Below are positions 1 through 59,164 of a stretch of 59,164 nucleotides of DNA, one piece after another. The position numbers were made by a program, and so were the translations under genes. The first letter of the stretch is position 1. Each line of letters opens with the position of its first letter. This DNA comes from Streptosporangiales bacterium (GTDB lineage: Bacteria; Actinomycetota; Actinomycetes; Streptosporangiales; WHST01), in the NCBI GenBank assembly GCA_009379955.1, contig WHST01000026.1, positions 1 to 59,164 of the forward strand, read 5' to 3'. A model generated the notes under the pieces. It worked only from the letters and a program-made list of their open reading frames with translations, did not search any database and had not been told where the DNA came from.

Positions 1-537
1 CCGCATCCACTCCGCCGCCGGCTTCTCGTAGTCGATCTTCGTCCAGCTGTCCCCGACGCGGACGTAGTACGGCTCGAAGTCGCGGTGCATGAGCGAGTGG
101 TCGTACGTGAGGCCGCGGTCGAGCAACAGCTCGTTGGTGATACCGCTGAACTCCCACCACGGGGCGACGTAACCGGTCGGCCGCCTGCCCGACCGGCCCT
201 CGAGGAGGTCGATGCAGTGGTGGAGGACGTCGGTCTCCTGCTGCCTGCTCATCGCGATCGGGTTCTCGTGGCTGTAACCGTGAACCCCGATCTCGTGCCC
301 GGCCGCGACGCACGCGTCGAACTCCGCCGGGAACGTCTCGACCGAGTGCCCGGGCCAGAAGAACGTCTGGGTCATCTCGCGGCGGCGGAACAGCTCGAGC
401 AGCCGCGGCACGCCGACCTCACCGGCGAACACGCCGCGGGAGATGTCGTCCGGCGAGTCCTCACCGCCGTACGAGCCGAGCCACCCGCCCACCGCGTCGA
501 CATCCACCCCGTAGGCGACGAAGATCTCCTTGGTCAT
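1..537 (-). CDS. Polysaccharide deacetylase family protein (C-terminus beyond window)
   Basis: The minus-strand frame opens at ATG 537 and runs off the left edge without a stop, so only the first 179 residues are seen. It starts [20 protein letters not shown]. The DVD near residue 12 and the HGYSHEN motif are the metal and catalytic signatures of the NodB/polysaccharide deacetylase fold (zinc-dependent amide hydrolases). The VAPWWEFS and HSLMHRDF stretches resemble the subgroup that includes PuuE-like allantoinases. Such genes often sit beside hydantoinase genes, so a ring-opening or N-deacylating role on a small cyclic amide is more likely here than a cell-wall role; that is inference. A purine-rich GGGAGCG lies about 11 bases before the start. 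The hairpin at 571-612 separates it from hyuB upstream. The substrate is unknown. Confidence 0.85.
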
Positions 538-570
538 GTGCGCGCACGCTCCCGCTCCGCCCCCGCGACC

Positions 571-612
571 TGTCAGAACCTGAACAGGCTATGGCCTGCT
601 GCGGTTCTGACA
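571..612. terminator. Nested perfect hairpin between hyuB and the deacetylase
   Basis: Outer arms TGTCAGAACC (571-580) and GGTTCTGACA (603-612) are perfectly complementary. Inside them CAGGC and GCCTG pair around a TATG loop, with symmetric four-base internal loops. It begins six bases after the hyuB stop. There is no T-run, so it may be a factor-dependent terminator, an mRNA processing hairpin or a palindromic operator for the deacetylase. Confidence 0.6.
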
Positions 613-617
613 ACCCC

Positions 618-2525
618 TCAGAGCCAGTCGACCTGGGGGGCGGGGACGCCGTCGGCCAGCCGTGCGTAGCCGGGTCCGCGCTGGAAGAACGGTTGGTGGT
701 CGCCACGGTGGGCGCGCAGCCGGCCGCGGAGCGCGTCCGACGCGGGCTCGTCGAGCTCCGGGTCGTCCGCGGTGCCGGTGACGACGACGCCGTAGTCGTC
801 GTTGGCGCCCGCAAGCGAGACCTTTCCCCAGCGCAGATCGCGCACGACGTCGGCGTACGGGCGGTCGAGCGGATCACCCCAGCCGCCACCTCCGGTGGTG
901 CGGATGCGGATCACCTCGCCGGCGCCGACGGGTTCGGCGTCGGCGAGCGCGTCGACCTCGCGCTCCCGCGGGCCGCCGGGGTCGATCGTCACCGAGAACG
1001 ACCGTCCTGCGCGCCCGCCCTTGACGCCCCAGCACGCCAGGATCGACCGGTCGGCGATCGACATGAAGTGGGCGTCGACCAGCATCCGCACGTGCTTCTC
1101 GTAGCCGAGCCCGCCGCGGTGCAGGCCGGGCCCGCCGGAGTCGACAGCGAGGCCGAGCGCCTCGACCACGAACGGGAAGCGGCCCTCGGAGAACTCCGTC
1201 GGCAGGTTGCGCGAGTCGGGGACCACGTGGATCGTGTCCTCGCCGTCGGCGTACGGGCGTCCGCCAGAACCGCCGCCGAGCACCTCGCGCATGAGGTACG
1301 GCCGGCCCTCGGCGTCGTCACCGTAGACGCCGGTGTACCTGATCGTCTCCTGGTCGGCCGGCATCTCGCCGTCGACCGCCTTCGCCACCGCGCCGGCCAG
1401 CACGCCGAGCATGCGCAGGATGACGAACGTCCGCGCGTTCGTCGGCGCGGGGAAGACCGGTGTGAGCAGCGTGCCCTTGTCGGGGAAGCGCATCTCGATG
1501 AGTGGCACGACACCCTCGTTGACATCGAGCTCGGCCATCCGTTCGGGTCCGTCGGCGAGGTTGCGCAGGATCGGCGCGAGCCACTTCTTCAGGAACACGC
1601 CCTCGGCATAGTCACCGCAGTGGTTGATCGGGCCCCTCGCCTGCGGTGCGGTGCCGGTGAAGTCGACGACGAGGTGCTCGTTCTCGGTGTCGTCCACCTT
1701 CGTCAGCGTGATGCGCTGGGTGTGCAGGCGCGGCTCGTCGACGCCGTCGTGCTCGGCGTAGTCCTCCCAGACGTACGTGCCAGCGGGGATCTTCGCGAGC
1801 ACCTCGCGCCGGAACGTCTCGGTCGTCTTGTCGAGCAACGCGTCGAAGCAGCGTTCGACGGTCGCGACGCCATACCTGTCGAACAGCTCGCCGAGCCGTC
1901 GCGCCCCCATCAGGCAGGCCGAGCACTCGGCGTCGAGGTCGGCGGCGAGGCTCTCCGGCATCCGCGAGTTGCGGGTCATGATGCGCAGCGCCGCGTCGTT
2001 GCGCACGCCCTGGTCCCACAGCTTGATCGGCGGGACCATCAGCCCCTCCTCGAACACCGTCGTCGTGTGCGACGGCATCGAGCCGGGCACCGATCCGCCG
2101 ATGTCGTCGTGGTGGCCGAACGCCTGCACGAACGCCACGACGTACGGACCGTCGTCGCCCTCGGCGAAGACCGGCACCGTCACGCACAGGTCGGGCAGGT
2201 GGCCGATGCCGCCCTCGGAGAGGTAGACGTCGTTGTGGAAGTACACGTCGCCAGGACGCATCGTCTCCGGCGGGAAGTCGCGCGCCACCGGGTGCACGAG
2301 CGCGGAGTACGAGCGGCCGGTCAGCTTGCGCAGGTGCCGGTCGTGGATGCCCGCGCGGAAGTCGTGCGCGTCGCGGATCATCGGCGAGCGCGACGTGCGC
2401 TCGATGGCGGTCTCGACCTCCTGCTCGACGCTCGCCAGGTAGCCCTCGACGATCTCGACGAGCACGGGATCGACCGCCTCCGCGGACGCGTCGGTGAGCC
2501 GGTACCCGTACGGATGCTGCTTCAT
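618..2525 (-). CDS. hyuB: Hydantoinase B / 5-oxoprolinase beta-type subunit
   Basis: A 635-residue protein of the HyuB family (N-methylhydantoinase B / 5-oxoprolinase C-terminal half). With HyuA it forms an ATP-dependent cytoplasmic amidohydrolase that opens hydantoin- or pyroglutamate-type rings. The sequence carries family landmarks such as ERTSRSPMIRDAHDF near the start, the PGDVYFHNDVY segment and YTGVYGDDAEGRPYLMREVLGGGSGGR. Length is slightly above the usual 520-590 residues because of a longer C-terminal tail. Its ATG at 2525 overlaps (ATGA) the stop of a 39-codon frame that links it to hyuA, so the two are very likely co-translated. The exact substrate (hydantoin, N-methylhydantoin, 5-oxoproline, acetophenone-like carboxylation) cannot be told from sequence. 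Confidence 0.93.
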   Translation of the reverse strand: MKQHPYGYRLTDASAEAVDPVLVEIVEGYLASVEQEVETAIERTSRSPMIRDAHDFRAGIHDRHLRKLTGRSYSALVHPVARDFPPETMRPGDVYFHNDVYLSEGGIGHLPDLCVTVPVFAEGDDGPYVVAFVQAFGHHDDIGGSVPGSMPSHTTTVFEEGLMVPPIKLWDQGVRNDAALRIMTRNSRMPESLAADLDAECSACLMGARRLGELFDRYGVATVERCFDALLDKTTETFRREVLAKIPAGTYVWEDYAEHDGVDEPRLHTQRITLTKVDDTENEHLVVDFTGTAPQARGPINHCGDYAEGVFLKKWLAPILRNLADGPERMAELDVNEGVVPLIEMRFPDKGTLLTPVFPAPTNARTFVILRMLGVLAGAVAKAVDGEMPADQETIRYTGVYGDDAEGRPYLMREVLGGGSGGRPYADGEDTIHVVPDSRNLPTEFSEGRFPFVVEALGLAVDSGGPGLHRGGLGYEKHVRMLVDAHFMSIADRSILACWGVKGGRAGRSFSVTIDPGGPREREVDALADAEPVGAGEVIRIRTTGGGGWGDPLDRPYADVVRDLRWGKVSLAGANDDYGVVVTGTADDPELDEPASDALRGRLRAHRGDHQPFFQRGPGYARLADGVPAPQVDWL

Positions 2526-2641
2526 GCGCGCCCGCTTCCTCCCGCGCCTCCGGCAGGCACCGCGACGACGTCGGCGCCGGTCCGGCGGCCAACCGCGGTC
2601 CCTACCTCCGGCGCACTCGTCAGCTCCTGCGCTCCGGTCAC
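2522..2641 (-). CDS. Possible 39-aa small ORF bridging hyuA and hyuB
   Basis: A GTG at 2641 overlaps the hyuA stop as GTGA, and the TGA at 2524-2522 overlaps the hyuB start as ATGA. The 120 bases between are open in one frame (MTGAQELTSAPEVGTAVG..., Ala/Gly rich). The two perfect coupling junctions suggest ribosomes could pass hyuA, this frame and hyuB without a gap. Against it, third-position GC is only about 77%, lower than in the neighbours, and I recognise no domain. It may be only a translated linker that carries ribosomes across the junction. Confidence 0.35.
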   Translation of the reverse strand: MTGAQELTSAPEVGTAVGRRTGADVVAVPAGGAGGSGRA

Positions 2642-4785
2642 GCGGCGTCCTCCTCGTCCTCGGCTTCCTCCTCCGTTGCGTCCGAGGAAGTGGTGGTCAT
2701 GGCCACCGGATTCTCGGACGCGACGGTGGGGTGCCTGGCGATCAGCACGTTGCCGTGGCGATCCACCTCTGCCCGGAAGCCGGGGTGGATCGGCACGGTC
2801 GAGCCGAACTCCTCGAGCACCGCGGGCCCCTCGACGACGTCGCCCCGGCCCAGCCGCGCGCGGTCGTACGTCGACACGTCGAACCACTCGCCGAAGTACG
2901 CCTTGCGCGAGCCGGTGCGCGCGGCGTCGGCGCCGGCGCCCTCGCCGACCTCGCGCGGCTGCGGGCTGCGGATCGGGCCGACGCCGGTGACGCGGAGGTT
3001 CACCCACTCGACCTGCTGGCGGTCGTCGCCGGCGAAGTCGTAGCCGTACAACCGCCGGTGCTCGGCGTGGAACGCGCCGGCGACCCGCTCGCAGAGGGCG
3101 TCGTCGATCTCGCCGGCAGGGACGTCGACGCGCACCTCGAACGCCTGGCCGTAGTAGCGCAGGTCGGCCGTCAGGGAGAACACGCGGTCGGCGTCGGCGA
3201 AGCCCTCCCTGGCGAGCGCGGCGTCGGCCTCGTCGCGCAGGTCGCCGAACACCGCGGCCACCGCGACGGGGTCGAGCCGGTCGTGCCGGCGGACGTGCGT
3301 GCGCACGTAGTCGTTGCGGACGTCGACGGTGAGCAGGCCGTACGCGGAGAGGTTGCCCGGGTCCGGCGGGACGAGCACGCCGCGCAGGCCGAGGACGTCG
3401 ACGAGCCGGCACGCGAGCAGCGACCCCGACCCGCCGAACGTGACCATGGTGAAGTCGCGGACGTCGAGGCCGCGCTTCACGGTGACCTGGCGCAGCGCGT
3501 TGGCCTGGTTCCACGCGGAGACCTCGAGGACGCCCTCGGCGAGCTGCTCCACGCCCAGGCCGAGGCGGCCGGCCAGGCCGACGAGACCGGTCCGCGCGGC
3601 GTCGACGTCCAGCGGGATCTCGCCGCCGAGCAGGTGCGGCGGGATGCGGCCGAGCGCGACGTGCGCGTCGGTGATGGTCGGCTCGTCGCCGCCCTGGCCG
3701 TAGCAGATCGGACCCGGCTCCGCGCCGGCCGAGCGAGGCCCGACCTTGAGCGTGCCCTCGGGACTCACCCACGCGACGGAGCCGCCGCCCGCGCCGACCG
3801 TGACGACGTCGATCATCGGGATCTTGCTCGGGTACGCGCCGATGCTGCCCTCGGTGGTGAGCGCCGGACGTCCGCCCACCACGACCGCGACATCGGTCGA
3901 GGTGCCACCGCCGTCGAGCGTCACCACCGAGTCGACGCCCGCGCGCTCGGCGACGAGCGCCGCACCGAGCGCGCCGGCGGCGGGGCCGGAGAGCACGGTG
4001 CTGATCGGCTGGTGCACGACCTCGGTCGCGGACAGCACGCCACCGTTGGACTTCATGACGTAGAACGGGATCTCGTCGTCGCGCAGGTCGCGGAGGCGGC
4101 GCGCGATGTTGTCGACATAGCCGCGGATCGCGGGCTTCACCGCGGCGTCGACGAGCGTGGTGACGCTGCGTTCGTACTCGCGGTACTCGCGCAGCACGTC
4201 ACTGGAGATGCTGACGGTGGCGTCCGGGTGCTCGCGGGCGAGGACGTCGCGCATCAGGTGCTCGTGCGCCGGGTTGGCGTACGCGTGCAGGAAGCAGACG
4301 CCGAGCGAGGTGATGCCGCGGTCGCGGAACCACCGGGCGACGGCGGCGGCGCCGTCCTCGTCGAACGGCCTGATCTCGGCGCCGTCGACAGCCAGCCGAC
4401 CGCCGACCGTGCGCACGAGGTCAGCCGGCACGATGCGGTCGGGCTTCACCCAGAAGTACGAGTTGCCGTACCCGTCGGGCACGGCCTGACGCGCGATCTC
4501 GAGGAGATGGCGGTAGCCCTCGGTGGTGACGAAGCCGAGGTCGGCGACCTTGCCCTCGAGCAGCCGGTTGGTCGCGACGGTCGTGCCGTGGCTCACCGCC
4601 GTGACCGCGCGCCCGTCAACGTCGAGGAGACCGAGCACCTTGTCGATGCCGGCGAGGAAGCCGTCCGCGGGGTCGGCGGGCGTCGACGGCGTCTTCGTCG
4701 TGACGATCTCGCCGGTGTCCTCGTCGACGGCGACGACGTCGGTGAACGTGCCACCGGTGTCGATGCCGATCCGAATCCGCCTCAT
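2638..4785 (-). CDS. hyuA: Hydantoinase A / 5-oxoprolinase alpha-type subunit
   Basis: A 715-residue HyuA subunit, which binds and hydrolyses ATP to activate the cyclic amide opened together with HyuB. The start is set at ATG 4785 because MRRIRIGIDTGGTFTDVV begins with the canonical actin-fold phosphate loop right after it; a longer frame only adds non-conserved residues. DGGGTSTDVAVV is the second phosphate motif, and GGSGSLLACRLV is a typical downstream segment. The family fold ends about residue 685 at VDRHGNVLIARHP. The last 30 residues (TVASENPVAMTTTSSD then an acidic EEEAEDEEDAA tail) are non-family and are encoded by a copy of the 49-bp hairpin repeat, so a repeat insertion appears to have lengthened the protein. 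It is first in an operon reading toward hyuB. Confidence 0.94.
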   Translation of the reverse strand: MRRIRIGIDTGGTFTDVVAVDEDTGEIVTTKTPSTPADPADGFLAGIDKVLGLLDVDGRAVTAVSHGTTVATNRLLEGKVADLGFVTTEGYRHLLEIARQAVPDGYGNSYFWVKPDRIVPADLVRTVGGRLAVDGAEIRPFDEDGAAAVARWFRDRGITSLGVCFLHAYANPAHEHLMRDVLAREHPDATVSISSDVLREYREYERSVTTLVDAAVKPAIRGYVDNIARRLRDLRDDEIPFYVMKSNGGVLSATEVVHQPISTVLSGPAAGALGAALVAERAGVDSVVTLDGGGTSTDVAVVVGGRPALTTEGSIGAYPSKIPMIDVVTVGAGGGSVAWVSPEGTLKVGPRSAGAEPGPICYGQGGDEPTITDAHVALGRIPPHLLGGEIPLDVDAARTGLVGLAGRLGLGVEQLAEGVLEVSAWNQANALRQVTVKRGLDVRDFTMVTFGGSGSLLACRLVDVLGLRGVLVPPDPGNLSAYGLLTVDVRNDYVRTHVRRHDRLDPVAVAAVFGDLRDEADAALAREGFADADRVFSLTADLRYYGQAFEVRVDVPAGEIDDALCERVAGAFHAEHRRLYGYDFAGDDRQQVEWVNLRVTGVGPIRSPQPREVGEGAGADAARTGSRKAYFGEWFDVSTYDRARLGRGDVVEGPAVLEEFGSTVPIHPGFRAEVDRHGNVLIARHPTVASENPVAMTTTSSDATEEEAEDEEDAA
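2673..2721 (+). repeat. 49-bp hairpin repeat, copy 1 (inside hyuA 3' end)
   Basis: An imperfect palindrome: left arm CGTCCGAGGAAGTGGTGG, right arm CCACCGGATTCTCGGACG. It is nearly identical to copies at 6264-6312 and (inverted) 20004-20052. This copy is read as part of the HyuA C-terminal tail. Confidence 0.85.
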
Positions 4786-4840
4786 CAGCGGGCATTCTGC
4801 CCTACCACCCGCGTCGCCCACCGCCTGTCGCCTCCGCGCG

Positions 4841-4952
4841 AATGATCATGTTCAGTTGGTGAAGGTGTACCGAACATGGCGCATGGACCGTGGGAAGCGC
4901 GTATTCACCCACTGAACGTGATCATTCGACAGCGGGCGCGGGCGACTAGCGT
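4841..4952. promoter_or_regulatory. Divergent hyuA / transhydrogenase control region with 23-bp inverted repeat
   Basis: Arms at 4841-4863 and 4904-4926 match at 21 of 23 positions as an inverted repeat (AATGATCATGTTCAGT... against ...ACTGAACGTGATCATT), separated by 40 bases. A smaller inverted pair, CATGTTC (4847) and GAACATG (4872), lies inside. A TAGCGT -10 box at 4947-4952 fits the plus-strand gene. The right arm overlaps its expected -35. This looks like paired operators for one oligomeric regulator controlling both directions; the regulator is not obvious in the window. Confidence 0.7.
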
Positions 4953-4980
4953 GGGTGCCCAAAGGGTAGGAGGGCAGCTC

Positions 4981-6252
4981 ATGACCACTGAGACCGTCTT
5001 CACGTACGGCGCACCGAACCTCACGTACGGCGCCGGCGCCGCAGCGGAAGTGGGCTACGAGCTCTCCAGGTACGGCGTACGCCGAGTGCTCGTCGTCACG
5101 GACCCGCGGGTGGCCGACACCGGCCACCCGCAGCGCGTCGCCGACCAGATGGACAGGTTCGGCATCACGGCGTCGGTCTACGACGGCTCGCACGTCGAGC
5201 CGACGGACGCGAGCCTCGCCGCGGCCGTCGAGCAGGCGCGGCACACCGGACCGTGGGACGCGTTCGTCGCGGTCGGCGGCGGGTCGTCCATCGACACCGC
5301 GAAGGCGATCGCGCTGCTCACCAGCAATCCGGGCGAGCTGATGGACTACGTCAACGCGCCGATCGGCGGCGGCCGCGCACCGACCGAGCGGCTGAAGCCG
5401 CTCGTCGCGCTGCCGACGACCACGGGCACCGGCGCGGAGAGCACCACGGTGTGCGTGCTCGACGTGCTGGCGCAGAAGGTCAAGGCCGGCATCAGCCACG
5501 CGTGGCTGCGCCCGACGCTGGCCGTGGTCGACCCCGACCTCACGCTCAGCCAGCCGCCCGGTGTCACGGCGGCGGCCGGCATGGACGTGCTGTGCCATGC
5601 GCTGGAGAGCTACACCGCCCGCCCGTACACCGCCTTCCCGCGCAAGCAGGCGGAGCAGCGCGTGCCGTACTGCGGCGCCAACCCGATCTCCGACATGTGG
5701 TCGGAGCGGGCGCTCGGCCTGCTCGGCCGCTCGTTCCGCGACGCGGTCGCGCACGGCGACGACCGCGAGGCACGCTCGGACATGGCGCTCGCCGCGACGA
5801 TGGCGGGCATGGGGTTCGGCAACGCCGGCGTGCACATCCCGCACGCCAACGCGTACCCGATAGCCGGGCGGGTCAGGGACTTCCACCCCGACGGCTACCC
5901 ACCGGACGAGCCGATGGTGCCGCACGGCATGGCGGTGGCACTCACCGCACCCGAGGCGTTCCGCGTCACGTTCGACGCCGCGCCGGAACGCCACCTCCGC
6001 GCCGCCGCTCTGCTCGACCCGGACGCCGGCGACTTCGGCGAACCGTCCGAACGCCTGCCTGCCGTGTTGGTGCGACTGATGCGTGACATCGGCATCCCGA
6101 ACGGCCTCGCCGCCGTCGGCTACACCGCGGACGACGTCCCCGACCTCGCCGAGGGCGCGATGAAGCAGCAACGCCTGCTCGCCACCGCACCGATCGACGT
6201 GACATCGGACACCGTGGCCGGCGTCCTGAGTGCCTCCCTGGTCCTCTGGTAA
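4981..6252 (+). CDS. Iron-containing alcohol dehydrogenase, hydroxyacid-oxoacid transhydrogenase-like
   Basis: A 423-residue group III iron-dependent dehydrogenase. VAVGGGSSIDTAKA (about residues 100-113) is the dinucleotide-binding signature and PTTTGTGAES follows it. Metal ligands are expected in the GMDVLCHALES and MVPHGMAVAL segments. The insert YTAFPRKQAEQRVPYCGANPISDMWSERAL is typical of the ADHFE1/hydroxyacid-oxoacid transhydrogenase branch, which transfers hydride between a 2- or 4-hydroxy acid and a keto acid without free cofactor turnover. Start at 4981 is chosen for the GTAGGAGGG ribosome site eight bases upstream and the conserved FTYGAPNLTYG start; an upstream ATG in frame lies inside the operator. 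Divergence from hyuA suggests shared control and a role in oxidising a hydroxy acid from the same pathway (inference). Confidence 0.88.
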   Translation: MTTETVFTYGAPNLTYGAGAAAEVGYELSRYGVRRVLVVTDPRVADTGHPQRVADQMDRFGITASVYDGSHVEPTDASLAAAVEQARHTGPWDAFVAVGGGSSIDTAKAIALLTSNPGELMDYVNAPIGGGRAPTERLKPLVALPTTTGTGAESTTVCVLDVLAQKVKAGISHAWLRPTLAVVDPDLTLSQPPGVTAAAGMDVLCHALESYTARPYTAFPRKQAEQRVPYCGANPISDMWSERALGLLGRSFRDAVAHGDDREARSDMALAATMAGMGFGNAGVHIPHANAYPIAGRVRDFHPDGYPPDEPMVPHGMAVALTAPEAFRVTFDAAPERHLRAAALLDPDAGDFGEPSERLPAVLVRLMRDIGIPNGLAAVGYTADDVPDLAEGAMKQQRLLATAPIDVTSDTVAGVLSASLVLW

Positions 6253-6263
6253 GCGAGCGCGAG

Positions 6264-6312
6264 CCGTAACGTCCGAAGAAGTGGTGGCCATCGCCACCGG
6301 TTCCTCGGACGC
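6264..6312 (+). repeat. 49-bp hairpin repeat, copy 2
   Basis: Begins 11 bases after the transhydrogenase stop. Arms CGTCCGAAGAAGTGGTGGC and GCCACCGGTTCCTCGGACG flank a four-base loop. Same orientation as copy 1. It lies between two convergent genes, where a hairpin could end transcription or protect 3' ends. Confidence 0.85.
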
Positions 6313-6320
6313 AACGGATC

Positions 6321-7108
6321 TCAGATCGGCGCGCGCCGGGCGACGACCTCGACCCAGCGCTGGACGAAACGGCCGTCTGTCGTCGCCCATCGCTCGGCTG
6401 CCTCGGCGGCGGGGACGAGCACGTCCCGCGTGGCGGCGTCGGCGCCGGGGAGCGCCGCGGTGACGCGGGTGCCGACGTAGCGGGCGAGCTCGGCGTACGC
6501 CATGTCGACCCGGTCGTCGGCGACGGTCCGGACGGACGTGAAGCCGGCAGCCACCACCAGGTCGGGCAGCCGTCCGCCGGCGAGGGGTCCCCGCCCGCGA
6601 GGCGACGCAGCAGGTAGTGGCCGGCGAGCGCGTCGTCGACGTCGCGGGTGCGCGGGTCGAGGACCGCCCCGGACCAGTCGGAGCTGCACACCACCAGCAC
6701 GCCGCCGGCGCGCAGGACGCGACGCAGCTCCGCGAGCGCGTCGCCCGGGCGCGCCAGGTGCTCGACGAGCGCATGGGCGAACACCACGTCCGCGGAACCG
6801 GTGCGCGCGGGCAGGGCGTACACCGATCCCTGCGCGAAGCGGAGGTTGCGCACACCCGCCTGCCGCGCGGCGGCGACCGTCGGCGCGAGCTGATCTACCT
6901 GGCGGTCGACACCGAGCACGGAGCCGTCCGGGACGGACGCCGCCAGGTCGCGCGTGATCGTGCCCGGCCCGCACCCGATGTCGAGGACGAGTCTCGCGTC
7001 GGACAGATGCGGGCGCACGGCGGCCGCGCGCGTGTCCGCGGTGCGCCGGCCCATCATCGCCAGCGCGTCCGTGGACCAGCCCGGCGCGTACTCCTCCGCG
7101 GGACCCAT
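6321..7108 (-). pseudogene. Class I SAM-dependent methyltransferase, frameshifted
   Basis: The N-terminal part reads from ATG 7108 (MGPAEEYAPGW) with VLDIGCGPGTITRDLA as the SAM-binding glycine motif, VLGVDRQVDQL as the acidic motif II, and VFAHALVEHLARPGDAL and LRRVLRAGGVLVVC further on. Near 6580 the good reading changes frame: after ...LAGGDPSPADG the expected continuation LPDLVVAAGFTSVRTV... is found one base out of register and runs to the stop at 6321 (ending VEVVARRAPI). Joined, it would be about 262 residues, normal for the family. One base is missing (or two extra) in a GC-rich run, so this is either a true pseudogene or an assembly error. The substrate cannot be predicted. Confidence 0.85.
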
Positions 7109-7240
7109 CCGTCGACCTGTCTAGTGCCGATCCGAGGAAATGACAGGGGACAAGTTCGTCACGACGAGGACGTCCGCGCGGGCCGACGGCTCGTACGGTG
7201 CGAGCTTGCCGTCCACCGCATGCGTCGAGGGAGACCTGCA

Positions 7241-8602
7241 GTGAGACCGAGGAAGCGTACCGATCCGCCGGCGAGCGTGCGGGACCGCATCACGCGGGCG
7301 CAGTGGCTGACGCTGCTCGCGACGACCCTTGCCTGGGGCCTCGACGGGTTCGACGGCAGCCTGTTCACGCTGGTCGTCGGGCCTGCCATGACCGAGATCC
7401 TCGCCACCGGCGGCGTGCCCGCGGATCCCGACACCGTCAAGTTCTACAGCGGCGTCGCCATCAGCATCTACCTGCTCGGCTGGGCGCTCGGTGCCGTCGT
7501 CCTCGGCGTGCTCGCCGACTACCTCGGCCGACTGCGGGTGCTGACCGCCGGCATCCTCGTGTTCGCCGTCTTCACCGCGCTCACCGCCCTCGCGACAGAC
7601 TTCTGGCAGGTCGCCGTGTTCCGCTTCCTCGCCGGGGTGGGATCGGGCGTGGAGTACCCCGTGGGCGCGACGCTGATCGCGGAGGTCTGGACGAACCGGC
7701 ACCGAGCACGAGCCGCAAGCGTCATGGCGTCGGGCTACGCCGCCGGCTACTTCCTGGCGTCGGTGACGTACGGGCTGATCGGCGGGTTCGGCTGGCGGGT
7801 GACCATCGCGGTCACCCTGGTGCCGGCGTTGCTGGTCTTCGTCATCAGGCGGTTCCTGAAGGAGCCGGAGACCGCCATCGCCGCCCGACGGCAGCGGCGC
7901 GCCCTGCGGGAGGTCCCGGGCGCCCGCCCGCCGAGGTTCACGCTCGTCGAGCTGTTCTCCCGGCCGCTGCGCAGGACCACGGTCCTCGCGATGGTGCTGT
8001 GCGCCGGCACACTGCTCGCGTTCTGGTCGATCACGACGTGGGCGCCGCAGATGATCCGCGACCTCGCATCGACGGACGGGGAGGCCCTCACGCGTGTCGC
8101 CGTCGGCACGGCGTTGCTCAACCTCGGCGGCTTCCTCGGCTACGCCAGCTGGGGCTTCATCGCCGACGCCCTCGGCCGCCGGCCCGCCTTCGTCGTCAGC
8201 ATCGCGTGCATGTGGGTCGGTTCCGCGGTCCTCTTCCCGTGGGGCTGGGGCTACCAGATGTACCTCGTCGTGCTCCCGGTCATCGGGTTCGGTGTCTTCG
8301 GCGCGTTCTCCGGCTGCGCCGTCTGGTTCCCCGAGCTGTTCGCCCCACCGGTCCGCGCGACCGCGATGTCGTTCACGAACAGCTTCGGGCGCATCCTCAC
8401 CGCGCCCGGCCCGGTCGTCGCGGGGGTCGTGGCCGCGTCCTGGTTCGGCGGCAGTCTCCCGCAGGCGGTCATGGTCGTGGCGACCATCGGGCTCATCGCG
8501 CTCATCGGCGTCGCGCTGCTGCCCGAGACACGCGGCGAGATGGTGCACGGCTGGTCGCCGGACGCCGACGGGCCACCGTCTGGTGCGTCGAACCAAGCGT
8601 GA
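7241..8602 (+). CDS. MFS transporter, sugar/aromatic-acid porter type
   Basis: A 453-residue major facilitator with about 12 membrane segments. LADYLGRLRVL after segment 2 is the MFS loop motif (G-x3-D-x2-G-R-R-like), WGLDGFDGSLFTLV is typical for segment 1 of the sialate/4-hydroxybenzoate-type porters, and ADALGRRPAFV repeats the loop motif in the second half. Start is GTG 7241, with GAGGGAG placed correctly before it; a longer in-frame extension lacks any membrane character. A TACGGT -10 lies at 7194-7199. It probably takes up a small organic acid, in line with the dehydrogenases around it, but the substrate is not readable. Confidence 0.88.
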   Translation: MRPRKRTDPPASVRDRITRAQWLTLLATTLAWGLDGFDGSLFTLVVGPAMTEILATGGVPADPDTVKFYSGVAISIYLLGWALGAVVLGVLADYLGRLRVLTAGILVFAVFTALTALATDFWQVAVFRFLAGVGSGVEYPVGATLIAEVWTNRHRARAASVMASGYAAGYFLASVTYGLIGGFGWRVTIAVTLVPALLVFVIRRFLKEPETAIAARRQRRALREVPGARPPRFTLVELFSRPLRRTTVLAMVLCAGTLLAFWSITTWAPQMIRDLASTDGEALTRVAVGTALLNLGGFLGYASWGFIADALGRRPAFVVSIACMWVGSAVLFPWGWGYQMYLVVLPVIGFGVFGAFSGCAVWFPELFAPPVRATAMSFTNSFGRILTAPGPVVAGVVAASWFGGSLPQAVMVVATIGLIALIGVALLPETRGEMVHGWSPDADGPPSGASNQA

Positions 8603-8647
8603 GATCCTCGACGCCTCGACGCGTGAACCCACCTTCAAGGAGAGTCC

Positions 8648-9475
8648 ATGACACACGTGCCGAATGTCGAACTGAACGACGGACGGTCGATGCCGCAGCT
8701 GGGGTTCGGGGTCTACAAGGTGCCGCCGGACGAGACGGCGGTGTCCGTGCGCACCGCGCTCGACGCGGGCTACCGCGGCATCGACACCGCTGCCCTGTAC
8801 CGCAACGAGGAGGGCGTCGGTCGCGCGATCGCCGAGTCAGGCGTGCCGCGCGAGGAGCTGTTCGTCACCACGAAGCTGTGGAACGACTGGCACGGCCACG
8901 ATTCCGCACTCGCGGCGTTCGACGAGAGCCTCGGCAAGCTCGGCCTCGACTACGTCGACCTGTACCTCATCCACTGGCCCGTCCCGTCGCGCGACCTGTA
9001 CGTCGAGACGTGGCGCGCGTTCGAACGCCTCCGCGACGAGGGACGCGCCAGGTCGATCGGCGTCTCCAACTTCACCGAGGAGCACCTCGGCCGGCTGGTC
9101 GCCGAGACCGGCACCGTCCCCGCCGTCAACCAGGTCGAGCTGCATCCCCTGCTCACCCAGGCTCCGCTGCGCGCGTACCACGCCGAGCACGGCATCGCGA
9201 CCGAGGCGTGGGCGCCGCTGGCCCGCGGCGGTGAGCTGCTCGCCGAACCGGCGCTCGTGGAACTGGCCGAGAAGCACGACCGGTCGCCGGCCCAGGTGGT
9301 GCTGCGCTGGCACCTGCAGCTCGGCAACATCGTGATCCCGAAATCCGTGACGCCCGAACGGATCCGGCAGAACATCGACGTCTTCGACTTCACGCTGTCC
9401 GACGACGACATGGCGCGGATCGACGGACTCCACACCGGCGTGCGCACCGGCGGCCACCCGGACGAGGTCGCGTAA
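8648..9475 (+). CDS. Aldo/keto reductase (2,5-diketo-D-gluconate reductase type)
   Basis: A 275-residue NADPH-dependent AKR of the AKR5 branch. The catalytic tetrad can be seen: GYRGIDTAALYRNEEG (Asp and Tyr), VTTKLWN (Lys) and LYLIHWPV (His). VIPKSVTPERIRQNIDVFDF is the C-terminal cofactor-binding signature. AAGGAGAG lies eight bases before the ATG. It starts 45 bases after the MFS gene on the same strand, so the two likely share an mRNA, and the reductase may act on the imported compound or its aldehyde (inference). Confidence 0.92.
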   Translation: MTHVPNVELNDGRSMPQLGFGVYKVPPDETAVSVRTALDAGYRGIDTAALYRNEEGVGRAIAESGVPREELFVTTKLWNDWHGHDSALAAFDESLGKLGLDYVDLYLIHWPVPSRDLYVETWRAFERLRDEGRARSIGVSNFTEEHLGRLVAETGTVPAVNQVELHPLLTQAPLRAYHAEHGIATEAWAPLARGGELLAEPALVELAEKHDRSPAQVVLRWHLQLGNIVIPKSVTPERIRQNIDVFDFTLSDDDMARIDGLHTGVRTGGHPDEVA

Positions 9476-9485
9476 ACGGGTCGGG

Positions 9486-10130
9486 TCAGCCGGCGCCGAA
9501 CAACTCGAGGCAGGGCCGCACGCCGGTGACCGTGACCGGTGGGCGGTCCGTCGACTCCCAGTCGTCGCGCGAGAGCCGTAGCCGCTGGGACACGACGACC
9601 TTGCCGTCGAGGACGTCCCTGGTGATCCCGTCCGGCCGGTAGCCGAACTTCCGCGAGACGCCGAGCGAGGCGAGGTTGTCGTCGAACGACATCGTCGTCG
9701 CCGATTGGCAACCGAGCTCGGCGAAGGCCAGGTGCAGGATCGCGGCGCGCATCTCCGTGCCGATCCCGCGGCCCTGGTGCTCGAGGCCCAGCCACGATCC
9801 GGTGATCACCTCACGCCGGATGGGGAACTCCTCCGCCCGCATGTCCTGGATGCCCACCGCTCGACCCTCGTGGAAGACCGCGAGCTCGAGAGCCCAGTCC
9901 CCCGGCGTCCACTCGCCCAGCCTGCCCCAGTGCTGCTGGATCACGTGCCGCGCCTGCGCCGCGGGCGGCTGGTCCGTCCACGGCGAGAGGAACGGCCGGG
10001 AGCCCGGCGGGTGGACGCCGCGCGCCGCGACCTCGGCCAGCTCGGCGAGCTCGTCCTCGGTGGGCAGCCGCATCTCCAGCCGCGCGGTCGTCACCCGCAG
10101 CCCCTTCATGGGCCAGTGGTCCATCATCAT
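9486..10130 (-). CDS. GNAT family N-acetyltransferase
   Basis: About 214 residues. WLGLEHQGRGIGTEMRAAILHLAF contains the acetyl-CoA pyrophosphate loop (Q-x-x-G-x-G/A), and FDDNLASLGVSRKFGY is the usual asparagine/serine segment after it, as in RimJ/RimL-like acetyltransferases. Three ATG codons in tandem (10130, 10127, 10124) can serve as start; the fold begins soon after at LRVTTARLEMRLPTEDEL. No strong ribosome site is seen. It converges on the aldo/keto reductase with only 10 bases between stops and no hairpin. The acceptor is unknown: either a protein N-terminus or a small amine. Confidence 0.85.
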   Translation of the reverse strand: MMMDHWPMKGLRVTTARLEMRLPTEDELAELAEVAARGVHPPGSRPFLSPWTDQPPAAQARHVIQQHWGRLGEWTPGDWALELAVFHEGRAVGIQDMRAEEFPIRREVITGSWLGLEHQGRGIGTEMRAAILHLAFAELGCQSATTMSFDDNLASLGVSRKFGYRPDGITRDVLDGKVVVSQRLRLSRDDWESTDRPPVTVTGVRPCLELFGAG

Positions 10131-10194
10131 GGCCGACAGTCTGCCGGAGATCGAGGCCGCGCACCGCGACCCAGTGTGGTGAAAGAGCAGGCGG

Positions 10195-11043
10195 TCAGCG
10201 GGCGAGGCGGCCGAGTAGTGCGGACGCCACCGCGATCGCGGCGACGGCGGCACCCAGCAGCACGGCGACGTCGAGCAGCAGGTGGTGCGGAGTGCCGACG
10301 AGCAGGCCGCGGAGCGCGTCGACCTCGTAGCTGAGCGGGTTGACGTGGCTCAGCACCTTCAGCCACGTCGGCATCACCTCGACCGGGTAGAGCGCGTTCG
10401 ACGCGAAGAACAGCGGCATGGTGATCGCCTGCCCGATGCCCATCAGCCGCTCACGGGTGAGCACGAGCCCCGCGATCGTGATCGACAGGCAGCAGAAGAA
10501 CGCCGCGCCGAGCACGACGATGCCGGCCGCCGCGAGCCAGTGCAGCGGGTTCGTGGTGAGGCCGACGCCGAGCAGCGCGGCGAGGACGAGCACGATCAGC
10601 ACCTGGGCGATGGCGCGTACGCCGGCCGCGAACGCCTTCGCCGTGACCAGCGCCGCGCGCGGTGTCGGCGTCACGAGGAGCTTGGCGAGCACGCCGGCGT
10701 CGCGCTCCCAGATCACCTGGATGCCGAAGAAGATCGAGATGAACAGCGCCGACTGCGCGAGGATGCCCGGCGCGAGGAAGTCGAGGTACGGCGTGTCGCC
10801 GGTCGGGATGGCCTTGATGCGGGTGAACGTCGTGCCGAAGATGAGCAGCCACAGCGCCGGCTGGATCGTCCGGGTGAGCAGCTCGGTACGGTCGTGCCGC
10901 AGCTTCTGCAGCTCGACCAGGCACAGGGCGCCGATCCTGCGCGGCAGGACCAGCAGGTACGTCCCCGCGCCGTCGGGCAACGGTTCTGCGGTCAGGGGGT
11001 CAGCGGAGTCGACCCGCGGTGCGTCGGGTCCTGCGGACGTCAC
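10195..11043 (-). CDS. ABC-2 type transporter permease (DrrB-like)
   Basis: About 282 residues with six predicted membrane segments: QPALWLLIFGTTF, FLAPGILAQSALFISIFFG, then three central hydrophobic stretches and a last one at DVAVLLGAAVAAIAVASALL. NPLSYEVDALRG before the last span is a family mark of daunorubicin-resistance type exporters. Two GTG starts are possible, 11055 and 11043. I prefer 11043 because GGGAGG lies 11 bases before it but directly abuts the first. It overlaps the end of the ATPase gene by about 44 bases, a sign of tight coupling. Together they form an exporter for a hydrophobic compound. Confidence 0.88.
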   Translation of the reverse strand: MTSAGPDAPRVDSADPLTAEPLPDGAGTYLLVLPRRIGALCLVELQKLRHDRTELLTRTIQPALWLLIFGTTFTRIKAIPTGDTPYLDFLAPGILAQSALFISIFFGIQVIWERDAGVLAKLLVTPTPRAALVTAKAFAAGVRAIAQVLIVLVLAALLGVGLTTNPLHWLAAAGIVVLGAAFFCCLSITIAGLVLTRERLMGIGQAITMPLFFASNALYPVEVMPTWLKVLSHVNPLSYEVDALRGLLVGTPHHLLLDVAVLLGAAVAAIAVASALLGRLAR

Positions 11044-11836
11044 GGAAGGTGTCACCTCCCTCGTGCGCCGCGCCGAGGCTGTCGCCCGTGTGGTGCCGGA
11101 AGACGTCCTCGAGCGCCGCGTCGGGGCCGAGCGCGGCCCTCAGGTCGGTCGGCGTGCCGCGGGCGCGGATGGCGCCGCGGTGCATGAGCGCGACGCGGTC
11201 GCACATCTGGTCGGCCTCGTCCATGTAGTGCGTGGTCATCAGCACCGTCATGCCGGTGCGCTCACGGAGCTCGGCCACGCGCTCCCACACCTCGCCGCGG
11301 GCGATGGGGTCGAGGCCGATCGTCGGTTCGTCGAGGATGAGCAGCCGGGGACGGTTGACGAGCGCCTGTGCCAGCTCCAGGCGCCTGACCATGCCGCCCG
11401 AGTACGTCTTCACCAGTCGGTCGGCCACCTCGGTGAGCCCCATGGCGGCGATCGCGTCGCCGGCGCGCTCGGTGCGGGTCGCGCGCGGCACGTCGAACAG
11501 CCGCGCGAAGAGCATGACGTTCTCGCGTCCGGTGAGCGCGGCGTCGGCCGAGAGCTGCTGCGGCAGGTAGCCGATCGTGCGGCGCACGGCCATCGTGTTC
11601 CTGCGGACGTCGCGCCCGAACACGGTCACGCTGCCGAGCCGCACCGGCAGCAGGGTCGTCAGCACGCGGATCGTGGTCGTCTTGCCCGCCCCGTTGGGGC
11701 CCAGCAGGCCGAACGCCTCCCCGGCCGCGACGTCGAGATCGACCGCGTCGACCGCCGTGTGCTCACCGAAGCGGTACGTGAGCCCGCGGACGTGCACGGC
11801 GGCTCCCGCCGGCGCGTGTCCGTTCTCCGTTCCCAT
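11000..11836 (-). CDS. ABC transporter ATP-binding protein (DrrA-like)
   Basis: A 278-residue ATPase with all motifs: Walker A GPNGAGKTTT, Q-loop LPQQLS, signature YSGGMVRRLELAQAL (the SGGM of DrrA-type proteins), Walker B LLILDEPTIGLD, and H-loop MTTHYMDEA. The C-terminal LEDVFRHHTGDSL resembles the DrrA regulatory tail. The start is ATG 11836 (MGTENGH), right behind a -10 like box TATTGT with a seven-base gap, so the mRNA may be leaderless. Second gene of a marR / ATPase / permease set reading left. Confidence 0.93.
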   Translation of the reverse strand: MGTENGHAPAGAAVHVRGLTYRFGEHTAVDAVDLDVAAGEAFGLLGPNGAGKTTTIRVLTTLLPVRLGSVTVFGRDVRRNTMAVRRTIGYLPQQLSADAALTGRENVMLFARLFDVPRATRTERAGDAIAAMGLTEVADRLVKTYSGGMVRRLELAQALVNRPRLLILDEPTIGLDPIARGEVWERVAELRERTGMTVLMTTHYMDEADQMCDRVALMHRGAIRARGTPTDLRAALGPDAALEDVFRHHTGDSLGAAHEGGDTFRDVRRTRRTAGRLR

Positions 11837-11843
11837 GCCGTCC

Positions 11844-11865
11844 ACAATAGCCTCTGTACCAGAGG
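11844..11865 (-). promoter_or_regulatory. Promoter and palindromic operator of the ABC exporter
   Basis: On the minus strand TATTGT (11849-11844) is a plausible -10, seven bases before ATG 11836. Immediately upstream is a perfect hairpin palindrome CCTCTG-TAC-CAGAGG (11851-11865), inside the spacer where a repressor would block RNA polymerase. The MarR protein encoded just upstream is the natural candidate. Confidence 0.55.
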
Positions 11866-11882
11866 TATCGCGAACGCGGCCC

Positions 11883-12428
11883 TCACCGCAGCCGTGTGTG
11901 CACGTCGCGCAGCAGGTCGCCGAGCAGCCCGGCGAGCCGGGCCCGCTCGTCGGCGCCGAGCCCGTCGAGGAGCTCCGCCTCGCGCCCGAGCACCGCGTCG
12001 ACCGTGGTCTCAACGACGTCGTGCCCCTTCTCCGTCAGCTCGACCAGCACCTCACGGCGGCCCGGCCCTGGCCCCCGCGCCACGAGGCCGGCGCGCTCGG
12101 CCCGTGCCACGCGCTGCGAGATCGCCCCTGGCGTGATCAGCGAGCGCGCGGCGAGCTCGCGCGTGCTGAGCGCGTACGGCGGCCCGCCGCGGCGCAGCAC
12201 GCTCAGCAGGTCGAGCGTGGCACCGTCGACGCGGGCCTCGGCGAGCACCCGGCGCCGGTCGTCGGCGAGCAGCTTCGCCAGCCGGAAGATCGGCGTGACG
12301 ACGCCGATGGACGACACCGGCGTCCCCGGCCGCTCCCGCTCCCACGCCGCCGCGATCGCCTCCACCGGGTAAGCGGACGGCTCGTCGAGCGGGTACGCCG
12401 CGGACGTCGGGTCGTCCGACTTGCCCAT
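11883..12428 (-). CDS. MarR family transcriptional regulator
   Basis: A 181-residue protein with a central winged helix: LDLLSVLRRGGPPYALSTRELAARSLITPGAISQRVARAERAGLVARGPGPGRREVLVELTEKG covers recognition helix and wing. Long helices on both sides should form the dimer. ATG 12428 has GGAGG seven bases upstream. It lies in front of the DrrAB-like exporter and very likely represses it and itself. Palindromes rich in TTTAG/CTAAA lie directly upstream of its start. The reading frame happens to stay open far upstream through unrelated DNA, but nothing before 12428 is conserved. Confidence 0.9.
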   Translation of the reverse strand: MGKSDDPTSAAYPLDEPSAYPVEAIAAAWERERPGTPVSSIGVVTPIFRLAKLLADDRRRVLAEARVDGATLDLLSVLRRGGPPYALSTRELAARSLITPGAISQRVARAERAGLVARGPGPGRREVLVELTEKGHDVVETTVDAVLGREAELLDGLGADERARLAGLLGDLLRDVHTRLR

Positions 12429-12446
12429 GTCGGATCCTCCGGTTAG

Positions 12447-12463
12447 TTTAGAGCTAAATTTAG
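12447..12463. promoter_or_regulatory. Candidate MarR operators between marR and the SDR remnant
   Basis: TTTAG-AG-CTAAA (12447-12458) overlaps the perfect palindrome CTAAATTTAG (12454-12463). This AT-rich pair is striking in such GC-rich DNA and sits between divergent start codons, as expected for an autoregulating MarR protein. Confidence 0.6.
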
Positions 12464-12492
12464 ACCTGAACGAACTGAGGAGAAGGTATCTG

Positions 12493-12757
12493 ATGACCCG
12501 CACCGTCCTGGTCACCGGTGGTGGCACCGGCATCGGCCGCGCCGTCGCGGAACGCTTCGCCGCCGCCGGCGACACGGTCGTCGTGACCGGCCGCCGCCGC
12601 GAGCCGCTCGAGCGTACGGCGAAGGAGCTCGGTGACCGCGTCTCGGCTCTCGTGTGCGACAGCACCGACGCCGACTCGCTCACCGCGGCACTTCCCGAGC
12701 TGCCGGCACGGATCGACGTGCTCGTGAACAACGCCGGCGGCAACACCGACCTCGACA
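12493..12757 (+). pseudogene. Short-chain dehydrogenase/reductase, 5' fragment
   Basis: Only the first ~88 residues survive: MTRTVLVTGGGTGIGRAVAERF is the NAD(P)-binding TGxxxGxG motif and IDVLVNNAGGNTDLD the NNAG motif. The catalytic Ser-Tyr-Lys part is missing. Right after NTDLD the DNA changes to antisense permease sequence, and the frame ends at 12768. The breakpoint lies about 12755-12760. Before the deletion the gene stood divergent to marR, which may have controlled it. Confidence 0.88.
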
Positions 12758-12893
12758 CGGTCGGGTAGAGCACCACCAGCGCGTACAGCGCGAGCGCAGG
12801 GAGGACGAATAGGTACGGCACCCGCCCCGGCTCGCGGAGCGGACCCCGGGCCGTCCGGCCGACGCCGGCGGTGAGCGGGACCGTCGACGTCAC
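12758..12893 (-). pseudogene. Sugar ABC transporter permease, 5' fragment
   Basis: Starts at GTG 12893, overlapping the stop of the binding-protein gene as GTGA. It encodes about 45 residues (VTSTVPLTAGVG..., then VPYLFVLPALALYALVVLYPTV), which is the cytoplasmic lead and first membrane span of a MalF-type permease. It is cut where SDR sequence begins; the remaining five spans and any second permease are gone. The importer is therefore broken unless another permease pair serves its binding protein. Confidence 0.88.
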
Positions 12894-14215
12894 GGAGTTC
12901 CCTTGTCGTACTCCGCGTCGAGCTGGGTCAGCAGCTGCCTGGTGGTGAGCTTCTTGTCGTAGAGGTCCTGCCCGGACTGCAGGAGGGTCTGCTGGGTGCT
13001 CCCGTTCGGCCACAGGTAGTTGGCGAACGGCGCCGTCCTGCGCTTCTCGAGCAGCGGCATGATCGGGTCGAGCGTGGTGCTCTCGAGCTTCGCGCCGACG
13101 TCGAGGCCCGGCAGCACGCCGTTGGTGTTCGCGTACTTCGCGACGTTGTCCTTCCGCGCGAGGAACCTGAGGAACGCCTTCGCGTTGTCGGCGTTCTTCG
13201 ACGCGGCGTTGACGGCGAGGAACTCGGGCGCGATGGGGACGAAGGTCTCGTCCGCGTCGTCGGTCGCCGGCAGCGCGAACACGCCGATGTCGTCGGCGCC
13301 GCCCTCGGCGTACCCGTGCAGCTGCGGCAGCCCTGCCGAGACCATCAGGATCATCGCGGACTCGCCGGTGGCGACGGACTGCATGCCCTGCTCGGGCGGC
13401 ACGCCGAGCGCGCCCTCGCTGAAGTACCCGGCGTCACGCAGCTCGAGGAACTTCGCGAACACCTCGCGCCAGCCCTCGTCGTCGACGAGGTTCGTCTTGC
13501 CGGCCTTCAGCTGCTCGTCGATGTCGGGGTTGTCGGCGTAGACCAGCGTGGCAGCGAGCGCGTACATCCAGAACTGGAGGTAGACACCACCCTGCAGCGG
13601 TGCGGCGATCGGCGTCATGCCCGCCTTGCGCAGCCGGTGGTTCGCCGCGAGGAACTCGGGCCAGGTGGTCGGCACGTCCACCTTCGCCTTGGCGAAGGCC
13701 TTCTTGTTGTACGCCATCACGATCGCGTTGCGGCTGACCGGGAAGGCCATGGTCTTGCCGTTCACGTCGGCGAGCGGACGGGCGTCGGACGGCAACGACT
13801 TGGTCCACGGCTCGGCCGAGACGTCGGCGAGCTCGCCGTCGGTGCCCAGAGTTCCGACCGCGACGGGGCTGGAGTAGCCGGGCGACACCCTGATGACGTC
13901 CGCCGCGGTCCCGGACGTGAGCTGGACGCGCAGCTGCCGGTTGAGCTCGTCCGTCGCCGCGGCCGAGGCGTCGACGGTGACGCCGGACGACTTCTCGTAC
14001 GCCGCGAAGAAGCTCTTCAGGCCGGCGTTGACCTCGGTGTTGACGTAGGCGGTGAGCTTGCCCTCCGGCTGCTCCTCGCCGCCGGTGTTGACGAAGCCGC
14101 AGCCGCTCAGCACCGACGCGCACGCGACGAGGCCGGCGACCGCGCCGCGGGTGCGCGCACCCCGTCTCGTGCGGGCGGTCGGGCGTGGGCCGGTGGATCC
14201 GATGCGCGTGGTCAT
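12890..14215 (-). CDS. Sugar ABC transporter substrate-binding lipoprotein
   Basis: A 441-residue extracellular binding protein. The signal peptide ends in the lipobox LSGC (lipid-anchored Cys39). The mature part has the family-1 features ADVIRVSPGY, the hinge segment VSRNAIVMAYNKKAF and FLRFLARKDNVAKYANTNGVLPGL. The ATG at 14215 overlaps the stop of the FAD gene (ATGA). Its own stop overlaps a permease start (GTGA). It belongs to an iclR / FAD oxidoreductase / binding-protein / permease operon. With the permease truncated it may be non-functional or use permeases encoded elsewhere. Ligand is unknown. Confidence 0.92.
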   Translation of the reverse strand: MTTRIGSTGPRPTARTRRGARTRGAVAGLVACASVLSGCGFVNTGGEEQPEGKLTAYVNTEVNAGLKSFFAAYEKSSGVTVDASAAATDELNRQLRVQLTSGTAADVIRVSPGYSSPVAVGTLGTDGELADVSAEPWTKSLPSDARPLADVNGKTMAFPVSRNAIVMAYNKKAFAKAKVDVPTTWPEFLAANHRLRKAGMTPIAAPLQGGVYLQFWMYALAATLVYADNPDIDEQLKAGKTNLVDDEGWREVFAKFLELRDAGYFSEGALGVPPEQGMQSVATGESAMILMVSAGLPQLHGYAEGGADDIGVFALPATDDADETFVPIAPEFLAVNAASKNADNAKAFLRFLARKDNVAKYANTNGVLPGLDVGAKLESTTLDPIMPLLEKRRTAPFANYLWPNGSTQQTLLQSGQDLYDKKLTTRQLLTQLDAEYDKGTP

Positions 14216-15576
14216 GGGGCACTCCTGGGCAGGGCCGGTGCGACGGGGGACGGTGTCAGTCGGGTCGCCTGGGACGGTTCTGGTGGACCTGTCGGGGAGT
14301 GCGGCGTGCCGGGGGCACCCGGCACGATCGCGCCCGAGTCGAGGAGTGCGCCGCGCACTTCCGCGATCGACACGTCCTGCATCGGCTCACCGGCTCGCGC
14401 GGAGAGCGCGGCGAGCGCCCCGGCCGCCTGGCCGGTGGCCATCGACGAGGCCTGCACGCGGTACGCGGAGTTGGCGGCCTGGTCGCCGCTGACGGCGCGG
14501 CCGGCGACCGCGAGGTACCCGCTCTCGCGGGGGATCAACGCGCCGCGCGGGATGGTGGGGAACGTGCCGTGCGGCAGCGGCCGGATGTCGATGCCGTCGC
14601 CCTCGGGCCGGTGGACGTCGACGGGGTAGAAGCTGTAGCAGAGCGCCTCGTCCCAGAGCCGCCCCGACACGTAGTCGTCCTCGGTGATCCGGTCGAGGCC
14701 GTCGATGGTGTACGTCTCCCGCACACCGGTCTCGACGGCCCAGCCGTCGATGCGCAGGTCGTGCAGCCCCGGCTGGGCCTTGAGGAACGCGTAGACGCGC
14801 ATCATGGTGCGGCGGCCGGCGAGCTCGGTCGCCGTCCTGGCGGCACTCGTGCCGCCGCCGACCCCGGTCACGTGGATCGCGTTCTCACCGCGGCTGCGCA
14901 GGAACTTCTCGATCGGATGCGACGCCATGTCCTCGGCGCGGAGCGTGCCCCCTGTGATCGCCTGCTCGCGTGCGCGTTCGAGGGCGGGGAGGTCGAGGGC
15001 GTCGAGGTCGTAACCGCCGAGCCGGATCATGATGGTGCCCGGCTGGCGTTCGGCGTTGCTGAGCCGGCGGCATCCGGCCAGCGCGACGACGTCGGCGTCA
15101 CCGGTGCAGTCGAGGATGCGCGCCGCGCGGGTGCGGACGAGCCCCTCCTTGGTGCACAGCGTCACGTCCCAGTGGTTCCCCTGCCAGGCCACCGCGCCGA
15201 CCATCGTGTGCAGCAGCAGGTGCACGCCGGCGGAGGTGACGGTCTCGTCGACCACCGCGGCGTACACCGCGGGGTTCACCGGCACCTGGAGCTTGAAGTG
15301 CGGGAGGTCCCAGCGGGAGAAGTCGGGGAGCTCCGTGCCGGCGAGCTCGACCGAGCGACGCACCATGTACCAGCCGATGCCCGCGATGACCTGGCGTCCC
15401 CACGCGTGGAAGAGGCCGGGCAGGGCGACGCCCGCCACGGTCGTGGTGCCGCCGAGCGCGCCGTTCTTCTCGACCAGCAGTGTGCGCGCGCCGAGCCGCG
15501 CGGCCTGCACGGCGGCCGGCGCCCCCGCCGGCCCGCCGCCGACGACGAGGACGTCGTACTCGTCGCCCAGGGCCAT
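14212..15576 (-). CDS. FAD-dependent oxidoreductase (FAD_oxidored family)
   Basis: A 454-residue flavoprotein. YDVLVVGGGPAGAPAAVQAARLGARTLLVEKNG is the Rossmann FAD-binding start, GGTTTVAGVALPGLFHAW follows as in the FAD_oxidored family often found in glycan and sugar-acid loci, and ILDCTGDADVVALAG is the second FAD contact. YLAVAGRAVSGDQAANSAYRVQASSMATGQAAGALAAL closes the fold. The start codon overlaps the iclR stop by one base (TGATG), and the stop overlaps the binding-protein start (ATGA). It likely oxidises a sugar, sugar acid or polyol taken up by the linked transporter (inference). Confidence 0.88.
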   Translation of the reverse strand: MALGDEYDVLVVGGGPAGAPAAVQAARLGARTLLVEKNGALGGTTTVAGVALPGLFHAWGRQVIAGIGWYMVRRSVELAGTELPDFSRWDLPHFKLQVPVNPAVYAAVVDETVTSAGVHLLLHTMVGAVAWQGNHWDVTLCTKEGLVRTRAARILDCTGDADVVALAGCRRLSNAERQPGTIMIRLGGYDLDALDLPALERAREQAITGGTLRAEDMASHPIEKFLRSRGENAIHVTGVGGGTSAARTATELAGRRTMMRVYAFLKAQPGLHDLRIDGWAVETGVRETYTIDGLDRITEDDYVSGRLWDEALCYSFYPVDVHRPEGDGIDIRPLPHGTFPTIPRGALIPRESGYLAVAGRAVSGDQAANSAYRVQASSMATGQAAGALAALSARAGEPMQDVSIAEVRGALLDSGAIVPGAPGTPHSPTGPPEPSQATRLTPSPVAPALPRSAP

Positions 15577-16394
15577 CAGGCACGCCCCAGCAGGACGGAC
15601 AGCTCGGCCGCCGCGTCGACGACGGCCACCCGCAACGACTCGTCGAGCGTGCGAGACCGGCGCGCCGCCGGATAGCCGACGCAGAGCGCGGCGACCGTCT
15701 GGTCGGTGTGGTCGTTGACAGGTGCGGCGACCCCGCACACCCCGGCGGCCTCCTCCTCGAGGTTGGTCGCGAACCCCTGCCGCCGCACGGTGTCGACGAG
15801 CATCCTGAGGCTGTCGGCACCGGGACCCGACGCGACGGCGTCGCGCCATGGCGCGGTGTCGAGCATGCGCTCGCGCCGGGCGTCGGTGAGCCCGGCGAAG
15901 AGCACCTTGCCCGCCGCCGTGCGGAACAGCGGAGCGGCCGACTTGTCGGTGAACTGGGTGGTCGTCGGGTTGATGTTGAGCAGCTGCGGGCTGACCAGCA
16001 CCGCGATGTCGACCCGCTGGGTGTCCTTGAGGACGGCCAGATGCACGGTCTCCCTGGTCTGCTCCCACAGGTCCTTCAGCACCGGCGCGGCGACCGCCGA
16101 GAGGTCGCTCTGCGCCAGGTAGGCGCGGTTGAGGTCGAAGAAGCGGGAGCCGAGCAGGTAGTGCCTGGTGCCCTCGTCCTGGCGGATCAGCCCGTGGGCA
16201 ACGAGCGACGCCAGCAGCGTGCGCCCGGTGGAGGCGTGTAGCCCGACCGCGGTGGTGAGCGCCTTGAGCGACGTGCCCGCGGCCCCGGCGCGCGCGGTGA
16301 CGTCGAGCAGGGCCATGGTGCGGTCGATCGCCTGGATCGGCGTCCTGCGCCACGGTCCGTCCGTGCCGCCCTCGACCGCCTGGTCGTTCGACAT
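15576..16394 (-). CDS. IclR family transcriptional regulator
   Basis: A 272-residue IclR protein. The N-terminal winged helix is IQAIDRTMALLDVTARAG...SLKALTTAVGLHASTGRTLLASLVAHGLIRQDEGTRHYLLGSRFFDL. The C-terminal effector domain includes VHLAVLKDTQRVDIAVL and FATNLEEEAAGVCGVAAPV. ATG 16394 is chosen for AAGGAG eight bases upstream. First gene of the coupled operon below it, so it probably senses the substrate of that pathway and controls its own transcription from the palindrome at its start. Confidence 0.92.
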   Translation of the reverse strand: MSNDQAVEGGTDGPWRRTPIQAIDRTMALLDVTARAGAAGTSLKALTTAVGLHASTGRTLLASLVAHGLIRQDEGTRHYLLGSRFFDLNRAYLAQSDLSAVAAPVLKDLWEQTRETVHLAVLKDTQRVDIAVLVSPQLLNINPTTTQFTDKSAAPLFRTAAGKVLFAGLTDARRERMLDTAPWRDAVASGPGADSLRMLVDTVRRQGFATNLEEEAAGVCGVAAPVNDHTDQTVAALCVGYPAARRSRTLDESLRVAVVDAAAELSVLLGRA

Positions 16395-16416
16395 TATCGA
16401 AGCTCCTTCGACATTC
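16387..16416. promoter_or_regulatory. Candidate IclR operator over the iclR start
   Basis: TTCGACATTATCGAA is palindromic at its ends (TTCGA/TCGAA) and includes the start codon. TTCGACATT is repeated 21 bases further upstream. The position suits autorepression. Confidence 0.45.
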
Positions 16417-16487
16417 TGCCGTGACGGTACGACGTGGCGCACGAGGCTGTCAACGGACGGTCCAGGGAGCAGTCGTGCCGGACAGAA

Positions 16488-16535
16488 CGCCCCGGTGCTC
16501 GTCGCGCTCTACGCCCCGGTGCTCGTCCCGCTCTA
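16488..16535. repeat. Tandem duplication of 24 bp
   Basis: Two adjacent copies of CGCCCCGGTGCTCGTC-G/C-CGCTCTA differ at one base. It lies in the 277-bp gap between iclR and the HIT-like gene. The rest of that gap holds only the operator above and a TACACT -10 at 16631-16636 for the HIT-like gene. Confidence 0.7.
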
Positions 16536-16671
16536 CGGCCCGCCGTCGTCGGGCAAGACGGCACTGTCGGGAGCCTCGAACGAGGGACGTGAACTGCGGT
16601 CGCGCGCACCAGGATCGCCCACCCGGCCCGTACACTCACCTGAGTCACCGACCGAGACAGCTGAGGTTCGC

Positions 16672-17340
16672 ATGCCCGAAGACCCGCGGGACATCTACAA
16701 GCGCATCCAGGCGATCACCGACAACGACGGCCGGCTGCCCGTCCCGATCTACGTGGTCATGCCGCAGTTCCCGTACGAGGGACAGCTCGACGTGAAGCGC
16801 GTCGTCGAGCCGCGCATTCCCGAGCCGCCCAGGCGCGGCGACACCGGCGCCGACGACTGCCCCCGCTGCGAGTACCTCGAGGAGGGTGGGATCTGGTCCG
16901 ACGAGCACTGGATCCTCGCCATCGAGAAGGAGCCGACCGGCCTGCCGGCGGCCGTCCAGGTCTTCCCCCGCGAGCACGTCGACCTCGGCGACCTCGACGA
17001 CGAACGTGCCGGCGAGCTCGGTCGGATCGTCGTCCACCTGGAGCGCGCGATCTTCGGGCTCGGGTCGATCGGACGGGTCCACGTCGCGCGGTGGGGTGAC
17101 ACCGACGCCCACCTGTGCGTCTTCGTCTACGCCAGGCCCGAGGGCTTCGGCGAGCTGCGCGGCACCTGCCTGCCGCTGTGGGAGGACATCCTGCCGCCCA
17201 CGCCGCAGGACGTCTGGCACTACAACCACAAGAAGGTCGCCGAGGTGTTCGCCGAGTCCTACGGGGGCGGCAACGTCCTGATCAGCCAGGACGACGTACC
17301 CGACTTCGGCGAGGTCGCGAGCCGCCTCGAGGGCATCTGA
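16672..17340 (+). CDS. HIT-like family protein (hypothetical)
   Basis: A 222-residue protein starting MPEDPRDIYKRIQAI. CPRCEYLEEGGIWSDEHWILAIEKEP followed by FPREHVDLGDLDDERAGELGRIVVHLERAI and VHVARWGDTDAHLCVFVYARP has the layout of HIT (histidine triad) nucleotide hydrolases. However, the triad H-x-H-x-H is reduced to HLCVF, so catalysis by the usual histidine is doubtful. CPRC may bind metal. TACACT (16631-16636) is a plausible -10 with a 30-base leader. It converges with pgm, and a 12-bp palindrome CGGCGTACGCCG sits between the two stops. Confidence 0.65.
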   Translation: MPEDPRDIYKRIQAITDNDGRLPVPIYVVMPQFPYEGQLDVKRVVEPRIPEPPRRGDTGADDCPRCEYLEEGGIWSDEHWILAIEKEPTGLPAAVQVFPREHVDLGDLDDERAGELGRIVVHLERAIFGLGSIGRVHVARWGDTDAHLCVFVYARPEGFGELRGTCLPLWEDILPPTPQDVWHYNHKKVAEVFAESYGGGNVLISQDDVPDFGEVASRLEGI

Positions 17341-17359
17341 CCGCGCCCGGCGTACGCCG

Positions 17360-18997
17360 TCAGGCCAGCGCGGCGGCGACGACGGTGCGGGCCTCTTCCT
17401 GCACCCGGGCGAGGTGCTCGGGACCGCGGAACGACTCGGCGTAGATCTTGTACACGTCCTCGGTGCCCGACGGTCGGGCCGCGAACCACGCGCTCTCCGT
17501 GAGCACCTTCAGCCCGCCGATGGGGGCGTCGTTGCCCGGGGCCGCGGTGAGCTTGGCGACGATCGGCTCGCCGGCGAGCTCCGTGGCGGTCACCTGGTCG
17601 GCGGTGAGCTTCGCCAGCACCGCCTTCTCGGCGCGGCTCGCCGGAGCGTCGACCCTGGCGTATGCGGGCTCGCCGAACCGTCCGACGAGCTCGGCGTAGC
17701 GCGCACTCGGGCTCGCACCCGTCGCCGCCAGCATCTCGCTCGCCAGCAGGCACAGCACGATGCCGTCCTTGTCGGTGGTCCACACACCGCCGTCGCGGCG
17801 CAGGAACGAGGCACCGGCGCTCTCCTCGCCGCCGAACCCGAGCGAGCCGTCGAGCAGCCCGGACACGAACCACTTGAACCCGACCGGCACCTCCACGAGC
17901 CGGCGACCGAGGTCGTCCGCGACCCGGTCGATCATCGCCGACGACACGAGCGTCTTGCCGATCGCGGCGCCGGCCGGCCAGTCCGCGCGGGAGCGGTAGA
18001 GGTAGTCGATCGCGACCGCGAGGAAGTGGTTGGGATTGAGCAGCCCGGCGTCCGGCGTCACGATGCCGTGGCGGTCGGCGTCGGCGTCGTTACCGGTCGC
18101 GATGTCGTACGCGTCGCGCTGCCTGATCAGTGACGCCATCGCCGACGGCGACGAGCAGTCCATACGGATCCTGCCGTCCCAGTCGAGCGTCATGAACCGC
18201 CACGTGGGATCGACGAGCGGGTTCACCACGGTGAGGTCGAGGCCGTACCTCTCGCCGATCTCACCCCAGTACGCGACGCTCGCGCCGCCCAGCGGATCGG
18301 CGCCGATGCGCACGCCCGCCGACCGCACCAGGTCGAGATCCACCACGGCCCCGAGGTCGGAGACGTACGCGTCGAGGAAGTCGTACGTCCCCGTCGTGTC
18401 GGCGGCCCGCGCGCGTGACAGCGGGATGCGGCGCACACCGCGAAGGCCGTCGACCAGCAGGGCGTTGGCGCGCTCCTCGATCCACTTCGTGGCCGCGGTG
18501 TCGGCCGGGCCGCCGTTCGGCGGGTTGTACTTGAAGCCGCCGTCGCGTGGCGGGTTGTGCGACGGCGTGACGACGACGCCGTCGGCGAGGCCGGACGTCC
18601 TGCCACGGTTGTACGCGAGCACGGCGTGCGACAGAGCAGGCGTCGGCGTGTAGCCGTCACGGCCGTCGACGAGCACCGTCGTGCCGTTGGCGGCGAAGAC
18701 CTCGAGCGCCGTCGTCCATGCCGGCTCGCTCAGCGCGTGGGTGTCGCGGGCGAGGTACAGCGGACCGTCGGTGCCCTGCTCGGAGCGGTACTCGCAGATG
18801 GCCTGGCTCGTCGCGGCGATGTGGTCGTCGTTGAACGCGGCGTCGAACGCCGAGCCGCGATGCCCCGACGTGCCGAACGCGACCCGCTGCTCGGGCACGG
18901 CCGGGTCCGGGTGCTCGGCGTAGTACGCGGTGACGAGCCTCGCGACGTCGACCAGGTCGGCGGGCTCGGCCGGGGTGCCGGCGCGCGGATGGCTCAT
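17360..18997 (-). CDS. pgm: Phosphoglucomutase (alpha-D-glucose-specific)
   Basis: A 545-residue enzyme that interconverts glucose-1-phosphate and glucose-6-phosphate in the cytoplasm. All landmarks are present: [13 protein letters not shown] at the start, [14 protein letters not shown] with the phosphoserine at Ser146 (same number as in E. coli Pgm), [10 protein letters not shown] for the magnesium loop, [15 protein letters not shown] for sugar binding and [17 protein letters not shown] for phosphate binding. Length is standard. It feeds glycogen/trehalose synthesis or takes the products of galactose use. Single-gene unit. Confidence 0.97.
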
Positions 18998-19018
18998 GGC
19001 GTCGAGGATAGGTCACCC

Positions 19019-19993
19019 TCACGTGAAGAGGTGGATCGCGGCGAGCGACGTCGCTGCCGCCACCAGCGTCGAGACCAAGCCGAGCAGGGTGGCGCGGCCA
19101 CCGGTGCGGACGAGCGTGCGCAGGTGCACGGCGGTGCCCAACCCGAACAGCGCCCCGGCGAGCAGCAGCGTCGTGACGACCTGAGCAGCGGCCAGCACGG
19201 GTGCAGGGACGACGCCGATGCTGCGGACGGCGATCATCACGAGGAACCCGACGACGAACAACGGCACGAGCGCCGGACGCTTCCCACCGTTCGTCGGACG
19301 CGCTCGGCCGCGGCGGACCAGGCCATAACCCGCGACGAGCGGCGCGAGGAGCACCACGCGGGTGAGCTTGACCACGACCGCGGTGCCGAGCGCGGCCGCA
19401 CCCGCGGGCGAGGCGGCCGCGACGACCTGCGCGACCTCGTGCACGCTCGCGCCCGCCCAGACGCCCGCCGCGGCCTCCCCCAGACCCAGCGCTCCGTACG
19501 CGAGTGGCAGCAGCACGATCGCGGCGCTGCCGTAGAGGGTGACGAGCGCGACCGCGGTGGCAAGGTCCTCGTCGTCGCTGTCGGCCACCGCGTTCATCGC
19601 GACCGCGGCCGACGCACCGCAGATCGAGAACCCGGTGGCGACGAGCAACGTCGTGCCCGGCCGCACGCGCAGCAGCCGACCCGCCGCGAGCGTGGCGACG
19701 AACGTGAGGCCGACCGTCACCGCGACGACGCCGAGCACGCCTCGCGGCAGGCGCAGGACCTCGCCCACCGCGAGCTGCAGGCCGAGCAGCACCACGCCCG
19801 CGCGCAGCAGCCTGCGGGTCGCCACCCTGGTGCCGAGCTGCGCCCGCGGGCGTACCAGACCCACGTTGCGAGCGAGGACACCGAGCACCACCGCGACCGT
19901 GAGCGCGCTCACGAACGGCGCGACCCGGCTGACGGCGAACGCCACCGCGACACCGCCGGCGACGAGCGCGAGCCCGGGGAGGTAGGTGGTCAC
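19019..19993 (-). CDS. YeiH/Psb family putative sulfate exporter
   Basis: A 324-residue membrane protein with about ten spans. ATGFSICGASAAVAMNAV with the following DDEDLATAVALVTLYGSAAIVLLPL and WAGASVHEVAQVVAAA are the hallmark stretches of the YeiH family. Start GTG 19993 is chosen because GAGG lies six bases before it; the frame stays open upstream but into the 49-bp repeat. The divergent LysR gene is the usual partner, as with yeiH/yeiE in enterobacteria. Substrate is inferred from family annotation only. Confidence 0.87.
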   Translation of the reverse strand: MTTYLPGLALVAGGVAVAFAVSRVAPFVSALTVAVVLGVLARNVGLVRPRAQLGTRVATRRLLRAGVVLLGLQLAVGEVLRLPRGVLGVVAVTVGLTFVATLAAGRLLRVRPGTTLLVATGFSICGASAAVAMNAVADSDDEDLATAVALVTLYGSAAIVLLPLAYGALGLGEAAAGVWAGASVHEVAQVVAAASPAGAAALGTAVVVKLTRVVLLAPLVAGYGLVRRGRARPTNGGKRPALVPLFVVGFLVMIAVRSIGVVPAPVLAAAQVVTTLLLAGALFGLGTAVHLRTLVRTGGRATLLGLVSTLVAAATSLAAIHLFT

Positions 19994-20003
19994 CCTGGTC
20001 CTC

Positions 20004-20052
20004 GCGTCCGAGGAACCGGTGGCCGGAGCGACCACTTCTTCGGACGTCACGG
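20004..20052 (-). repeat. 49-bp hairpin repeat, copy 3 (inverted)
   Basis: Reverse complement of copies 1 and 2 with a few changes in the loop. It lies in the leader of the YeiH gene, ending about 10 bases before its start codon, where its hairpin could affect translation or transcription start. Confidence 0.85.
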
Positions 20053-20126
20053 GGGTGCCGGGGTGTCTCACCACCTCAGCTTCGCGCCGGGACGCTTCCG
20101 CGAGTAGGGCGAACGTCCTGTCGATG

Positions 20127-20143
20127 CATAAGGAACGGTTATG
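20127..20143. promoter_or_regulatory. LysR-type binding site
   Basis: CATAA-N7-TTATG is a perfect inverted repeat with the T-N11-A core of LysR-type sites. It lies 23 bases before the lysR start and between it and the divergent YeiH gene, as expected for an autoregulated LysR activator. Confidence 0.6.
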
Positions 20144-20165
20144 GGAGGAGCTGTACGCTGACGAC

Positions 20166-21080
20166 ATGCGGTCCGACCTGCGCGCGCTCGAGATGCTGCT
20201 CGCCGTGGCTGAGCAGGGCAGCATCGGCTCGGCCGCGCGCGAGCTGGGCGTCAGCCAGCCCGCGGTGTCGGCCCGCATCCGCGACCTCGAGCGACGGACT
20301 CGGCTCGACCTCGTCGAGCGCACACCGCGGGGGTCCCGCCTCACCACCGTCGGGGCGACGCTCGCCGACTGGGCACGCGACGTCCTCGTCGCGTCGGACC
20401 GGTTGGAGGCGGGAGTCCGCGCGTTGCGGGCGACCCGCAACAGCGAGCTGCGACTGTCCGCGAGCATGACGATCGCCGAGTACCTGCTCCCCCGATGGCT
20501 CACCGAGCTCGCCCACCGTTCGCCGAGCACCACGGTCGCGCTGCGGGTGCGCAACTCGCGCGACGTCGCCGCCGACGTCATGTCCGGCGCCGCCGACCTC
20601 GGCTTCGTCGAAGGCGTCGGCGTCCCCGCACAGCTGCGCAGGCATCAGGTCGCGCGGGACGAGCTCGTCGTGGTCGTCGGACGACGCCACCCGTGGGCGC
20701 GCCGCAGGCGGCCGCTCCCTGTCACGGAGCTCGCCACCGCCGCGCTGGTGCTCAGGGAGCCGGGCTCCGGCACTCGCGAGGCACTCGAGCGCACGCTCGC
20801 CAGGACCGGCGTCGACGTCGCCCCGCGGTTGGTGCTCGCGTCGTCCGCCGCGATCAAGTCGGCGGTCGAGTCCGGCGAGGGCGTGACCGTGCTGAGCCGC
20901 CTGGTCGTCGCGGACGAACTGCACACCGGCCGGCTCGTGGCCATCGACGTCGAGGGTCTCGACATGCGGCGGTCGCTGCGCGCTGTCTGGCCGAGCGGCG
21001 TGCGGTTGTCCGAACCCGCGACGGAGCTCCTCCGCTGCGCCGGCGCAAGCGGACGAAACCAGGGTCGACATCAGGGGTGA
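20166..21080 (+). CDS. LysR family regulator, divergent from the YeiH exporter
   Basis: A 304-residue LysR protein. The N-terminal helix-turn-helix reads LRALEMLLAVAEQGSIGSAARELGVSQPAVSARIRDLERRTRLDLVERTPRGSRLT, then a long linker helix and an effector domain with LVVVVGRRHPWARR and VLREPGSGTREALE. Start is placed at ATG 20166 by homology of LysR N-termini; an in-frame ATG at 20124 would put the operator inside the gene. The pairing with YeiH suggests a sulfur-related signal. Confidence 0.9.
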   Translation: MRSDLRALEMLLAVAEQGSIGSAARELGVSQPAVSARIRDLERRTRLDLVERTPRGSRLTTVGATLADWARDVLVASDRLEAGVRALRATRNSELRLSASMTIAEYLLPRWLTELAHRSPSTTVALRVRNSRDVAADVMSGAADLGFVEGVGVPAQLRRHQVARDELVVVVGRRHPWARRRRPLPVTELATAALVLREPGSGTREALERTLARTGVDVAPRLVLASSAAIKSAVESGEGVTVLSRLVVADELHTGRLVAIDVEGLDMRRSLRAVWPSGVRLSEPATELLRCAGASGRNQGRHQG

Positions 21081-21122
21081 CCCGGGGGCGCATGCCGGGC
21101 GGGCGTGCAAGGATGGAGCGTC

Positions 21123-21623
21123 ATGGACAACTACGGGCAGGTCTTGTGGCTGCCGATCTGTGCGGGCCTCACCGCGATCGGCGTGCTGTTCAGTGTGCTG
21201 GTGTGGCGTCGCCGCGGGGCCCCGTCCGGGCTGCGCATCTTCTCGTGGTCGCTGCTGCCGATGGGTGTCTATCTCATCGGCGTGCTTCCGGTCATCGTCC
21301 CGTTCGGCATCAGGCTCGTCACCTGGGTGACCGACGCCGTCTTCTCGCTCACCGCGTGGATCGGCGTCGCCCTGCTCGCGCTCGCCGTGCTCGTGTGGAT
21401 CGTGTCCGGCCGGCTCCTCAGCAGGCGGAGCGCCGCCGTCGAGGGTGACGGCGACACCGACGCCGTCACGTCGCGGTCGTCCGGCAAGGAGGTCACGGCC
21501 GGCTCCTCGTCGACCCCCGCCAAGGACGCCAAGGCGAAGACGTCCGCCGCCAAGGACAAGTCCGCGGACGACGACGGGATGGGCGACATCGAGGACATCC
21601 TCAAGCGCCGCGGCATCACCTAG
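21123..21623 (+). CDS. Hypothetical small membrane protein
   Basis: A 166-residue protein without a recognised function. Three hydrophobic segments are seen (about residues 8-28, 43-63 and 75-97), then a soluble Ser/Ala/Lys-rich tail (SSTPAKDAKAKTSAAKDKSADDD) ending in the short motif GMGDIEDILKRRGIT, which looks conserved enough to be a docking peptide. ATG 21123 has AAGGATGGAG just upstream. It follows the LysR gene on the same strand after 42 bases and ends before the strong hairpin at 21661. Confidence 0.75.
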   Translation: MDNYGQVLWLPICAGLTAIGVLFSVLVWRRRGAPSGLRIFSWSLLPMGVYLIGVLPVIVPFGIRLVTWVTDAVFSLTAWIGVALLALAVLVWIVSGRLLSRRSAAVEGDGDTDAVTSRSSGKEVTAGSSSTPAKDAKAKTSAAKDKSADDDGMGDIEDILKRRGIT

Positions 21624-21660
21624 GCCCGTCCAGCACACCGTGACGTCGTCACGGCCGGCC

Positions 21661-21716
21661 ACCCGTGAGGGGCACCCTCACCGTGTCCTGGCACGGTGAG
21701 GGTGCCCCTCACGGGT
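21661..21716. terminator. 25-bp perfect hairpin between convergent genes
   Basis: Arms 21661-21685 and 21692-21716 are exact reverse complements (begin ACCCGTGAGGGGCACCC), with a 6-base loop TCCTGG. The right arm touches the stop codon of the minus-strand LysR gene. No T-run follows on either side. A bidirectional terminator is the simplest reading. Each arm also holds its own smaller palindrome, GTGAGGG/CCCTCAC. Confidence 0.85.
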
Positions 21717-22658
21717 TCAGGTCGCCGCGCGCACCCGCCGCACCCCGGACGGCAGGCCACCGCGGGCCGCCGAGTCGGCGACCGTCTCCAGCAGGGTCGT
21801 CCCGAACGCACGGGCGGCGTGGATCGGCGTCACGCCGCTGCGGTGCGCGAGCGCGATCGTGCGCGACAGCCCGGGCGCCGCGAGCGGGGTCGCCCGCAGG
21901 CCGGCACGGTCAGCGAGCACCATGCTCGGCACGATCGCGATGCCCAGCCCCGCCTCGACGAAGCGCAGCACCGCGTCCATCTCGCCGCCCTCCACCGACA
22001 GCCGCGGACGGACGCCCGCCTGCTGGCACGCCTGCAGCGTGACGTCACGCAGGTCGTAACCCTCGCGGAACATCACGAGCGGCCGGTCACGGAGGTCCGC
22101 GAGCCGGAACCTGCTGCGCCGCGTGGGCGGCGGCTCCCCCGCCGGTGACGCGACGACGAGGTCCTCGCGCAGCAGCGGCTGCAGGACGAGCCGCTCGTCC
22201 GCGCCCGATGCCGGCACGATCACGAGGGCGACGTCGAGCTCGCCCTGGTCGAGCTGGCGGACGAGGTCACGTGACCCGTTCTCGGTGACCTCGAGCTCGA
22301 TGCCCGGATAGCTGTCGTGGAACCGTCGCAGGACGTCGGCGACGAGCGTGACGCACAGGCTCGGGGTCGCGCCGAGCCGCAGCCGGCCGCGGCGCAGGCC
22401 GATCAGCTCGAGCACCTCGGTGCGTGCCGTCTCGGTGTCGGCGAGGATCCGCCGCGCGAGCGGGAGCAACGCCTCGCCGGACGGAGTGAGGGCGACGTTG
22501 CCGCGGGTGCGGCTGAACAGCGGTGCGCCGAGCTCGCGCTCCAGCGCGTGCACCTGCCGGCTGAGCGAGGGCTGCGCGACATGACTCGCCTGGGCCGCCC
22601 GGGTGAAGTGCCGCGTCTCCGCGACCGCCACGAAGTACGCGAGCTGCTGGAGCGTCAC
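21717..22658 (-). CDS. LysR family regulator, divergent from sdhCAB
   Basis: A 313-residue LysR protein. The helix-turn-helix is TLQQLAYFVAVAETRHFTRAAQASHVAQPSLSRQVHALERELGAPLFSRTRG, and the effector domain contains GRLRLGATPSLCVTLVADVLRRF, LVMFREGYDLRDVTLQAC and FVEAGLGIAIVPSMVLADR. The start is GTG 22658, not an ATG further upstream, because LysR proteins begin at this point and because the repeat element upstream supplies a ribosome site ending exactly on this GTG. It likely controls the succinate dehydrogenase genes across the divergent promoter. Confidence 0.92.
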   Translation of the reverse strand: MTLQQLAYFVAVAETRHFTRAAQASHVAQPSLSRQVHALERELGAPLFSRTRGNVALTPSGEALLPLARRILADTETARTEVLELIGLRRGRLRLGATPSLCVTLVADVLRRFHDSYPGIELEVTENGSRDLVRQLDQGELDVALVIVPASGADERLVLQPLLREDLVVASPAGEPPPTRRSRFRLADLRDRPLVMFREGYDLRDVTLQACQQAGVRPRLSVEGGEMDAVLRFVEAGLGIAIVPSMVLADRAGLRATPLAAPGLSRTIALAHRSGVTPIHAARAFGTTLLETVADSAARGGLPSGVRRVRAAT

Positions 22659-22764
22659 GAGCCATCCGCCAAAGCGAGCATCGCAGCGGTCCGAAGCGCA
22701 CGCCTCGACCACCCGATCAGCGAGCGAGGAGCGGAGCGGAGGAGGACGGCGGGAAGCAGCGTCA
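22656..22764 (-). repeat. Start-codon element, copy 1 (109 bp)
   Basis: Read on the minus strand it begins TGACGCTGCTTCCCGCC, has the block CCTCCGCTCCGCTCCTCGCTC, then a variable middle, then GGACCGCTGCGATGCTCGC and GGCGGATGGCTCGTG, the last three bases being the lysR start codon. It shares both ends and its length with the copies at 38286-38397 and 54553-54661. Here the upstream neighbour is a divergent promoter, not a coding gene. Confidence 0.9.
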
Positions 22765-22795
22765 TAGCCTGATGCTATCGAACACCTGTTGACGA

Positions 22796-22830
22796 TGCAT
22801 TGGACGAATGCACGTCGCGCCGCCTAGCGT
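22796..22830 (+). promoter_or_regulatory. sdhCAB promoter with LysR-type site
   Basis: TGCATT-N5-AATGCA (22796-22812) is a perfect inverted repeat with LysR-like spacing. TAGCGT (22825-22830) is a TANNNT -10 placed seven bases before ATG 22838, so transcription should start at or next to the start codon (leaderless). The LysR site covers the expected -35, as for an activator or repressor acting on polymerase. Confidence 0.6.
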
Positions 22831-22837
22831 CGATGTC

Positions 22838-23557
22838 ATGAGCGTGTCCCTGCGCAGGCCACCGGCGCCGGAGTGGCTGACCAACTCGGCGCCGGCCCGC
22901 TTCTGGCACGCGACCGTCGGCAAGAAGGCGGTCATGGCGACCACGGGCGCGCTGCTGCTGCTCTTCCTGGTCGCGCACATGATCGGGAACCTCAAGGTCT
23001 TCTTCGGCGCCGCGGCGTACGACCACTACGCCCACTGGTTGCGCACGCTCGGCGAGCCCGTGCTGCCGTTCGGCTGGTTCCTCTGGATCCTGCGTGCCGT
23101 CCTGCTCGCCGCCGTGGTGCTGCACATCGTCGCGGCGGCACAGCTGGCACTGCGCGCGAAGCGGGCGCGGCCCGTCGGGTACGCCGGCCGTACGCGGGTG
23201 CGCGGCGGGTACGCGGCACGCACGATGCGCTGGGGTGGCGTGCTGATCGCCCTGTTCGTCGTGTACCACCTGCTCGACCTCACGGTCGGCACGGTGAACC
23301 CCGACTTCCGTACCGGCGAGCCGTTCCACAACCTCACCGCGAGCCTCGGCGTCTGGTTCGTCACGCTCTTCTACACCGCCGCGATGGCCGCGCTGGCCCT
23401 GCACATCAGGCACGGCCTGTGGAGCGCACTGCAGACCCTCGGCGTGGTCGGCGGTCGCGAGCGGGTGACGCGGTGGGGCGCGACGGCGGTCGCGTTCGTG
23501 ATCTGCGGCGGCTTCGTGATCGTCCCGTGGGCCGTACTCCTCGGACTCGTGAGGTGA
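22838..23557 (+). CDS. sdhC: Succinate dehydrogenase cytochrome b subunit
   Basis: A 239-residue integral membrane protein with five predicted spans, of the single-subunit diheme type found with B-type succinate:quinone reductases. [61 protein letters not shown] and [17 protein letters not shown] supply the conserved histidines for two haems. It anchors the flavoprotein and iron-sulfur subunits and reduces menaquinone. No Shine-Dalgarno precedes the ATG, in line with a leaderless mRNA. The next gene begins two bases after its stop. Confidence 0.92.
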
Positions 23558-23559
23558 CG

Positions 23560-26237
<2,678 letters not shown>

Positions 26238-26318
26238 GGCACGGGCCGCACCGGCGCGTCCAGGGTTCTTCCAGGAAGTCGCCAGCATCTCGTCAGGCCG
26301 GACCTGGATACTCGTCTC

Positions 26319-27029
26319 ATGAACGCGACCCGTGAGGCCGAGGCGCGGCTGGTCGTGGTGGACGACGAGCCCAACATCGTCGAACTGCTGTCGGCGAGCC
26401 TGCGGTTCGCCGGCTTCGACGTGACCTCCGCGGCCAACGGCCACGACGCGCTCACCGCGGTCAAGGACGTCCGGCCCGACCTGCTCGTGCTCGACGTGAT
26501 GATGCCCGGCATGGACGGCTTCTCCGTCGTCCGCCGGCTGCGGGCCGACGGCGTGCGGGTGCCCGTGCTGTTCCTCACCGCGCGCGACGCGACCGGCGAC
26601 AAGGTGCAGGGGCTCACCCTCGGCGGCGACGACTACGTGACCAAGCCGTTCAGCCTCGAGGAGCTCGTCGCCCGGATCCGTGCGGTCCTGCGGCGTACGT
26701 CGGGGCCCGACGCGGGCATCCGCCCGGCGAAGCTGACCTTCGCCGACATCGAGCTCGACGACGACTCGCACGAGGTCTACAAGGCCGGCGAGACGGTCTC
26801 GCTCTCGCCGACGGAGTTCAAGCTGCTGCGCTACCTGATGGAGAACGCCAGCCGCGTGCTGTCGAAGGCGCAGATCCTCGACCACGTCTGGCAGTACGAC
26901 TTCGGTGGCGACGCGAACATCGTCGAGTCGTACGTCTCGTACCTCCGGCGCAAGATCGACACGACCGAGCCGCGGCTCCTCCACACGGTGCGGGGCGTCG
27001 GCTACGTCCTGCGCAAGCCGAGGGAGTGA
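26319..27029 (+). CDS. OmpR-family response regulator (TrcR/PrrA-like)
   Basis: A 236-residue regulator. Receiver domain: acidic VVDDEP, phospho-acceptor Asp59 in LLVLDVMMPGMDG, the Thr of LFLTARD, and Lys in DYVTKPFSLEEL. DNA-binding winged helix: VSLSPTEFKLLRYLMENASRVLSKAQILDHVWQYDFGGDANIVESYVSYLRRKID with the final HTVRGVGYVLR. GATACT occupies -12 to -7 from the ATG and there is no ribosome site, so the mRNA is probably leaderless. The direct repeats in the 81-bp leader (CCAGG..CCAGG) may bind the regulator. It pairs with the kinase 12 bases downstream. Confidence 0.95.
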   Translation: MNATREAEARLVVVDDEPNIVELLSASLRFAGFDVTSAANGHDALTAVKDVRPDLLVLDVMMPGMDGFSVVRRLRADGVRVPVLFLTARDATGDKVQGLTLGGDDYVTKPFSLEELVARIRAVLRRTSGPDAGIRPAKLTFADIELDDDSHEVYKAGETVSLSPTEFKLLRYLMENASRVLSKAQILDHVWQYDFGGDANIVESYVSYLRRKIDTTEPRLLHTVRGVGYVLRKPRE

Positions 27030-27041
27030 GGCAACGACCTG

Positions 27042-28577
27042 GTGAGCGGTACCCCACAGCCGAGCGACACGATCGAGAACGGCGCGGCGACACGTCGCGG
27101 CGGGCGGCTGCACGCCGTCGTACGACGAGCGCTGCAGCCGTCGTCGACGTGGCCGCTTCGGGTCAAGCTCGTCGCCGCGGTGCTCCTGCTCGTCGCCGTC
27201 GGCCTCACGATCACCGGGGCGGCCGCGGTCACGGCGCTGCGCACGTACCTGTACGCGAAGGTCGACAGCGGGCTCCACACGACCGCGCGGTCGACGGTCG
27301 CCGCGATCGAGAACGGCGGCTGGGAGGCCGGGCCGGTCACGCAGACGCGGCTGCCGAGCACGTACTGGATCGCGCGGACGGACGTCACCGGCAGGACCGG
27401 GCGCACGCTCAGCTCCATCATGGGCGAGTCGCGGTTCCCGCCCGAGCTCCCCGTCTACGACACCGAGCAGGTCAGGCAGCTCGGCGGTGAGCCGTTCGAC
27501 CTCGGCTCGACGGACGGCACGCGCTGGCGGGTGGTGATGCTCCCGCTGTCCGACGGCTCTGGCAACGTCGTGGTCGCGGCGAGCCTCGCCGGCACCGACG
27601 CCACCATCGCCCGGCTCGTGGGCATCATCGTCGTGGTCGGCGGCGGCGTGCTCGTCCTCGTCGGCGCGCTCGGTTACGTCCTCGTCCGCAGCAGCCTCCG
27701 CCCCCTTGTCGAGGTCGAGTCGACCGCGGCCGCCATCGCGGCGGGCGACCTGTCCCAGCGCGTGCCCGAGCAGGACCCGCGCACCGAGGTGGGCCGGCTC
27801 TCGGGGGCGCTCAACAGCATGCTCACCCAGGTGGAGGACGCGTTCCGCGCACGCGAGTCGTCCGAGGCCGCGGCGCGGGAGTCCGAGGGCCGGATGCGGC
27901 AGTTCGTCGCCGACGCGAGCCATGAGCTGCGCACGCCGTTGACGTCGATCCGCGGCTTCTCCGAGCTCTACCGGCAGGGCGCGGTCGGCGACGCCGACGA
28001 CATCGCGCGGCTGATGCGCAGGATCGAGGACGAGGCCACCCGCATGGGCCTGCTCGTCGACGACCTGCTGCTGCTCGCCCGCCTCGACCAGGAACGCCCG
28101 ATGGAGCGCGAGCCCGTCGACCTCGTCGCACTCGCCCGCGACGCCGTCGGCGACGCTGCCGCGATCGCCCCCGAGCGCGACATCGGCCTGGAGACCGAGG
28201 CCGGCGAGGGCGTGCTGGTCACCGGCGACGAGGCGCGGCTGCGCCAGGTGCTCGGCAACCTCGTCGGCAACGCGCTCACCCACACCGAGGCCGACACCCC
28301 GATCGTCGTCCGCATCGGCGACGACCCCCACGACGGCCGGTACGTCAGGCTCGACGTCAGCGACGAGGGCCCCGGGCTCTCCCGCGAGGCCGCCCGCCGG
28401 GTCTTCGAACGCTTCTACCGCGTCGACCCGTCCCGCAGCCGAGCGGCCGGCGGCACCGGTCTCGGCCTGTCCATCGTGGCGGCGATCGTCGCCGGCCACG
28501 GCGGCCGCGTCGGCGTCGAGACCGCCCCGGGCAAGGGTGCGACGTTCCAGGTCCGCCTCCCCCGCCGGGCGCCCTGA
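27042..28577 (+). CDS. Two-component sensor histidine kinase
   Basis: A 511-residue membrane kinase. First span is near residues 44-66 (VKLVAAVLLLVAVGLTITGAA), then an extracytoplasmic sensor of about 120 residues, second span near 187-212, HAMP at RSSLRPLVEVESTAAAIAAGDLSQRVP, phospho-acceptor His294 in DASHELRTPLTSIRGF, then the ATPase boxes LGNLVGNALTH (N), DVSDEGPGLS (G1), FERFYR (F) and GGTGLGLSIV (G2). Start is GTG 27042. It should phosphorylate the upstream regulator; the signal is unknown. Unlike most TrcS-type kinases nothing around it points to a target. Confidence 0.95.
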   Translation: MSGTPQPSDTIENGAATRRGGRLHAVVRRALQPSSTWPLRVKLVAAVLLLVAVGLTITGAAAVTALRTYLYAKVDSGLHTTARSTVAAIENGGWEAGPVTQTRLPSTYWIARTDVTGRTGRTLSSIMGESRFPPELPVYDTEQVRQLGGEPFDLGSTDGTRWRVVMLPLSDGSGNVVVAASLAGTDATIARLVGIIVVVGGGVLVLVGALGYVLVRSSLRPLVEVESTAAAIAAGDLSQRVPEQDPRTEVGRLSGALNSMLTQVEDAFRARESSEAAARESEGRMRQFVADASHELRTPLTSIRGFSELYRQGAVGDADDIARLMRRIEDEATRMGLLVDDLLLLARLDQERPMEREPVDLVALARDAVGDAAAIAPERDIGLETEAGEGVLVTGDEARLRQVLGNLVGNALTHTEADTPIVVRIGDDPHDGRYVRLDVSDEGPGLSREAARRVFERFYRVDPSRSRAAGGTGLGLSIVAAIVAGHGGRVGVETAPGKGATFQVRLPRRAP

Positions 28578-28603
28578 CCGTCGGGATCGGCAAGGGCCGC
28601 CGC

Positions 28604-29668
28604 TCAGGTGTCGAAGACGAAGCAGACCTTGCCGGTGCCGCGACCCGCGGCGAGGGCGTACGCCCGGTCCGCGTCGGTGAGCGGCAGGACGTGCTCGACC
28701 ACGGCCTCCGGATGCAGGTCGTGCTCGGCGAGCAGGCGTGCGCACCGGGCCATGTTGCCCACCGACGTCACCCACGACCCGGACACCGTGACCTCCTTGT
28801 GCAGCAGGTCGGCGGAGACGTCGAGGGTCACCTCACCGCCCTCGCCGAGCAGGGCGCAGCGTCCCCACGCACGCAGCGCGCGTATCGCGAGCTGACGTCC
28901 CGCCGCCGAACCGGACGCGTCGACGGCAACCTGGAAGCCGGCCTCCATCGCCTCCTCCTGGTCGCGCGTGGCGACCTCGCCGGGCTCCACGACCTCGTCG
29001 ACGAAGGGCAACCCCTTCGCCCAGCGACGCCGGCTCTCCTCGACCTCCACACCGACGACGCGCCGCGCCCCGAGGGCACGCGCGACCATCGCCGTCGCGA
29101 GACCCAGCGGGCCGAGCCCGACGACGAGGACGTCGTCGGCGCCGCTCACGTCCACCCGGCGCAGTCCTTCGTACGCCGTGCCGAACCCGCATCCCATCAG
29201 CGCCGCGTCGACCGCGGAGAACCCGGTGGGCGCAGGCATACAGGTGCTCGCGTCGGCGAGGACGAAGGGCGCGTGCCCGCCGTCGCGCTGGTTGCCGTAC
29301 GCGCGGCGCCGCGGGGAGCCGCAGTGGATCATGTAGCCCTCGCGACAGATGTCGCACTGCCCACAGCCCGCCACGTGGTAGACAAGCACGAGGTCGCCCT
29401 CGGCGACCGCGCGGACGCCTGGACCCAGGTCGGTGACGGTACCGGCGAACTCGTGACCTCCGATGCAACCGGTGTACGTCCGCGGTCCGCGGTCACGGCG
29501 CTCCCGGTACGCGTTGCTCAGGTCGCTGCCGCAGATGCCGGACGCGGCCGTACGCAACAGCACCTCGCCTGGTCCCGGCACAGGGATCTCGTGCCAGCCG
29601 AGCTCCACCGTCGAGTCGCCGGGGAACGTGACACCGAGCATCGACGTGCCGTCGACGAGACCGTCCAT
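28604..29668 (-). CDS. Zinc-dependent alcohol dehydrogenase (MDR superfamily)
   Basis: A 354-residue medium-chain dehydrogenase. ASGICGSDLS and GGHEFAGTV carry the catalytic zinc ligands (Cys, His, Glu). GCGQCDICREGYMIHC holds the four structural-zinc cysteines. VLVVGLGPLGLATAMVARALGARRVVGVEV is the NAD-binding fold. GGAGG stands 10 bases before ATG 29668. It follows the two sugar permeases in the same direction with an 18-base gap, so it likely oxidises a polyol or sugar alcohol brought in by that importer (inference). Confidence 0.92.
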   Translation of the reverse strand: MDGLVDGTSMLGVTFPGDSTVELGWHEIPVPGPGEVLLRTAASGICGSDLSNAYRERRDRGPRTYTGCIGGHEFAGTVTDLGPGVRAVAEGDLVLVYHVAGCGQCDICREGYMIHCGSPRRRAYGNQRDGGHAPFVLADASTCMPAPTGFSAVDAALMGCGFGTAYEGLRRVDVSGADDVLVVGLGPLGLATAMVARALGARRVVGVEVEESRRRWAKGLPFVDEVVEPGEVATRDQEEAMEAGFQVAVDASGSAAGRQLAIRALRAWGRCALLGEGGEVTLDVSADLLHKEVTVSGSWVTSVGNMARCARLLAEHDLHPEAVVEHVLPLTDADRAYALAAGRGTGKVCFVFDT

Positions 29669-29686
29669 CTGTCGCGAACCTCCGCC

Positions 29687-30523
29687 CTACTTGACCGCGC
29701 CGGCCGTGAGCCCGCGCACGAGGAAGCGCTGCGCCACGAACGTGAGGACCGTCGTCGGCGCCGCGATGATGACCGCGGCGGCCATCAGCCCGCCCCAGTC
29801 GTACTGACCGACACCGATGAAGTTGAAGGCGATGACCGGCATCGGCACCGTGTCCGCGTTCGCCAGCCCGAGCGCGAACAGGAAGTAGTTCCACGAGAAG
29901 ATGAACGAGATGACGGCGGCCACGGCGATCCCCGGTCGCACCATCGGCAGCGCGATCGTGAGGAACGTCCGGCGCATGCTGCAGCCGTCGATCTCGGCGG
30001 CCTCCTCGATCGCCCGCGGCACGCTCTCGAAGAACGGGATGAGCAGCCAGATGCACATGGGCAGCGTGATGATGAGGTGCACGAGGACGAGGAGCACGTA
30101 GTTCAGCGGGATCGAGTCGATCGCGCCCACCCGGATCGCCACCGTGCGCACCGGGATGAGGAACAGCACACCGGGCGCCATCCGCGCGACGATCGTCAGG
30201 ATCGACAACGACTTCAGGCCGAGCCTCGCGATGCAGTACGCAGCCGGCGCGCCCGCGATCAGCCCGAGCAACGTCGAGCCGCCGGCGATGATGATGCTGT
30301 TGCCGAGATACCTGCCGAACTCCATGCTCTGGAACAGGTTGACGTAGTTGTCGACGCTCGCGGGTGCGGTGAGGTCGGGAGGTGAGGCGGCGATCGCGCC
30401 CGTCCCGTGCAGACTGCCCCACGCCATGAACAGCACGGGACCGAGGAAGACGGCGAGGATCACCGCGTACGCGAGGTACGTGAGCGCGATGGCGACTCTG
30501 CTCCTGCTACGCGCCGAGCTCAC
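29687..30523 (-). CDS. Sugar ABC transporter permease (MalG/UgpE type)
   Basis: A 278-residue permease with six spans. EAAEIDGCSMRRTFLTIALPMVRPGIA is the EAA loop that contacts the ATPase. LPMCIWLLIPFFESVP precedes it, and it ends FVAQRFLVRGLTAGAVK as usual for CUT1-family MalG proteins. Its start overlaps the end of the MalF-type gene by 17 bases. No ATPase gene is nearby, so a shared multi-sugar ATPase (MsiK-like) elsewhere is likely. Confidence 0.93.
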   Translation of the reverse strand: MSSARSRSRVAIALTYLAYAVILAVFLGPVLFMAWGSLHGTGAIAASPPDLTAPASVDNYVNLFQSMEFGRYLGNSIIIAGGSTLLGLIAGAPAAYCIARLGLKSLSILTIVARMAPGVLFLIPVRTVAIRVGAIDSIPLNYVLLVLVHLIITLPMCIWLLIPFFESVPRAIEEAAEIDGCSMRRTFLTIALPMVRPGIAVAAVISFIFSWNYFLFALGLANADTVPMPVIAFNFIGVGQYDWGGLMAAAVIIAAPTTVLTFVAQRFLVRGLTAGAVK

Positions 30524-31418
30524 TGCGCCTCCTCAGCCACGTGAGTGCGGCGGCGAGCAGCAGCACGAGCGCGAACAGGGCGAGCTGTGCGGCGCTGCCG
30601 AAGCCGAGCTGCAGCTCGTCGAACGCCTTGCGGTACGCGTAGATGTTCATCGTCGTCGACGCGTTCAGCGGGCCTCCCTGCGTCATGATGTAACCGGTGT
30701 CGAAGTAGCGGATCAGGTCCACCGTCCGCAGCAGCGCGACGACGGTGATGACCGGACGCAACAGCGGCAGCCCGATGCGCAGCGCGATCTGCCACGAGTT
30801 CGCGCCGTCGACACGCGCCGCCTCGAACGGCTCTGCCGGCAGGTTCCTGATGCCCGCCGCCACGATCAGCGCCACGAGCGGCGTCCAGTGCCAGACGTCG
30901 ACGAGGATCAGCGACCACACCACGCGGTCGGGATCGCCGAGCCAGTCCTGCGCCGGGATGCCGACGAGACCGAGCAGGTAGTTGAAGACCCCGAGTGTGG
31001 GGTCGTAGATGAGCAGCCAGACGAGACCGACCACGACGGCCGCCGTCAGGGACGGGACGAGAACGAGCGTCTGGAGATAGCGTCCGCCCGGTACCTCCCT
31101 GCTCAGGACATAGCCGATGCCGATGCCGAGCACGAGCTGCGGTATCAACGATCCGACGTAGATGAGCAGGGTGACCCGCACCGACGACCAGAAGACCGGG
31201 TCGGCGGCCATCGTGCGGAACGTCTCGAACGTCAGCTGGTCGAAGCGCAGCGACGTCGCCGAGGTCGGTGACAGCGCGAGGCCGAGGGCGTAGAGGATAG
31301 GGAAGACCACGAGCAGCAGTGAGAGGGCGATCGCGGGGAACAGCAGCGGCCATGACTCGCGTCGACGACGCCGCTCCGGCGACATGCTCCTCGGCGCTCG
31401 TGCCCTACCCGCGGCCAT
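30507..31418 (-). CDS. Sugar ABC transporter permease (MalF/UgpA type)
   Basis: A 303-residue permease with six spans, the first at SWPLLFPAIALSLLLVVFPILYALGLAL. FEAARVDGANSWQIALRIGLPLLRPV is the EAA loop. TQGGPLNASTTMNIYAYRKAFDELQLGFGSA is the conserved segment before the last span. The ATG at 31418 lacks a strong ribosome site; a second in-frame ATG exists at 31385. It diverges from a binding-protein gene 134 bases away, which probably belongs to the same importer. Confidence 0.92.
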   Translation of the reverse strand: MAAGRARAPRSMSPERRRRRESWPLLFPAIALSLLLVVFPILYALGLALSPTSATSLRFDQLTFETFRTMAADPVFWSSVRVTLLIYVGSLIPQLVLGIGIGYVLSREVPGGRYLQTLVLVPSLTAAVVVGLVWLLIYDPTLGVFNYLLGLVGIPAQDWLGDPDRVVWSLILVDVWHWTPLVALIVAAGIRNLPAEPFEAARVDGANSWQIALRIGLPLLRPVITVVALLRTVDLIRYFDTGYIMTQGGPLNASTTMNIYAYRKAFDELQLGFGSAAQLALFALVLLLAAALTWLRRRSELGA

Positions 31419-31552
31419 GATCCGTCTCGTGGTCTCGGCGTTGTCGGCATCGTCTGCTCGTGTTACCGTCGGTCAACATCGAGGTAAGGTTAGCTGAGGT
31501 CTGACCACCATCACAAGATGGGTCGACCGGCACGACTGAGCAAGGGGTCTGG

Positions 31553-32848
31553 ATGTCCATTCGCCGGCGCACGCTCCGAACCACCGCCCTGGCAGTGGCG
31601 CTGGGCGCTCTCGTCCTCTCGTCGTGCGGCTCGGGAGGTTCCGAGGCCGACGCGAAGGAGCTCGACGTCGTCCTCGTCAACACGCCGTGGGCGCGGGCGA
31701 TCACGCCGCACATCCCGGAGTTCGAGAAGGAGACCGGGATCAAGGTCAAGCTGCAGCAGTTCGCGCAGCCCCAGGCACGCGACAAGATCTTCGTCAGCCT
31801 GTCGTCGCGCAGCTCCGACCTCGACGTGTTCAACGTCCTGCCGTCGAACGAGGGGATCAAGTGGCAGCGGGCCGGGCTCCTGGAGGACCTCGAGAGCCGG
31901 CTGGCCGAGGCCGACGCCGACTACGACGCCAAGGGTCTCACTCCGGCGATGCTCGACGCCTCGCGCCTGAACAAGGAGCTCGTCGGCATCCCGGTCAATG
32001 CCGAGGGTCCGGTGGTCTACTACCGCAAGGACCTGCTGAAGCAGTACGACATCGCGGTACCGAAGACGATCGACGAGCTCGTCGCCGCGGCCGCCAAGAT
32101 CCACAGCGCCTCCAAGGGGCGGTACGTGAGTGCCACCCGCGGCCAGTCCCCCACCGTCGTCTACACGTTCGGCAACTTCCTCCACAACGAGGGTGCCGAG
32201 TGGGCGAAGGGCGGCAAGCCCGCGTTCGGCGACCCCCGAGTGGTCAAGGCCATCGACGACTACGTCAAGCTCGCGGGGACGTACGGACCGAAGGGCGCCG
32301 TGAACAACGGGCCGGTGCAGACGTCGGCCCTGATGGCATCGGGCAGAGCCGCGTTCCAGATCGACTCGAGCAACGAGCTCGACAGCGTCATCGGCGAGCA
32401 GTCCAAGGTCGCCGACAAGATCGGCATCATGCCGATCCCCCGCGGGACGGCGAGGAGCCAGCCGACGCTGCTCGCCTGGAACCTCGGGGTGTCGAAGTTC
32501 TCGAAGAAGAAGGACCAGTCCTGGCAGTTCATCCAGTGGGCGACGTCGCCGGAGATGATGCTGACGCTCGCCGAGGACGGAGTCGCGCCCCCGCGCGACA
32601 AGACCTGGGAGGACCCGGCGTTCCAGAAGCTCCACGCCTCACCCGCCAAGAAGGACTGGGTGACGTCGGTGACCGACATCCTCGCCACCGGCACGGGCGA
32701 GGTAGGCCCGCCGGCAGACGACCAGGGCTCGGCGCGCAAGGTCATCGGTGACGAGATCGACAAGGTGATCCTCGGCCAGCAGGACGCCGAGGCCGCGGCG
32801 GCGAACATCCAGAAGGGCCTGCAGCCGCTCCTCGCGACCAAGGAGTGA
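31553..32848 (+). CDS. Sugar ABC transporter substrate-binding lipoprotein
   Basis: A 431-residue binding protein. The signal peptide ends with LSSC, lipid-anchored at Cys25. The mature part starts with ELDVVLVNTPWARAITPHIPEFEKETGIKVKL. It has the hinge VNAEGPVVYYRKDLLKQYDI and the C-lobe QFIQWATSPEMMLTLAEDGVAPPRDKTWED. AAGGGG precedes ATG 31553. It reads away from the two permeases at 29687-31418 and should serve them. TAAGGT (31484-31489) is a candidate -10 in the 134-bp divergent gap. A hairpin follows the stop. Confidence 0.92.
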   Translation: MSIRRRTLRTTALAVALGALVLSSCGSGGSEADAKELDVVLVNTPWARAITPHIPEFEKETGIKVKLQQFAQPQARDKIFVSLSSRSSDLDVFNVLPSNEGIKWQRAGLLEDLESRLAEADADYDAKGLTPAMLDASRLNKELVGIPVNAEGPVVYYRKDLLKQYDIAVPKTIDELVAAAAKIHSASKGRYVSATRGQSPTVVYTFGNFLHNEGAEWAKGGKPAFGDPRVVKAIDDYVKLAGTYGPKGAVNNGPVQTSALMASGRAAFQIDSSNELDSVIGEQSKVADKIGIMPIPRGTARSQPTLLAWNLGVSKFSKKKDQSWQFIQWATSPEMMLTLAEDGVAPPRDKTWEDPAFQKLHASPAKKDWVTSVTDILATGTGEVGPPADDQGSARKVIGDEIDKVILGQQDAEAAAANIQKGLQPLLATKE

Positions 32849-32855
32849 GCCGCCG

Positions 32856-32881
32856 CCCCACGCACCGAGCGGGCCGTGGGG
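32856..32881. terminator. Hairpin between convergent genes
   Basis: CCCCACG (32856-32862) pairs with CGTGGGG (32875-32881) across a 12-base loop, 8 bases after the binding-protein stop and 10 bases before the end of the GH59 gene. A short bidirectional terminator is likely. Confidence 0.5.
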
Positions 32882-32890
32882 TGCGCTGAC

Positions 32891-35374
32891 CTACGGCGCA
32901 CCCAGCGAGGGAATCCGCGTCGTCGCGACGCCGAGCTCGGCGACCGACACACTGCCTGGTACGCCGTGCGCCTCGAGCGCCTCGAGCCTGACGTAGCGCG
33001 CTGCCGTCGGGTCGAACGAGGCGGTGCGCACGCCGCCGGTCGGCTCCCAGCGGCCGCTCGCGACCGGGCGGAACGTCTCGCCGTCGTCGCTGACGTGCAT
33101 GCGGTACGAGGTGATCGTGCCGTCCCTCGTCGTCACCGACGGCGTGTACGCGACGCCGCGCACCGCCGTCCGCCTCCCGAGGTCGAGGGTGAGTGACTGC
33201 GGGAGCGCGGCGAGCGGGGTGTACTCCGACCGCCACAGCGACCAGAGGCGGTCGTCGGCCGCGAGGTCCTTCGTGTACGCGTGGCCGAAGTCGTTGGCGG
33301 CATGCTCGCTCGTGGCCGTCACCGACATCCGCGAGTGCGGCACGAACCTCGGCGCGGGCGCCGTCGGTGTCACGCGGACGTCGTCGAACTGCGCGCGCTG
33401 CCAGTCCCCGACCGTGAACCCGACCTGCCCGGTCGTGTGGTGGTCGTCGCGCACCTCGCCGAGCCGCTCGCCGTCGAGGCTCACCGTGATGCGGTCCCCT
33501 TCGAACCGCATCGCCAGCCGGTGCCAGCGGTCCGTGCCGAGGGCCGCGGTCGTGCCCGACGCGAGGACGCGGTTCGCGGTCTGCAGCTCCTGCGAGTAGA
33601 GCGTCCACTCGCCGGTGTCGGCGACCCGCAGGTGGTAGCCGAGGGCGCTGTGCTGCTGGCTGTCCACCCGGCCGAGCAGCTCGACGTAGCCCTTCTCGTC
33701 GAGCATGACGGCGGCGGAGACCTCGTAGTCACCCCACCAGCGCGGGTCGCCGGCGAACGTCATGGGCAGCAGGTCGACGCCGTGCCACGGCAACGGCTGT
33801 GTCGTGACCGTCTGCTCGTAGCACGTGCCGCGACGTCCGCCGGCGCATGGCACCGCCTCGAACCCGCCGTGCACGTCGGACCAGTACCTCGCCAGCTTCA
33901 GCGGCCCGACGCGTTCGAAGTCCTCCGTGTACGGCACGCGCAGCTGCTCGCCCGGGTCGGCGTGCGGGTGCGCGCCGCCCTTGGACTGCCCGCGGGTCGT
34001 CGACACGGTGTAGACGTGACCGGGCTCGACGGTCAGGGAGTACGTGCCGTCGTCCGGCCGGATCGCGCCGGCGGGCAGGAAGTCGTCGTGGGTGCTCCTG
34101 GTCTCCAGGTTCGTCGACCACACCCGCACGGGCGACCGCGACAGCCCGTCCACGTCGAACCGCAGCGTCTCCGGCCCGGTGGAGTCGAGCGTCTCGACCA
34201 CCGTCGAGTAGTCGCCCGAGTCGGGTGAACGCAGGCTGACGTAGCTCGCGCCGGCGTCGGTGTAGCCGGAGCCGTGGTCGAGGTAGCGCCAGCCGGGATC
34301 GGTGAACTGCGTCGTGTGCGCGTCGACCCAGATGCTCGGTCCGACCTCGTAGAACCCCGACCACGGGCGCTCGGCGAGCATCAGCCCGGTGCCGCCGATC
34401 GGGAAGTGGTCGTACCAGGCCGACAGCAGCGCCCAGTTGAGGTTGCCGGTGATCTTCCCGTCCGTGTAGTGCCGGTTCATCGCGCGGGCGAGCGGGCCGG
34501 GACCCACGTCGAAGTCCTGCGTGCTGTTCTCGCTGTCCCACAACGGCTTGCCCAGCGACGCCGCGTCGTCGCTGACGTGGCACTTCTGCTGAAGGGTGCG
34601 CCAGACGCACACGTCGTGCTCGCCGAGGACGTCGACGGCGTCGGCGAACTCCGGGTCGCCGACCATCTCCGTCGTCGCGTTCCAGTAGTCCGGCGGGTGG
34701 TGGTTGTCGGTGCCGACGACCTTCACATCGGAGTAGCCGTGCTCGTCGAGCGCCGCCGCGAGCTCCACGTACACGTCGCGGTCGTAGCCGCTCTCGTTGC
34801 CGGCGCCGAGGTACGCGATGTCGAAGCCGTTCCTCTTCGCGCAGTCGAGCCAGCCGATCAGGTACTCGACGCGGTCCTGCGACCAGTAGCCGCCCTCGAA
34901 CCACCCGGGAGCGCCCCAGCCGAGCGCGTAGAACTCGATGTCGGGGTTGCGCTTCTGCGCCTCGCGCATGAGCCACCACTCGTACCCGCGGTCGCAACGG
35001 ACCTCGTCGCGCGCACGCATGTGCGTCGGCTCCGAGCCGACGGTCGAGTCGATGTCCGCGCCGATCTCGACCTTGAGCAGGTCGAGCGCCGCGCCGTAGT
35101 CCGGCCGGAACAGGTAGTCGAGGATCTCCGCGCGCTCCCGTGGCGGGTAGTCGAGCAGGAGCCGGGTGAACCCGCCGGCGCTGACGCCGCCCACCCCGTC
35201 GAACCTGAGACCGGTGTCGTCGCCATCGAGCGTCACGGCCTGCACCGGCGCCGCATCCGCGGACCGCTCCGTCACCGGCAGCAGGAGAGCGGCCAGCAGG
35301 CCGAGGGCGACGGTGAGCGCGACCGTCAGCCGGCGCCGCGCACCTCCGGCATGCCGTCCTTGACGTTCGGCCAT
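32891..35374 (-). CDS. Secreted GH59 galactocerebrosidase-like glycosidase
   Basis: An 827-residue exported enzyme. A signal peptide (RRRLTVALTVALGLLAALLLPV...ADA) leads to a GH59 catalytic domain: LRFDGVGGVSAGGFTRLLLDYPPRERAEILDYLFRP, EIGADIDSTVGSEPTHM and RGYEWWLMREAQKRNPDIEFYALGWGAPGW closely follow animal galactosylceramidase. The acid/base is Glu194 in GAGNESGYD and the nucleophile Glu282 in LWDSENST. GLMLAERPWSGFYEVGPSIWVDAHTTQFTDPGWRYL is another family block. A lectin-like domain follows, and a C-terminal F5/8-type (CBM32) module (SLTLDLGRRTAVRGVAYTPS...ARYVRLEAL). ATG 35374 has GAGGAG eight bases before it. Bacterial GH59 is rare; a beta-galactoside or galactolipid outside the cell is the likely substrate. 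Confidence 0.92.
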   Translation of the reverse strand: MAERQGRHAGGARRRLTVALTVALGLLAALLLPVTERSADAAPVQAVTLDGDDTGLRFDGVGGVSAGGFTRLLLDYPPRERAEILDYLFRPDYGAALDLLKVEIGADIDSTVGSEPTHMRARDEVRCDRGYEWWLMREAQKRNPDIEFYALGWGAPGWFEGGYWSQDRVEYLIGWLDCAKRNGFDIAYLGAGNESGYDRDVYVELAAALDEHGYSDVKVVGTDNHHPPDYWNATTEMVGDPEFADAVDVLGEHDVCVWRTLQQKCHVSDDAASLGKPLWDSENSTQDFDVGPGPLARAMNRHYTDGKITGNLNWALLSAWYDHFPIGGTGLMLAERPWSGFYEVGPSIWVDAHTTQFTDPGWRYLDHGSGYTDAGASYVSLRSPDSGDYSTVVETLDSTGPETLRFDVDGLSRSPVRVWSTNLETRSTHDDFLPAGAIRPDDGTYSLTVEPGHVYTVSTTRGQSKGGAHPHADPGEQLRVPYTEDFERVGPLKLARYWSDVHGGFEAVPCAGGRRGTCYEQTVTTQPLPWHGVDLLPMTFAGDPRWWGDYEVSAAVMLDEKGYVELLGRVDSQQHSALGYHLRVADTGEWTLYSQELQTANRVLASGTTAALGTDRWHRLAMRFEGDRITVSLDGERLGEVRDDHHTTGQVGFTVGDWQRAQFDDVRVTPTAPAPRFVPHSRMSVTATSEHAANDFGHAYTKDLAADDRLWSLWRSEYTPLAALPQSLTLDLGRRTAVRGVAYTPSVTTRDGTITSYRMHVSDDGETFRPVASGRWEPTGGVRTASFDPTAARYVRLEALEAHGVPGSVSVAELGVATTRIPSLGAP

Positions 35375-35550
35375 CGACCCGCTCCTCGCCTGCGAGGCAC
35401 ACCGGCGGCGCGCGCCGGACGGTTGGTGCAGAGCCTGGCGACCGGCGTCGAGAGCCGTCAATCACCTGGGACAAACTCGACGCTGTGTGGTCAGAGGTCT
35501 GGTGATTTTGTCACTGACCGTGTAGCTTTCCCGGCATCCCGCCGGGCTCG

Positions 35551-35578
35551 TTGACACACAAGGGAAATCGATTACCGT
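35551..35578 (+). promoter_or_regulatory. Galactoside operon promoter with LacI-type operator
   Basis: TTGACA (35551-35556) and TACCGT (35573-35578) form -35 and -10 with a 16-base spacer. GGAAATCGATTACC (35563-35576), centred on AATCGATT, is a LacI-family operator overlapping the -10. Just upstream is a CCCGGC/GCCGGG hairpin (35530-35546). The leader to ATG 35641 is about 55 bases. No LacI gene is in the window. Confidence 0.72.
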
Positions 35579-35640
35579 GCGGAGGGCCGATGCCGTTGGC
35601 AGGTGGGCGTCCGTTCGCGGAGAGAGTGCAGGTCACGACG

Positions 35641-37188
35641 ATGGACAACGACGACATCCGCGCCGGCCTCAGCAGGCGGGGCTTCCTCGGTGCAGCGGCG
35701 GGGTTCGGTGTGGCCGCGATGGCCGGCCTCACCGCGTGCGACACGGGATACCGCGACCCCGCCACCAAGGGGCTCGGCGGCTTCAACATCCCCGACCCGA
35801 AGACGTCCCTGCCGTCCGGCGACGTCACGTTCCGCCTCATCGACAGCGGTGACACCAAGAAGCCGTTCTGGGACGCGTTCTTCGACGCGTACAGCAAGAA
35901 GCACAGCAACATCACCGTCAAGTACGACGGCCTGCCGAAGAACCGGATGGACGAGATCATCCCGCTCGGCATCCGCAACGGCACCGCGCACGACGTCTTC
36001 ATGCTGCCGCCGTCGATGACGCTGCCCCAGGCCGTCGAGGAGAAGTGGGTGTCGCCACTGGACGACCTCATCCCCGACATCGACGCGCTGAAGAAGCGGC
36101 TCCCGCCCGGCACGCTCGCCGACGGCGTCCAGATCTTCGACGGCAAGATCTACCAGTTGCCGCTCTCGACGGAGCAGCGGTACCTCTGCCTGCTGCACTA
36201 CAACAAGAAGCTGATGGACGACGCCGGCTACGACCCGTCGACCAAGACGCTCACCTGGGACGAGTACCGCGACGCGGCGAAGAAGATCACCAAGGCGGGC
36301 AAGGGCAAGGTCTACGGCGTCGTGCTCGAGATCGCCCAGCCCGACCGGCTCCAGCCCTGGGTCGACTACATGACCCGCCAGCTCGGGGTCGCGAGCGTCA
36401 ATGGCATCGACCCGAAGAACGGCGAGTACGTCTACGACCGGCCCGAGGTGCTCGACGCCATCGAGCTGATCCTGGCGCTGAAGAGCGACGGCAGCCTGTT
36501 CCCCGGCTCCAACTCCCTCACCGCGCCCGAGGCGTGGCCCCGGCTGCCCCGCGGTGCCGTGGGCATGGTGAGCGCGGGTCCGTGGGTGACGGTGCAGTGG
36601 GAGAACGACAACCCGGACTTCGAGTTCGGGGTCGCTGCGCACCCCACGCCGACCGACGACCCGCTGCCCATCGGCTACCCCGCGTTCGGCGGAGACTGGC
36701 TCTCGGTGTTCTCGAAGAGCAAGAACAAGGCGATCGCCGGTGACGTGATCTCGTACGTCCTGAGCGACCAGGGTCAGGCCCGGTGGGCAGAGATCGTCAA
36801 GGTCGGCAACCCGCCGATCGTCGAGAAGGCACGCGAGGCGGGCGCAAAGGACTACAGCGCCCAGGCGAAGGACTGCCTGGCGGTGGCCGACACCATGGTG
36901 ATCAACCCGGAGGCGGTCATCGTCAACCCGGACACCTCGGCCGTGGCGCCGCTACTGAAGATCCCGCCGCAGTTCGAGTTCGGCCAGGTGATCCAGGCGA
37001 TCCTCGTGGGCAAGGAGGACGCCCCGAAGAAGGCGCTCACCGCCCTCGCCGACCGATGCAACGGCAACCTCGACGCGGCCATCAAGGAGGCCGGGAAGAA
37101 GGGCGCGAAGGTCAGCCGCGAGGACTACGTCTTCTCGAACTGGGACCCGAAGAAGGACTACCTGCCCGCCGACTACAAGGGCCGGTGA
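35641..37188 (+). CDS. Sugar ABC transporter substrate-binding lipoprotein (Tat-type signal)
   Basis: A 515-residue binding protein. The leader LSRRGFLGAAAGFGVAAMAGLTAC carries a twin-arginine motif and a lipobox with Cys33, so it is probably folded in the cytoplasm, exported by Tat and lipid-anchored. YQLPLSTEQRYLCLLHYNKKLMDDAGYDP and LPRGAVGMVSAGPWVTVQWENDNPDFEFGVAAHP are binding-protein signatures. It is longer than usual. First gene of the operon with two permeases and a GH42 enzyme, so it should bind galactosides. The 131 bases before the permease gene show no hairpin or second promoter I trust. Confidence 0.92.
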   Translation: MDNDDIRAGLSRRGFLGAAAGFGVAAMAGLTACDTGYRDPATKGLGGFNIPDPKTSLPSGDVTFRLIDSGDTKKPFWDAFFDAYSKKHSNITVKYDGLPKNRMDEIIPLGIRNGTAHDVFMLPPSMTLPQAVEEKWVSPLDDLIPDIDALKKRLPPGTLADGVQIFDGKIYQLPLSTEQRYLCLLHYNKKLMDDAGYDPSTKTLTWDEYRDAAKKITKAGKGKVYGVVLEIAQPDRLQPWVDYMTRQLGVASVNGIDPKNGEYVYDRPEVLDAIELILALKSDGSLFPGSNSLTAPEAWPRLPRGAVGMVSAGPWVTVQWENDNPDFEFGVAAHPTPTDDPLPIGYPAFGGDWLSVFSKSKNKAIAGDVISYVLSDQGQARWAEIVKVGNPPIVEKAREAGAKDYSAQAKDCLAVADTMVINPEAVIVNPDTSAVAPLLKIPPQFEFGQVIQAILVGKEDAPKKALTALADRCNGNLDAAIKEAGKKGAKVSREDYVFSNWDPKKDYLPADYKGR

Positions 37189-37319
37189 TCCGTGGCGGCA
37201 CTCGGACAGACAGCGCAGGAGAGAGCGAGAGAGCCGGAGGTAGGGGTCGCGACGCGGTCCTGTACCGGCGCGATAGCTACCGCGACACCTGCCGGAGGCG
37301 AGCGAGCGAGCGGGCGCGC

Positions 37320-38288
37320 ATGATGCAGACAGCGCGGCTTGGGCGTACGGGCGGGCAGGACGCCGGGTCGCTGCGGCAGCGGCTGTGGCACGCACGCTGG
37401 AGCTACCTGTTCATGCTCCCCGCCCTGGTGCTCGGCGCCCTGTTCACGTTCTACCCGATGGTCGCGTCGTGGTACATCTCGTTCCTCGACTGGTCGGGCC
37501 TCGACTCCGACCGGCGGTGGGTCGGGCTCGCCAACTACCGCGAGGCGCTCGGCGACGCCGCGTTCTGGGACGCGTTCGGCAGGACGTTCGCGTTCACGCT
37601 CGTCGCGGTGCCGGTCATGCTGGTGCTCGCGCTGCTCGCCGCACTCGCGCTGAACGACCAGGCGCTGCGCATGCGCGCGGTGTTCCGCACCATGTTCTTC
37701 CTGCCGGTCGTCACCACCACCGCGATCGTCGGTGTCGTGATGTCGCTCATCATGAACCCGTTCGACGGACCGCTGAACTCCGCGCTGCTCACCATCGGGA
37801 TCGTCGACGCGCCCATCGACTTCCTCGGCGACCCGAACCTCGCCCTGTGGTCGGTCGCCGGGGTGTTCGTGTGGAAGTGGATGGGCATGTCGATGATCTA
37901 CTGGCTCGTCGCGCTGCAGACCGTGCCGGAACAGCTGTACGAGGCGGCGCGCGTCGACGGCGCGTCGCGCTGGCGGACGCACCGGCACATCACCGTGCCG
38001 CTGATCACGCCGTTCGCGATCATCATCATCCTCGTCACGTTCGTCGGCGCCCTGCAGACCTTCCCGCTGGTGCAGGCGATGACCCAGGGCGGCCCGGCGT
38101 TCTCGTCCGAGCTCGTCGAGGTCTACATCTACCGGCTCGCGTTCGCCGCCGACAGCACCCCGCGACTCGGGTACGCCTCGGCGGTCGCCGTCTTCTTCGG
38201 CCTCACCGTGCTGGTGCTCACCCTCGCCCAGGCCTGGGGCATCCGCCGTGCGGGCGCGTTCAAGCGCGACATCGGCGGTGCGTCGTGA
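37320..38288 (+). CDS. Sugar ABC transporter permease (MalF type)
   Basis: A 322-residue permease with six spans. FMLPALVLGALFTFYPMVASWYISFLDWSGLD is the first span and periplasmic start, LYEAARVDGASRWRTHRHITVPLITPF the EAA loop, and MTQGGPAFSSELVEVYIYRLAF the conserved late segment. Start is one of two adjacent ATGs (37320/37323); the best GGAGG is 22 bases away, so initiation may depend on upstream translation. Its TGA is the first codon of the start-codon element that leads to the next permease. Confidence 0.92.
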   Translation: MMQTARLGRTGGQDAGSLRQRLWHARWSYLFMLPALVLGALFTFYPMVASWYISFLDWSGLDSDRRWVGLANYREALGDAAFWDAFGRTFAFTLVAVPVMLVLALLAALALNDQALRMRAVFRTMFFLPVVTTTAIVGVVMSLIMNPFDGPLNSALLTIGIVDAPIDFLGDPNLALWSVAGVFVWKWMGMSMIYWLVALQTVPEQLYEAARVDGASRWRTHRHITVPLITPFAIIIILVTFVGALQTFPLVQAMTQGGPAFSSELVEVYIYRLAFAADSTPRLGYASAVAVFFGLTVLVLTLAQAWGIRRAGAFKRDIGGAS

Positions 38289-38397
38289 CAGTGTTTCCCG
38301 CCGCCCTCCTCCGCTCCGCTCCTCGCTCACTTGCGCTACGCGTCGAGGGTGCGGACTCCATCCTCGCTGCGATGCTCGCTTTGGAGGACGGCTCATG
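38286..38397 (+). repeat. Start-codon element, copy 2 (112 bp)
   Basis: Begins on the stop codon of the MalF-type gene (TGACAGTGTTTCCCGCC), shows CCTCCGCTCCGCTCCTCGCTC, a variable middle, then CGCTGCGATGCTCGCTTTGG, then GGAGGACGGCTCATG with the ATG starting the MalG-type gene. GCCGCCCTCC near the 5' end can pair with GGAGGACGGC at nine of ten bases, which would hide the ribosome site. Confidence 0.92.
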
Positions 38398-39300
38398 AGT
38401 GCCACCGGGACCGTCCCCGCGGTCGCCGGCACCGCACCGCCAGTGACCACACCACGCCGCCGGCGCCGCGGCGGCGGGCGCGGGCTGGCCCGCGAGATCA
38501 TCGTGAGCCTGATCCTGCTGCCGATCTGCCTGCTCTGGATCTACCCGTTCCTGTGGATGGTCGGGGCGTCGCTGAAGTCCGACTCGGAGATCTTCGGCCG
38601 GGTCGGCATCCTGCCGGAGACGCCGGTCTGGGAGAACTACGCCCGCGCCTGGTACGAGGCCAACATCGGGCCGTACTTCTTCAACACCCTCATCGTCACC
38701 GTCGCGGTCATCGCGATCGTGACGGTGACGACCGCGATGATCGGCTACGTCATCGGCAGGTACCCGTTCCCGGGCAAGAAGGTGCTCGTCGGCGTCCTCG
38801 TCGCGTCGCTGTTCCTGCCCGAGGGCTACACGATCATCCCCGTCTTCGACCTGGTCAACAGCCTCGGCCTGTCCGGCTCACTGTGGGGGATCATCCTCGC
38901 GGAGTCCGGCGGGGCGCACGTCATCCAGATCATGCTGTTCGCCGGCTACTTCCGGCAGCTGCCCAGGGAGCTGGAGGAGGCGGCGCGGATGGACGGCGCC
39001 GGGTTCCTGCGGATCTTCTGGCAGGTGATGCTCCCGCTCGCCAAGCCGGCCATCGCCACCGCGATCATCATGACGCTGATGCGGGTGTGGAACAGCTTCC
39101 TCATCCCTCTCGTGCTCACGCTGCCGCGACCTGAGCTGCGCACGCTGGCCGTCGGCGTGTACTCGTTCCAGGGCGAGAACTTCACCGACTGGTCCGGCAT
39201 GGCCGCGGCGTCGACGATCGCGCTGCTGCCCATCGTCGTCGTCTTCCTGCTGCTGCAGCGCTACTTCGTCGAGGGCGTCGCCGGAGCCGTCCGCGCCTGA
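38395..39300 (+). CDS. Sugar ABC transporter permease (MalG type)
   Basis: A 301-residue permease with six spans. LPICLLWIYPFLWMVGASLKS is span 1 and loop, RELEEAARMDGAGFLRIFWQVMLPLAKPAIAT the EAA loop, and FLLLQRYFVEGVAGAVRA the usual ending. ATG 38395 is provided by the repeat element, with GGAGGA eight bases before it. An in-frame upstream extension exists but consists only of translated repeat. Confidence 0.93.
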   Translation: MSATGTVPAVAGTAPPVTTPRRRRRGGGRGLAREIIVSLILLPICLLWIYPFLWMVGASLKSDSEIFGRVGILPETPVWENYARAWYEANIGPYFFNTLIVTVAVIAIVTVTTAMIGYVIGRYPFPGKKVLVGVLVASLFLPEGYTIIPVFDLVNSLGLSGSLWGIILAESGGAHVIQIMLFAGYFRQLPRELEEAARMDGAGFLRIFWQVMLPLAKPAIATAIIMTLMRVWNSFLIPLVLTLPRPELRTLAVGVYSFQGENFTDWSGMAAASTIALLPIVVVFLLLQRYFVEGVAGAVRA

Positions 39301-39341
39301 CCAGCCACCTACGCACCGCACCGACACCTGGAGGGTCTTCC

Positions 39342-41429
39342 GTGCTGTTCGGAGTCTCGTACTACCCCGAGTACCAGCCGTACGACCGGCTCGACGAGGA
39401 CATCGCGATGATGCGCCGCGCCGGCATCAACTACGCGCGGCTCGGTGACTCGATCTGGTCGCTGTGCGAGCCGGTCGAGGGCGAGATCGACGTCGACTGG
39501 CTGCGGCCGGTGCTCGACGCTCTGCACGAGGCCGGGATCGCGGTCGTGCTCGTGACGCCAACGTACGCGATCCCGCCGTGGCTCGCCCGCCGACACCCGG
39601 ACGTGATGGCGATCCGCGCGGACGGGCGCGCGGTCCCGTACGGGGGAAGGCAGAACGTCGACATCTCGCACCCGACGTACCGCTTCCACGCCGAGCGGAT
39701 CACCCGCGTGCTGCTCGACCGGTACGCGCGGCACCTGTCCGTCGTCGGCTTCCAGGTCGACAACGAGACCGGCATCGCGGGCGCGCGCAACCCCGCGCTG
39801 TTCGACAGGTTCGTCGAGCGGATCAAGGCGAAGTACGGCACCGTCGACGCCGTCAACGAGACCTGGGGCCTCACGTACTGGTCGCACCGGCTGGCCGACT
39901 GGGCCGACCTGTGGCCGCCGGCGGGCAACACGAGCCCTGGCTACGACCTGGAGTGGCGCCGGTTCGAGGCGGAGCAGGTCACCGAGTTCCTCACCTGGCA
40001 GGCGGAGATCGTCCGGGAGTACGCGCGGGACGACCAGTTCGTCACCCAGGACCTCGTCGGGCTGCACGGGCGCCCGGAGGCGGACAGGTACCGCATCGGC
40101 GCCGCGATGGACGTACAGGCGGAGAACTTCCCGCACGCGCCGCAGGACGGACTGCTGCACCCGCCGATCGAGAGCACCGTCATGTTCCCCGCACGGTCGC
40201 TCGGTACGGGACCCGCGCAGCTGTACCAGCGCTCCGACATGGCGTACGGCGCCAAGCGCGCGAACTTCTTCATCACCGAGATGAACCCGCTCAGCGTCGG
40301 CGGCTCGGAGAACACCTTCCCCGAGTACGACGGGCAGTGGCGGCAGGCGGCGTTCGCGACCATCTCGCGCGGCGCCGACATGGTCGCGTACTGGCACTGG
40401 CACAGCCTCCACTACGGGCACGAGACGTACTCGCACGGCATCCTCAACCACGACCTCGAACCGAACCGCTGCTACGACGAGCTCGCCACGATCGGCGCTG
40501 ACCTGCAGCGGCACGGCGACCGGCTCACCGGACTCACCCCGGACGCCGACGTTGCGTTCCTCTACTCCTACGACAGCAGGTACGCGCTGTCGTGCCAGCC
40601 CTGCCTGAAGACGCCGGACGGCAGGCCCGACCACTCGACGTACGCCCACATCTTCGACAACGCCTACCGGTCGTTCTTCGACGCCCGCGCCCAGTCGATC
40701 GTCCTGGACACCGGCGACGACATCAGCGGGTTCCCCGTCGTCGTCGCGCCCGCGCTCTACATCGCCGACGAGGCGACCCTCGACGGGCTCGCGGCGTACG
40801 CGGAGGCCGGCGGCCACCTCGTGCTGACGTTCCGCTCCGGCTACGCCGACGAGTTCGCCCGCGCCCGCTGGCAGCGCGCGCCGGGACCGCTGCGCGCCGC
40901 CGTGGGCGCGAGCTACCACCTCTACTCCAACCTCGCGACGCCGATCGACGTGCGCGCGACGTCATCGGCGATCGACGTCCCCACCGGGTCGCGGGCGACC
41001 GGATGGGCCGACGAGCTGGAGCTCGAGGGCGCGGACGCGCTGGTGCACTACGACCACCCGCACTTCGGCCGCTACCCCGCCGTCGTCACCCACCGCGTCG
41101 GCAGCGGCCGCGTGACGTACGTCGGCACGCTCCCGACACCGCCGCTCGGCCGGGCGATCGCGTCGTGGGTGCTGGAGCAGTCGGGCGTACGTACGCTCGG
41201 CGCCGCGCTGCCCGAGCCCGTCCGCGTCACCACCGCGCGCACGACGACCGGCGACCCGCTGACCTTCGTGGCCAACTGGTCGTTCGACCCCCACACCGTG
41301 ATCGACCCGTCGATCACCGGCACCGACCTGTTCGCCGACGCGCCGGCGCCGGCGACCGGGCTCGCCCTTGGCCCGTGGGACTTCCGCATCCTCACCGCGA
41401 GCCGACCCCCGGCGTCGGCAGGTAGCTGA
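39342..41429 (+). CDS. Beta-galactosidase, GH42 family
   Basis: A 695-residue enzyme with no signal peptide, so cytoplasmic. Domain A is a TIM barrel starting MLFGVSYYPEYQPYDRLDEDIAMMRRAGINYARLGDSIWS. The acid/base is Glu142 in FQVDNETG and the nucleophile Glu313 in FITEMNPLS, within one residue of the Thermus A4 enzyme numbers. Domain B (trimerisation) and a C-terminal beta domain follow. Start GTG 39342 has GGAGG seven bases before it. It hydrolyses the galactosides imported by the three genes upstream. Its 3' end overlaps the remnant of a nitrilase gene on the other strand. Confidence 0.95.
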   Translation: MLFGVSYYPEYQPYDRLDEDIAMMRRAGINYARLGDSIWSLCEPVEGEIDVDWLRPVLDALHEAGIAVVLVTPTYAIPPWLARRHPDVMAIRADGRAVPYGGRQNVDISHPTYRFHAERITRVLLDRYARHLSVVGFQVDNETGIAGARNPALFDRFVERIKAKYGTVDAVNETWGLTYWSHRLADWADLWPPAGNTSPGYDLEWRRFEAEQVTEFLTWQAEIVREYARDDQFVTQDLVGLHGRPEADRYRIGAAMDVQAENFPHAPQDGLLHPPIESTVMFPARSLGTGPAQLYQRSDMAYGAKRANFFITEMNPLSVGGSENTFPEYDGQWRQAAFATISRGADMVAYWHWHSLHYGHETYSHGILNHDLEPNRCYDELATIGADLQRHGDRLTGLTPDADVAFLYSYDSRYALSCQPCLKTPDGRPDHSTYAHIFDNAYRSFFDARAQSIVLDTGDDISGFPVVVAPALYIADEATLDGLAAYAEAGGHLVLTFRSGYADEFARARWQRAPGPLRAAVGASYHLYSNLATPIDVRATSSAIDVPTGSRATGWADELELEGADALVHYDHPHFGRYPAVVTHRVGSGRVTYVGTLPTPPLGRAIASWVLEQSGVRTLGAALPEPVRVTTARTTTGDPLTFVANWSFDPHTVIDPSITGTDLFADAPAPATGLALGPWDFRILTASRPPASAGS

Positions 41430-41652
41430 CACTCACGACGTCGGCACGCCGCTGGCCGAGGTAGTCGTCGCGGACGGCACCGAGATCGAGGGCGTGCTCC
41501 AACCGGGCCGGACCACCGCCGGTCGCTTCCGCGAGGACCTCGCCTCGCGGCGAGACGATCATGCTGGGACGGTGCTGCTCCGGGTGCGCGACGTTGGCCG
41601 CCACGACGAAGCGCTGGGTCTCGGCGTCTCGGCTGATCAGGTGCGCCCGCCC
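41392..41652 (-). pseudogene. Carbon-nitrogen hydrolase (nitrilase superfamily), 3' fragment
   Basis: On the minus strand about 85 residues match the C-terminal end of nitrilase-type amidohydrolases: ETQRFVVAANVAHPEQHRPSMIVSPRGEVLAEATGG, then LEHALDLGAVRDDYLGQRRADVVSVSYLP. The Glu-Lys-Cys catalytic part is missing. Upstream the frame runs straight into the 31-bp repeats at 41684-41745, so the gene was probably cut by recombination at those repeats. Confidence 0.8.
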
Positions 41653-41683
41653 TCTGTGGGGAGCCGTGGCGTTGCGCCTACCC

Positions 41684-41745
41684 CGACCGGGGACCCCAGC
41701 GGTGGTCAGCGCCACGACCGGGGACCCCAGCGCGGGTCGGGCGGC
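41684..41745 (+). repeat. 31-bp tandem repeat, two units
   Basis: Two units share the core CGACCGGGGACCCCAGCG; the second begins exactly 31 bases after the first. Core and period match the three units at 57596-57692. This locus fills the 432-bp gap between the GH42 and DGPF genes together with the nitrilase remnant. Confidence 0.85.
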
Positions 41746-41861
41746 GGCCGCCATGCTGGTAGGCCGGCCGCCATACGACTAGGTTCGGGCCTCCGGTGTC
41801 GATTCCGCGGACGGCCGTTCGTGTGGAGGGTGACAGCAACGGAACCGAGGAGGCATCACCG

Positions 41862-42224
41862 ATGAAGCACTACCTGCTCAGCATCCAGCAGCCCGACGGC
41901 GGCGCGCCCGCGCCCGAGGTCATCGAGCCGATCATGCGCGACATCGGCGCGTTCAACGACGAGCTCAGGGCGGCGGGCGCGTGGGTCTTCGCCGGCGGCC
42001 TGCACGACGCCGCGACGGCCACCGTGGTGCGCGTGACGGACGGCGAGACGCTCACCACCGACGGCCCGTACGTCGAGGGCAAGGAGCACGTCGGCGGGCT
42101 CACCGTCCTGCGGGCACCCGACCTCGACGCCGCCCTGGAGTGGGGCAGGAAGCTCGCCGCGGCGACGACGCTGCCGATCGAGGTACGCCCGTTCCAGGGC
42201 GAGCCCGACACCCACCTGGCCTAG
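41862..42224 (+). CDS. DGPF/YCII-related domain protein
   Basis: A 120-residue alpha-beta barrel protein of the YCII-like family. [37 protein letters not shown] carries the DGP(F/Y) signature and the next strand. GAGGAGG lies nine bases before ATG 41862. It stands 13 bases ahead of an ECF42 sigma-factor gene, the standard pairing for this group. Such DGPF proteins are known targets or partners of ECF42 factors, but their chemical role is not established. Confidence 0.92.
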
Positions 42225-42237
42225 GAGGTTGCCTGGC

Positions 42238-43464
42238 GTGCCGGCCGTCCCGCACAGCGAGATCGAGCGCGTGTTCCGCGAGGAGTACGGACGCGCCGTC
42301 TCCGTCCTGGTCCGCCTCCTCGGTGACATCGACACGGCCGAGGAGGCGGTGCAGGAGGCGTTCGCCGCCGCGGTGCGGCGCTGGCCGTCCGCAGGACTCC
42401 CCCCGAGCCCGGCCGGCTGGATCATCACCACCGCGCGCAACCGGGCCGTCGACAGGTTCCGGCGCGAGGCGTCCCGCGACGACCGGCACGCCCAGGCCGC
42501 GCTGTTGCACGCCCGCGACGAACCGGCGGAGGAGGGACCCGTGCGAGACGACCGGCTGCGCCTGATCTTCACCTGCTGCCACCCCGCGCTCGCCACCACG
42601 GCTCAGGTCGCGCTGACGCTGCGGCTGCTCGGCGGGCTCACCACCACCGAGGTCGCGCGGGCGTTCCTGGTGCCCGAGCCGACGATGGCCCAGCGGCTGG
42701 TCAGGGCGAAGGGCAAGATCCGCGACGCCGGCATCCCGTACCGGATCCCGTACGAGGCCGACCTCCCGGACCGCCTGCGCGCCGTCCTCGCCGTCGTCTA
42801 CCTCATCTTCAACGAGGGCCACACCGCGAGCTCGGGTGACCGGCTCGCGCGCGAGGACCTCTGCGCGGAGGCCATCAGGCTCGGCCGCCTGCTTGCCGAG
42901 TTGATGCCCGACGAGCCCGAGGTCCTCGGGCTGCTCGCCCTCATGCTGCTGGTCGAATCGCGTCGCGCGACCCGGTCGACGGCGGGCGGTGACCTCGTCC
43001 TGCTCCGCGACCAGGACCGCAGCCGCTGGGACCTTCGCCTCGTTGCCGAGGGCCAGGACCTCGTCCGCCGGTGCCTGCGGCGCAACCGGCCGGGCCCGTA
43101 CCAGATCCAGGCGGCCATCAACGCCGTCCACAGCGACGCATCGACGGCGGAGACCACCGACTGGCACCAGGTCGTGCGACTCTACGACCAGCTCGTGGCG
43201 ATCGCGCCGAACCCGGTCGCGGCCCTCAACCGCGCGGTCGCCGTGGCCGAGGTCGAGGGACCGGGCGCCGCGCTCGCGCTCGTCGACGACCTCGGCCTCG
43301 GCGGGTACCACCTGTTCCACGCTATCCGCGCCGACCTGCTCAGGCGCCTGGACCGCGACACCGAGGCGGCCGCCGCGTACGACGAGGCGATGGCGCGTAC
43401 CGAGAACGCATCCGAGCGCGCGTTCCTGCGACGCCGGCGGGATGCGCTGACCGGCAACCGCTAG
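42238..43464 (+). CDS. ECF42-type RNA polymerase sigma factor
   Basis: A 408-residue sigma factor. Region 2 is [39 protein letters not shown]...[18 protein letters not shown]. Region 4 is [56 protein letters not shown] long C-terminal TPR-like extension ([37 protein letters not shown]) is specific to ECF42 and replaces an anti-sigma factor in control. I chose GTG 42238, which has GGAGG nine bases before it; a TTG at 42229 is too close. Its TAG overlaps the stop of the convergent gene. Confidence 0.94.
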
Positions 43465-44543
43465 AGACTGGCCTTGGTGCGCTTGGTGTAGCCGTACGAG
43501 CCGGCGACCGGGTTCCAGACCTTGACGAACCGCTGCTTGGTCTTTCCGGCCTGGATGGAGAGGTCGTTGCCCTTGGTGCGGAGCTTGTTGCCCTTCAGGC
43601 ACTTGACGTTCTTGGCGTCACCCGCGCCAGCCCAGGCCGCGAAGGCGTCATCGGCCCGCGCGGAGGTGCCGTACATCGAGATGATGAGGCTCTTGATCTG
43701 CTCGCCGTTCTCGAGCTGCGACGTGTCGAGCTTGCGGCCGGACGCGACGATGCCACGCCGGTTCTCGGCCGCTGCCTCGAACTTCCGCTCCGCGGACGCC
43801 GGGGAGATCTTGCACGCGAGCGCGCTGTCGTATGTGGTGGTGAGCATGCTCTTGCCCGCGGCCGCGCGGGTGAGCAGCACGTCGACGGCCTTCGCCTGGG
43901 ACTCCGCTGAGCTCACCGGCAGCGACTGGGCATCGGTCGGCTCGGGCGAGGACTCACTCACCTTCGGCGACGGCGCATTGGACGACGCGACCGGCTCCGC
44001 GCTGTCGTCGCCGCGCGCGTCGACGACCAGCATGCTCACCGACGCGATCGCGATGACGGCGAGCACCGCCAGCGCCGCGATGAGCACGCCCTGCCGGCGA
44101 CCACCCCGCGACTCGCGCCGCGGCTGGTCGTACCCGCCGGGCGGCGGGTAGTCCGGCGGCGGGTACTGGGGTGGCGGGAACTGCGCCTGCTGGTACTCGG
44201 TCTGTTGGTAGTCGGCCTGCTGGTACTGGGTGGTCTGGTGATCGGCCTGCTGGTATCCGGGGTACCACTCCCGCGTCGGCTCATCGCCCCACGTCTCGTC
44301 CGTCGGGCGTTCCACCGGGTAGGGCGACATCGGCTGCCCGGTGTCGTCGATCGCGGGGACGGGCGGGCCGGAGAACTGCACCGGCGAGAACGGCTGGGTC
44401 CCCGTCTCGTGGCCGGCGGGTCCGTGGCGTTGCTCCTCGAGGTCGTCGAAACTCGGCGAGGACGCCTCGAGCGGCGTACCGCATTCCTGGCAGAAGCGGT
44501 CGTCCGGCGGGGCGAAGATGCCGCACCGTGGACAGTTGGCCAC
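43461..44543 (-). CDS. Zinc-ribbon, single-span membrane protein of unknown function
   Basis: A 360-residue protein. N-terminal zinc ribbon ([25 protein letters not shown], four cysteines); then a low-complexity Gln/Tyr/Pro region near residues 90-145 ([25 protein letters not shown]); one membrane span near 155-175 ([23 protein letters not shown]); and an outside domain of about 180 residues with two cysteines (ALACKIS, VKCLKGN). GTG 44543 has GGGAGG seven bases upstream. The layout resembles actinobacterial envelope proteins that sense or bind peptidoglycan, but no function is recognised. Its stop TAG overlaps the sigma-factor stop in a shared CTAG. Confidence 0.8.
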
Positions 44544-44700
44544 TGCCCCTCCCTGGCTGGTTTCGTACGTGTGTCGACGTTCCCGCCAAGGTAAGGCATC
44601 GGCAAACTCGGCAGGGGCGCGCCGACCCTTCGCCACGCTCCGAAATCGGGGCGTCACGGCCCGCCCACACCCGTCCTGACCTGGTCGGAAAGTAAAGACG

Positions 44701-44738
44701 GGGGGAGGCGTGACCTCCCCGTGATCATCGTCTACAGT
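44701..44738 (+). promoter_or_regulatory. Promoter region of the M23 peptidase gene
   Basis: GGGGAGG-CGTGA-CCTCCCC (44702-44720) forms a hairpin, and TACAGT (44733-44738) is a TANNNT -10 ending 13 bases before ATG 44752. The remainder of the 208-bp divergent gap shows nothing else clear. I could not fit a ydaO-type riboswitch here. Confidence 0.4.
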
Positions 44739-44751
44739 GACGTCCAGCCCC

Positions 44752-45825
44752 ATGAAACGCCCCGAACGCCCCCGAAGCCTGTTCGCCGTCCTCGTGGCGA
44801 CGGTCGCCCTGGTGCTCTCCAGCGGGACCGCTGCCGCCGCGCCGACCGCGAACGGTGACGCGATGACCGGCAAGAACCGGTCCGGTGAGAAGAAGTCCGC
44901 GAAGAAGGTCGACAGCAAGGACAAGAACGACACCAGGTCGCCCGACGAGATCCGCGGACAGATCAAGAGGATCGCCGACGAGTACGAGCAGAGCCAGGAC
45001 AACCTCGACCGGCTCACCCACCAGCGCACGACGCTCACCCGGAGGATCTCGGCGACCAAGAAGCTGTTCGCCGAGCGCCGGAGCCGGGTCGCGCAGACCG
45101 CCGAGATCGCGTACACCAACGGCAGCTCCGACAGCACCGTGCTCGCCCTGACCCACGACAGCGGCCCGAACGAGCTCGTCCAGCGCATGACGACAATGTC
45201 GATGATGAGCGCGACCGACGACGCGGCCCTCCGCGCGGCCGACCGCGAGCGCAAGCGGCTCGAGATCCAGGTCGACAACCTCGAGCGTGCGAAGAAGGAC
45301 GCCAGGTCCGAGCAGTCCAAGATCGCGAAGCAGCGCAAGAAGCTCAACGCCGCGCTGCTCGAGGCCGCCCAGGCACTCGCGAAGCGCAAGAACGGCAAGG
45401 CCTCGCGCGGCGCGAAGTTCGCCAACGGCGGCGCCTGCCCCGTCGGCGACCCGTTGACGATCTCCGACACCTGGGGCGCCTCGCGCAGCGGCGGTCGCGC
45501 GCACCAGGGCACCGACATGCTCGCGCCGATGGGCACCCCGGTCTTCGCCGTCGAGGACGGCACGATCAACCGGGCCGGCAACAACGGCCTCGGCGGCATC
45601 GTCATCATCCTGCAGGGCAAGAGCGGCGACCAGTACTACTACGCGCACAACAGCGCCAACCTGGTCAACACGGGCCAGAAGGTCGTCGCCGGCGAGCAGA
45701 TCGCCAAGGTCGGCATGACCGGCAACGCCCAGGGCACCGTGCCGCACGTGCACTTCGAGCTGTGGCCCGGCGGCGGCAGCGCGATCAACCCGTACCCGTT
45801 CGTCCAGGCCCTCTGCGGCAACTAG
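44752..45825 (+). CDS. Secreted M23 family metallopeptidase with coiled coil
   Basis: A 357-residue exported cell-wall hydrolase. Signal peptide SLFAVLVATVALVLSSGTAAAAP; a lysine-rich linker; a coiled coil from about residues 65 to 215 (IRGQIKRIADEYEQSQDNLDRLTHQ... to KQRKKLNAALLEAAQALAKR); then the LytM domain with HQGTDMLAPMGTPVFAVEDG (His and Asp zinc ligands) and VPHVHFELWPGG (HxH). All catalytic residues are present, so it should cut peptidoglycan cross-links, unlike EnvC-type activators. No Shine-Dalgarno is found at ATG 44752; GTG 44737 is an alternative. Confidence 0.93.
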   Translation: MKRPERPRSLFAVLVATVALVLSSGTAAAAPTANGDAMTGKNRSGEKKSAKKVDSKDKNDTRSPDEIRGQIKRIADEYEQSQDNLDRLTHQRTTLTRRISATKKLFAERRSRVAQTAEIAYTNGSSDSTVLALTHDSGPNELVQRMTTMSMMSATDDAALRAADRERKRLEIQVDNLERAKKDARSEQSKIAKQRKKLNAALLEAAQALAKRKNGKASRGAKFANGGACPVGDPLTISDTWGASRSGGRAHQGTDMLAPMGTPVFAVEDGTINRAGNNGLGGIVIILQGKSGDQYYYAHNSANLVNTGQKVVAGEQIAKVGMTGNAQGTVPHVHFELWPGGGSAINPYPFVQALCGN

Positions 45826-45871
45826 CGTCCTAGCCCGCACCTCCGGGCGGGCGCTCAGGCACACTGGACTG

Positions 45872-46744
45872 GTGCCCGAGCTTCCCGAAGTCGAGTCCCT
45901 GGCGTCGTTCCTCGACGAACAGGCCCACGGGGCCGCCGTCACCGGCGTCGAGGTGTTCGCGTTCAGCGCGCTGAAGACGTACGACCCGCCCGTCACCGCA
46001 CTCACCGGCCGTTCCCTGCGCGGGACGGCCAGGCGCGGCAAGTTCCTCGTGCTCGACTTCTCCGTCGAGGACGACCCGCTCCACTTCGTCATCCATCTCG
46101 CGAGGGCCGGCTGGCTCCGGTGGCGCGCGGAGCTCCCCGGCGGCGTGCCGCGCAGGGGCAAGGGGCCGTTGTCGCTGCGGGTGCGGTTCGCCGACGACTC
46201 GGGCTTCGACGTCACCGAGGCCGGCACCCAGCGCAAGGTCGCCGCCTACCTCGTCCGTGACCCGGGCGAGGTCCTCGGGATCGCGCGACTCGGGCCCGAC
46301 CCGCTCGCCGACGACTTCACCGTCGCGTCTCTGCACGACCTGCTGACCGGCCGGCGTACCCAGGTCAAGGGCCTGCTCCGCGACCAGTCCGTCATCGCGG
46401 GCATCGGCAACGCCTACAGCGACGAGATCCTGCACGCCGCCCGCATGTCCCCGTACCGGCTCGCGGCCGACATCGACGCCGAGGGCGTCCAGGGACTCTA
46501 CGACGCGATGATGGAGGTGCTGACCGGCGCGGTCGAGCGGTCGAGAGGCCTCGCCGCCGGCGACCTCAAGCGCGACAAGAAGACCAACATGGCCGTGCAC
46601 GGACGCAAGGGCGAGGCGTGTCCGGTGTGCGGCGACACGGTCCGCGAGGTGTCGTTCGCCAGCTCCTCGCTGCAGTACTGCCCGACCTGCCAGACCGGCG
46701 GCAAGGTGCTCGCCGACCGGCGCATGTCGCGGCTGCTCAAGTGA
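45872..46744 (+). CDS. Fpg/Nei family DNA glycosylase
   Basis: A 290-residue base-excision repair enzyme. The N-terminal Pro-Glu of VPELPEVESLASFLD is the catalytic pair after Met removal. RRGKFLVLDF holds the conserved beta-hairpin lysine. GLLRDQSVIAGIGNAYSDEILHAARMSPYR is the helix-two-turn-helix. A C-terminal zinc finger CPVCG...YCPTCQ completes it. It removes oxidised bases and nicks the backbone. GTG 45872 lacks a ribosome site, and CACACT lies at -12 to -7, hinting at a leaderless mRNA. A GC hairpin lies in the 46-bp gap after the peptidase gene. Confidence 0.93.
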   Translation: MPELPEVESLASFLDEQAHGAAVTGVEVFAFSALKTYDPPVTALTGRSLRGTARRGKFLVLDFSVEDDPLHFVIHLARAGWLRWRAELPGGVPRRGKGPLSLRVRFADDSGFDVTEAGTQRKVAAYLVRDPGEVLGIARLGPDPLADDFTVASLHDLLTGRRTQVKGLLRDQSVIAGIGNAYSDEILHAARMSPYRLAADIDAEGVQGLYDAMMEVLTGAVERSRGLAAGDLKRDKKTNMAVHGRKGEACPVCGDTVREVSFASSSLQYCPTCQTGGKVLADRRMSRLLK

Positions 46745-46773
46745 GTCCCGGTGTTCCCGAGGAAAGGCGTGTG

Positions 46774-47115
46774 ATGTTCGGTTCTCCCGTCCCCGAGGTC
46801 GAGGCGGCCGCGCTGCCCGACGACGCCGTGCTGCTCGACGTTCGCGAGCCCGACGAATGGGTGGCCGGCCACGCGCCGAACGCCGTCCACGTGCCCCTCG
46901 GAGAGCTCGGCGCCCGACTCGCCGACCTGCCCGCGGTCGAGGGCGACGAGAAGATGTACGTCGTGTGCCGGGGCGGTGGCCGCTCGGCGCGGGCCACCGA
47001 GGCGCTCGGCCAGGCCGGCTACCCCGCGGTCAACGTCGCCGGCGGCATGACCGCGTGGTCGCTCGCCGGCAAGCCGATGGAGAGTGAGACGGGCAACCCG
47101 CCCGAGGTCGCCTGA
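46774..47115 (+). CDS. Rhodanese-like domain protein
   Basis: A 113-residue single rhodanese domain. LLDVREPDEWVAGHAPNAVHVPLGEL is the CH2-type start, and MYVVCRGGGRSARATEALGQAGY holds the catalytic Cys in a CRGGGR loop, which favours sulfur transfer. VNVAGGMTAWSLAGKP closes the fold. AGGAAAGG precedes the start; GTG 46771 and ATG 46774 are both possible. It lies 29 bases after the glycosylase gene on the same strand. Confidence 0.92.
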   Translation: MFGSPVPEVEAAALPDDAVLLDVREPDEWVAGHAPNAVHVPLGELGARLADLPAVEGDEKMYVVCRGGGRSARATEALGQAGYPAVNVAGGMTAWSLAGKPMESETGNPPEVA

Positions 47116-47224
47116 CCACCTCCGCGTACGCGCTGCGCGAAACACCGAGCGCGAAAAAATGGTGCACAGCCAGGTGATCACTGGCATAGGGTGGCCGTAC
47201 ACGCGAGAGGAGGTGGTCCAGTAG

Positions 47225-47263
47225 ATGTGTAGCTATCGGACTCGTGAGGTGGCTGTCAGCTAG
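47225..47263 (+). CDS. Very short ORF MCSYRTREVAVS
   Basis: Twelve codons from ATG 47225 to TAG 47263. The sequence AGGAGGTGG stands eight bases before the ATG, one of the strongest ribosome sites in the window, which argues that it is translated. It contains one Cys and two Arg codons. Its position at the head of a hairpin-rich transcript suits a leader peptide, but no downstream gene on the same strand is controlled; the next gene on the right is on the opposite strand. Confidence 0.5.
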   Translation: MCSYRTREVAVS

Positions 47264-47359
47264 TCGCCGCACCTTCGTACCTGCTTCGCAGGTCGTTGCA
47301 GTGCTGACCGCCTTCGGCGGTCTTGCGACAGTGGCGACGGCGAATTCCAGGCATCCACC

Positions 47360-47430
47360 CGGCCCCCGAGCACCGGTTCAGTCCGACCGGCTCCGCCTCT
47401 CTGGCGGAGAAGTTGCTCGGGGGCCGTTTC
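47360..47430 (+). terminator. Three-way-junction hairpin with terminator features
   Basis: CGGCCCCCGAGCA (47360-47372) pairs perfectly with TGCTCGGGGGCCG (47414-47426). Inside are CCGG/CCGG and a perfect CTCCGCC/GGCGGAG hairpin (47391-47409). TTTC follows directly. It can end the short transcript. Confidence 0.6.
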
Positions 47431-47464
47431 ACGTGCGCGCGATGGGCGCCGGGGTGCGGCGTCG

Positions 47465-47806
47465 TCAGGAGGGGCGGACGAGCGGGCGCACCTCGATCAC
47501 GTCACCGGGCAGGGCTGGTACCTCCCTGCCGATCTCGATCGCCTGGTCGAGGTCGTCCGCTTCGATCAGATAGAAGCCGCCCAGCACCTCGGTGGTCTCG
47601 GCGAACGGCCCGTCGGTCATGACGATCCCCTCGGGCCGGTGCCGGATGCTCGTGGCGGTGTCGGGATCACGCAGCTCGGCTCCCGCTCTGAGGCGGTCGC
47701 CGTATGTCGCGCCGAAGACGTCGTGCCTGGCGTGCGCCGCCTTTCCCTCGGCCTCGGTCAGGGCGGCGAAGCCGCCGCCTGTGTAGATGAGCAGTGCGTA
47801 CTTCAC
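47465..47806 (-). CDS. DGPF/YCII-related domain protein
   Basis: A 113-residue YCII-like protein: MKYALLIYTGGGFAALTEAEG, then IRHRPEGIVMTDGPFAETTEVLGGFYLIEADDLDQAIEIGREVPAL with the DGPF signature. Unlike the gene at 41862 it has no sigma-factor gene next to it, though it may belong to the regulon of the ECF42 factor in this window. The start has AGGACCC upstream, a weak ribosome site. Function is unknown. Confidence 0.88.
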   Translation of the reverse strand: MKYALLIYTGGGFAALTEAEGKAAHARHDVFGATYGDRLRAGAELRDPDTATSIRHRPEGIVMTDGPFAETTEVLGGFYLIEADDLDQAIEIGREVPALPGDVIEVRPLVRPS

Positions 47807-47878
47807 GGTGGGTCCTCCGTTTTCGCCATAGCGGTCGTTCCGATGACGAACGAGATCCGCCCGATCGACAGCCGACCG

Positions 47879-48421
47879 TCAGCCCGGTCGCTTGTCGACC
47901 GCGTTGCTGATGTGTGCGACCAGTTCGAGAACGTCGGAGTAGAACGAGTTGAGCACGACCTTGCGCCCGTCCGAGCGGCGGACGACGCACCGGTAGTCGA
48001 TGCCGATCGCGTGGCTGACCCTGTTCATCTGCCACACCCCTCTGGGGTCGACGACGGTGATGTCGTGCCAGGCGAACGCCTCGTCACCCCTGGGGAGGTG
48101 GTGCACGAAGCCGTTCTCGTGCAGGTCGATCCGCTCACCCCGGCTCCGCAGGCCCTGGATCAGTCGCCGGCAACCGTACGGCAGCAGCAGCACGGATATC
48201 CCGAAGGCCGCACTGCCCACCAGCGTGAACGGCGTATAGGTCGGCGGGTTGGGCACGCTGCTGACGAAGTCGTCGTGGAGGAACCACGACACCAGGCCGA
48301 TCGGCACCAAGACGACCACGACGGCCAGCGACCAGATGCCGTGGCGCAGCCGGCGCCCGTTGTCACAGGGGTACTCCCGGAGATGCCGCCCCAACCGGTC
48401 CACCAGCTCGCCGCGCTCCAC
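47879..48421 (-). CDS. Hypothetical two-span membrane protein
   Basis: A 180-residue protein with two hydrophobic segments (about residues 28-47, IWSLAVVVVLVPIGLVSWFL, and 66-82, FTLVGSAAFGISVLLLPYG), then a cytoplasmic-looking part with GERIDLHENGFVHHLPRGDEAFAWHDITVV and YRCVVRRSDGRKVVLNSFYSDVLELVAHI, reminiscent of a pleckstrin-like domain in DUF6585-type proteins. I do not recognise a function. It stands alone between the DGPF and iclR genes. Confidence 0.75.
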   Translation of the reverse strand: MERGELVDRLGRHLREYPCDNGRRLRHGIWSLAVVVVLVPIGLVSWFLHDDFVSSVPNPPTYTPFTLVGSAAFGISVLLLPYGCRRLIQGLRSRGERIDLHENGFVHHLPRGDEAFAWHDITVVDPRGVWQMNRVSHAIGIDYRCVVRRSDGRKVVLNSFYSDVLELVAHISNAVDKRPG

Positions 48422-48468
48422 AGCGGCACCCTAGCGAGAACCGCCTCCCCGGACCATGCCGCCGAATG

Positions 48469-49272
48469 CTAGGACGCGGCCTCGCCGAGGCGTTCGAGCC
48501 CGTCGCGGGTGGCGCCGAGCAGCTCCGAGACCGTCCACGCGGTGGCCGCCAACCGGGCACCGACGTCGTCGATGAGGTCGAGTGGCATCCGTCCCTCCGG
48601 GGCGGAGACGCTCATCGCGCCGACGACGCCGTCGGCGCGCTCGAAGATCGGTGCCGCGACCGTGCGGATGCCCGCGATGCGTTCGGCGAGCGAGACGGCG
48701 AAGCCGCGGCTCCGTACCTCGGCGAGCTCCGCGCGCAGCTCGCCGGGATCCGTCACCGTGGTCGCGGTCACGTGCGGGATGGGCTGGGCGAGTATCGACT
48801 CCTGCCGCTCGCGGGGGAGGTACGCGAGCAACGCCTTGCCCGGCGCACCGAGCGTCAGCGCGATCGGTGTGCCGAACTCGGTGTACGTGCGACGCAACGG
48901 CTGGTGGCTCTCGATCTGGTCGACGACGGTGCGCTCGTACGTCGGCAGCAGCGCGTGGAGCCCGACCGTCTCGTCGACCTCGTCGCACAGCCTGCGCATC
49001 ATCGGGAAGGCGGCGTCGCGCAGGGTGGTCGGCACGGCACCGCTGCGGGCCAGCTGCACGAGCAGCGGGCCGAGGGCGTACCGGCGGTCCGCCGACTGGC
49101 GCACCAGCCGGTTGTCCTGCATGGCGGCGAGCAGGCGATGCGTCGTGCTCACGGACAGGCTGGTGCGGCGGGACAGCTCGCTGATGCCGAGCTCCGGCTC
49201 CCGCGCCGTGAAGCAGCGGAGGATCGCGACGGCGCGGTCGATGGACTGGACGCCCCTACGACTTTCTGGCAT
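48469..49272 (-). CDS. IclR family transcriptional regulator
   Basis: A 267-residue IclR protein. The N-terminal winged helix is VQSIDRAVAILRCFTAREPELGISELSRRTSLSVSTTHRLLAAMQDNRLVRQSADRRYALGPLLVQL. The effector domain contains VDQIESHQPLRRTYTEFGTPIALTLGAPGKALLAYLP and FAVSLAERIAGIRTVAAPIFERADGVVGAMSVSAP. The region before its start contains ATAC-N6-GTAT, a possible operator. It diverges from the aminopropyltransferase-like gene 51 bases away. Its effector is not evident. Confidence 0.93.
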   Translation of the reverse strand: MPESRRGVQSIDRAVAILRCFTAREPELGISELSRRTSLSVSTTHRLLAAMQDNRLVRQSADRRYALGPLLVQLARSGAVPTTLRDAAFPMMRRLCDEVDETVGLHALLPTYERTVVDQIESHQPLRRTYTEFGTPIALTLGAPGKALLAYLPRERQESILAQPIPHVTATTVTDPGELRAELAEVRSRGFAVSLAERIAGIRTVAAPIFERADGVVGAMSVSAPEGRMPLDLIDDVGARLAATAWTVSELLGATRDGLERLGEAAS

Positions 49273-49323
49273 ACGAGAGAGTATCCCATTTTACGGAAGG
49301 GGAGGTCCCACGATACTGGTGCC

Positions 49324-50193
49324 ATGACACGCCGGAGGGAGCCGCCGAAGCCGAGCCCGGCACGCGCGCACGTCGCCGGCGGCATGGCCGAGATCGTGCC
49401 CGATCCCGGCCGGCCGTACGCCGCCGAGCTGTACGTCGCCGGCACCCCGCAGTCGCACGTCGACCTCGCCGAACCGGAGTACCTCGCCTTCGAGTACGTG
49501 CGGTACATCGGCGACGTGCTCGACCTCGTCCTCCCGGCCGGAGCCCCGATCAGCGCGCTCCACCTCGGTGGCGGCGGCCTCACCCTGCCACGGTACGTCC
49601 ACGCCACGCGTCCCCGTTCGCGGCAGCGCGTCGCGGAGCTCGACGACGCCCTCGTCGAGCTGGTCCGCGAGGCGCTGCCGCTGCCACGCGGCCACGGCAT
49701 CACGGTGAGCCGCCGCGACGCCCGCGACCTGCTCGAACGCACCAGGCCGGGCACGTACGACGTGGTCGTCCTCGACGTCTACGCCGGCGCGCGGATGCCG
49801 GCCTCCCTGGCCTGCCGTGAGGCGATGGTGCTCGCCGCGGGCGCCCTGCGTCCCGGCGGCACGTTCGTGGTCAACCTCGCCGACGGCAGGCCGCTGGCCT
49901 TCGCACGCGCGATGACCGCGACCGCGCGCACCGTCTTCACCGACCTCGGGGCGATCTCCGACGCCTCGACCTGGCGCGGCCGCCGCTTCGGCAACGTCGT
50001 GCTCGTCGCGTCCGGCACCGCGGTGCCGTGGTGGCCCGCCCTGCGCCGCAGGCTCGCCGGCGGACCGTTCCCCGCGCGGCTGGTGACCGGCGGCGACCTC
50101 GCCGCGTTCGCGTCCGGCGCTCCCGTCGTCACCGACGCGACCGCGGCGCCCTCCCCACCACCGCCCGCCGACGCCTTCGACAGGTCAAGGTGA
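49324..50193 (+). CDS. Spermidine synthase-like methyltransferase-fold protein
   Basis: A 289-residue protein of the polyamine aminopropyltransferase-like group. FEYVRYIGDVLDLVLPAGAPISALHLGGGGLTLPRYVHATRPRSRQRVAELDDALVELVREALPL contains the glycine-rich AdoMet loop and acidic residue. VVVLDVYAGARMPASLACREAMVLAAGALRPGGTFVVNLADG carries the catalytic-type Asp. The active-site Y/D pattern of true spermidine synthases is only partly kept. GATACT lies exactly at -12 to -7 of the ATG, so the mRNA is probably leaderless. It ends 25 bases before the first PLP decarboxylase gene and may be linked to its amine product (inference). Confidence 0.82.
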   Translation: MTRRREPPKPSPARAHVAGGMAEIVPDPGRPYAAELYVAGTPQSHVDLAEPEYLAFEYVRYIGDVLDLVLPAGAPISALHLGGGGLTLPRYVHATRPRSRQRVAELDDALVELVREALPLPRGHGITVSRRDARDLLERTRPGTYDVVVLDVYAGARMPASLACREAMVLAAGALRPGGTFVVNLADGRPLAFARAMTATARTVFTDLGAISDASTWRGRRFGNVVLVASGTAVPWWPALRRRLAGGPFPARLVTGGDLAAFASGAPVVTDATAAPSPPPPADAFDRSR

Positions 50194-50218
50194 TCGCGGG
50201 CCTGTCTATGGTGGCCGC

Positions 50219-51469
50219 GTGTCCATCGAGCTGCCGCCGTCGTTCGACGGCGCGCCCGCCGTGCCGGTCGACCGGTTGCCCGCCGCCGTGCGCGACGAGC
50301 TGGCGCGGCGTGCCGCGGGTCCCGAGCCGGTGGCGGCCTACTTGTACGACACCGCGGCCGCCGTGGCGCGGGCCGAGCGACTGACCGCGGCGCTGCCCGC
50401 ATGGGTCGACGTCTACTACGCCGTCAAGGCCAACCCGTACGGCCCGCTCGTCGAGGCGCTCGCCGGCACGGTGACGGGCTTCGAGGTCGCGTCATGCAGC
50501 GAGGTCGCCCTCGCCGACGACGCCTGCGCGAAGGCCAGCGTGCCCACCTGGGTGACCGCGAGCGGTCCCGGCAAGCAGGACTCGCTGCTGCACGACCTCG
50601 CCCGCCTCGACGGAGCGATCGTCAACGCCGAGAGCGAGCTCGAGCTGCACCGGCTCTCCCGCGCCGCGGTCGCGGCCGGCCGGGTCGTCCCGGTCGCCCT
50701 GCGGGTCAACCCCGATCGCACGGACATGGCCGGGTCGCTGCGGATGGGCGGCGTGGCCAGCCCGTTCGGCATCCCCGAGGAACGGCTCGACGCCGCGATC
50801 GCCCTGGCGGCTCGACTGCCTGGCCTCGACCCGGTCGGCTTCCACGTGCACGCGGTCAGCGGCAACCTCGACGCCGACGCCCACGCGGCGTACGTCCGGC
50901 AGTGCCTGGGGCTGGCCGTCGAACGCTCCGCCGCACACGGCATCGCGCTGCGCACCGTCGACGCCGGCGGTGGCATCGGCGTGCCGTTCGAGGACGAGGC
51001 GCCGTTCGACCTCGACCGGTTCGGCGCGCTGCTCCGCGAGATCGAGCCGCCGCCCGGCGTGCGCGTGGCGCTCGAGCCGGGACGCTGGCTGGCGGCGCCC
51101 GTCGGCTGGTACGCGGCGCAGGTGACCGACGTGAAGGAGTCGCGCGGCGCGTGGTTCGCGGTCGTCCGCGGTGGCATCAACCACTTCCAGCTGCCGACGT
51201 CGTGGGACATCAGGCACAACTTCGCGGTGCTGCCGGTCGACGCCTGGCCCGACGGCCTGCCGCGTCCCGAGGCACGCGACGCGCCCGTCACGGTCGTGGG
51301 CGAGCTGTGCACGCCCGAGGACGTCCTCGCCAGGGACGTCACCGTCGGCGCGCTGCGGGCCGGCGACGTCGTCGTGTTCCCCAACGCCGGCGCGTACGGC
51401 TTCGAGTTCGCGATGCCCGCGTTCCTCGGACACCCACCTGCGGAGCGCATCACCCTCCCGATAGCCTGA
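50219..51469 (+). CDS. Type III PLP-dependent decarboxylase (DAP/ornithine decarboxylase fold, SbnH-like)
   Basis: A 416-residue fold-type III enzyme. VDVYYAVKANPYGPLVEALAG has the PLP lysine (VKAN), FHVHAVSGN and DAGGGIGVPF bind the phosphate, and VALEPGRWLAAPVGWYAAQVTDVKES and VGELCTPEDVLARD (Cys at the second active site) follow. These match diaminopimelate/ornithine decarboxylases and siderophore enzymes such as SbnH, which decarboxylates a citryl-diaminopropionate intermediate. GTG 50219 has TATGGT at -12 to -7, a leaderless layout. It precedes the IucA/IucC gene by 36 bases but has its own promoter without an iron box. Confidence 0.85.
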   Translation: MSIELPPSFDGAPAVPVDRLPAAVRDELARRAAGPEPVAAYLYDTAAAVARAERLTAALPAWVDVYYAVKANPYGPLVEALAGTVTGFEVASCSEVALADDACAKASVPTWVTASGPGKQDSLLHDLARLDGAIVNAESELELHRLSRAAVAAGRVVPVALRVNPDRTDMAGSLRMGGVASPFGIPEERLDAAIALAARLPGLDPVGFHVHAVSGNLDADAHAAYVRQCLGLAVERSAAHGIALRTVDAGGGIGVPFEDEAPFDLDRFGALLREIEPPPGVRVALEPGRWLAAPVGWYAAQVTDVKESRGAWFAVVRGGINHFQLPTSWDIRHNFAVLPVDAWPDGLPRPEARDAPVTVVGELCTPEDVLARDVTVGALRAGDVVVFPNAGAYGFEFAMPAFLGHPPAERITLPIA

Positions 51470-51471
51470 AG

Positions 51472-51485
51472 TTAGGTAGACCTAA
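51472..51485. promoter_or_regulatory. Iron box (IdeR/DmdR-type) before the siderophore synthetase genes
   Basis: TTAGGTAGACCTAA, with complementary arms TTAGGT and ACCTAA, matches 11 of 14 bases of the core of the actinobacterial iron-box consensus. It starts three bases after the PLP enzyme stop and 20 bases before GTG 51506. TAGCCT (51462-51467) can be the -10, putting the box over the transcription start. Iron-loaded repressor would shut off the operon. Confidence 0.72.
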
Positions 51486-51505
51486 GTTCGACGGAGGGCC
51501 GCGCT

Positions 51506-53179
51506 GTGGACGAGGCCGAGCACTGGCGGCGGGCCGGACGCCTCCTGGTCGCCAAGGCCGTCGCCGAGCTCGGCTACGAGGAGCTGCTCCGCCCCGAACC
51601 CGACGCCGCGGGCTACCGCGTGGCAGGCCACACCTTCGCCGCGACCCGCGGCGGATGTGGGCACTGGACCGTCGACCCCCACTCCGTACGCCGCGACGGA
51701 GCCGAGGCCACCGACCCCGTCCGCTTCCTCCTCGACGCCGCCCCCGCGCTCGGCCTCGACGGGCTCCGGCTCGCCGAGGCGGTCGACGAGATGACCGCGA
51801 CCTGGGCGGCGGACGCCCGGCTGCTCGCGACGACGCCGACCGCCGCCGCCCTCGCCGACGCCGGGACGGCCGAGCTCGAGTCGTGGCAGCAGGGGCACCC
51901 GGGCATGGTGCTCAACAAGGGGCGGCTCGGCTTCTCGGCCGCCGACGCCGCGGCGTACGCACCCGAGTCCGGCCGTACCTTCTGCCTGCCGTGGATCGCG
52001 GTCGACGAGAGCCTGGCGGGCCACCACGGGGTGCCGGCCGACCGGCTGCTCGCCGAGGAGCTCGACGACGACACCCGCGCGCGGTTCTCCGCCGCGTGCC
52101 CGCGTCCCGGCCACGTCTGGCTGCCGGTCCACCCGTACCACCTCGATCACGTGGTGCGCACGCTGTTCGCGCCGTACCTCGCCGACGGGCGCGTCGTGGA
52201 GCTCGGTGAGGCGCCCGACGCGTACCGTCCGCTGGCGTCCGTGCGCACGCTCGTCAACACCGACCACCCGTTGCGCAGGACCGTGAAGCTGCCGCTGCAG
52301 ATCCGCAACACCCTCGTCTGGCGCGGCCTGCCCGCCGACACCACGGCCGAGGCGCCCGCCGTCACCGGCTGGCTGCGCGGCATCCGCGACGCGGACCCGT
52401 ACCTGCGCGACGTCACGCGCTTCGACATCCTCGGCGAGGTGGCGTCCGTCGCGGTCACGCATCCGGCGTACGCCGAGGTGCCCGACGCGCCGTACCGCTA
52501 CCACGAGCTGCTCGGCGCGGTGTGGCGCGAGCCCGTCGAGGCGCACCTCGCGGCCGGCGAGCGGGCACGCAGCCTCGCCGGGCTGCTCCAGGTGGGCTCG
52601 GACGGACGCGCGCTGGTCATCGAGCTGGTCGACCGTTCCGGGCGCGACGCCACCGGCTGGCTCACCGGCCTCGCGCACGCGGTGCTGCCCGGTCTGCTGC
52701 ACTTCCTGCACGCGTACGGCGTCGCGTTCTGCCCGCACGGCGAGAACACCGTGGTCGTGTACGACACCGACGGCGTGCCCGACCGCATCCTCGTCAAGGA
52801 CCTCGCCGACGACGTCAACGTGCTGCCGTCGACCGAGGCGCCGCGGCTGCTGCTGCGCTGGCCGCACGAGGAGCTCGCCCACTCGATCCTCAGCGCCCTG
52901 GTCGCCGGCCACTTCAGGCACCTGGCGCCGCTGGTCGAGGAGCACCTCGGCGTGCCGGAGCAGGCGTTCTGGCGGCTGTTGCGCGCCGAGGTCGACGCGT
53001 ACCGCGAGACGTTCCCCGCCACCGCGAGCGACCCGTACGGCCTCACCGCGGCGGAGTTCGGCCGGGTCGTGCTCAACACCGAGCAGCTGACCAGCGGCGC
53101 GTTCCACGACCGGGCCGAGAAGGACGAGGCGTTCGACGAGATCAGTGGCACGGTCCGCAACCCGTTGGCGGAGGTGTGA
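51506..53179 (+). CDS. IucA/IucC family siderophore synthetase 1
   Basis: A 557-residue NRPS-independent siderophore (NIS) synthetase, which adenylates a carboxylate (citrate or a dicarboxylic half) and joins it to an amine or hydroxylamine. Conserved blocks: GHPGMVLNKGRLGFS, LPVHPYHLDHVV, PLASVRTLVNT...RRTVKLPLQIRNT, HAYGVAFCPHGENTVVVYD and VLVKDLADDVNV-like RILVKDLADDVNV; the FhuF-like C-terminus follows. It is more divergent than the second synthetase (no HPxHPxxK), so it may have a different acid or amine. GTG 51506 is preceded by GGAGGG. The next gene starts within its final bases. Confidence 0.93.
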   Translation: MDEAEHWRRAGRLLVAKAVAELGYEELLRPEPDAAGYRVAGHTFAATRGGCGHWTVDPHSVRRDGAEATDPVRFLLDAAPALGLDGLRLAEAVDEMTATWAADARLLATTPTAAALADAGTAELESWQQGHPGMVLNKGRLGFSAADAAAYAPESGRTFCLPWIAVDESLAGHHGVPADRLLAEELDDDTRARFSAACPRPGHVWLPVHPYHLDHVVRTLFAPYLADGRVVELGEAPDAYRPLASVRTLVNTDHPLRRTVKLPLQIRNTLVWRGLPADTTAEAPAVTGWLRGIRDADPYLRDVTRFDILGEVASVAVTHPAYAEVPDAPYRYHELLGAVWREPVEAHLAAGERARSLAGLLQVGSDGRALVIELVDRSGRDATGWLTGLAHAVLPGLLHFLHAYGVAFCPHGENTVVVYDTDGVPDRILVKDLADDVNVLPSTEAPRLLLRWPHEELAHSILSALVAGHFRHLAPLVEEHLGVPEQAFWRLLRAEVDAYRETFPATASDPYGLTAAEFGRVVLNTEQLTSGAFHDRAEKDEAFDEISGTVRNPLAEV

Positions 53180-53181
53180 CC

Positions 53182-54555
53182 GTGCCCTCCGCCGACCTGG
53201 CGAACCTACGCGGCCTGCTCGACGTCGTCGTCCACGCGCTCGCCGCCGGGTCGGCCGAGCGCGGCGGGCCTGCGCCGTCGACCACGCCGGAGGAGCTCGC
53301 CGCGTCCTGGCTCGACCTCGAGAACGTGCCCGACGAGGGTCTCGGCGCCGACGCGCTCGCCGACATCGTCCGCCGGTACGCGGCGGGCTCCGTCGACCCC
53401 GCGGATCCGGCGTGCGTCGCGCACCTGCAGCCGCCACCGCTGCCGATCGCCGTCGCGGCCGACGTGGCGATCTCGGCACTGAACCAGTCGCTCGACTCCT
53501 GGGACCAGGCGCCGGCGGGCACCTCCCTGGAGCCCCCGGTGATCCGCTCGCTCGCCGCACTCGTCGGGTACGACCCCGGCGTGGCCGGAGGTGTGGTCAC
53601 CACCGGCGGCACCGAGTCGATGCTGATGGGCCTGCTGCTCGCCAGGGACCGTGGCACGGACGGCCGGCGCGCACGAGTGCTGTGCTCGGCGGCCGCTCAC
53701 TTCTCCGTCGCGCGCAACGCCGGCTTCCTCGGCCTCGGCGAGGACAGCGTCGTGGTCGTGCCGACCGGAGCCGACCACCGGATGGACGCCGCCGGGCTGC
53801 GCGCGGCGCTCGCCACGGTCGAGGCGGGCGGTGAGCGTCCGGTCGCCGTCGTCGCGACCGCGGGCACGACCGACCTCGGCGCGATCGACCCGCTCCGCGA
53901 GGTCGCCGCGGCGGCCCGCGAGCACGGCGCCTGGCTGCACGCCGACGCGGCGTACGGCGGCGGGGCACTGTTCTCCCGCGCCCTCGCGCCGCTTCTCGAC
54001 GGCATCGCGCTCGCCGACTCCGTCGGCCTCGACCTGCACAAGGTGGGCTGGCTGCCGGCCGCATCGGGGGTGTTCCTCGTCCGCGACGACGCCGCGTTCG
54101 CGCCGCTGGCCAGGAGCGTCGCCTACCTCAACGCGGCCGACGACGAGGAGGCCGGCTACCCGAGCCTGCTCGGCCACTCGCTGCGCACCACGAGACGCGC
54201 CGACGTCGTGCGCATCGCGGTCGTGCTGCGCGCACTCGGCCGCGACGGGCTCGGCGCGCGCGTCGACCGTTGCCACGCGCTGGCGGCGTACGCGGCCGAC
54301 CGCGTGCAGGCGCACGACGACCTGGAGCTGTACGCCGACCCGGTGCTCACGACGGTGGTGTTCCGGCTCCGCGGCGGCGACCTCGTCAACGCGCAGGTAC
54401 GGCGCGCGCTGCTGGCGTCGGGCCGGGCGGTCGTCGGCCGTACCGAGATCGGCGGCGCGGTGTGGCTCAAGCTCACACTGCTCAACCCGTCGACGGCGGA
54501 GTCGGACGTCGATGCCGTCCTCGACGCAGTCCGCGAGGCGGGGCGGTCATCATGA
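53182..54555 (+). CDS. PLP-dependent group II decarboxylase (DesA/RhbB-like)
   Basis: A 457-residue fold-type I decarboxylase of the glutamate/diaminobutyrate/lysine group. VVTTGGTESMLMGLLLARD binds the phosphate, AHFSVARNA holds the stacking His, TAGTTDLGAIDPL and WLHADAAYGGG (Asp to the pyridine nitrogen) follow, and DLHKVGWLPAASGVFLV has the PLP lysine. It probably makes cadaverine or 1,3-diaminopropane-type diamine for the siderophore. I place the start at GTG 53182, seven bases after GGAGG; GTG 53176 overlaps the upstream stop but is too close to it. Its own TGA opens the third start-codon element. Confidence 0.92.
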   Translation: MPSADLANLRGLLDVVVHALAAGSAERGGPAPSTTPEELAASWLDLENVPDEGLGADALADIVRRYAAGSVDPADPACVAHLQPPPLPIAVAADVAISALNQSLDSWDQAPAGTSLEPPVIRSLAALVGYDPGVAGGVVTTGGTESMLMGLLLARDRGTDGRRARVLCSAAAHFSVARNAGFLGLGEDSVVVVPTGADHRMDAAGLRAALATVEAGGERPVAVVATAGTTDLGAIDPLREVAAAAREHGAWLHADAAYGGGALFSRALAPLLDGIALADSVGLDLHKVGWLPAASGVFLVRDDAAFAPLARSVAYLNAADDEEAGYPSLLGHSLRTTRRADVVRIAVVLRALGRDGLGARVDRCHALAAYAADRVQAHDDLELYADPVLTTVVFRLRGGDLVNAQVRRALLASGRAVVGRTEIGGAVWLKLTLLNPSTAESDVDAVLDAVREAGRSS

Positions 54556-54661
54556 CTGTGCCTCCCGCCGCCCTCCTCCGCTCCGCTCCTCGCTCGGTTG
54601 CACTGTGCCCATGCTCTGCACTACGGACCGCTGCGATGCCCACTCCGGAGGACGGCTCGTG
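54553..54661 (+). repeat. Start-codon element, copy 3 (109 bp)
   Basis: Begins on the decarboxylase stop (TGACTGTGCCTCCCGCC), then CCTCCGCTCCGCTCCTCGCTC, a variable middle, GGACCGCTGCGATGC, and ends GGAGGACGGCTCGTG with the GTG of the second synthetase. GCCGCCCTCC can pair with GGAGGACGGC at nine of ten positions. Confidence 0.92.
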
Positions 54662-56308
54662 ACCGATGCGTTCGAGCACGCCGACCTCGTCGCCGCCGGC
54701 AACCTGCTGCGGTGCTGGGCGCGCGAGTGCGGTGCCGAGCCGGGCGACGAGCTGCGCATCCCGCTGCCCCGGGCGGGCACCGAGATCGTGGCGCCGGTGA
54801 CGTACCGCTCGGCCACCGGCTGGCACCTGTTCGGTCCGGCACGCTTCGCGACCGGCCGCTCGGTCGACGCGACGACGCTGGCGGCTTTGCTCACCGCCGA
54901 CCTGTCCGGTGACGCGGATTCGGTCGCGGACCTGGTGGGGCGGGTCGCCGACTCGACGCGGCGGATCGCGGCACACCACGCGTATCGGCAGCAACGTCCC
55001 CACGGCCCGCCAGGCACGCCGGCGTTCCTCACCGCCGAGCAGGCGCTCCTCGACGGGCATCCGTGGCATCCCGCGCCGAAGAGCCGCGAGGGCATCGGCG
55101 ACGTCGCCGCGCGCGCGTACTCGCCCGAGCTGCGCGGGTCGTTCGCGCTGCACTGGTTCGCCGCCGCGTTCGACGTCGTGCGCTACGACTCCGCCGACGG
55201 GCGGCCGTCGAGCGCGCTGTTCGGCCACGGACCCGACGGCACGGCGCTCGTGCCCGCCCATCCCTGGCAGGCGCGCGACCTGCTCGACCGCCCGGCCGTC
55301 CGGTCTCTGCTCGACGACGGGCGACTGCGCTACCTCGGCCCCGACGGGCCGCCGTGGCATCCGACGAGCTCGTTGCGCACGGTCTACCGCGCCGGCGAGC
55401 CGGTCATGCTCAAGCTCTCGCTCGGTATGCGCATCACCAACTCCCGCAGGGAGAACCTGCGGGAGGAGCTGTTGCGCGGCACCGAGATCTGCCGGCTGCT
55501 CGACGCCGGACTCGCCGACCGCATCGCCGCCGCGCACCCGGCGTTCCGGCTGCTGCGCGACCCCGGCTGGCTCGCCGTCGAGCCGCACGAGACCGGCCTC
55601 AACCTGGTCGTCCGCGACAACCCGTTCGGGCGCACCGACGACGTCGCGTGCGTCGCCGGCCTGACCGCGCCCGGCGCGTTCGGCGCCGACTCGCGGCTGA
55701 CCGCGATCGTGCGGCGTACGGCGGAACGCACCGGACGCACGACCGGCGACGTCGCGGCGGAGTGGTTCGGCCGGTATCTCGACGTGCTCGTGCTGCCGGT
55801 GCTCTGGCTGTACGGCACGTACGGCCTCGCCGTCGAGGCCCACCAGCAGAACACCCTCGTCGCGCTCGACGGGCAGGGCTGGCCGGTCGGGGGGTGGTAC
55901 CGCGACAACCAGGGCTACTACCTCTCGGAGAAGCGCGCGCACGACGCGTACGCCCTGCTGCCGGGGCTCGGCACGCAGACCGACATCGTGACCGCCGACG
56001 CCGTGATCGACGAGCGGCTGACGTACTACCTCGGCGTGAACAACCTGCTCGGCGTGGTCGGTGCCCTCGGGTCGGCCGGGCTCGCCCGCGAGGACGACCT
56101 CCTCGCCGACGCGCGCCGCGCGCTGGAGCCGCTGGCCGACAGCGCGCCGCCGGCCGCGCTGCTGCTCGACGCGCCGACGCTGCGCGCGAAGGGAAACCTG
56201 CTCACCCGCGTCCACGGCCTCGACGAGCTCGTCGGTCCGGTCGAGACGCAGTCGGTGTACGTCGACGTGGCCAACCCCCTCGCGGAGGCGGGCGCGCGTG
56301 AGCACTGA
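54659..56308 (+). CDS. IucA/IucC family siderophore synthetase 2
   Basis: A 549-residue NIS synthetase with the full signature set: LLDGHPWHPAPKSREGI (nucleotide and acid binding), LVPAHPWQARDL, WHPTSSLRTVYRAGEPVMLKLSLGMRITNSRRENLREE, GLAVEAHQQNTLVAL and WYRDNQGYYLSEKRA. It catalyses ATP-dependent amide formation between a carboxylate and a (hydroxy)amine, most likely the second condensation of a two-step assembly. GTG 54659 is supplied with its ribosome site by the repeat element. The N-hydroxylase gene overlaps its end by 11 bases. Confidence 0.94.
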   Translation: MTDAFEHADLVAAGNLLRCWARECGAEPGDELRIPLPRAGTEIVAPVTYRSATGWHLFGPARFATGRSVDATTLAALLTADLSGDADSVADLVGRVADSTRRIAAHHAYRQQRPHGPPGTPAFLTAEQALLDGHPWHPAPKSREGIGDVAARAYSPELRGSFALHWFAAAFDVVRYDSADGRPSSALFGHGPDGTALVPAHPWQARDLLDRPAVRSLLDDGRLRYLGPDGPPWHPTSSLRTVYRAGEPVMLKLSLGMRITNSRRENLREELLRGTEICRLLDAGLADRIAAAHPAFRLLRDPGWLAVEPHETGLNLVVRDNPFGRTDDVACVAGLTAPGAFGADSRLTAIVRRTAERTGRTTGDVAAEWFGRYLDVLVLPVLWLYGTYGLAVEAHQQNTLVALDGQGWPVGGWYRDNQGYYLSEKRAHDAYALLPGLGTQTDIVTADAVIDERLTYYLGVNNLLGVVGALGSAGLAREDDLLADARRALEPLADSAPPAALLLDAPTLRAKGNLLTRVHGLDELVGPVETQSVYVDVANPLAEAGAREH

Positions 56309-57581
56309 CACGTACGACGTCGTCGGGGTCGGCATCGGGCCGTTCAACCTGGCGCTGGCCGCCCTCGCCGACCCGCTCGGCCTGCGGGCCGCGTTCTTCG
56401 AGCGCGACGACACGTTCCGCTGGCACCCGGGCATGCTCATCGAGGGCACGACGCTGCAGGTGCCGTTCCTCGCCGACCTCGTCACGCTGGTCGACCCCAC
56501 CAGTCGCTGGTCGTTCCTCTCCTACCTGCGCGCGCACGACAGGCTGTTCCCCTTCTACTTCGCCGAGCGCTTCCACGTCTCGCGGCACGAGTACGAGGAC
56601 TACTGCCGCTGGGTCGCGACGGCGCTGCCGTCGTGCCGGTTCGGCAGCACCGTGGACTCCGTCCGATGGGACGGCACCGCGTTCACGGTCACCGCGGGCG
56701 GGACGTCGGTGCGGGCCGCGAACGTCGTCCTCGGTGTCGGCGCCGAGCCGACCGTCCCCGACCCGCTGCGCCCACTGCTCGGCGACGACGTCTTCCACGC
56801 AGCGGAGTACCTCCCGCGCGCCGACACGCTCGACGGTGCGTCCGACGTCACCGTGGTGGGCTCGGGCCAGTCGGGCGCCGAGGTGTTCCTCGACCTGCTG
56901 CGCCGTGGCTCGCGGTCGGGCACGCGGCTGCGCTGGCTCACCTCGTCGCCGGCGTTCGCGCCGATGGAGTACTCCAAGCTCGGCCTGGAGCACTTCACCC
57001 CCGCGTACACCGAGTACTTCCGCTCCCTCGACCGCGGGACGCGCGACGATCTCGTCCCCGCGCAGTGGCAGCTGCACAAGGCGATCAGCGCGGAGACGAT
57101 CGCCGAGATCCACGATGTCCTGTACGAACGGCTCGTCGCCGGCACGGAGCCTGCTCCCCAGCTGCTGCCCAATGCCGAGGTCGTCACCGCCGACCGGCAC
57201 GGCTCGCGGATCGAGCTGGGCTGCCGGCACCTGCAGCGCGACGAGGAGTTCGGCGTGACGACCGACAAGGTCGTGCTCGCCACCGGCTACGGCTCCGACG
57301 TCCCCACCTGCCTCACCCCGATGGCGGCGCTGATCCGCTGGGACGACCGCGGCCGCTTCGCCGTCGACGGCGACTACCGCGTCGCCGCCGACCCCGCCGT
57401 GACCGGCGGGCTGTACGTCCAGAACGCCGAGCTGCACACCCACGGCGTCGGCACGCCCGACCTCGGCCTCGGCGCCCACCGCGCGGCCGTCATCCTGAAC
57501 GCGATCACCGGCCGCCAGGCGTATCGCCTGCCGCCACCGGACCGTACCGCCTTCACCACGTTCGGCACGCCGCCGCCCTGA
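56298..57581 (+). CDS. L-lysine/diamine N6-hydroxylase (IucD/DesB-like)
   Basis: A 427-residue flavin monooxygenase. YDVVGVGIGPFNLALAALAD is the FAD site with the IGPxN form typical of N-hydroxylases. LQVPFLADLVTLVDPTSRWSFLSYLR is a substrate-side block, VTVVGSGQSGAEVFLDLL the NADPH site, and VVLATGYGSDVP the ATGY motif. It hydroxylates a terminal amine of lysine or a diamine, the first step to a hydroxamate. GTG 56298 has GGAGG nine bases before it. No acyltransferase (IucB, DesC or RhbD type) follows in the window, so N-acylation must be done by a gene elsewhere or by one of the synthetases. Confidence 0.94.
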   Translation: MSTDTYDVVGVGIGPFNLALAALADPLGLRAAFFERDDTFRWHPGMLIEGTTLQVPFLADLVTLVDPTSRWSFLSYLRAHDRLFPFYFAERFHVSRHEYEDYCRWVATALPSCRFGSTVDSVRWDGTAFTVTAGGTSVRAANVVLGVGAEPTVPDPLRPLLGDDVFHAAEYLPRADTLDGASDVTVVGSGQSGAEVFLDLLRRGSRSGTRLRWLTSSPAFAPMEYSKLGLEHFTPAYTEYFRSLDRGTRDDLVPAQWQLHKAISAETIAEIHDVLYERLVAGTEPAPQLLPNAEVVTADRHGSRIELGCRHLQRDEEFGVTTDKVVLATGYGSDVPTCLTPMAALIRWDDRGRFAVDGDYRVAADPAVTGGLYVQNAELHTHGVGTPDLGLGAHRAAVILNAITGRQAYRLPPPDRTAFTTFGTPPP

Positions 57582-57595
57582 GGCTCGCGGCCTCC

Positions 57596-57692
57596 GGGGC
57601 CAGGACCACAGCCGGGGACCCCACGCGGGGCCAGGACCACGACCGGGGACCCCACGCGGGGCCAGGACCACGACTGGGGACCCCACGCGGGG
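57596..57692 (+). repeat. 31-bp tandem repeat, three units
   Basis: Units at 57596-57626, 57627-57657 and 57658-57688 have the form GGGGCCAGGACCAC(A/G)(G/A)C(C/T)GGGGACCCCACGC, followed by a final GGGG. GGGGACCCC is itself palindromic. It lies between the siderophore operon and the lipoprotein gene. The pair at 41684-41745 has the same period and core. Confidence 0.93.
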
Positions 57693-57744
57693 CGGCACAC
57701 CCGATTAGCGGACGGTTAGCGGCCCGTCGCCATACTTCGTGCTC

Positions 57745-59031
57745 ATGTGGAGACGACACGCCCTGCGCACCACCGCCCTCGCCGGCGCCCTGGCCACCGC
57801 CACCGTGCTGTCCGGCTGCGGGTTCCTGCCCGGGGACGGCCCCACGGAGCAGCGAAGCGCCACCCCGGCTCCCTGGGTACGCGGGGCGGAGTCGGTGGTC
57901 AGGGTGGAGTCCGTGGGCGACCGGTACATCGCTCTGCGGGTGACCGACGACAGGAGGTTCGAGCTGGTGTCGATCTCCGGGACGACCGGGCGTATCGAGA
58001 AGCGGCGCGCCATCGACCCGCTCGAGGACTGGGACCCCGAGGGCGGCTTCATCAGGCTGACGGCCGGCGGCGGGGCGCTCGCGTACGACCGCGAGACCGA
58101 CATGCTCGACGTGCTCGACCCCGTGACGTTCGAGCCCCGCTGGTCCCACCGGGGGTACATCACCGACGTCACCGACTGCGGGCCGCACGTGTGCGTGACC
58201 GATGCCCAGGACGAGACCACCGTGCTCGACCAGGAGAACGGCGCGGAGCTCTGGTCGGTCGACGACGACTCCGTCTTCACCGTCGGTCAGCTGGTCAAGG
58301 TCTCCGATCCCGACGACTCGTCGCACCTGCGGGTCTCCGGTGTCGACCCCGACACGGGCAAGGTCCGCTGGAGCGACCAGCCCACCAAGCGGTTCGGCGA
58401 CCGGGCCGACGGGTTCGGCTACCGGAGCGTCACCGACGACCGCGGGGTCGTCACGGCGGTCGACGACGACGGGCACCCGCTCGGCTTCTCGATGTACGAC
58501 ATGAGGACCGGCGAGCGACTGTGGAGCCGCACAGGCCTGGAGGCCGCCTCCCTTGGAGGCGAGGTCGTCGCCGTCGCACCCGACCGGCGCAGCCTCAGGT
58601 ACCTCGACCCGGAGACCGGCAAGGACCGCTTCACCGTGCGGGCGCCTACCGGCCACACGTTCGCCGACGAGGCCGAGCAGGCGGTCGACACCGTCGGGAA
58701 GCCGTGGCTCGCCCTGCGCAAGACCGGCTCGAAGAAGGTCGCCTTCGCGCCCGTCGACGAGAAGCGGGGGGTGATCGGCGACGTCGACGCCGGTGCCTCG
58801 ACCGTCGTCCTGTCCAGCGCCGCGCAGGCGCGCACGTTCCAGGTCGTCGTCGACGGCAAGACCGAGACGATCGAGAGCTCGAGCGGCTTCCGGGTCATGA
58901 GCGCGGGCACCGGCGAGCCGGCGGCGTGGTCGGGAGACGCGCCGCTGCCCGAGGCCGTCACGGCGGTCGGCGACCCGCACCCGTTCGCGATCGACGCCGA
59001 GGGCTTCCCGATCCTCGAACGCGTCGGCTGA
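57745..59031 (+). CDS. Beta-propeller (PQQ-like) lipoprotein
   Basis: A 428-residue exported lipoprotein. Signal peptide ends VLSGC with lipid-anchored Cys25. The rest is built of repeated strands of PQQ/WD-like type with recurrent D-x-x-T/N-G-x-x-x-W units (LDQENGAELWSVDDD, VDPDTGKVRWSDQ, YDMRTGERLWSRTG, LDPETGKDRFTV), which predicts an outside beta-propeller, probably for protein contacts. ATG 57745 has CATACT (57731-57736) eight bases before it and no ribosome site, so a near-leaderless mRNA is possible. No specific function can be given. Confidence 0.8.
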   Translation: MWRRHALRTTALAGALATATVLSGCGFLPGDGPTEQRSATPAPWVRGAESVVRVESVGDRYIALRVTDDRRFELVSISGTTGRIEKRRAIDPLEDWDPEGGFIRLTAGGGALAYDRETDMLDVLDPVTFEPRWSHRGYITDVTDCGPHVCVTDAQDETTVLDQENGAELWSVDDDSVFTVGQLVKVSDPDDSSHLRVSGVDPDTGKVRWSDQPTKRFGDRADGFGYRSVTDDRGVVTAVDDDGHPLGFSMYDMRTGERLWSRTGLEAASLGGEVVAVAPDRRSLRYLDPETGKDRFTVRAPTGHTFADEAEQAVDTVGKPWLALRKTGSKKVAFAPVDEKRGVIGDVDAGASTVVLSSAAQARTFQVVVDGKTETIESSSGFRVMSAGTGEPAAWSGDAPLPEAVTAVGDPHPFAIDAEGFPILERVG

Positions 59032-59164
59032 CCAACCTATGAGGTCGAAGTCAAGTCCGGGCTTGAGGTGAGCTTGGGCATGGTGGGCTGGCTCACCGGC
59101 TGGATGCCGCTGAGCTTGGTCGTGGGTGGATGGTGGTGCGTCGCTGCGGGCGGTGCCTCGCGCC
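59032..59164. other. Unassigned right edge
   Basis: The last 133 bases show no convincing gene, hairpin or match to the repeats described here. A minus-strand frame is open to the edge but without recognisable protein features. Confidence 0.4.

Follow-up and report, generated by a model that had tools for sequence, protein, structure and literature searches.

The window, by which we mean the whole 59,164-nucleotide stretch of DNA analysed (contig WHST01000026.1 of a Streptosporangiales bacterium, a soil-type actinobacterium), carries a gene for a secreted GH59 enzyme at 32891-35374, and this observation is confirmed. On the minus strand, the gene runs from an ATG at 35374 to a stop codon that forms its 32891 end; its open frame extends upstream as far as a TTG at 35461. 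As the original prediction had it, the gene is flanked by two genes for solute-binding proteins (31553-32848 and 35551-37188, both on the plus strand), and the second of these, SBP2, heads an operon that closes with a GH42 gene. GH59 and SBP2 are divergently oriented; the open frame of SBP2 opens at a TTG at 35551, and the ATG at 35641 is, by eye, the likely start. The features are as follows.

28604-29668, minus strand: zinc dehydrogenase, left cassette
29687-30523, minus strand: permease, left cassette
30507-31418, minus strand: permease, left cassette
31553-32848, plus strand: SBP1, solute-binding lipoprotein, left cassette
32891-35374, minus strand: secreted GH59 enzyme, 827 amino acids, with signal region, GH59 catalytic domain, GALC-type lectin domain and CBM32-type module
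34529-34531, minus strand: codon of Glu282, nucleophile, equivalent to GALC Glu258 (alignment)
34793-34795, minus strand: codon of Glu194, acid/base, equivalent to GALC Glu182 (alignment)
35563-35576, no strand: palindrome GGAAATCGATTACC, probable operator, between the divergent GH59 and SBP2 genes
35641-37188, plus strand: SBP2, solute-binding lipoprotein with Tat-type signal (Tat signal and lipobox read by eye)
37320-38288, plus strand: ABC sugar permease F2 (from the translation)
38434-39300, plus strand: ABC sugar permease G2, with an approximate start in an open frame that begins at 38248
39342-41429, plus strand: GH42 glycosidase of the BlArap42B lineage (profile and tree), with Ser364 and, by eye, no signal peptide

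Elsewhere in the window, a third solute-binding protein of the SBP1/SBP2 type is encoded at 12890-14215 (minus strand), with same-strand genes from 9486. Directly 3' of the GH42 operon come a YCII-domain gene and then a gene for an ECF sigma factor carrying DUF6596 (41796-43464, plus strand). A Cons_hypoth698 membrane protein is encoded at 19019-20581 (minus strand) and also immediately past GH59 in another locus (L062:12765-13838), perhaps by coincidence.

The GH59 identity of the protein and its two catalytic glutamates, 194 and 282, both claimed by the original prediction, are confirmed by Pfam, by the alignment with GALC and by the fold match. The GH59 family profile scored 329.5 bits against a curated cut-off of 27, and Pfam, counting along an 856-residue read (ATG-based numbering is obtained by subtracting 29), placed a GH59 domain at 87-385 (E 2.4e-98), a GH59 C-terminal lectin domain at 534-698 (E 2.2e-11) and an F5/8 type C, CBM32-type module at 714-843 (E 8.3e-19). 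NCBIfam returned no name for either the GH59 enzyme or its partner GH42. Mouse GALC is the top solved relative by sequence (E 8e-83), and with an AlphaFold model (pLDDT 88.1, pTM 0.87) the top three Foldseek matches were all mouse GALC (TM 0.89-0.90, by target length); the GALC-type fold, including the lectin domain, is present (TM 0.90 to 3zr5, by target length). The N-terminus reads, by eye, as a secretion signal, so that the predicted secreted form with a C-terminal CBM32-type module holds on this reading and on the Pfam domain.

The window enzyme shares with mammalian GALC (mouse 3zr5/4ccc) the GH59 and lectin fold, the catalytic glutamate pair and Thr93, Trp135, Asn181, Trp291 and Trp524, but differs in its added CBM32-type module, in being a bacterial secreted protein at a sugar-uptake locus, and in parts of the pocket. 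Among the aligned bacterial GH59 rows, GALC Trp135, Asn181, Glu182, Glu258, Trp291 and Trp524 are invariant (81/81) and Thr93 is kept in 80 of 81. The galactose hydroxyls are contacted in GALC, according to PMC4445328, by Trp135, Gly48, Thr93, Ser261 and Arg380, and PMC5764952 describes Arg380 as shifting upon substrate binding. The complete pocket is not found in the window enzyme: Gly48 is replaced by Ala and Ser261 by Thr, and the Arg380 loop is gone, while the remaining contacts are intact. Arg380 is present in none of the 81 bacterial rows, the whole loop being missing; Thr at GALC position 261 is unique to the clade of the window enzyme (7/7 rows), whose residues at positions 183, 238, 288 and 292 are likewise clade-specific. 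A modelling study describes the GALC pocket as having room for the galactosyl unit only, at subsite -1 (PMC6637243). Free galactose would therefore be the expected product, and the "release of galactose-bearing pieces" that had been proposed for the locus is ill-suited to a GH59 enzyme.

Among solved structures, the C-terminal module is closest to CBM32-5 of the C. perfringens enzyme CpGH89 (4a41, E 1.2e-26), which binds galactose; the canonical CBM32 galactose motif is given in PMC3313936 as His/Tyr/Arg/Asn/Phe. At these positions the window module has Arg/Tyr/Ser/Asp/Ser; it differs from CBM32-5 at His, Arg, Asn and Phe and retains Tyr alone, and with four of the five canonical residues replaced, a galactose-binding CBM32 was rejected by the motif test. 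The other six rows of the window clade lack an intact motif as well; in CBM32 rows outside this clade, Arg is kept in 15/15 and Asn in 14/15. The altered pocket and CBM32 of the window clade may mean that another sugar is recognised.

GH59 is not a rarity in bacteria, a view that was rejected since matches of at least 195 bits occur, within the order, in 45 of 345 genomes (counted by hand). We compared neighbourhoods among the 80 named loci, chosen from 454 relatives as the 80 most similar to the window; L080 and L119, where the GH59 gene is missing from the gene calls, were omitted from the neighbour counts and the tree, and L132 and L133, on the same contigs as L055 and L058, from the neighbour counts. 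The structure alignment was made without L065. In this set, 79 GH59 loci (78 named and the window) comprise 57 of CBM13 type, 21 with CBM32 and one with neither module. The CBM13 rows form a single clade (support 99/97), with which the module-less row is grouped. Feruloyl esterase (28/57), GH54 (31/57), GH29 (27/57), GH27 (20/57) and GH10 (18/57) are neighbours of the CBM13-type enzymes, and each of these families occurs at 0/21 of the CBM32-type loci (best 80 of 454). For these family counts, lectin-bearing enzyme queries were trimmed to their catalytic parts. A single-linkage clustering of the neighbours may have merged groups through ricin-type lectins that they have in common. ABC permeases, GH2 or GH42 are in reach at eight of the 21 CBM32-type loci and absent at 13, several of which are short (best 80 of 454).

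The window clade (CBM32, support 100/99) has seven rows, namely the window, L052, L053, L054, L055, the first copy of L057 and L060. Most of its members have neighbours other than the SBP2/GH42 operon: GH2 and importer genes accompany GH59 in L052, L054 and L060, and none was seen in L053 and L055. The GH2 enzymes encoded at L052 and L054 are no less similar to beta-glucuronidases than to beta-galactosidases. In L054 (Micromonospora), a galactonate dehydratase gene lies directly upstream of GH59 (equivalog, 612 bits against a cut-off of 311). In a Bacteroidota MAG (L057:9788-14847), two tandem GH59 genes of different clades follow a GH2 gene of beta-galactosidase type and are themselves followed by a gene of GH116 type.

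The proposal of a galactoside import locus stands for the second operon, which recurs beside GH59, and falls for the first importer, which is found apart from GH59 in congeners. The genes of the window were compared with two congeners (G001, G002) and the 80 named GH59 loci. In both congeners the left cassette is grouped, with SBP1 downstream of the dehydrogenase on the same strand and with GH59 absent nearby (the G002 contig being 3.4 kb). Because G001 and G002 carry the cassette without GH59, the first importer cassette (28604-32848) is probably unrelated to the enzyme, and a single system made up of both importers was ruled out by this congener gene order. The best solved relative of SBP1 is a protein titled sorbitol-binding (E 2.2e-29), and the left dehydrogenase has matches of scyllo-inosose, threonine and polyol dehydrogenase type, all below cut-off.

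The SBP2-F2-G2-GH42 operon adjoins GH59 in the window, in Jiangella asiatica (L059) and in Haloactinopolyspora alba (L062). Orthologues of F2 in L059, L062, L140 and L170 are 79-81% identical, and those of G2 are 86-88% identical in L059, L062 and L170 and 87-93% in L140 (in two pieces). Where SBP2-F2-G2 occurs with this type of GH42, GH59 lies within about 5 kb in three of five genomes. In G809 (L170) the operon is on a 9 kb contig that has no GH59, and G001 has the SBP2/GH42 operon in a genome without any GH59; the operon can therefore do without the enzyme. The GH59 enzymes of L059 and L062 belong to a CBM32 group different from the window clade, and since the three enzymes span two clades, plain inheritance is an unlikely explanation for the pairing. 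On the evidence of gene order, the link between GH59 and the importer/GH42 operon at 35.5-41.4 kb is real. The palindrome at 35563 is presumably a LacI-like operator, and one resembling GGAAATCGATTACC precedes the SBP2 orthologue in all four other operons examined. Sites as good were found in 0, 5, 7 and 1 of 500 shuffles for L140, L059, L062 and L170, respectively, the shuffle being of a simple two-base-block kind and the genomes compared being related. Through this palindrome GH59 and the operon may be co-regulated.

The partner enzyme is a GH42 member by profile (E 1.7e-79) and trimerisation domain (E 4.1e-31). Among solved structures its closest relative by a wide score difference, at 363 bits where the runner-up has 232, is 5xb7, which a review identifies as the alpha-L-arabinopyranosidase BlArap42B (PMC8106489). 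In the same source, Trp358 of BlArap42B obstructs the site of the C6-OH of galactose, a hydroxyl that beta-galactosidases read by a His. The window enzyme and BlArap42B are of the same lineage but differ at this position, where the window has Ser364 and thus neither the Trp of the alpha-L-arabinopyranosidase nor the His of the ordinary beta-galactosidases. In the GH42 tree, the window falls in a Ser clade (six rows, five genomes) amid 16 actinobacterial Trp rows and 5xb7, and two His rows fall outside this group; the deep order is unsure, since 5xb7 and the His rows sit on long branches. The enzyme is, from this placement, of the alpha-L-arabinopyranosidase lineage, and an ordinary GH42 beta-galactosidase was rejected on the Ser364 and the tree. 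The own genome also has a second strong GH42, of ordinary type with the His kept, on contig 146, where one acid-sugar dehydratase relative lies nearby. A Ser in place of Trp would admit galactose, and the change fits a shift from arabinopyranosides to galactosides. It coincides with a GH59 neighbour in three of five genomes, and no GH59 was found in the 19 kb covered at the four Trp-type loci examined.

For the fate of the sugar, the own genome (97.4% complete) has a galactokinase and three galactonate dehydratases above cut-off. Enolase-superfamily relatives of acid-sugar dehydratases are very numerous there, the galactonate dehydratase model giving 26 matches, three of them over the cut-off. 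AraA was not found in this genome, nor was a GH53 endo-galactanase; of the substrates originally predicted, galactolipid or galactan, the type I galactan part is weakened because the genome lacks GH53.

We propose, with somewhat more confidence than doubt, that the GH59 enzyme is a secreted, exo-acting, retaining beta-galactosidase that operates in parallel to an importer and a cytoplasmic GH42; the substrates would most probably be galactosides of plant origin. Outside the cell, Glu282 would attack and Glu194 protonate, so that a single terminal galactose leaves. The CUT1-type importer (SBP2 and the two permeases) would take up small galactosides, the cytoplasmic GH42 would cleave those that are imported, and the galactose would enter the Leloir or the galactonate pathway. 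Both enzymes would thus act on the same plant material without an oligosaccharide relay from GH59 to GH42; parallel uptake is expected because the GALC-type pocket holds one galactosyl unit, as modelled in PMC6637243. The earlier interpretation of the locus is in this way partly supported.

Several other readings were weighed against this proposal. The sugar could be galactose-like with C6 changed or missing, such as alpha-L-arabinopyranose or a C6-modified galactose, with a taste common to GH59 and GH42, an alternative that we hold only tentatively. BlArap42B and the other 16 actinobacterial GH42 rows of the lineage all have the C6-blocking Trp, the window-clade GH59 has Thr at GALC position 261 together with the four clade-specific residues, all bacterial rows lack Arg380, and the GH2 enzymes of L052 and L054 have relatives of glucuronidase type; but the window GH42 itself has Ser rather than Trp, the own genome has galactose-pathway genes and no AraA, and a galactonate dehydratase gene adjoins GH59 in L054. 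In its fullest and equally tentative form, the window-clade GH59 and the Ser-type GH42 would be a two-enzyme system for a C6-altered beta-galactoside-like sugar, with an outer GH59 of new specificity, a CBM32 turned to another ligand and an inner GH42 reopened at C6. It is doubtful that the enzyme trims side chains of arabinoxylan or arabinogalactan in the plant cell wall, with the importer operon as a separate entity. The CBM13-type loci, rich in feruloyl esterase, GH54, GH29, GH27 and GH10, and the xyl-doc cluster of R. cellulolyticum, where GH59 occurs with feruloyl esterase, GH62, GH27, GH2 and GH95 (PMC6556953), make such a role conceivable, yet those five CBM13-locus families have no representative at the 21 CBM32-type loci (best 80 of 454) and no further recognised cell-wall enzyme lies near the window GH59.

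A GALC-like role, in which galactose would be taken off cerebrosides or the galactolipids of plants, is possible but is not favoured and must be considered unlikely. The fold and catalytic residues are those of GALC, and at four Thermomonosporaceae CBM32-GH59 loci of another clade (L066, L067, L069 and L077) genes for an alpha/beta hydrolase and a GDSL lipase recur slightly upstream, which could point to galactolipids or simply reflect synteny among related genera. However, GALC depends on saposin A for access to its lipid (PMC5764952), the annotated window neighbours include no recognised lipase or saposin gene, Arg380, mobile in GALC on substrate binding, is missing, and several of the closest clade members adjoin sugar importers and glycosidases. 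That GH59 was merely inserted next to an unrelated importer operon would be in keeping with the GH59-free operon of G001 and with the other neighbours of most clade members. Such chance is very improbable, because the operon is rare (within the order, 3 of 342 genomes have an SBP2 relative at E < 1e-80) and still adjoins GH59 in three genomes and two GH59 clades.

Bacterial GH59 enzymes have been described before, also from a compost metagenome and in Streptomyces genome tables. GH59-1238 of R. cellulolyticum (xyl-doc) and 4665 of Paenibacillus JDR-2 are, like the window enzyme, bacterial, secreted and composed of GH59 and a binding module, but the sources describe them with CBM6 and a dockerin or SLH (PMC6556953, PMC4765114), in place of the CBM32 and the importer/GH42 operon of the window. 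No measured substrate of any bacterial GH59 was found in the open-licence PubMed Central literature searched. The bacterial family itself is therefore known, and what is new in the window clade is the pocket, the binding module and the gene partners; in detail, these appear, from alignments and trees, to be the loss of most CBM32 galactose residues, the pocket changes and a GH42 of the arabinopyranosidase lineage with Trp changed to Ser. The clean split between CBM13-type loci, with arabinoxylan enzymes, and CBM32-type loci, partly with galactoside importers, gives a simple handle for substrate assignment. GALC is the enzyme of human Krabbe disease, and GH59 is known almost wholly through that disease, yet the family is frequent in the window's actinobacterial order. 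Should the two-enzyme system for a C6-altered sugar prove true, GH59 would include a specificity unlike that of galactocerebrosidase.
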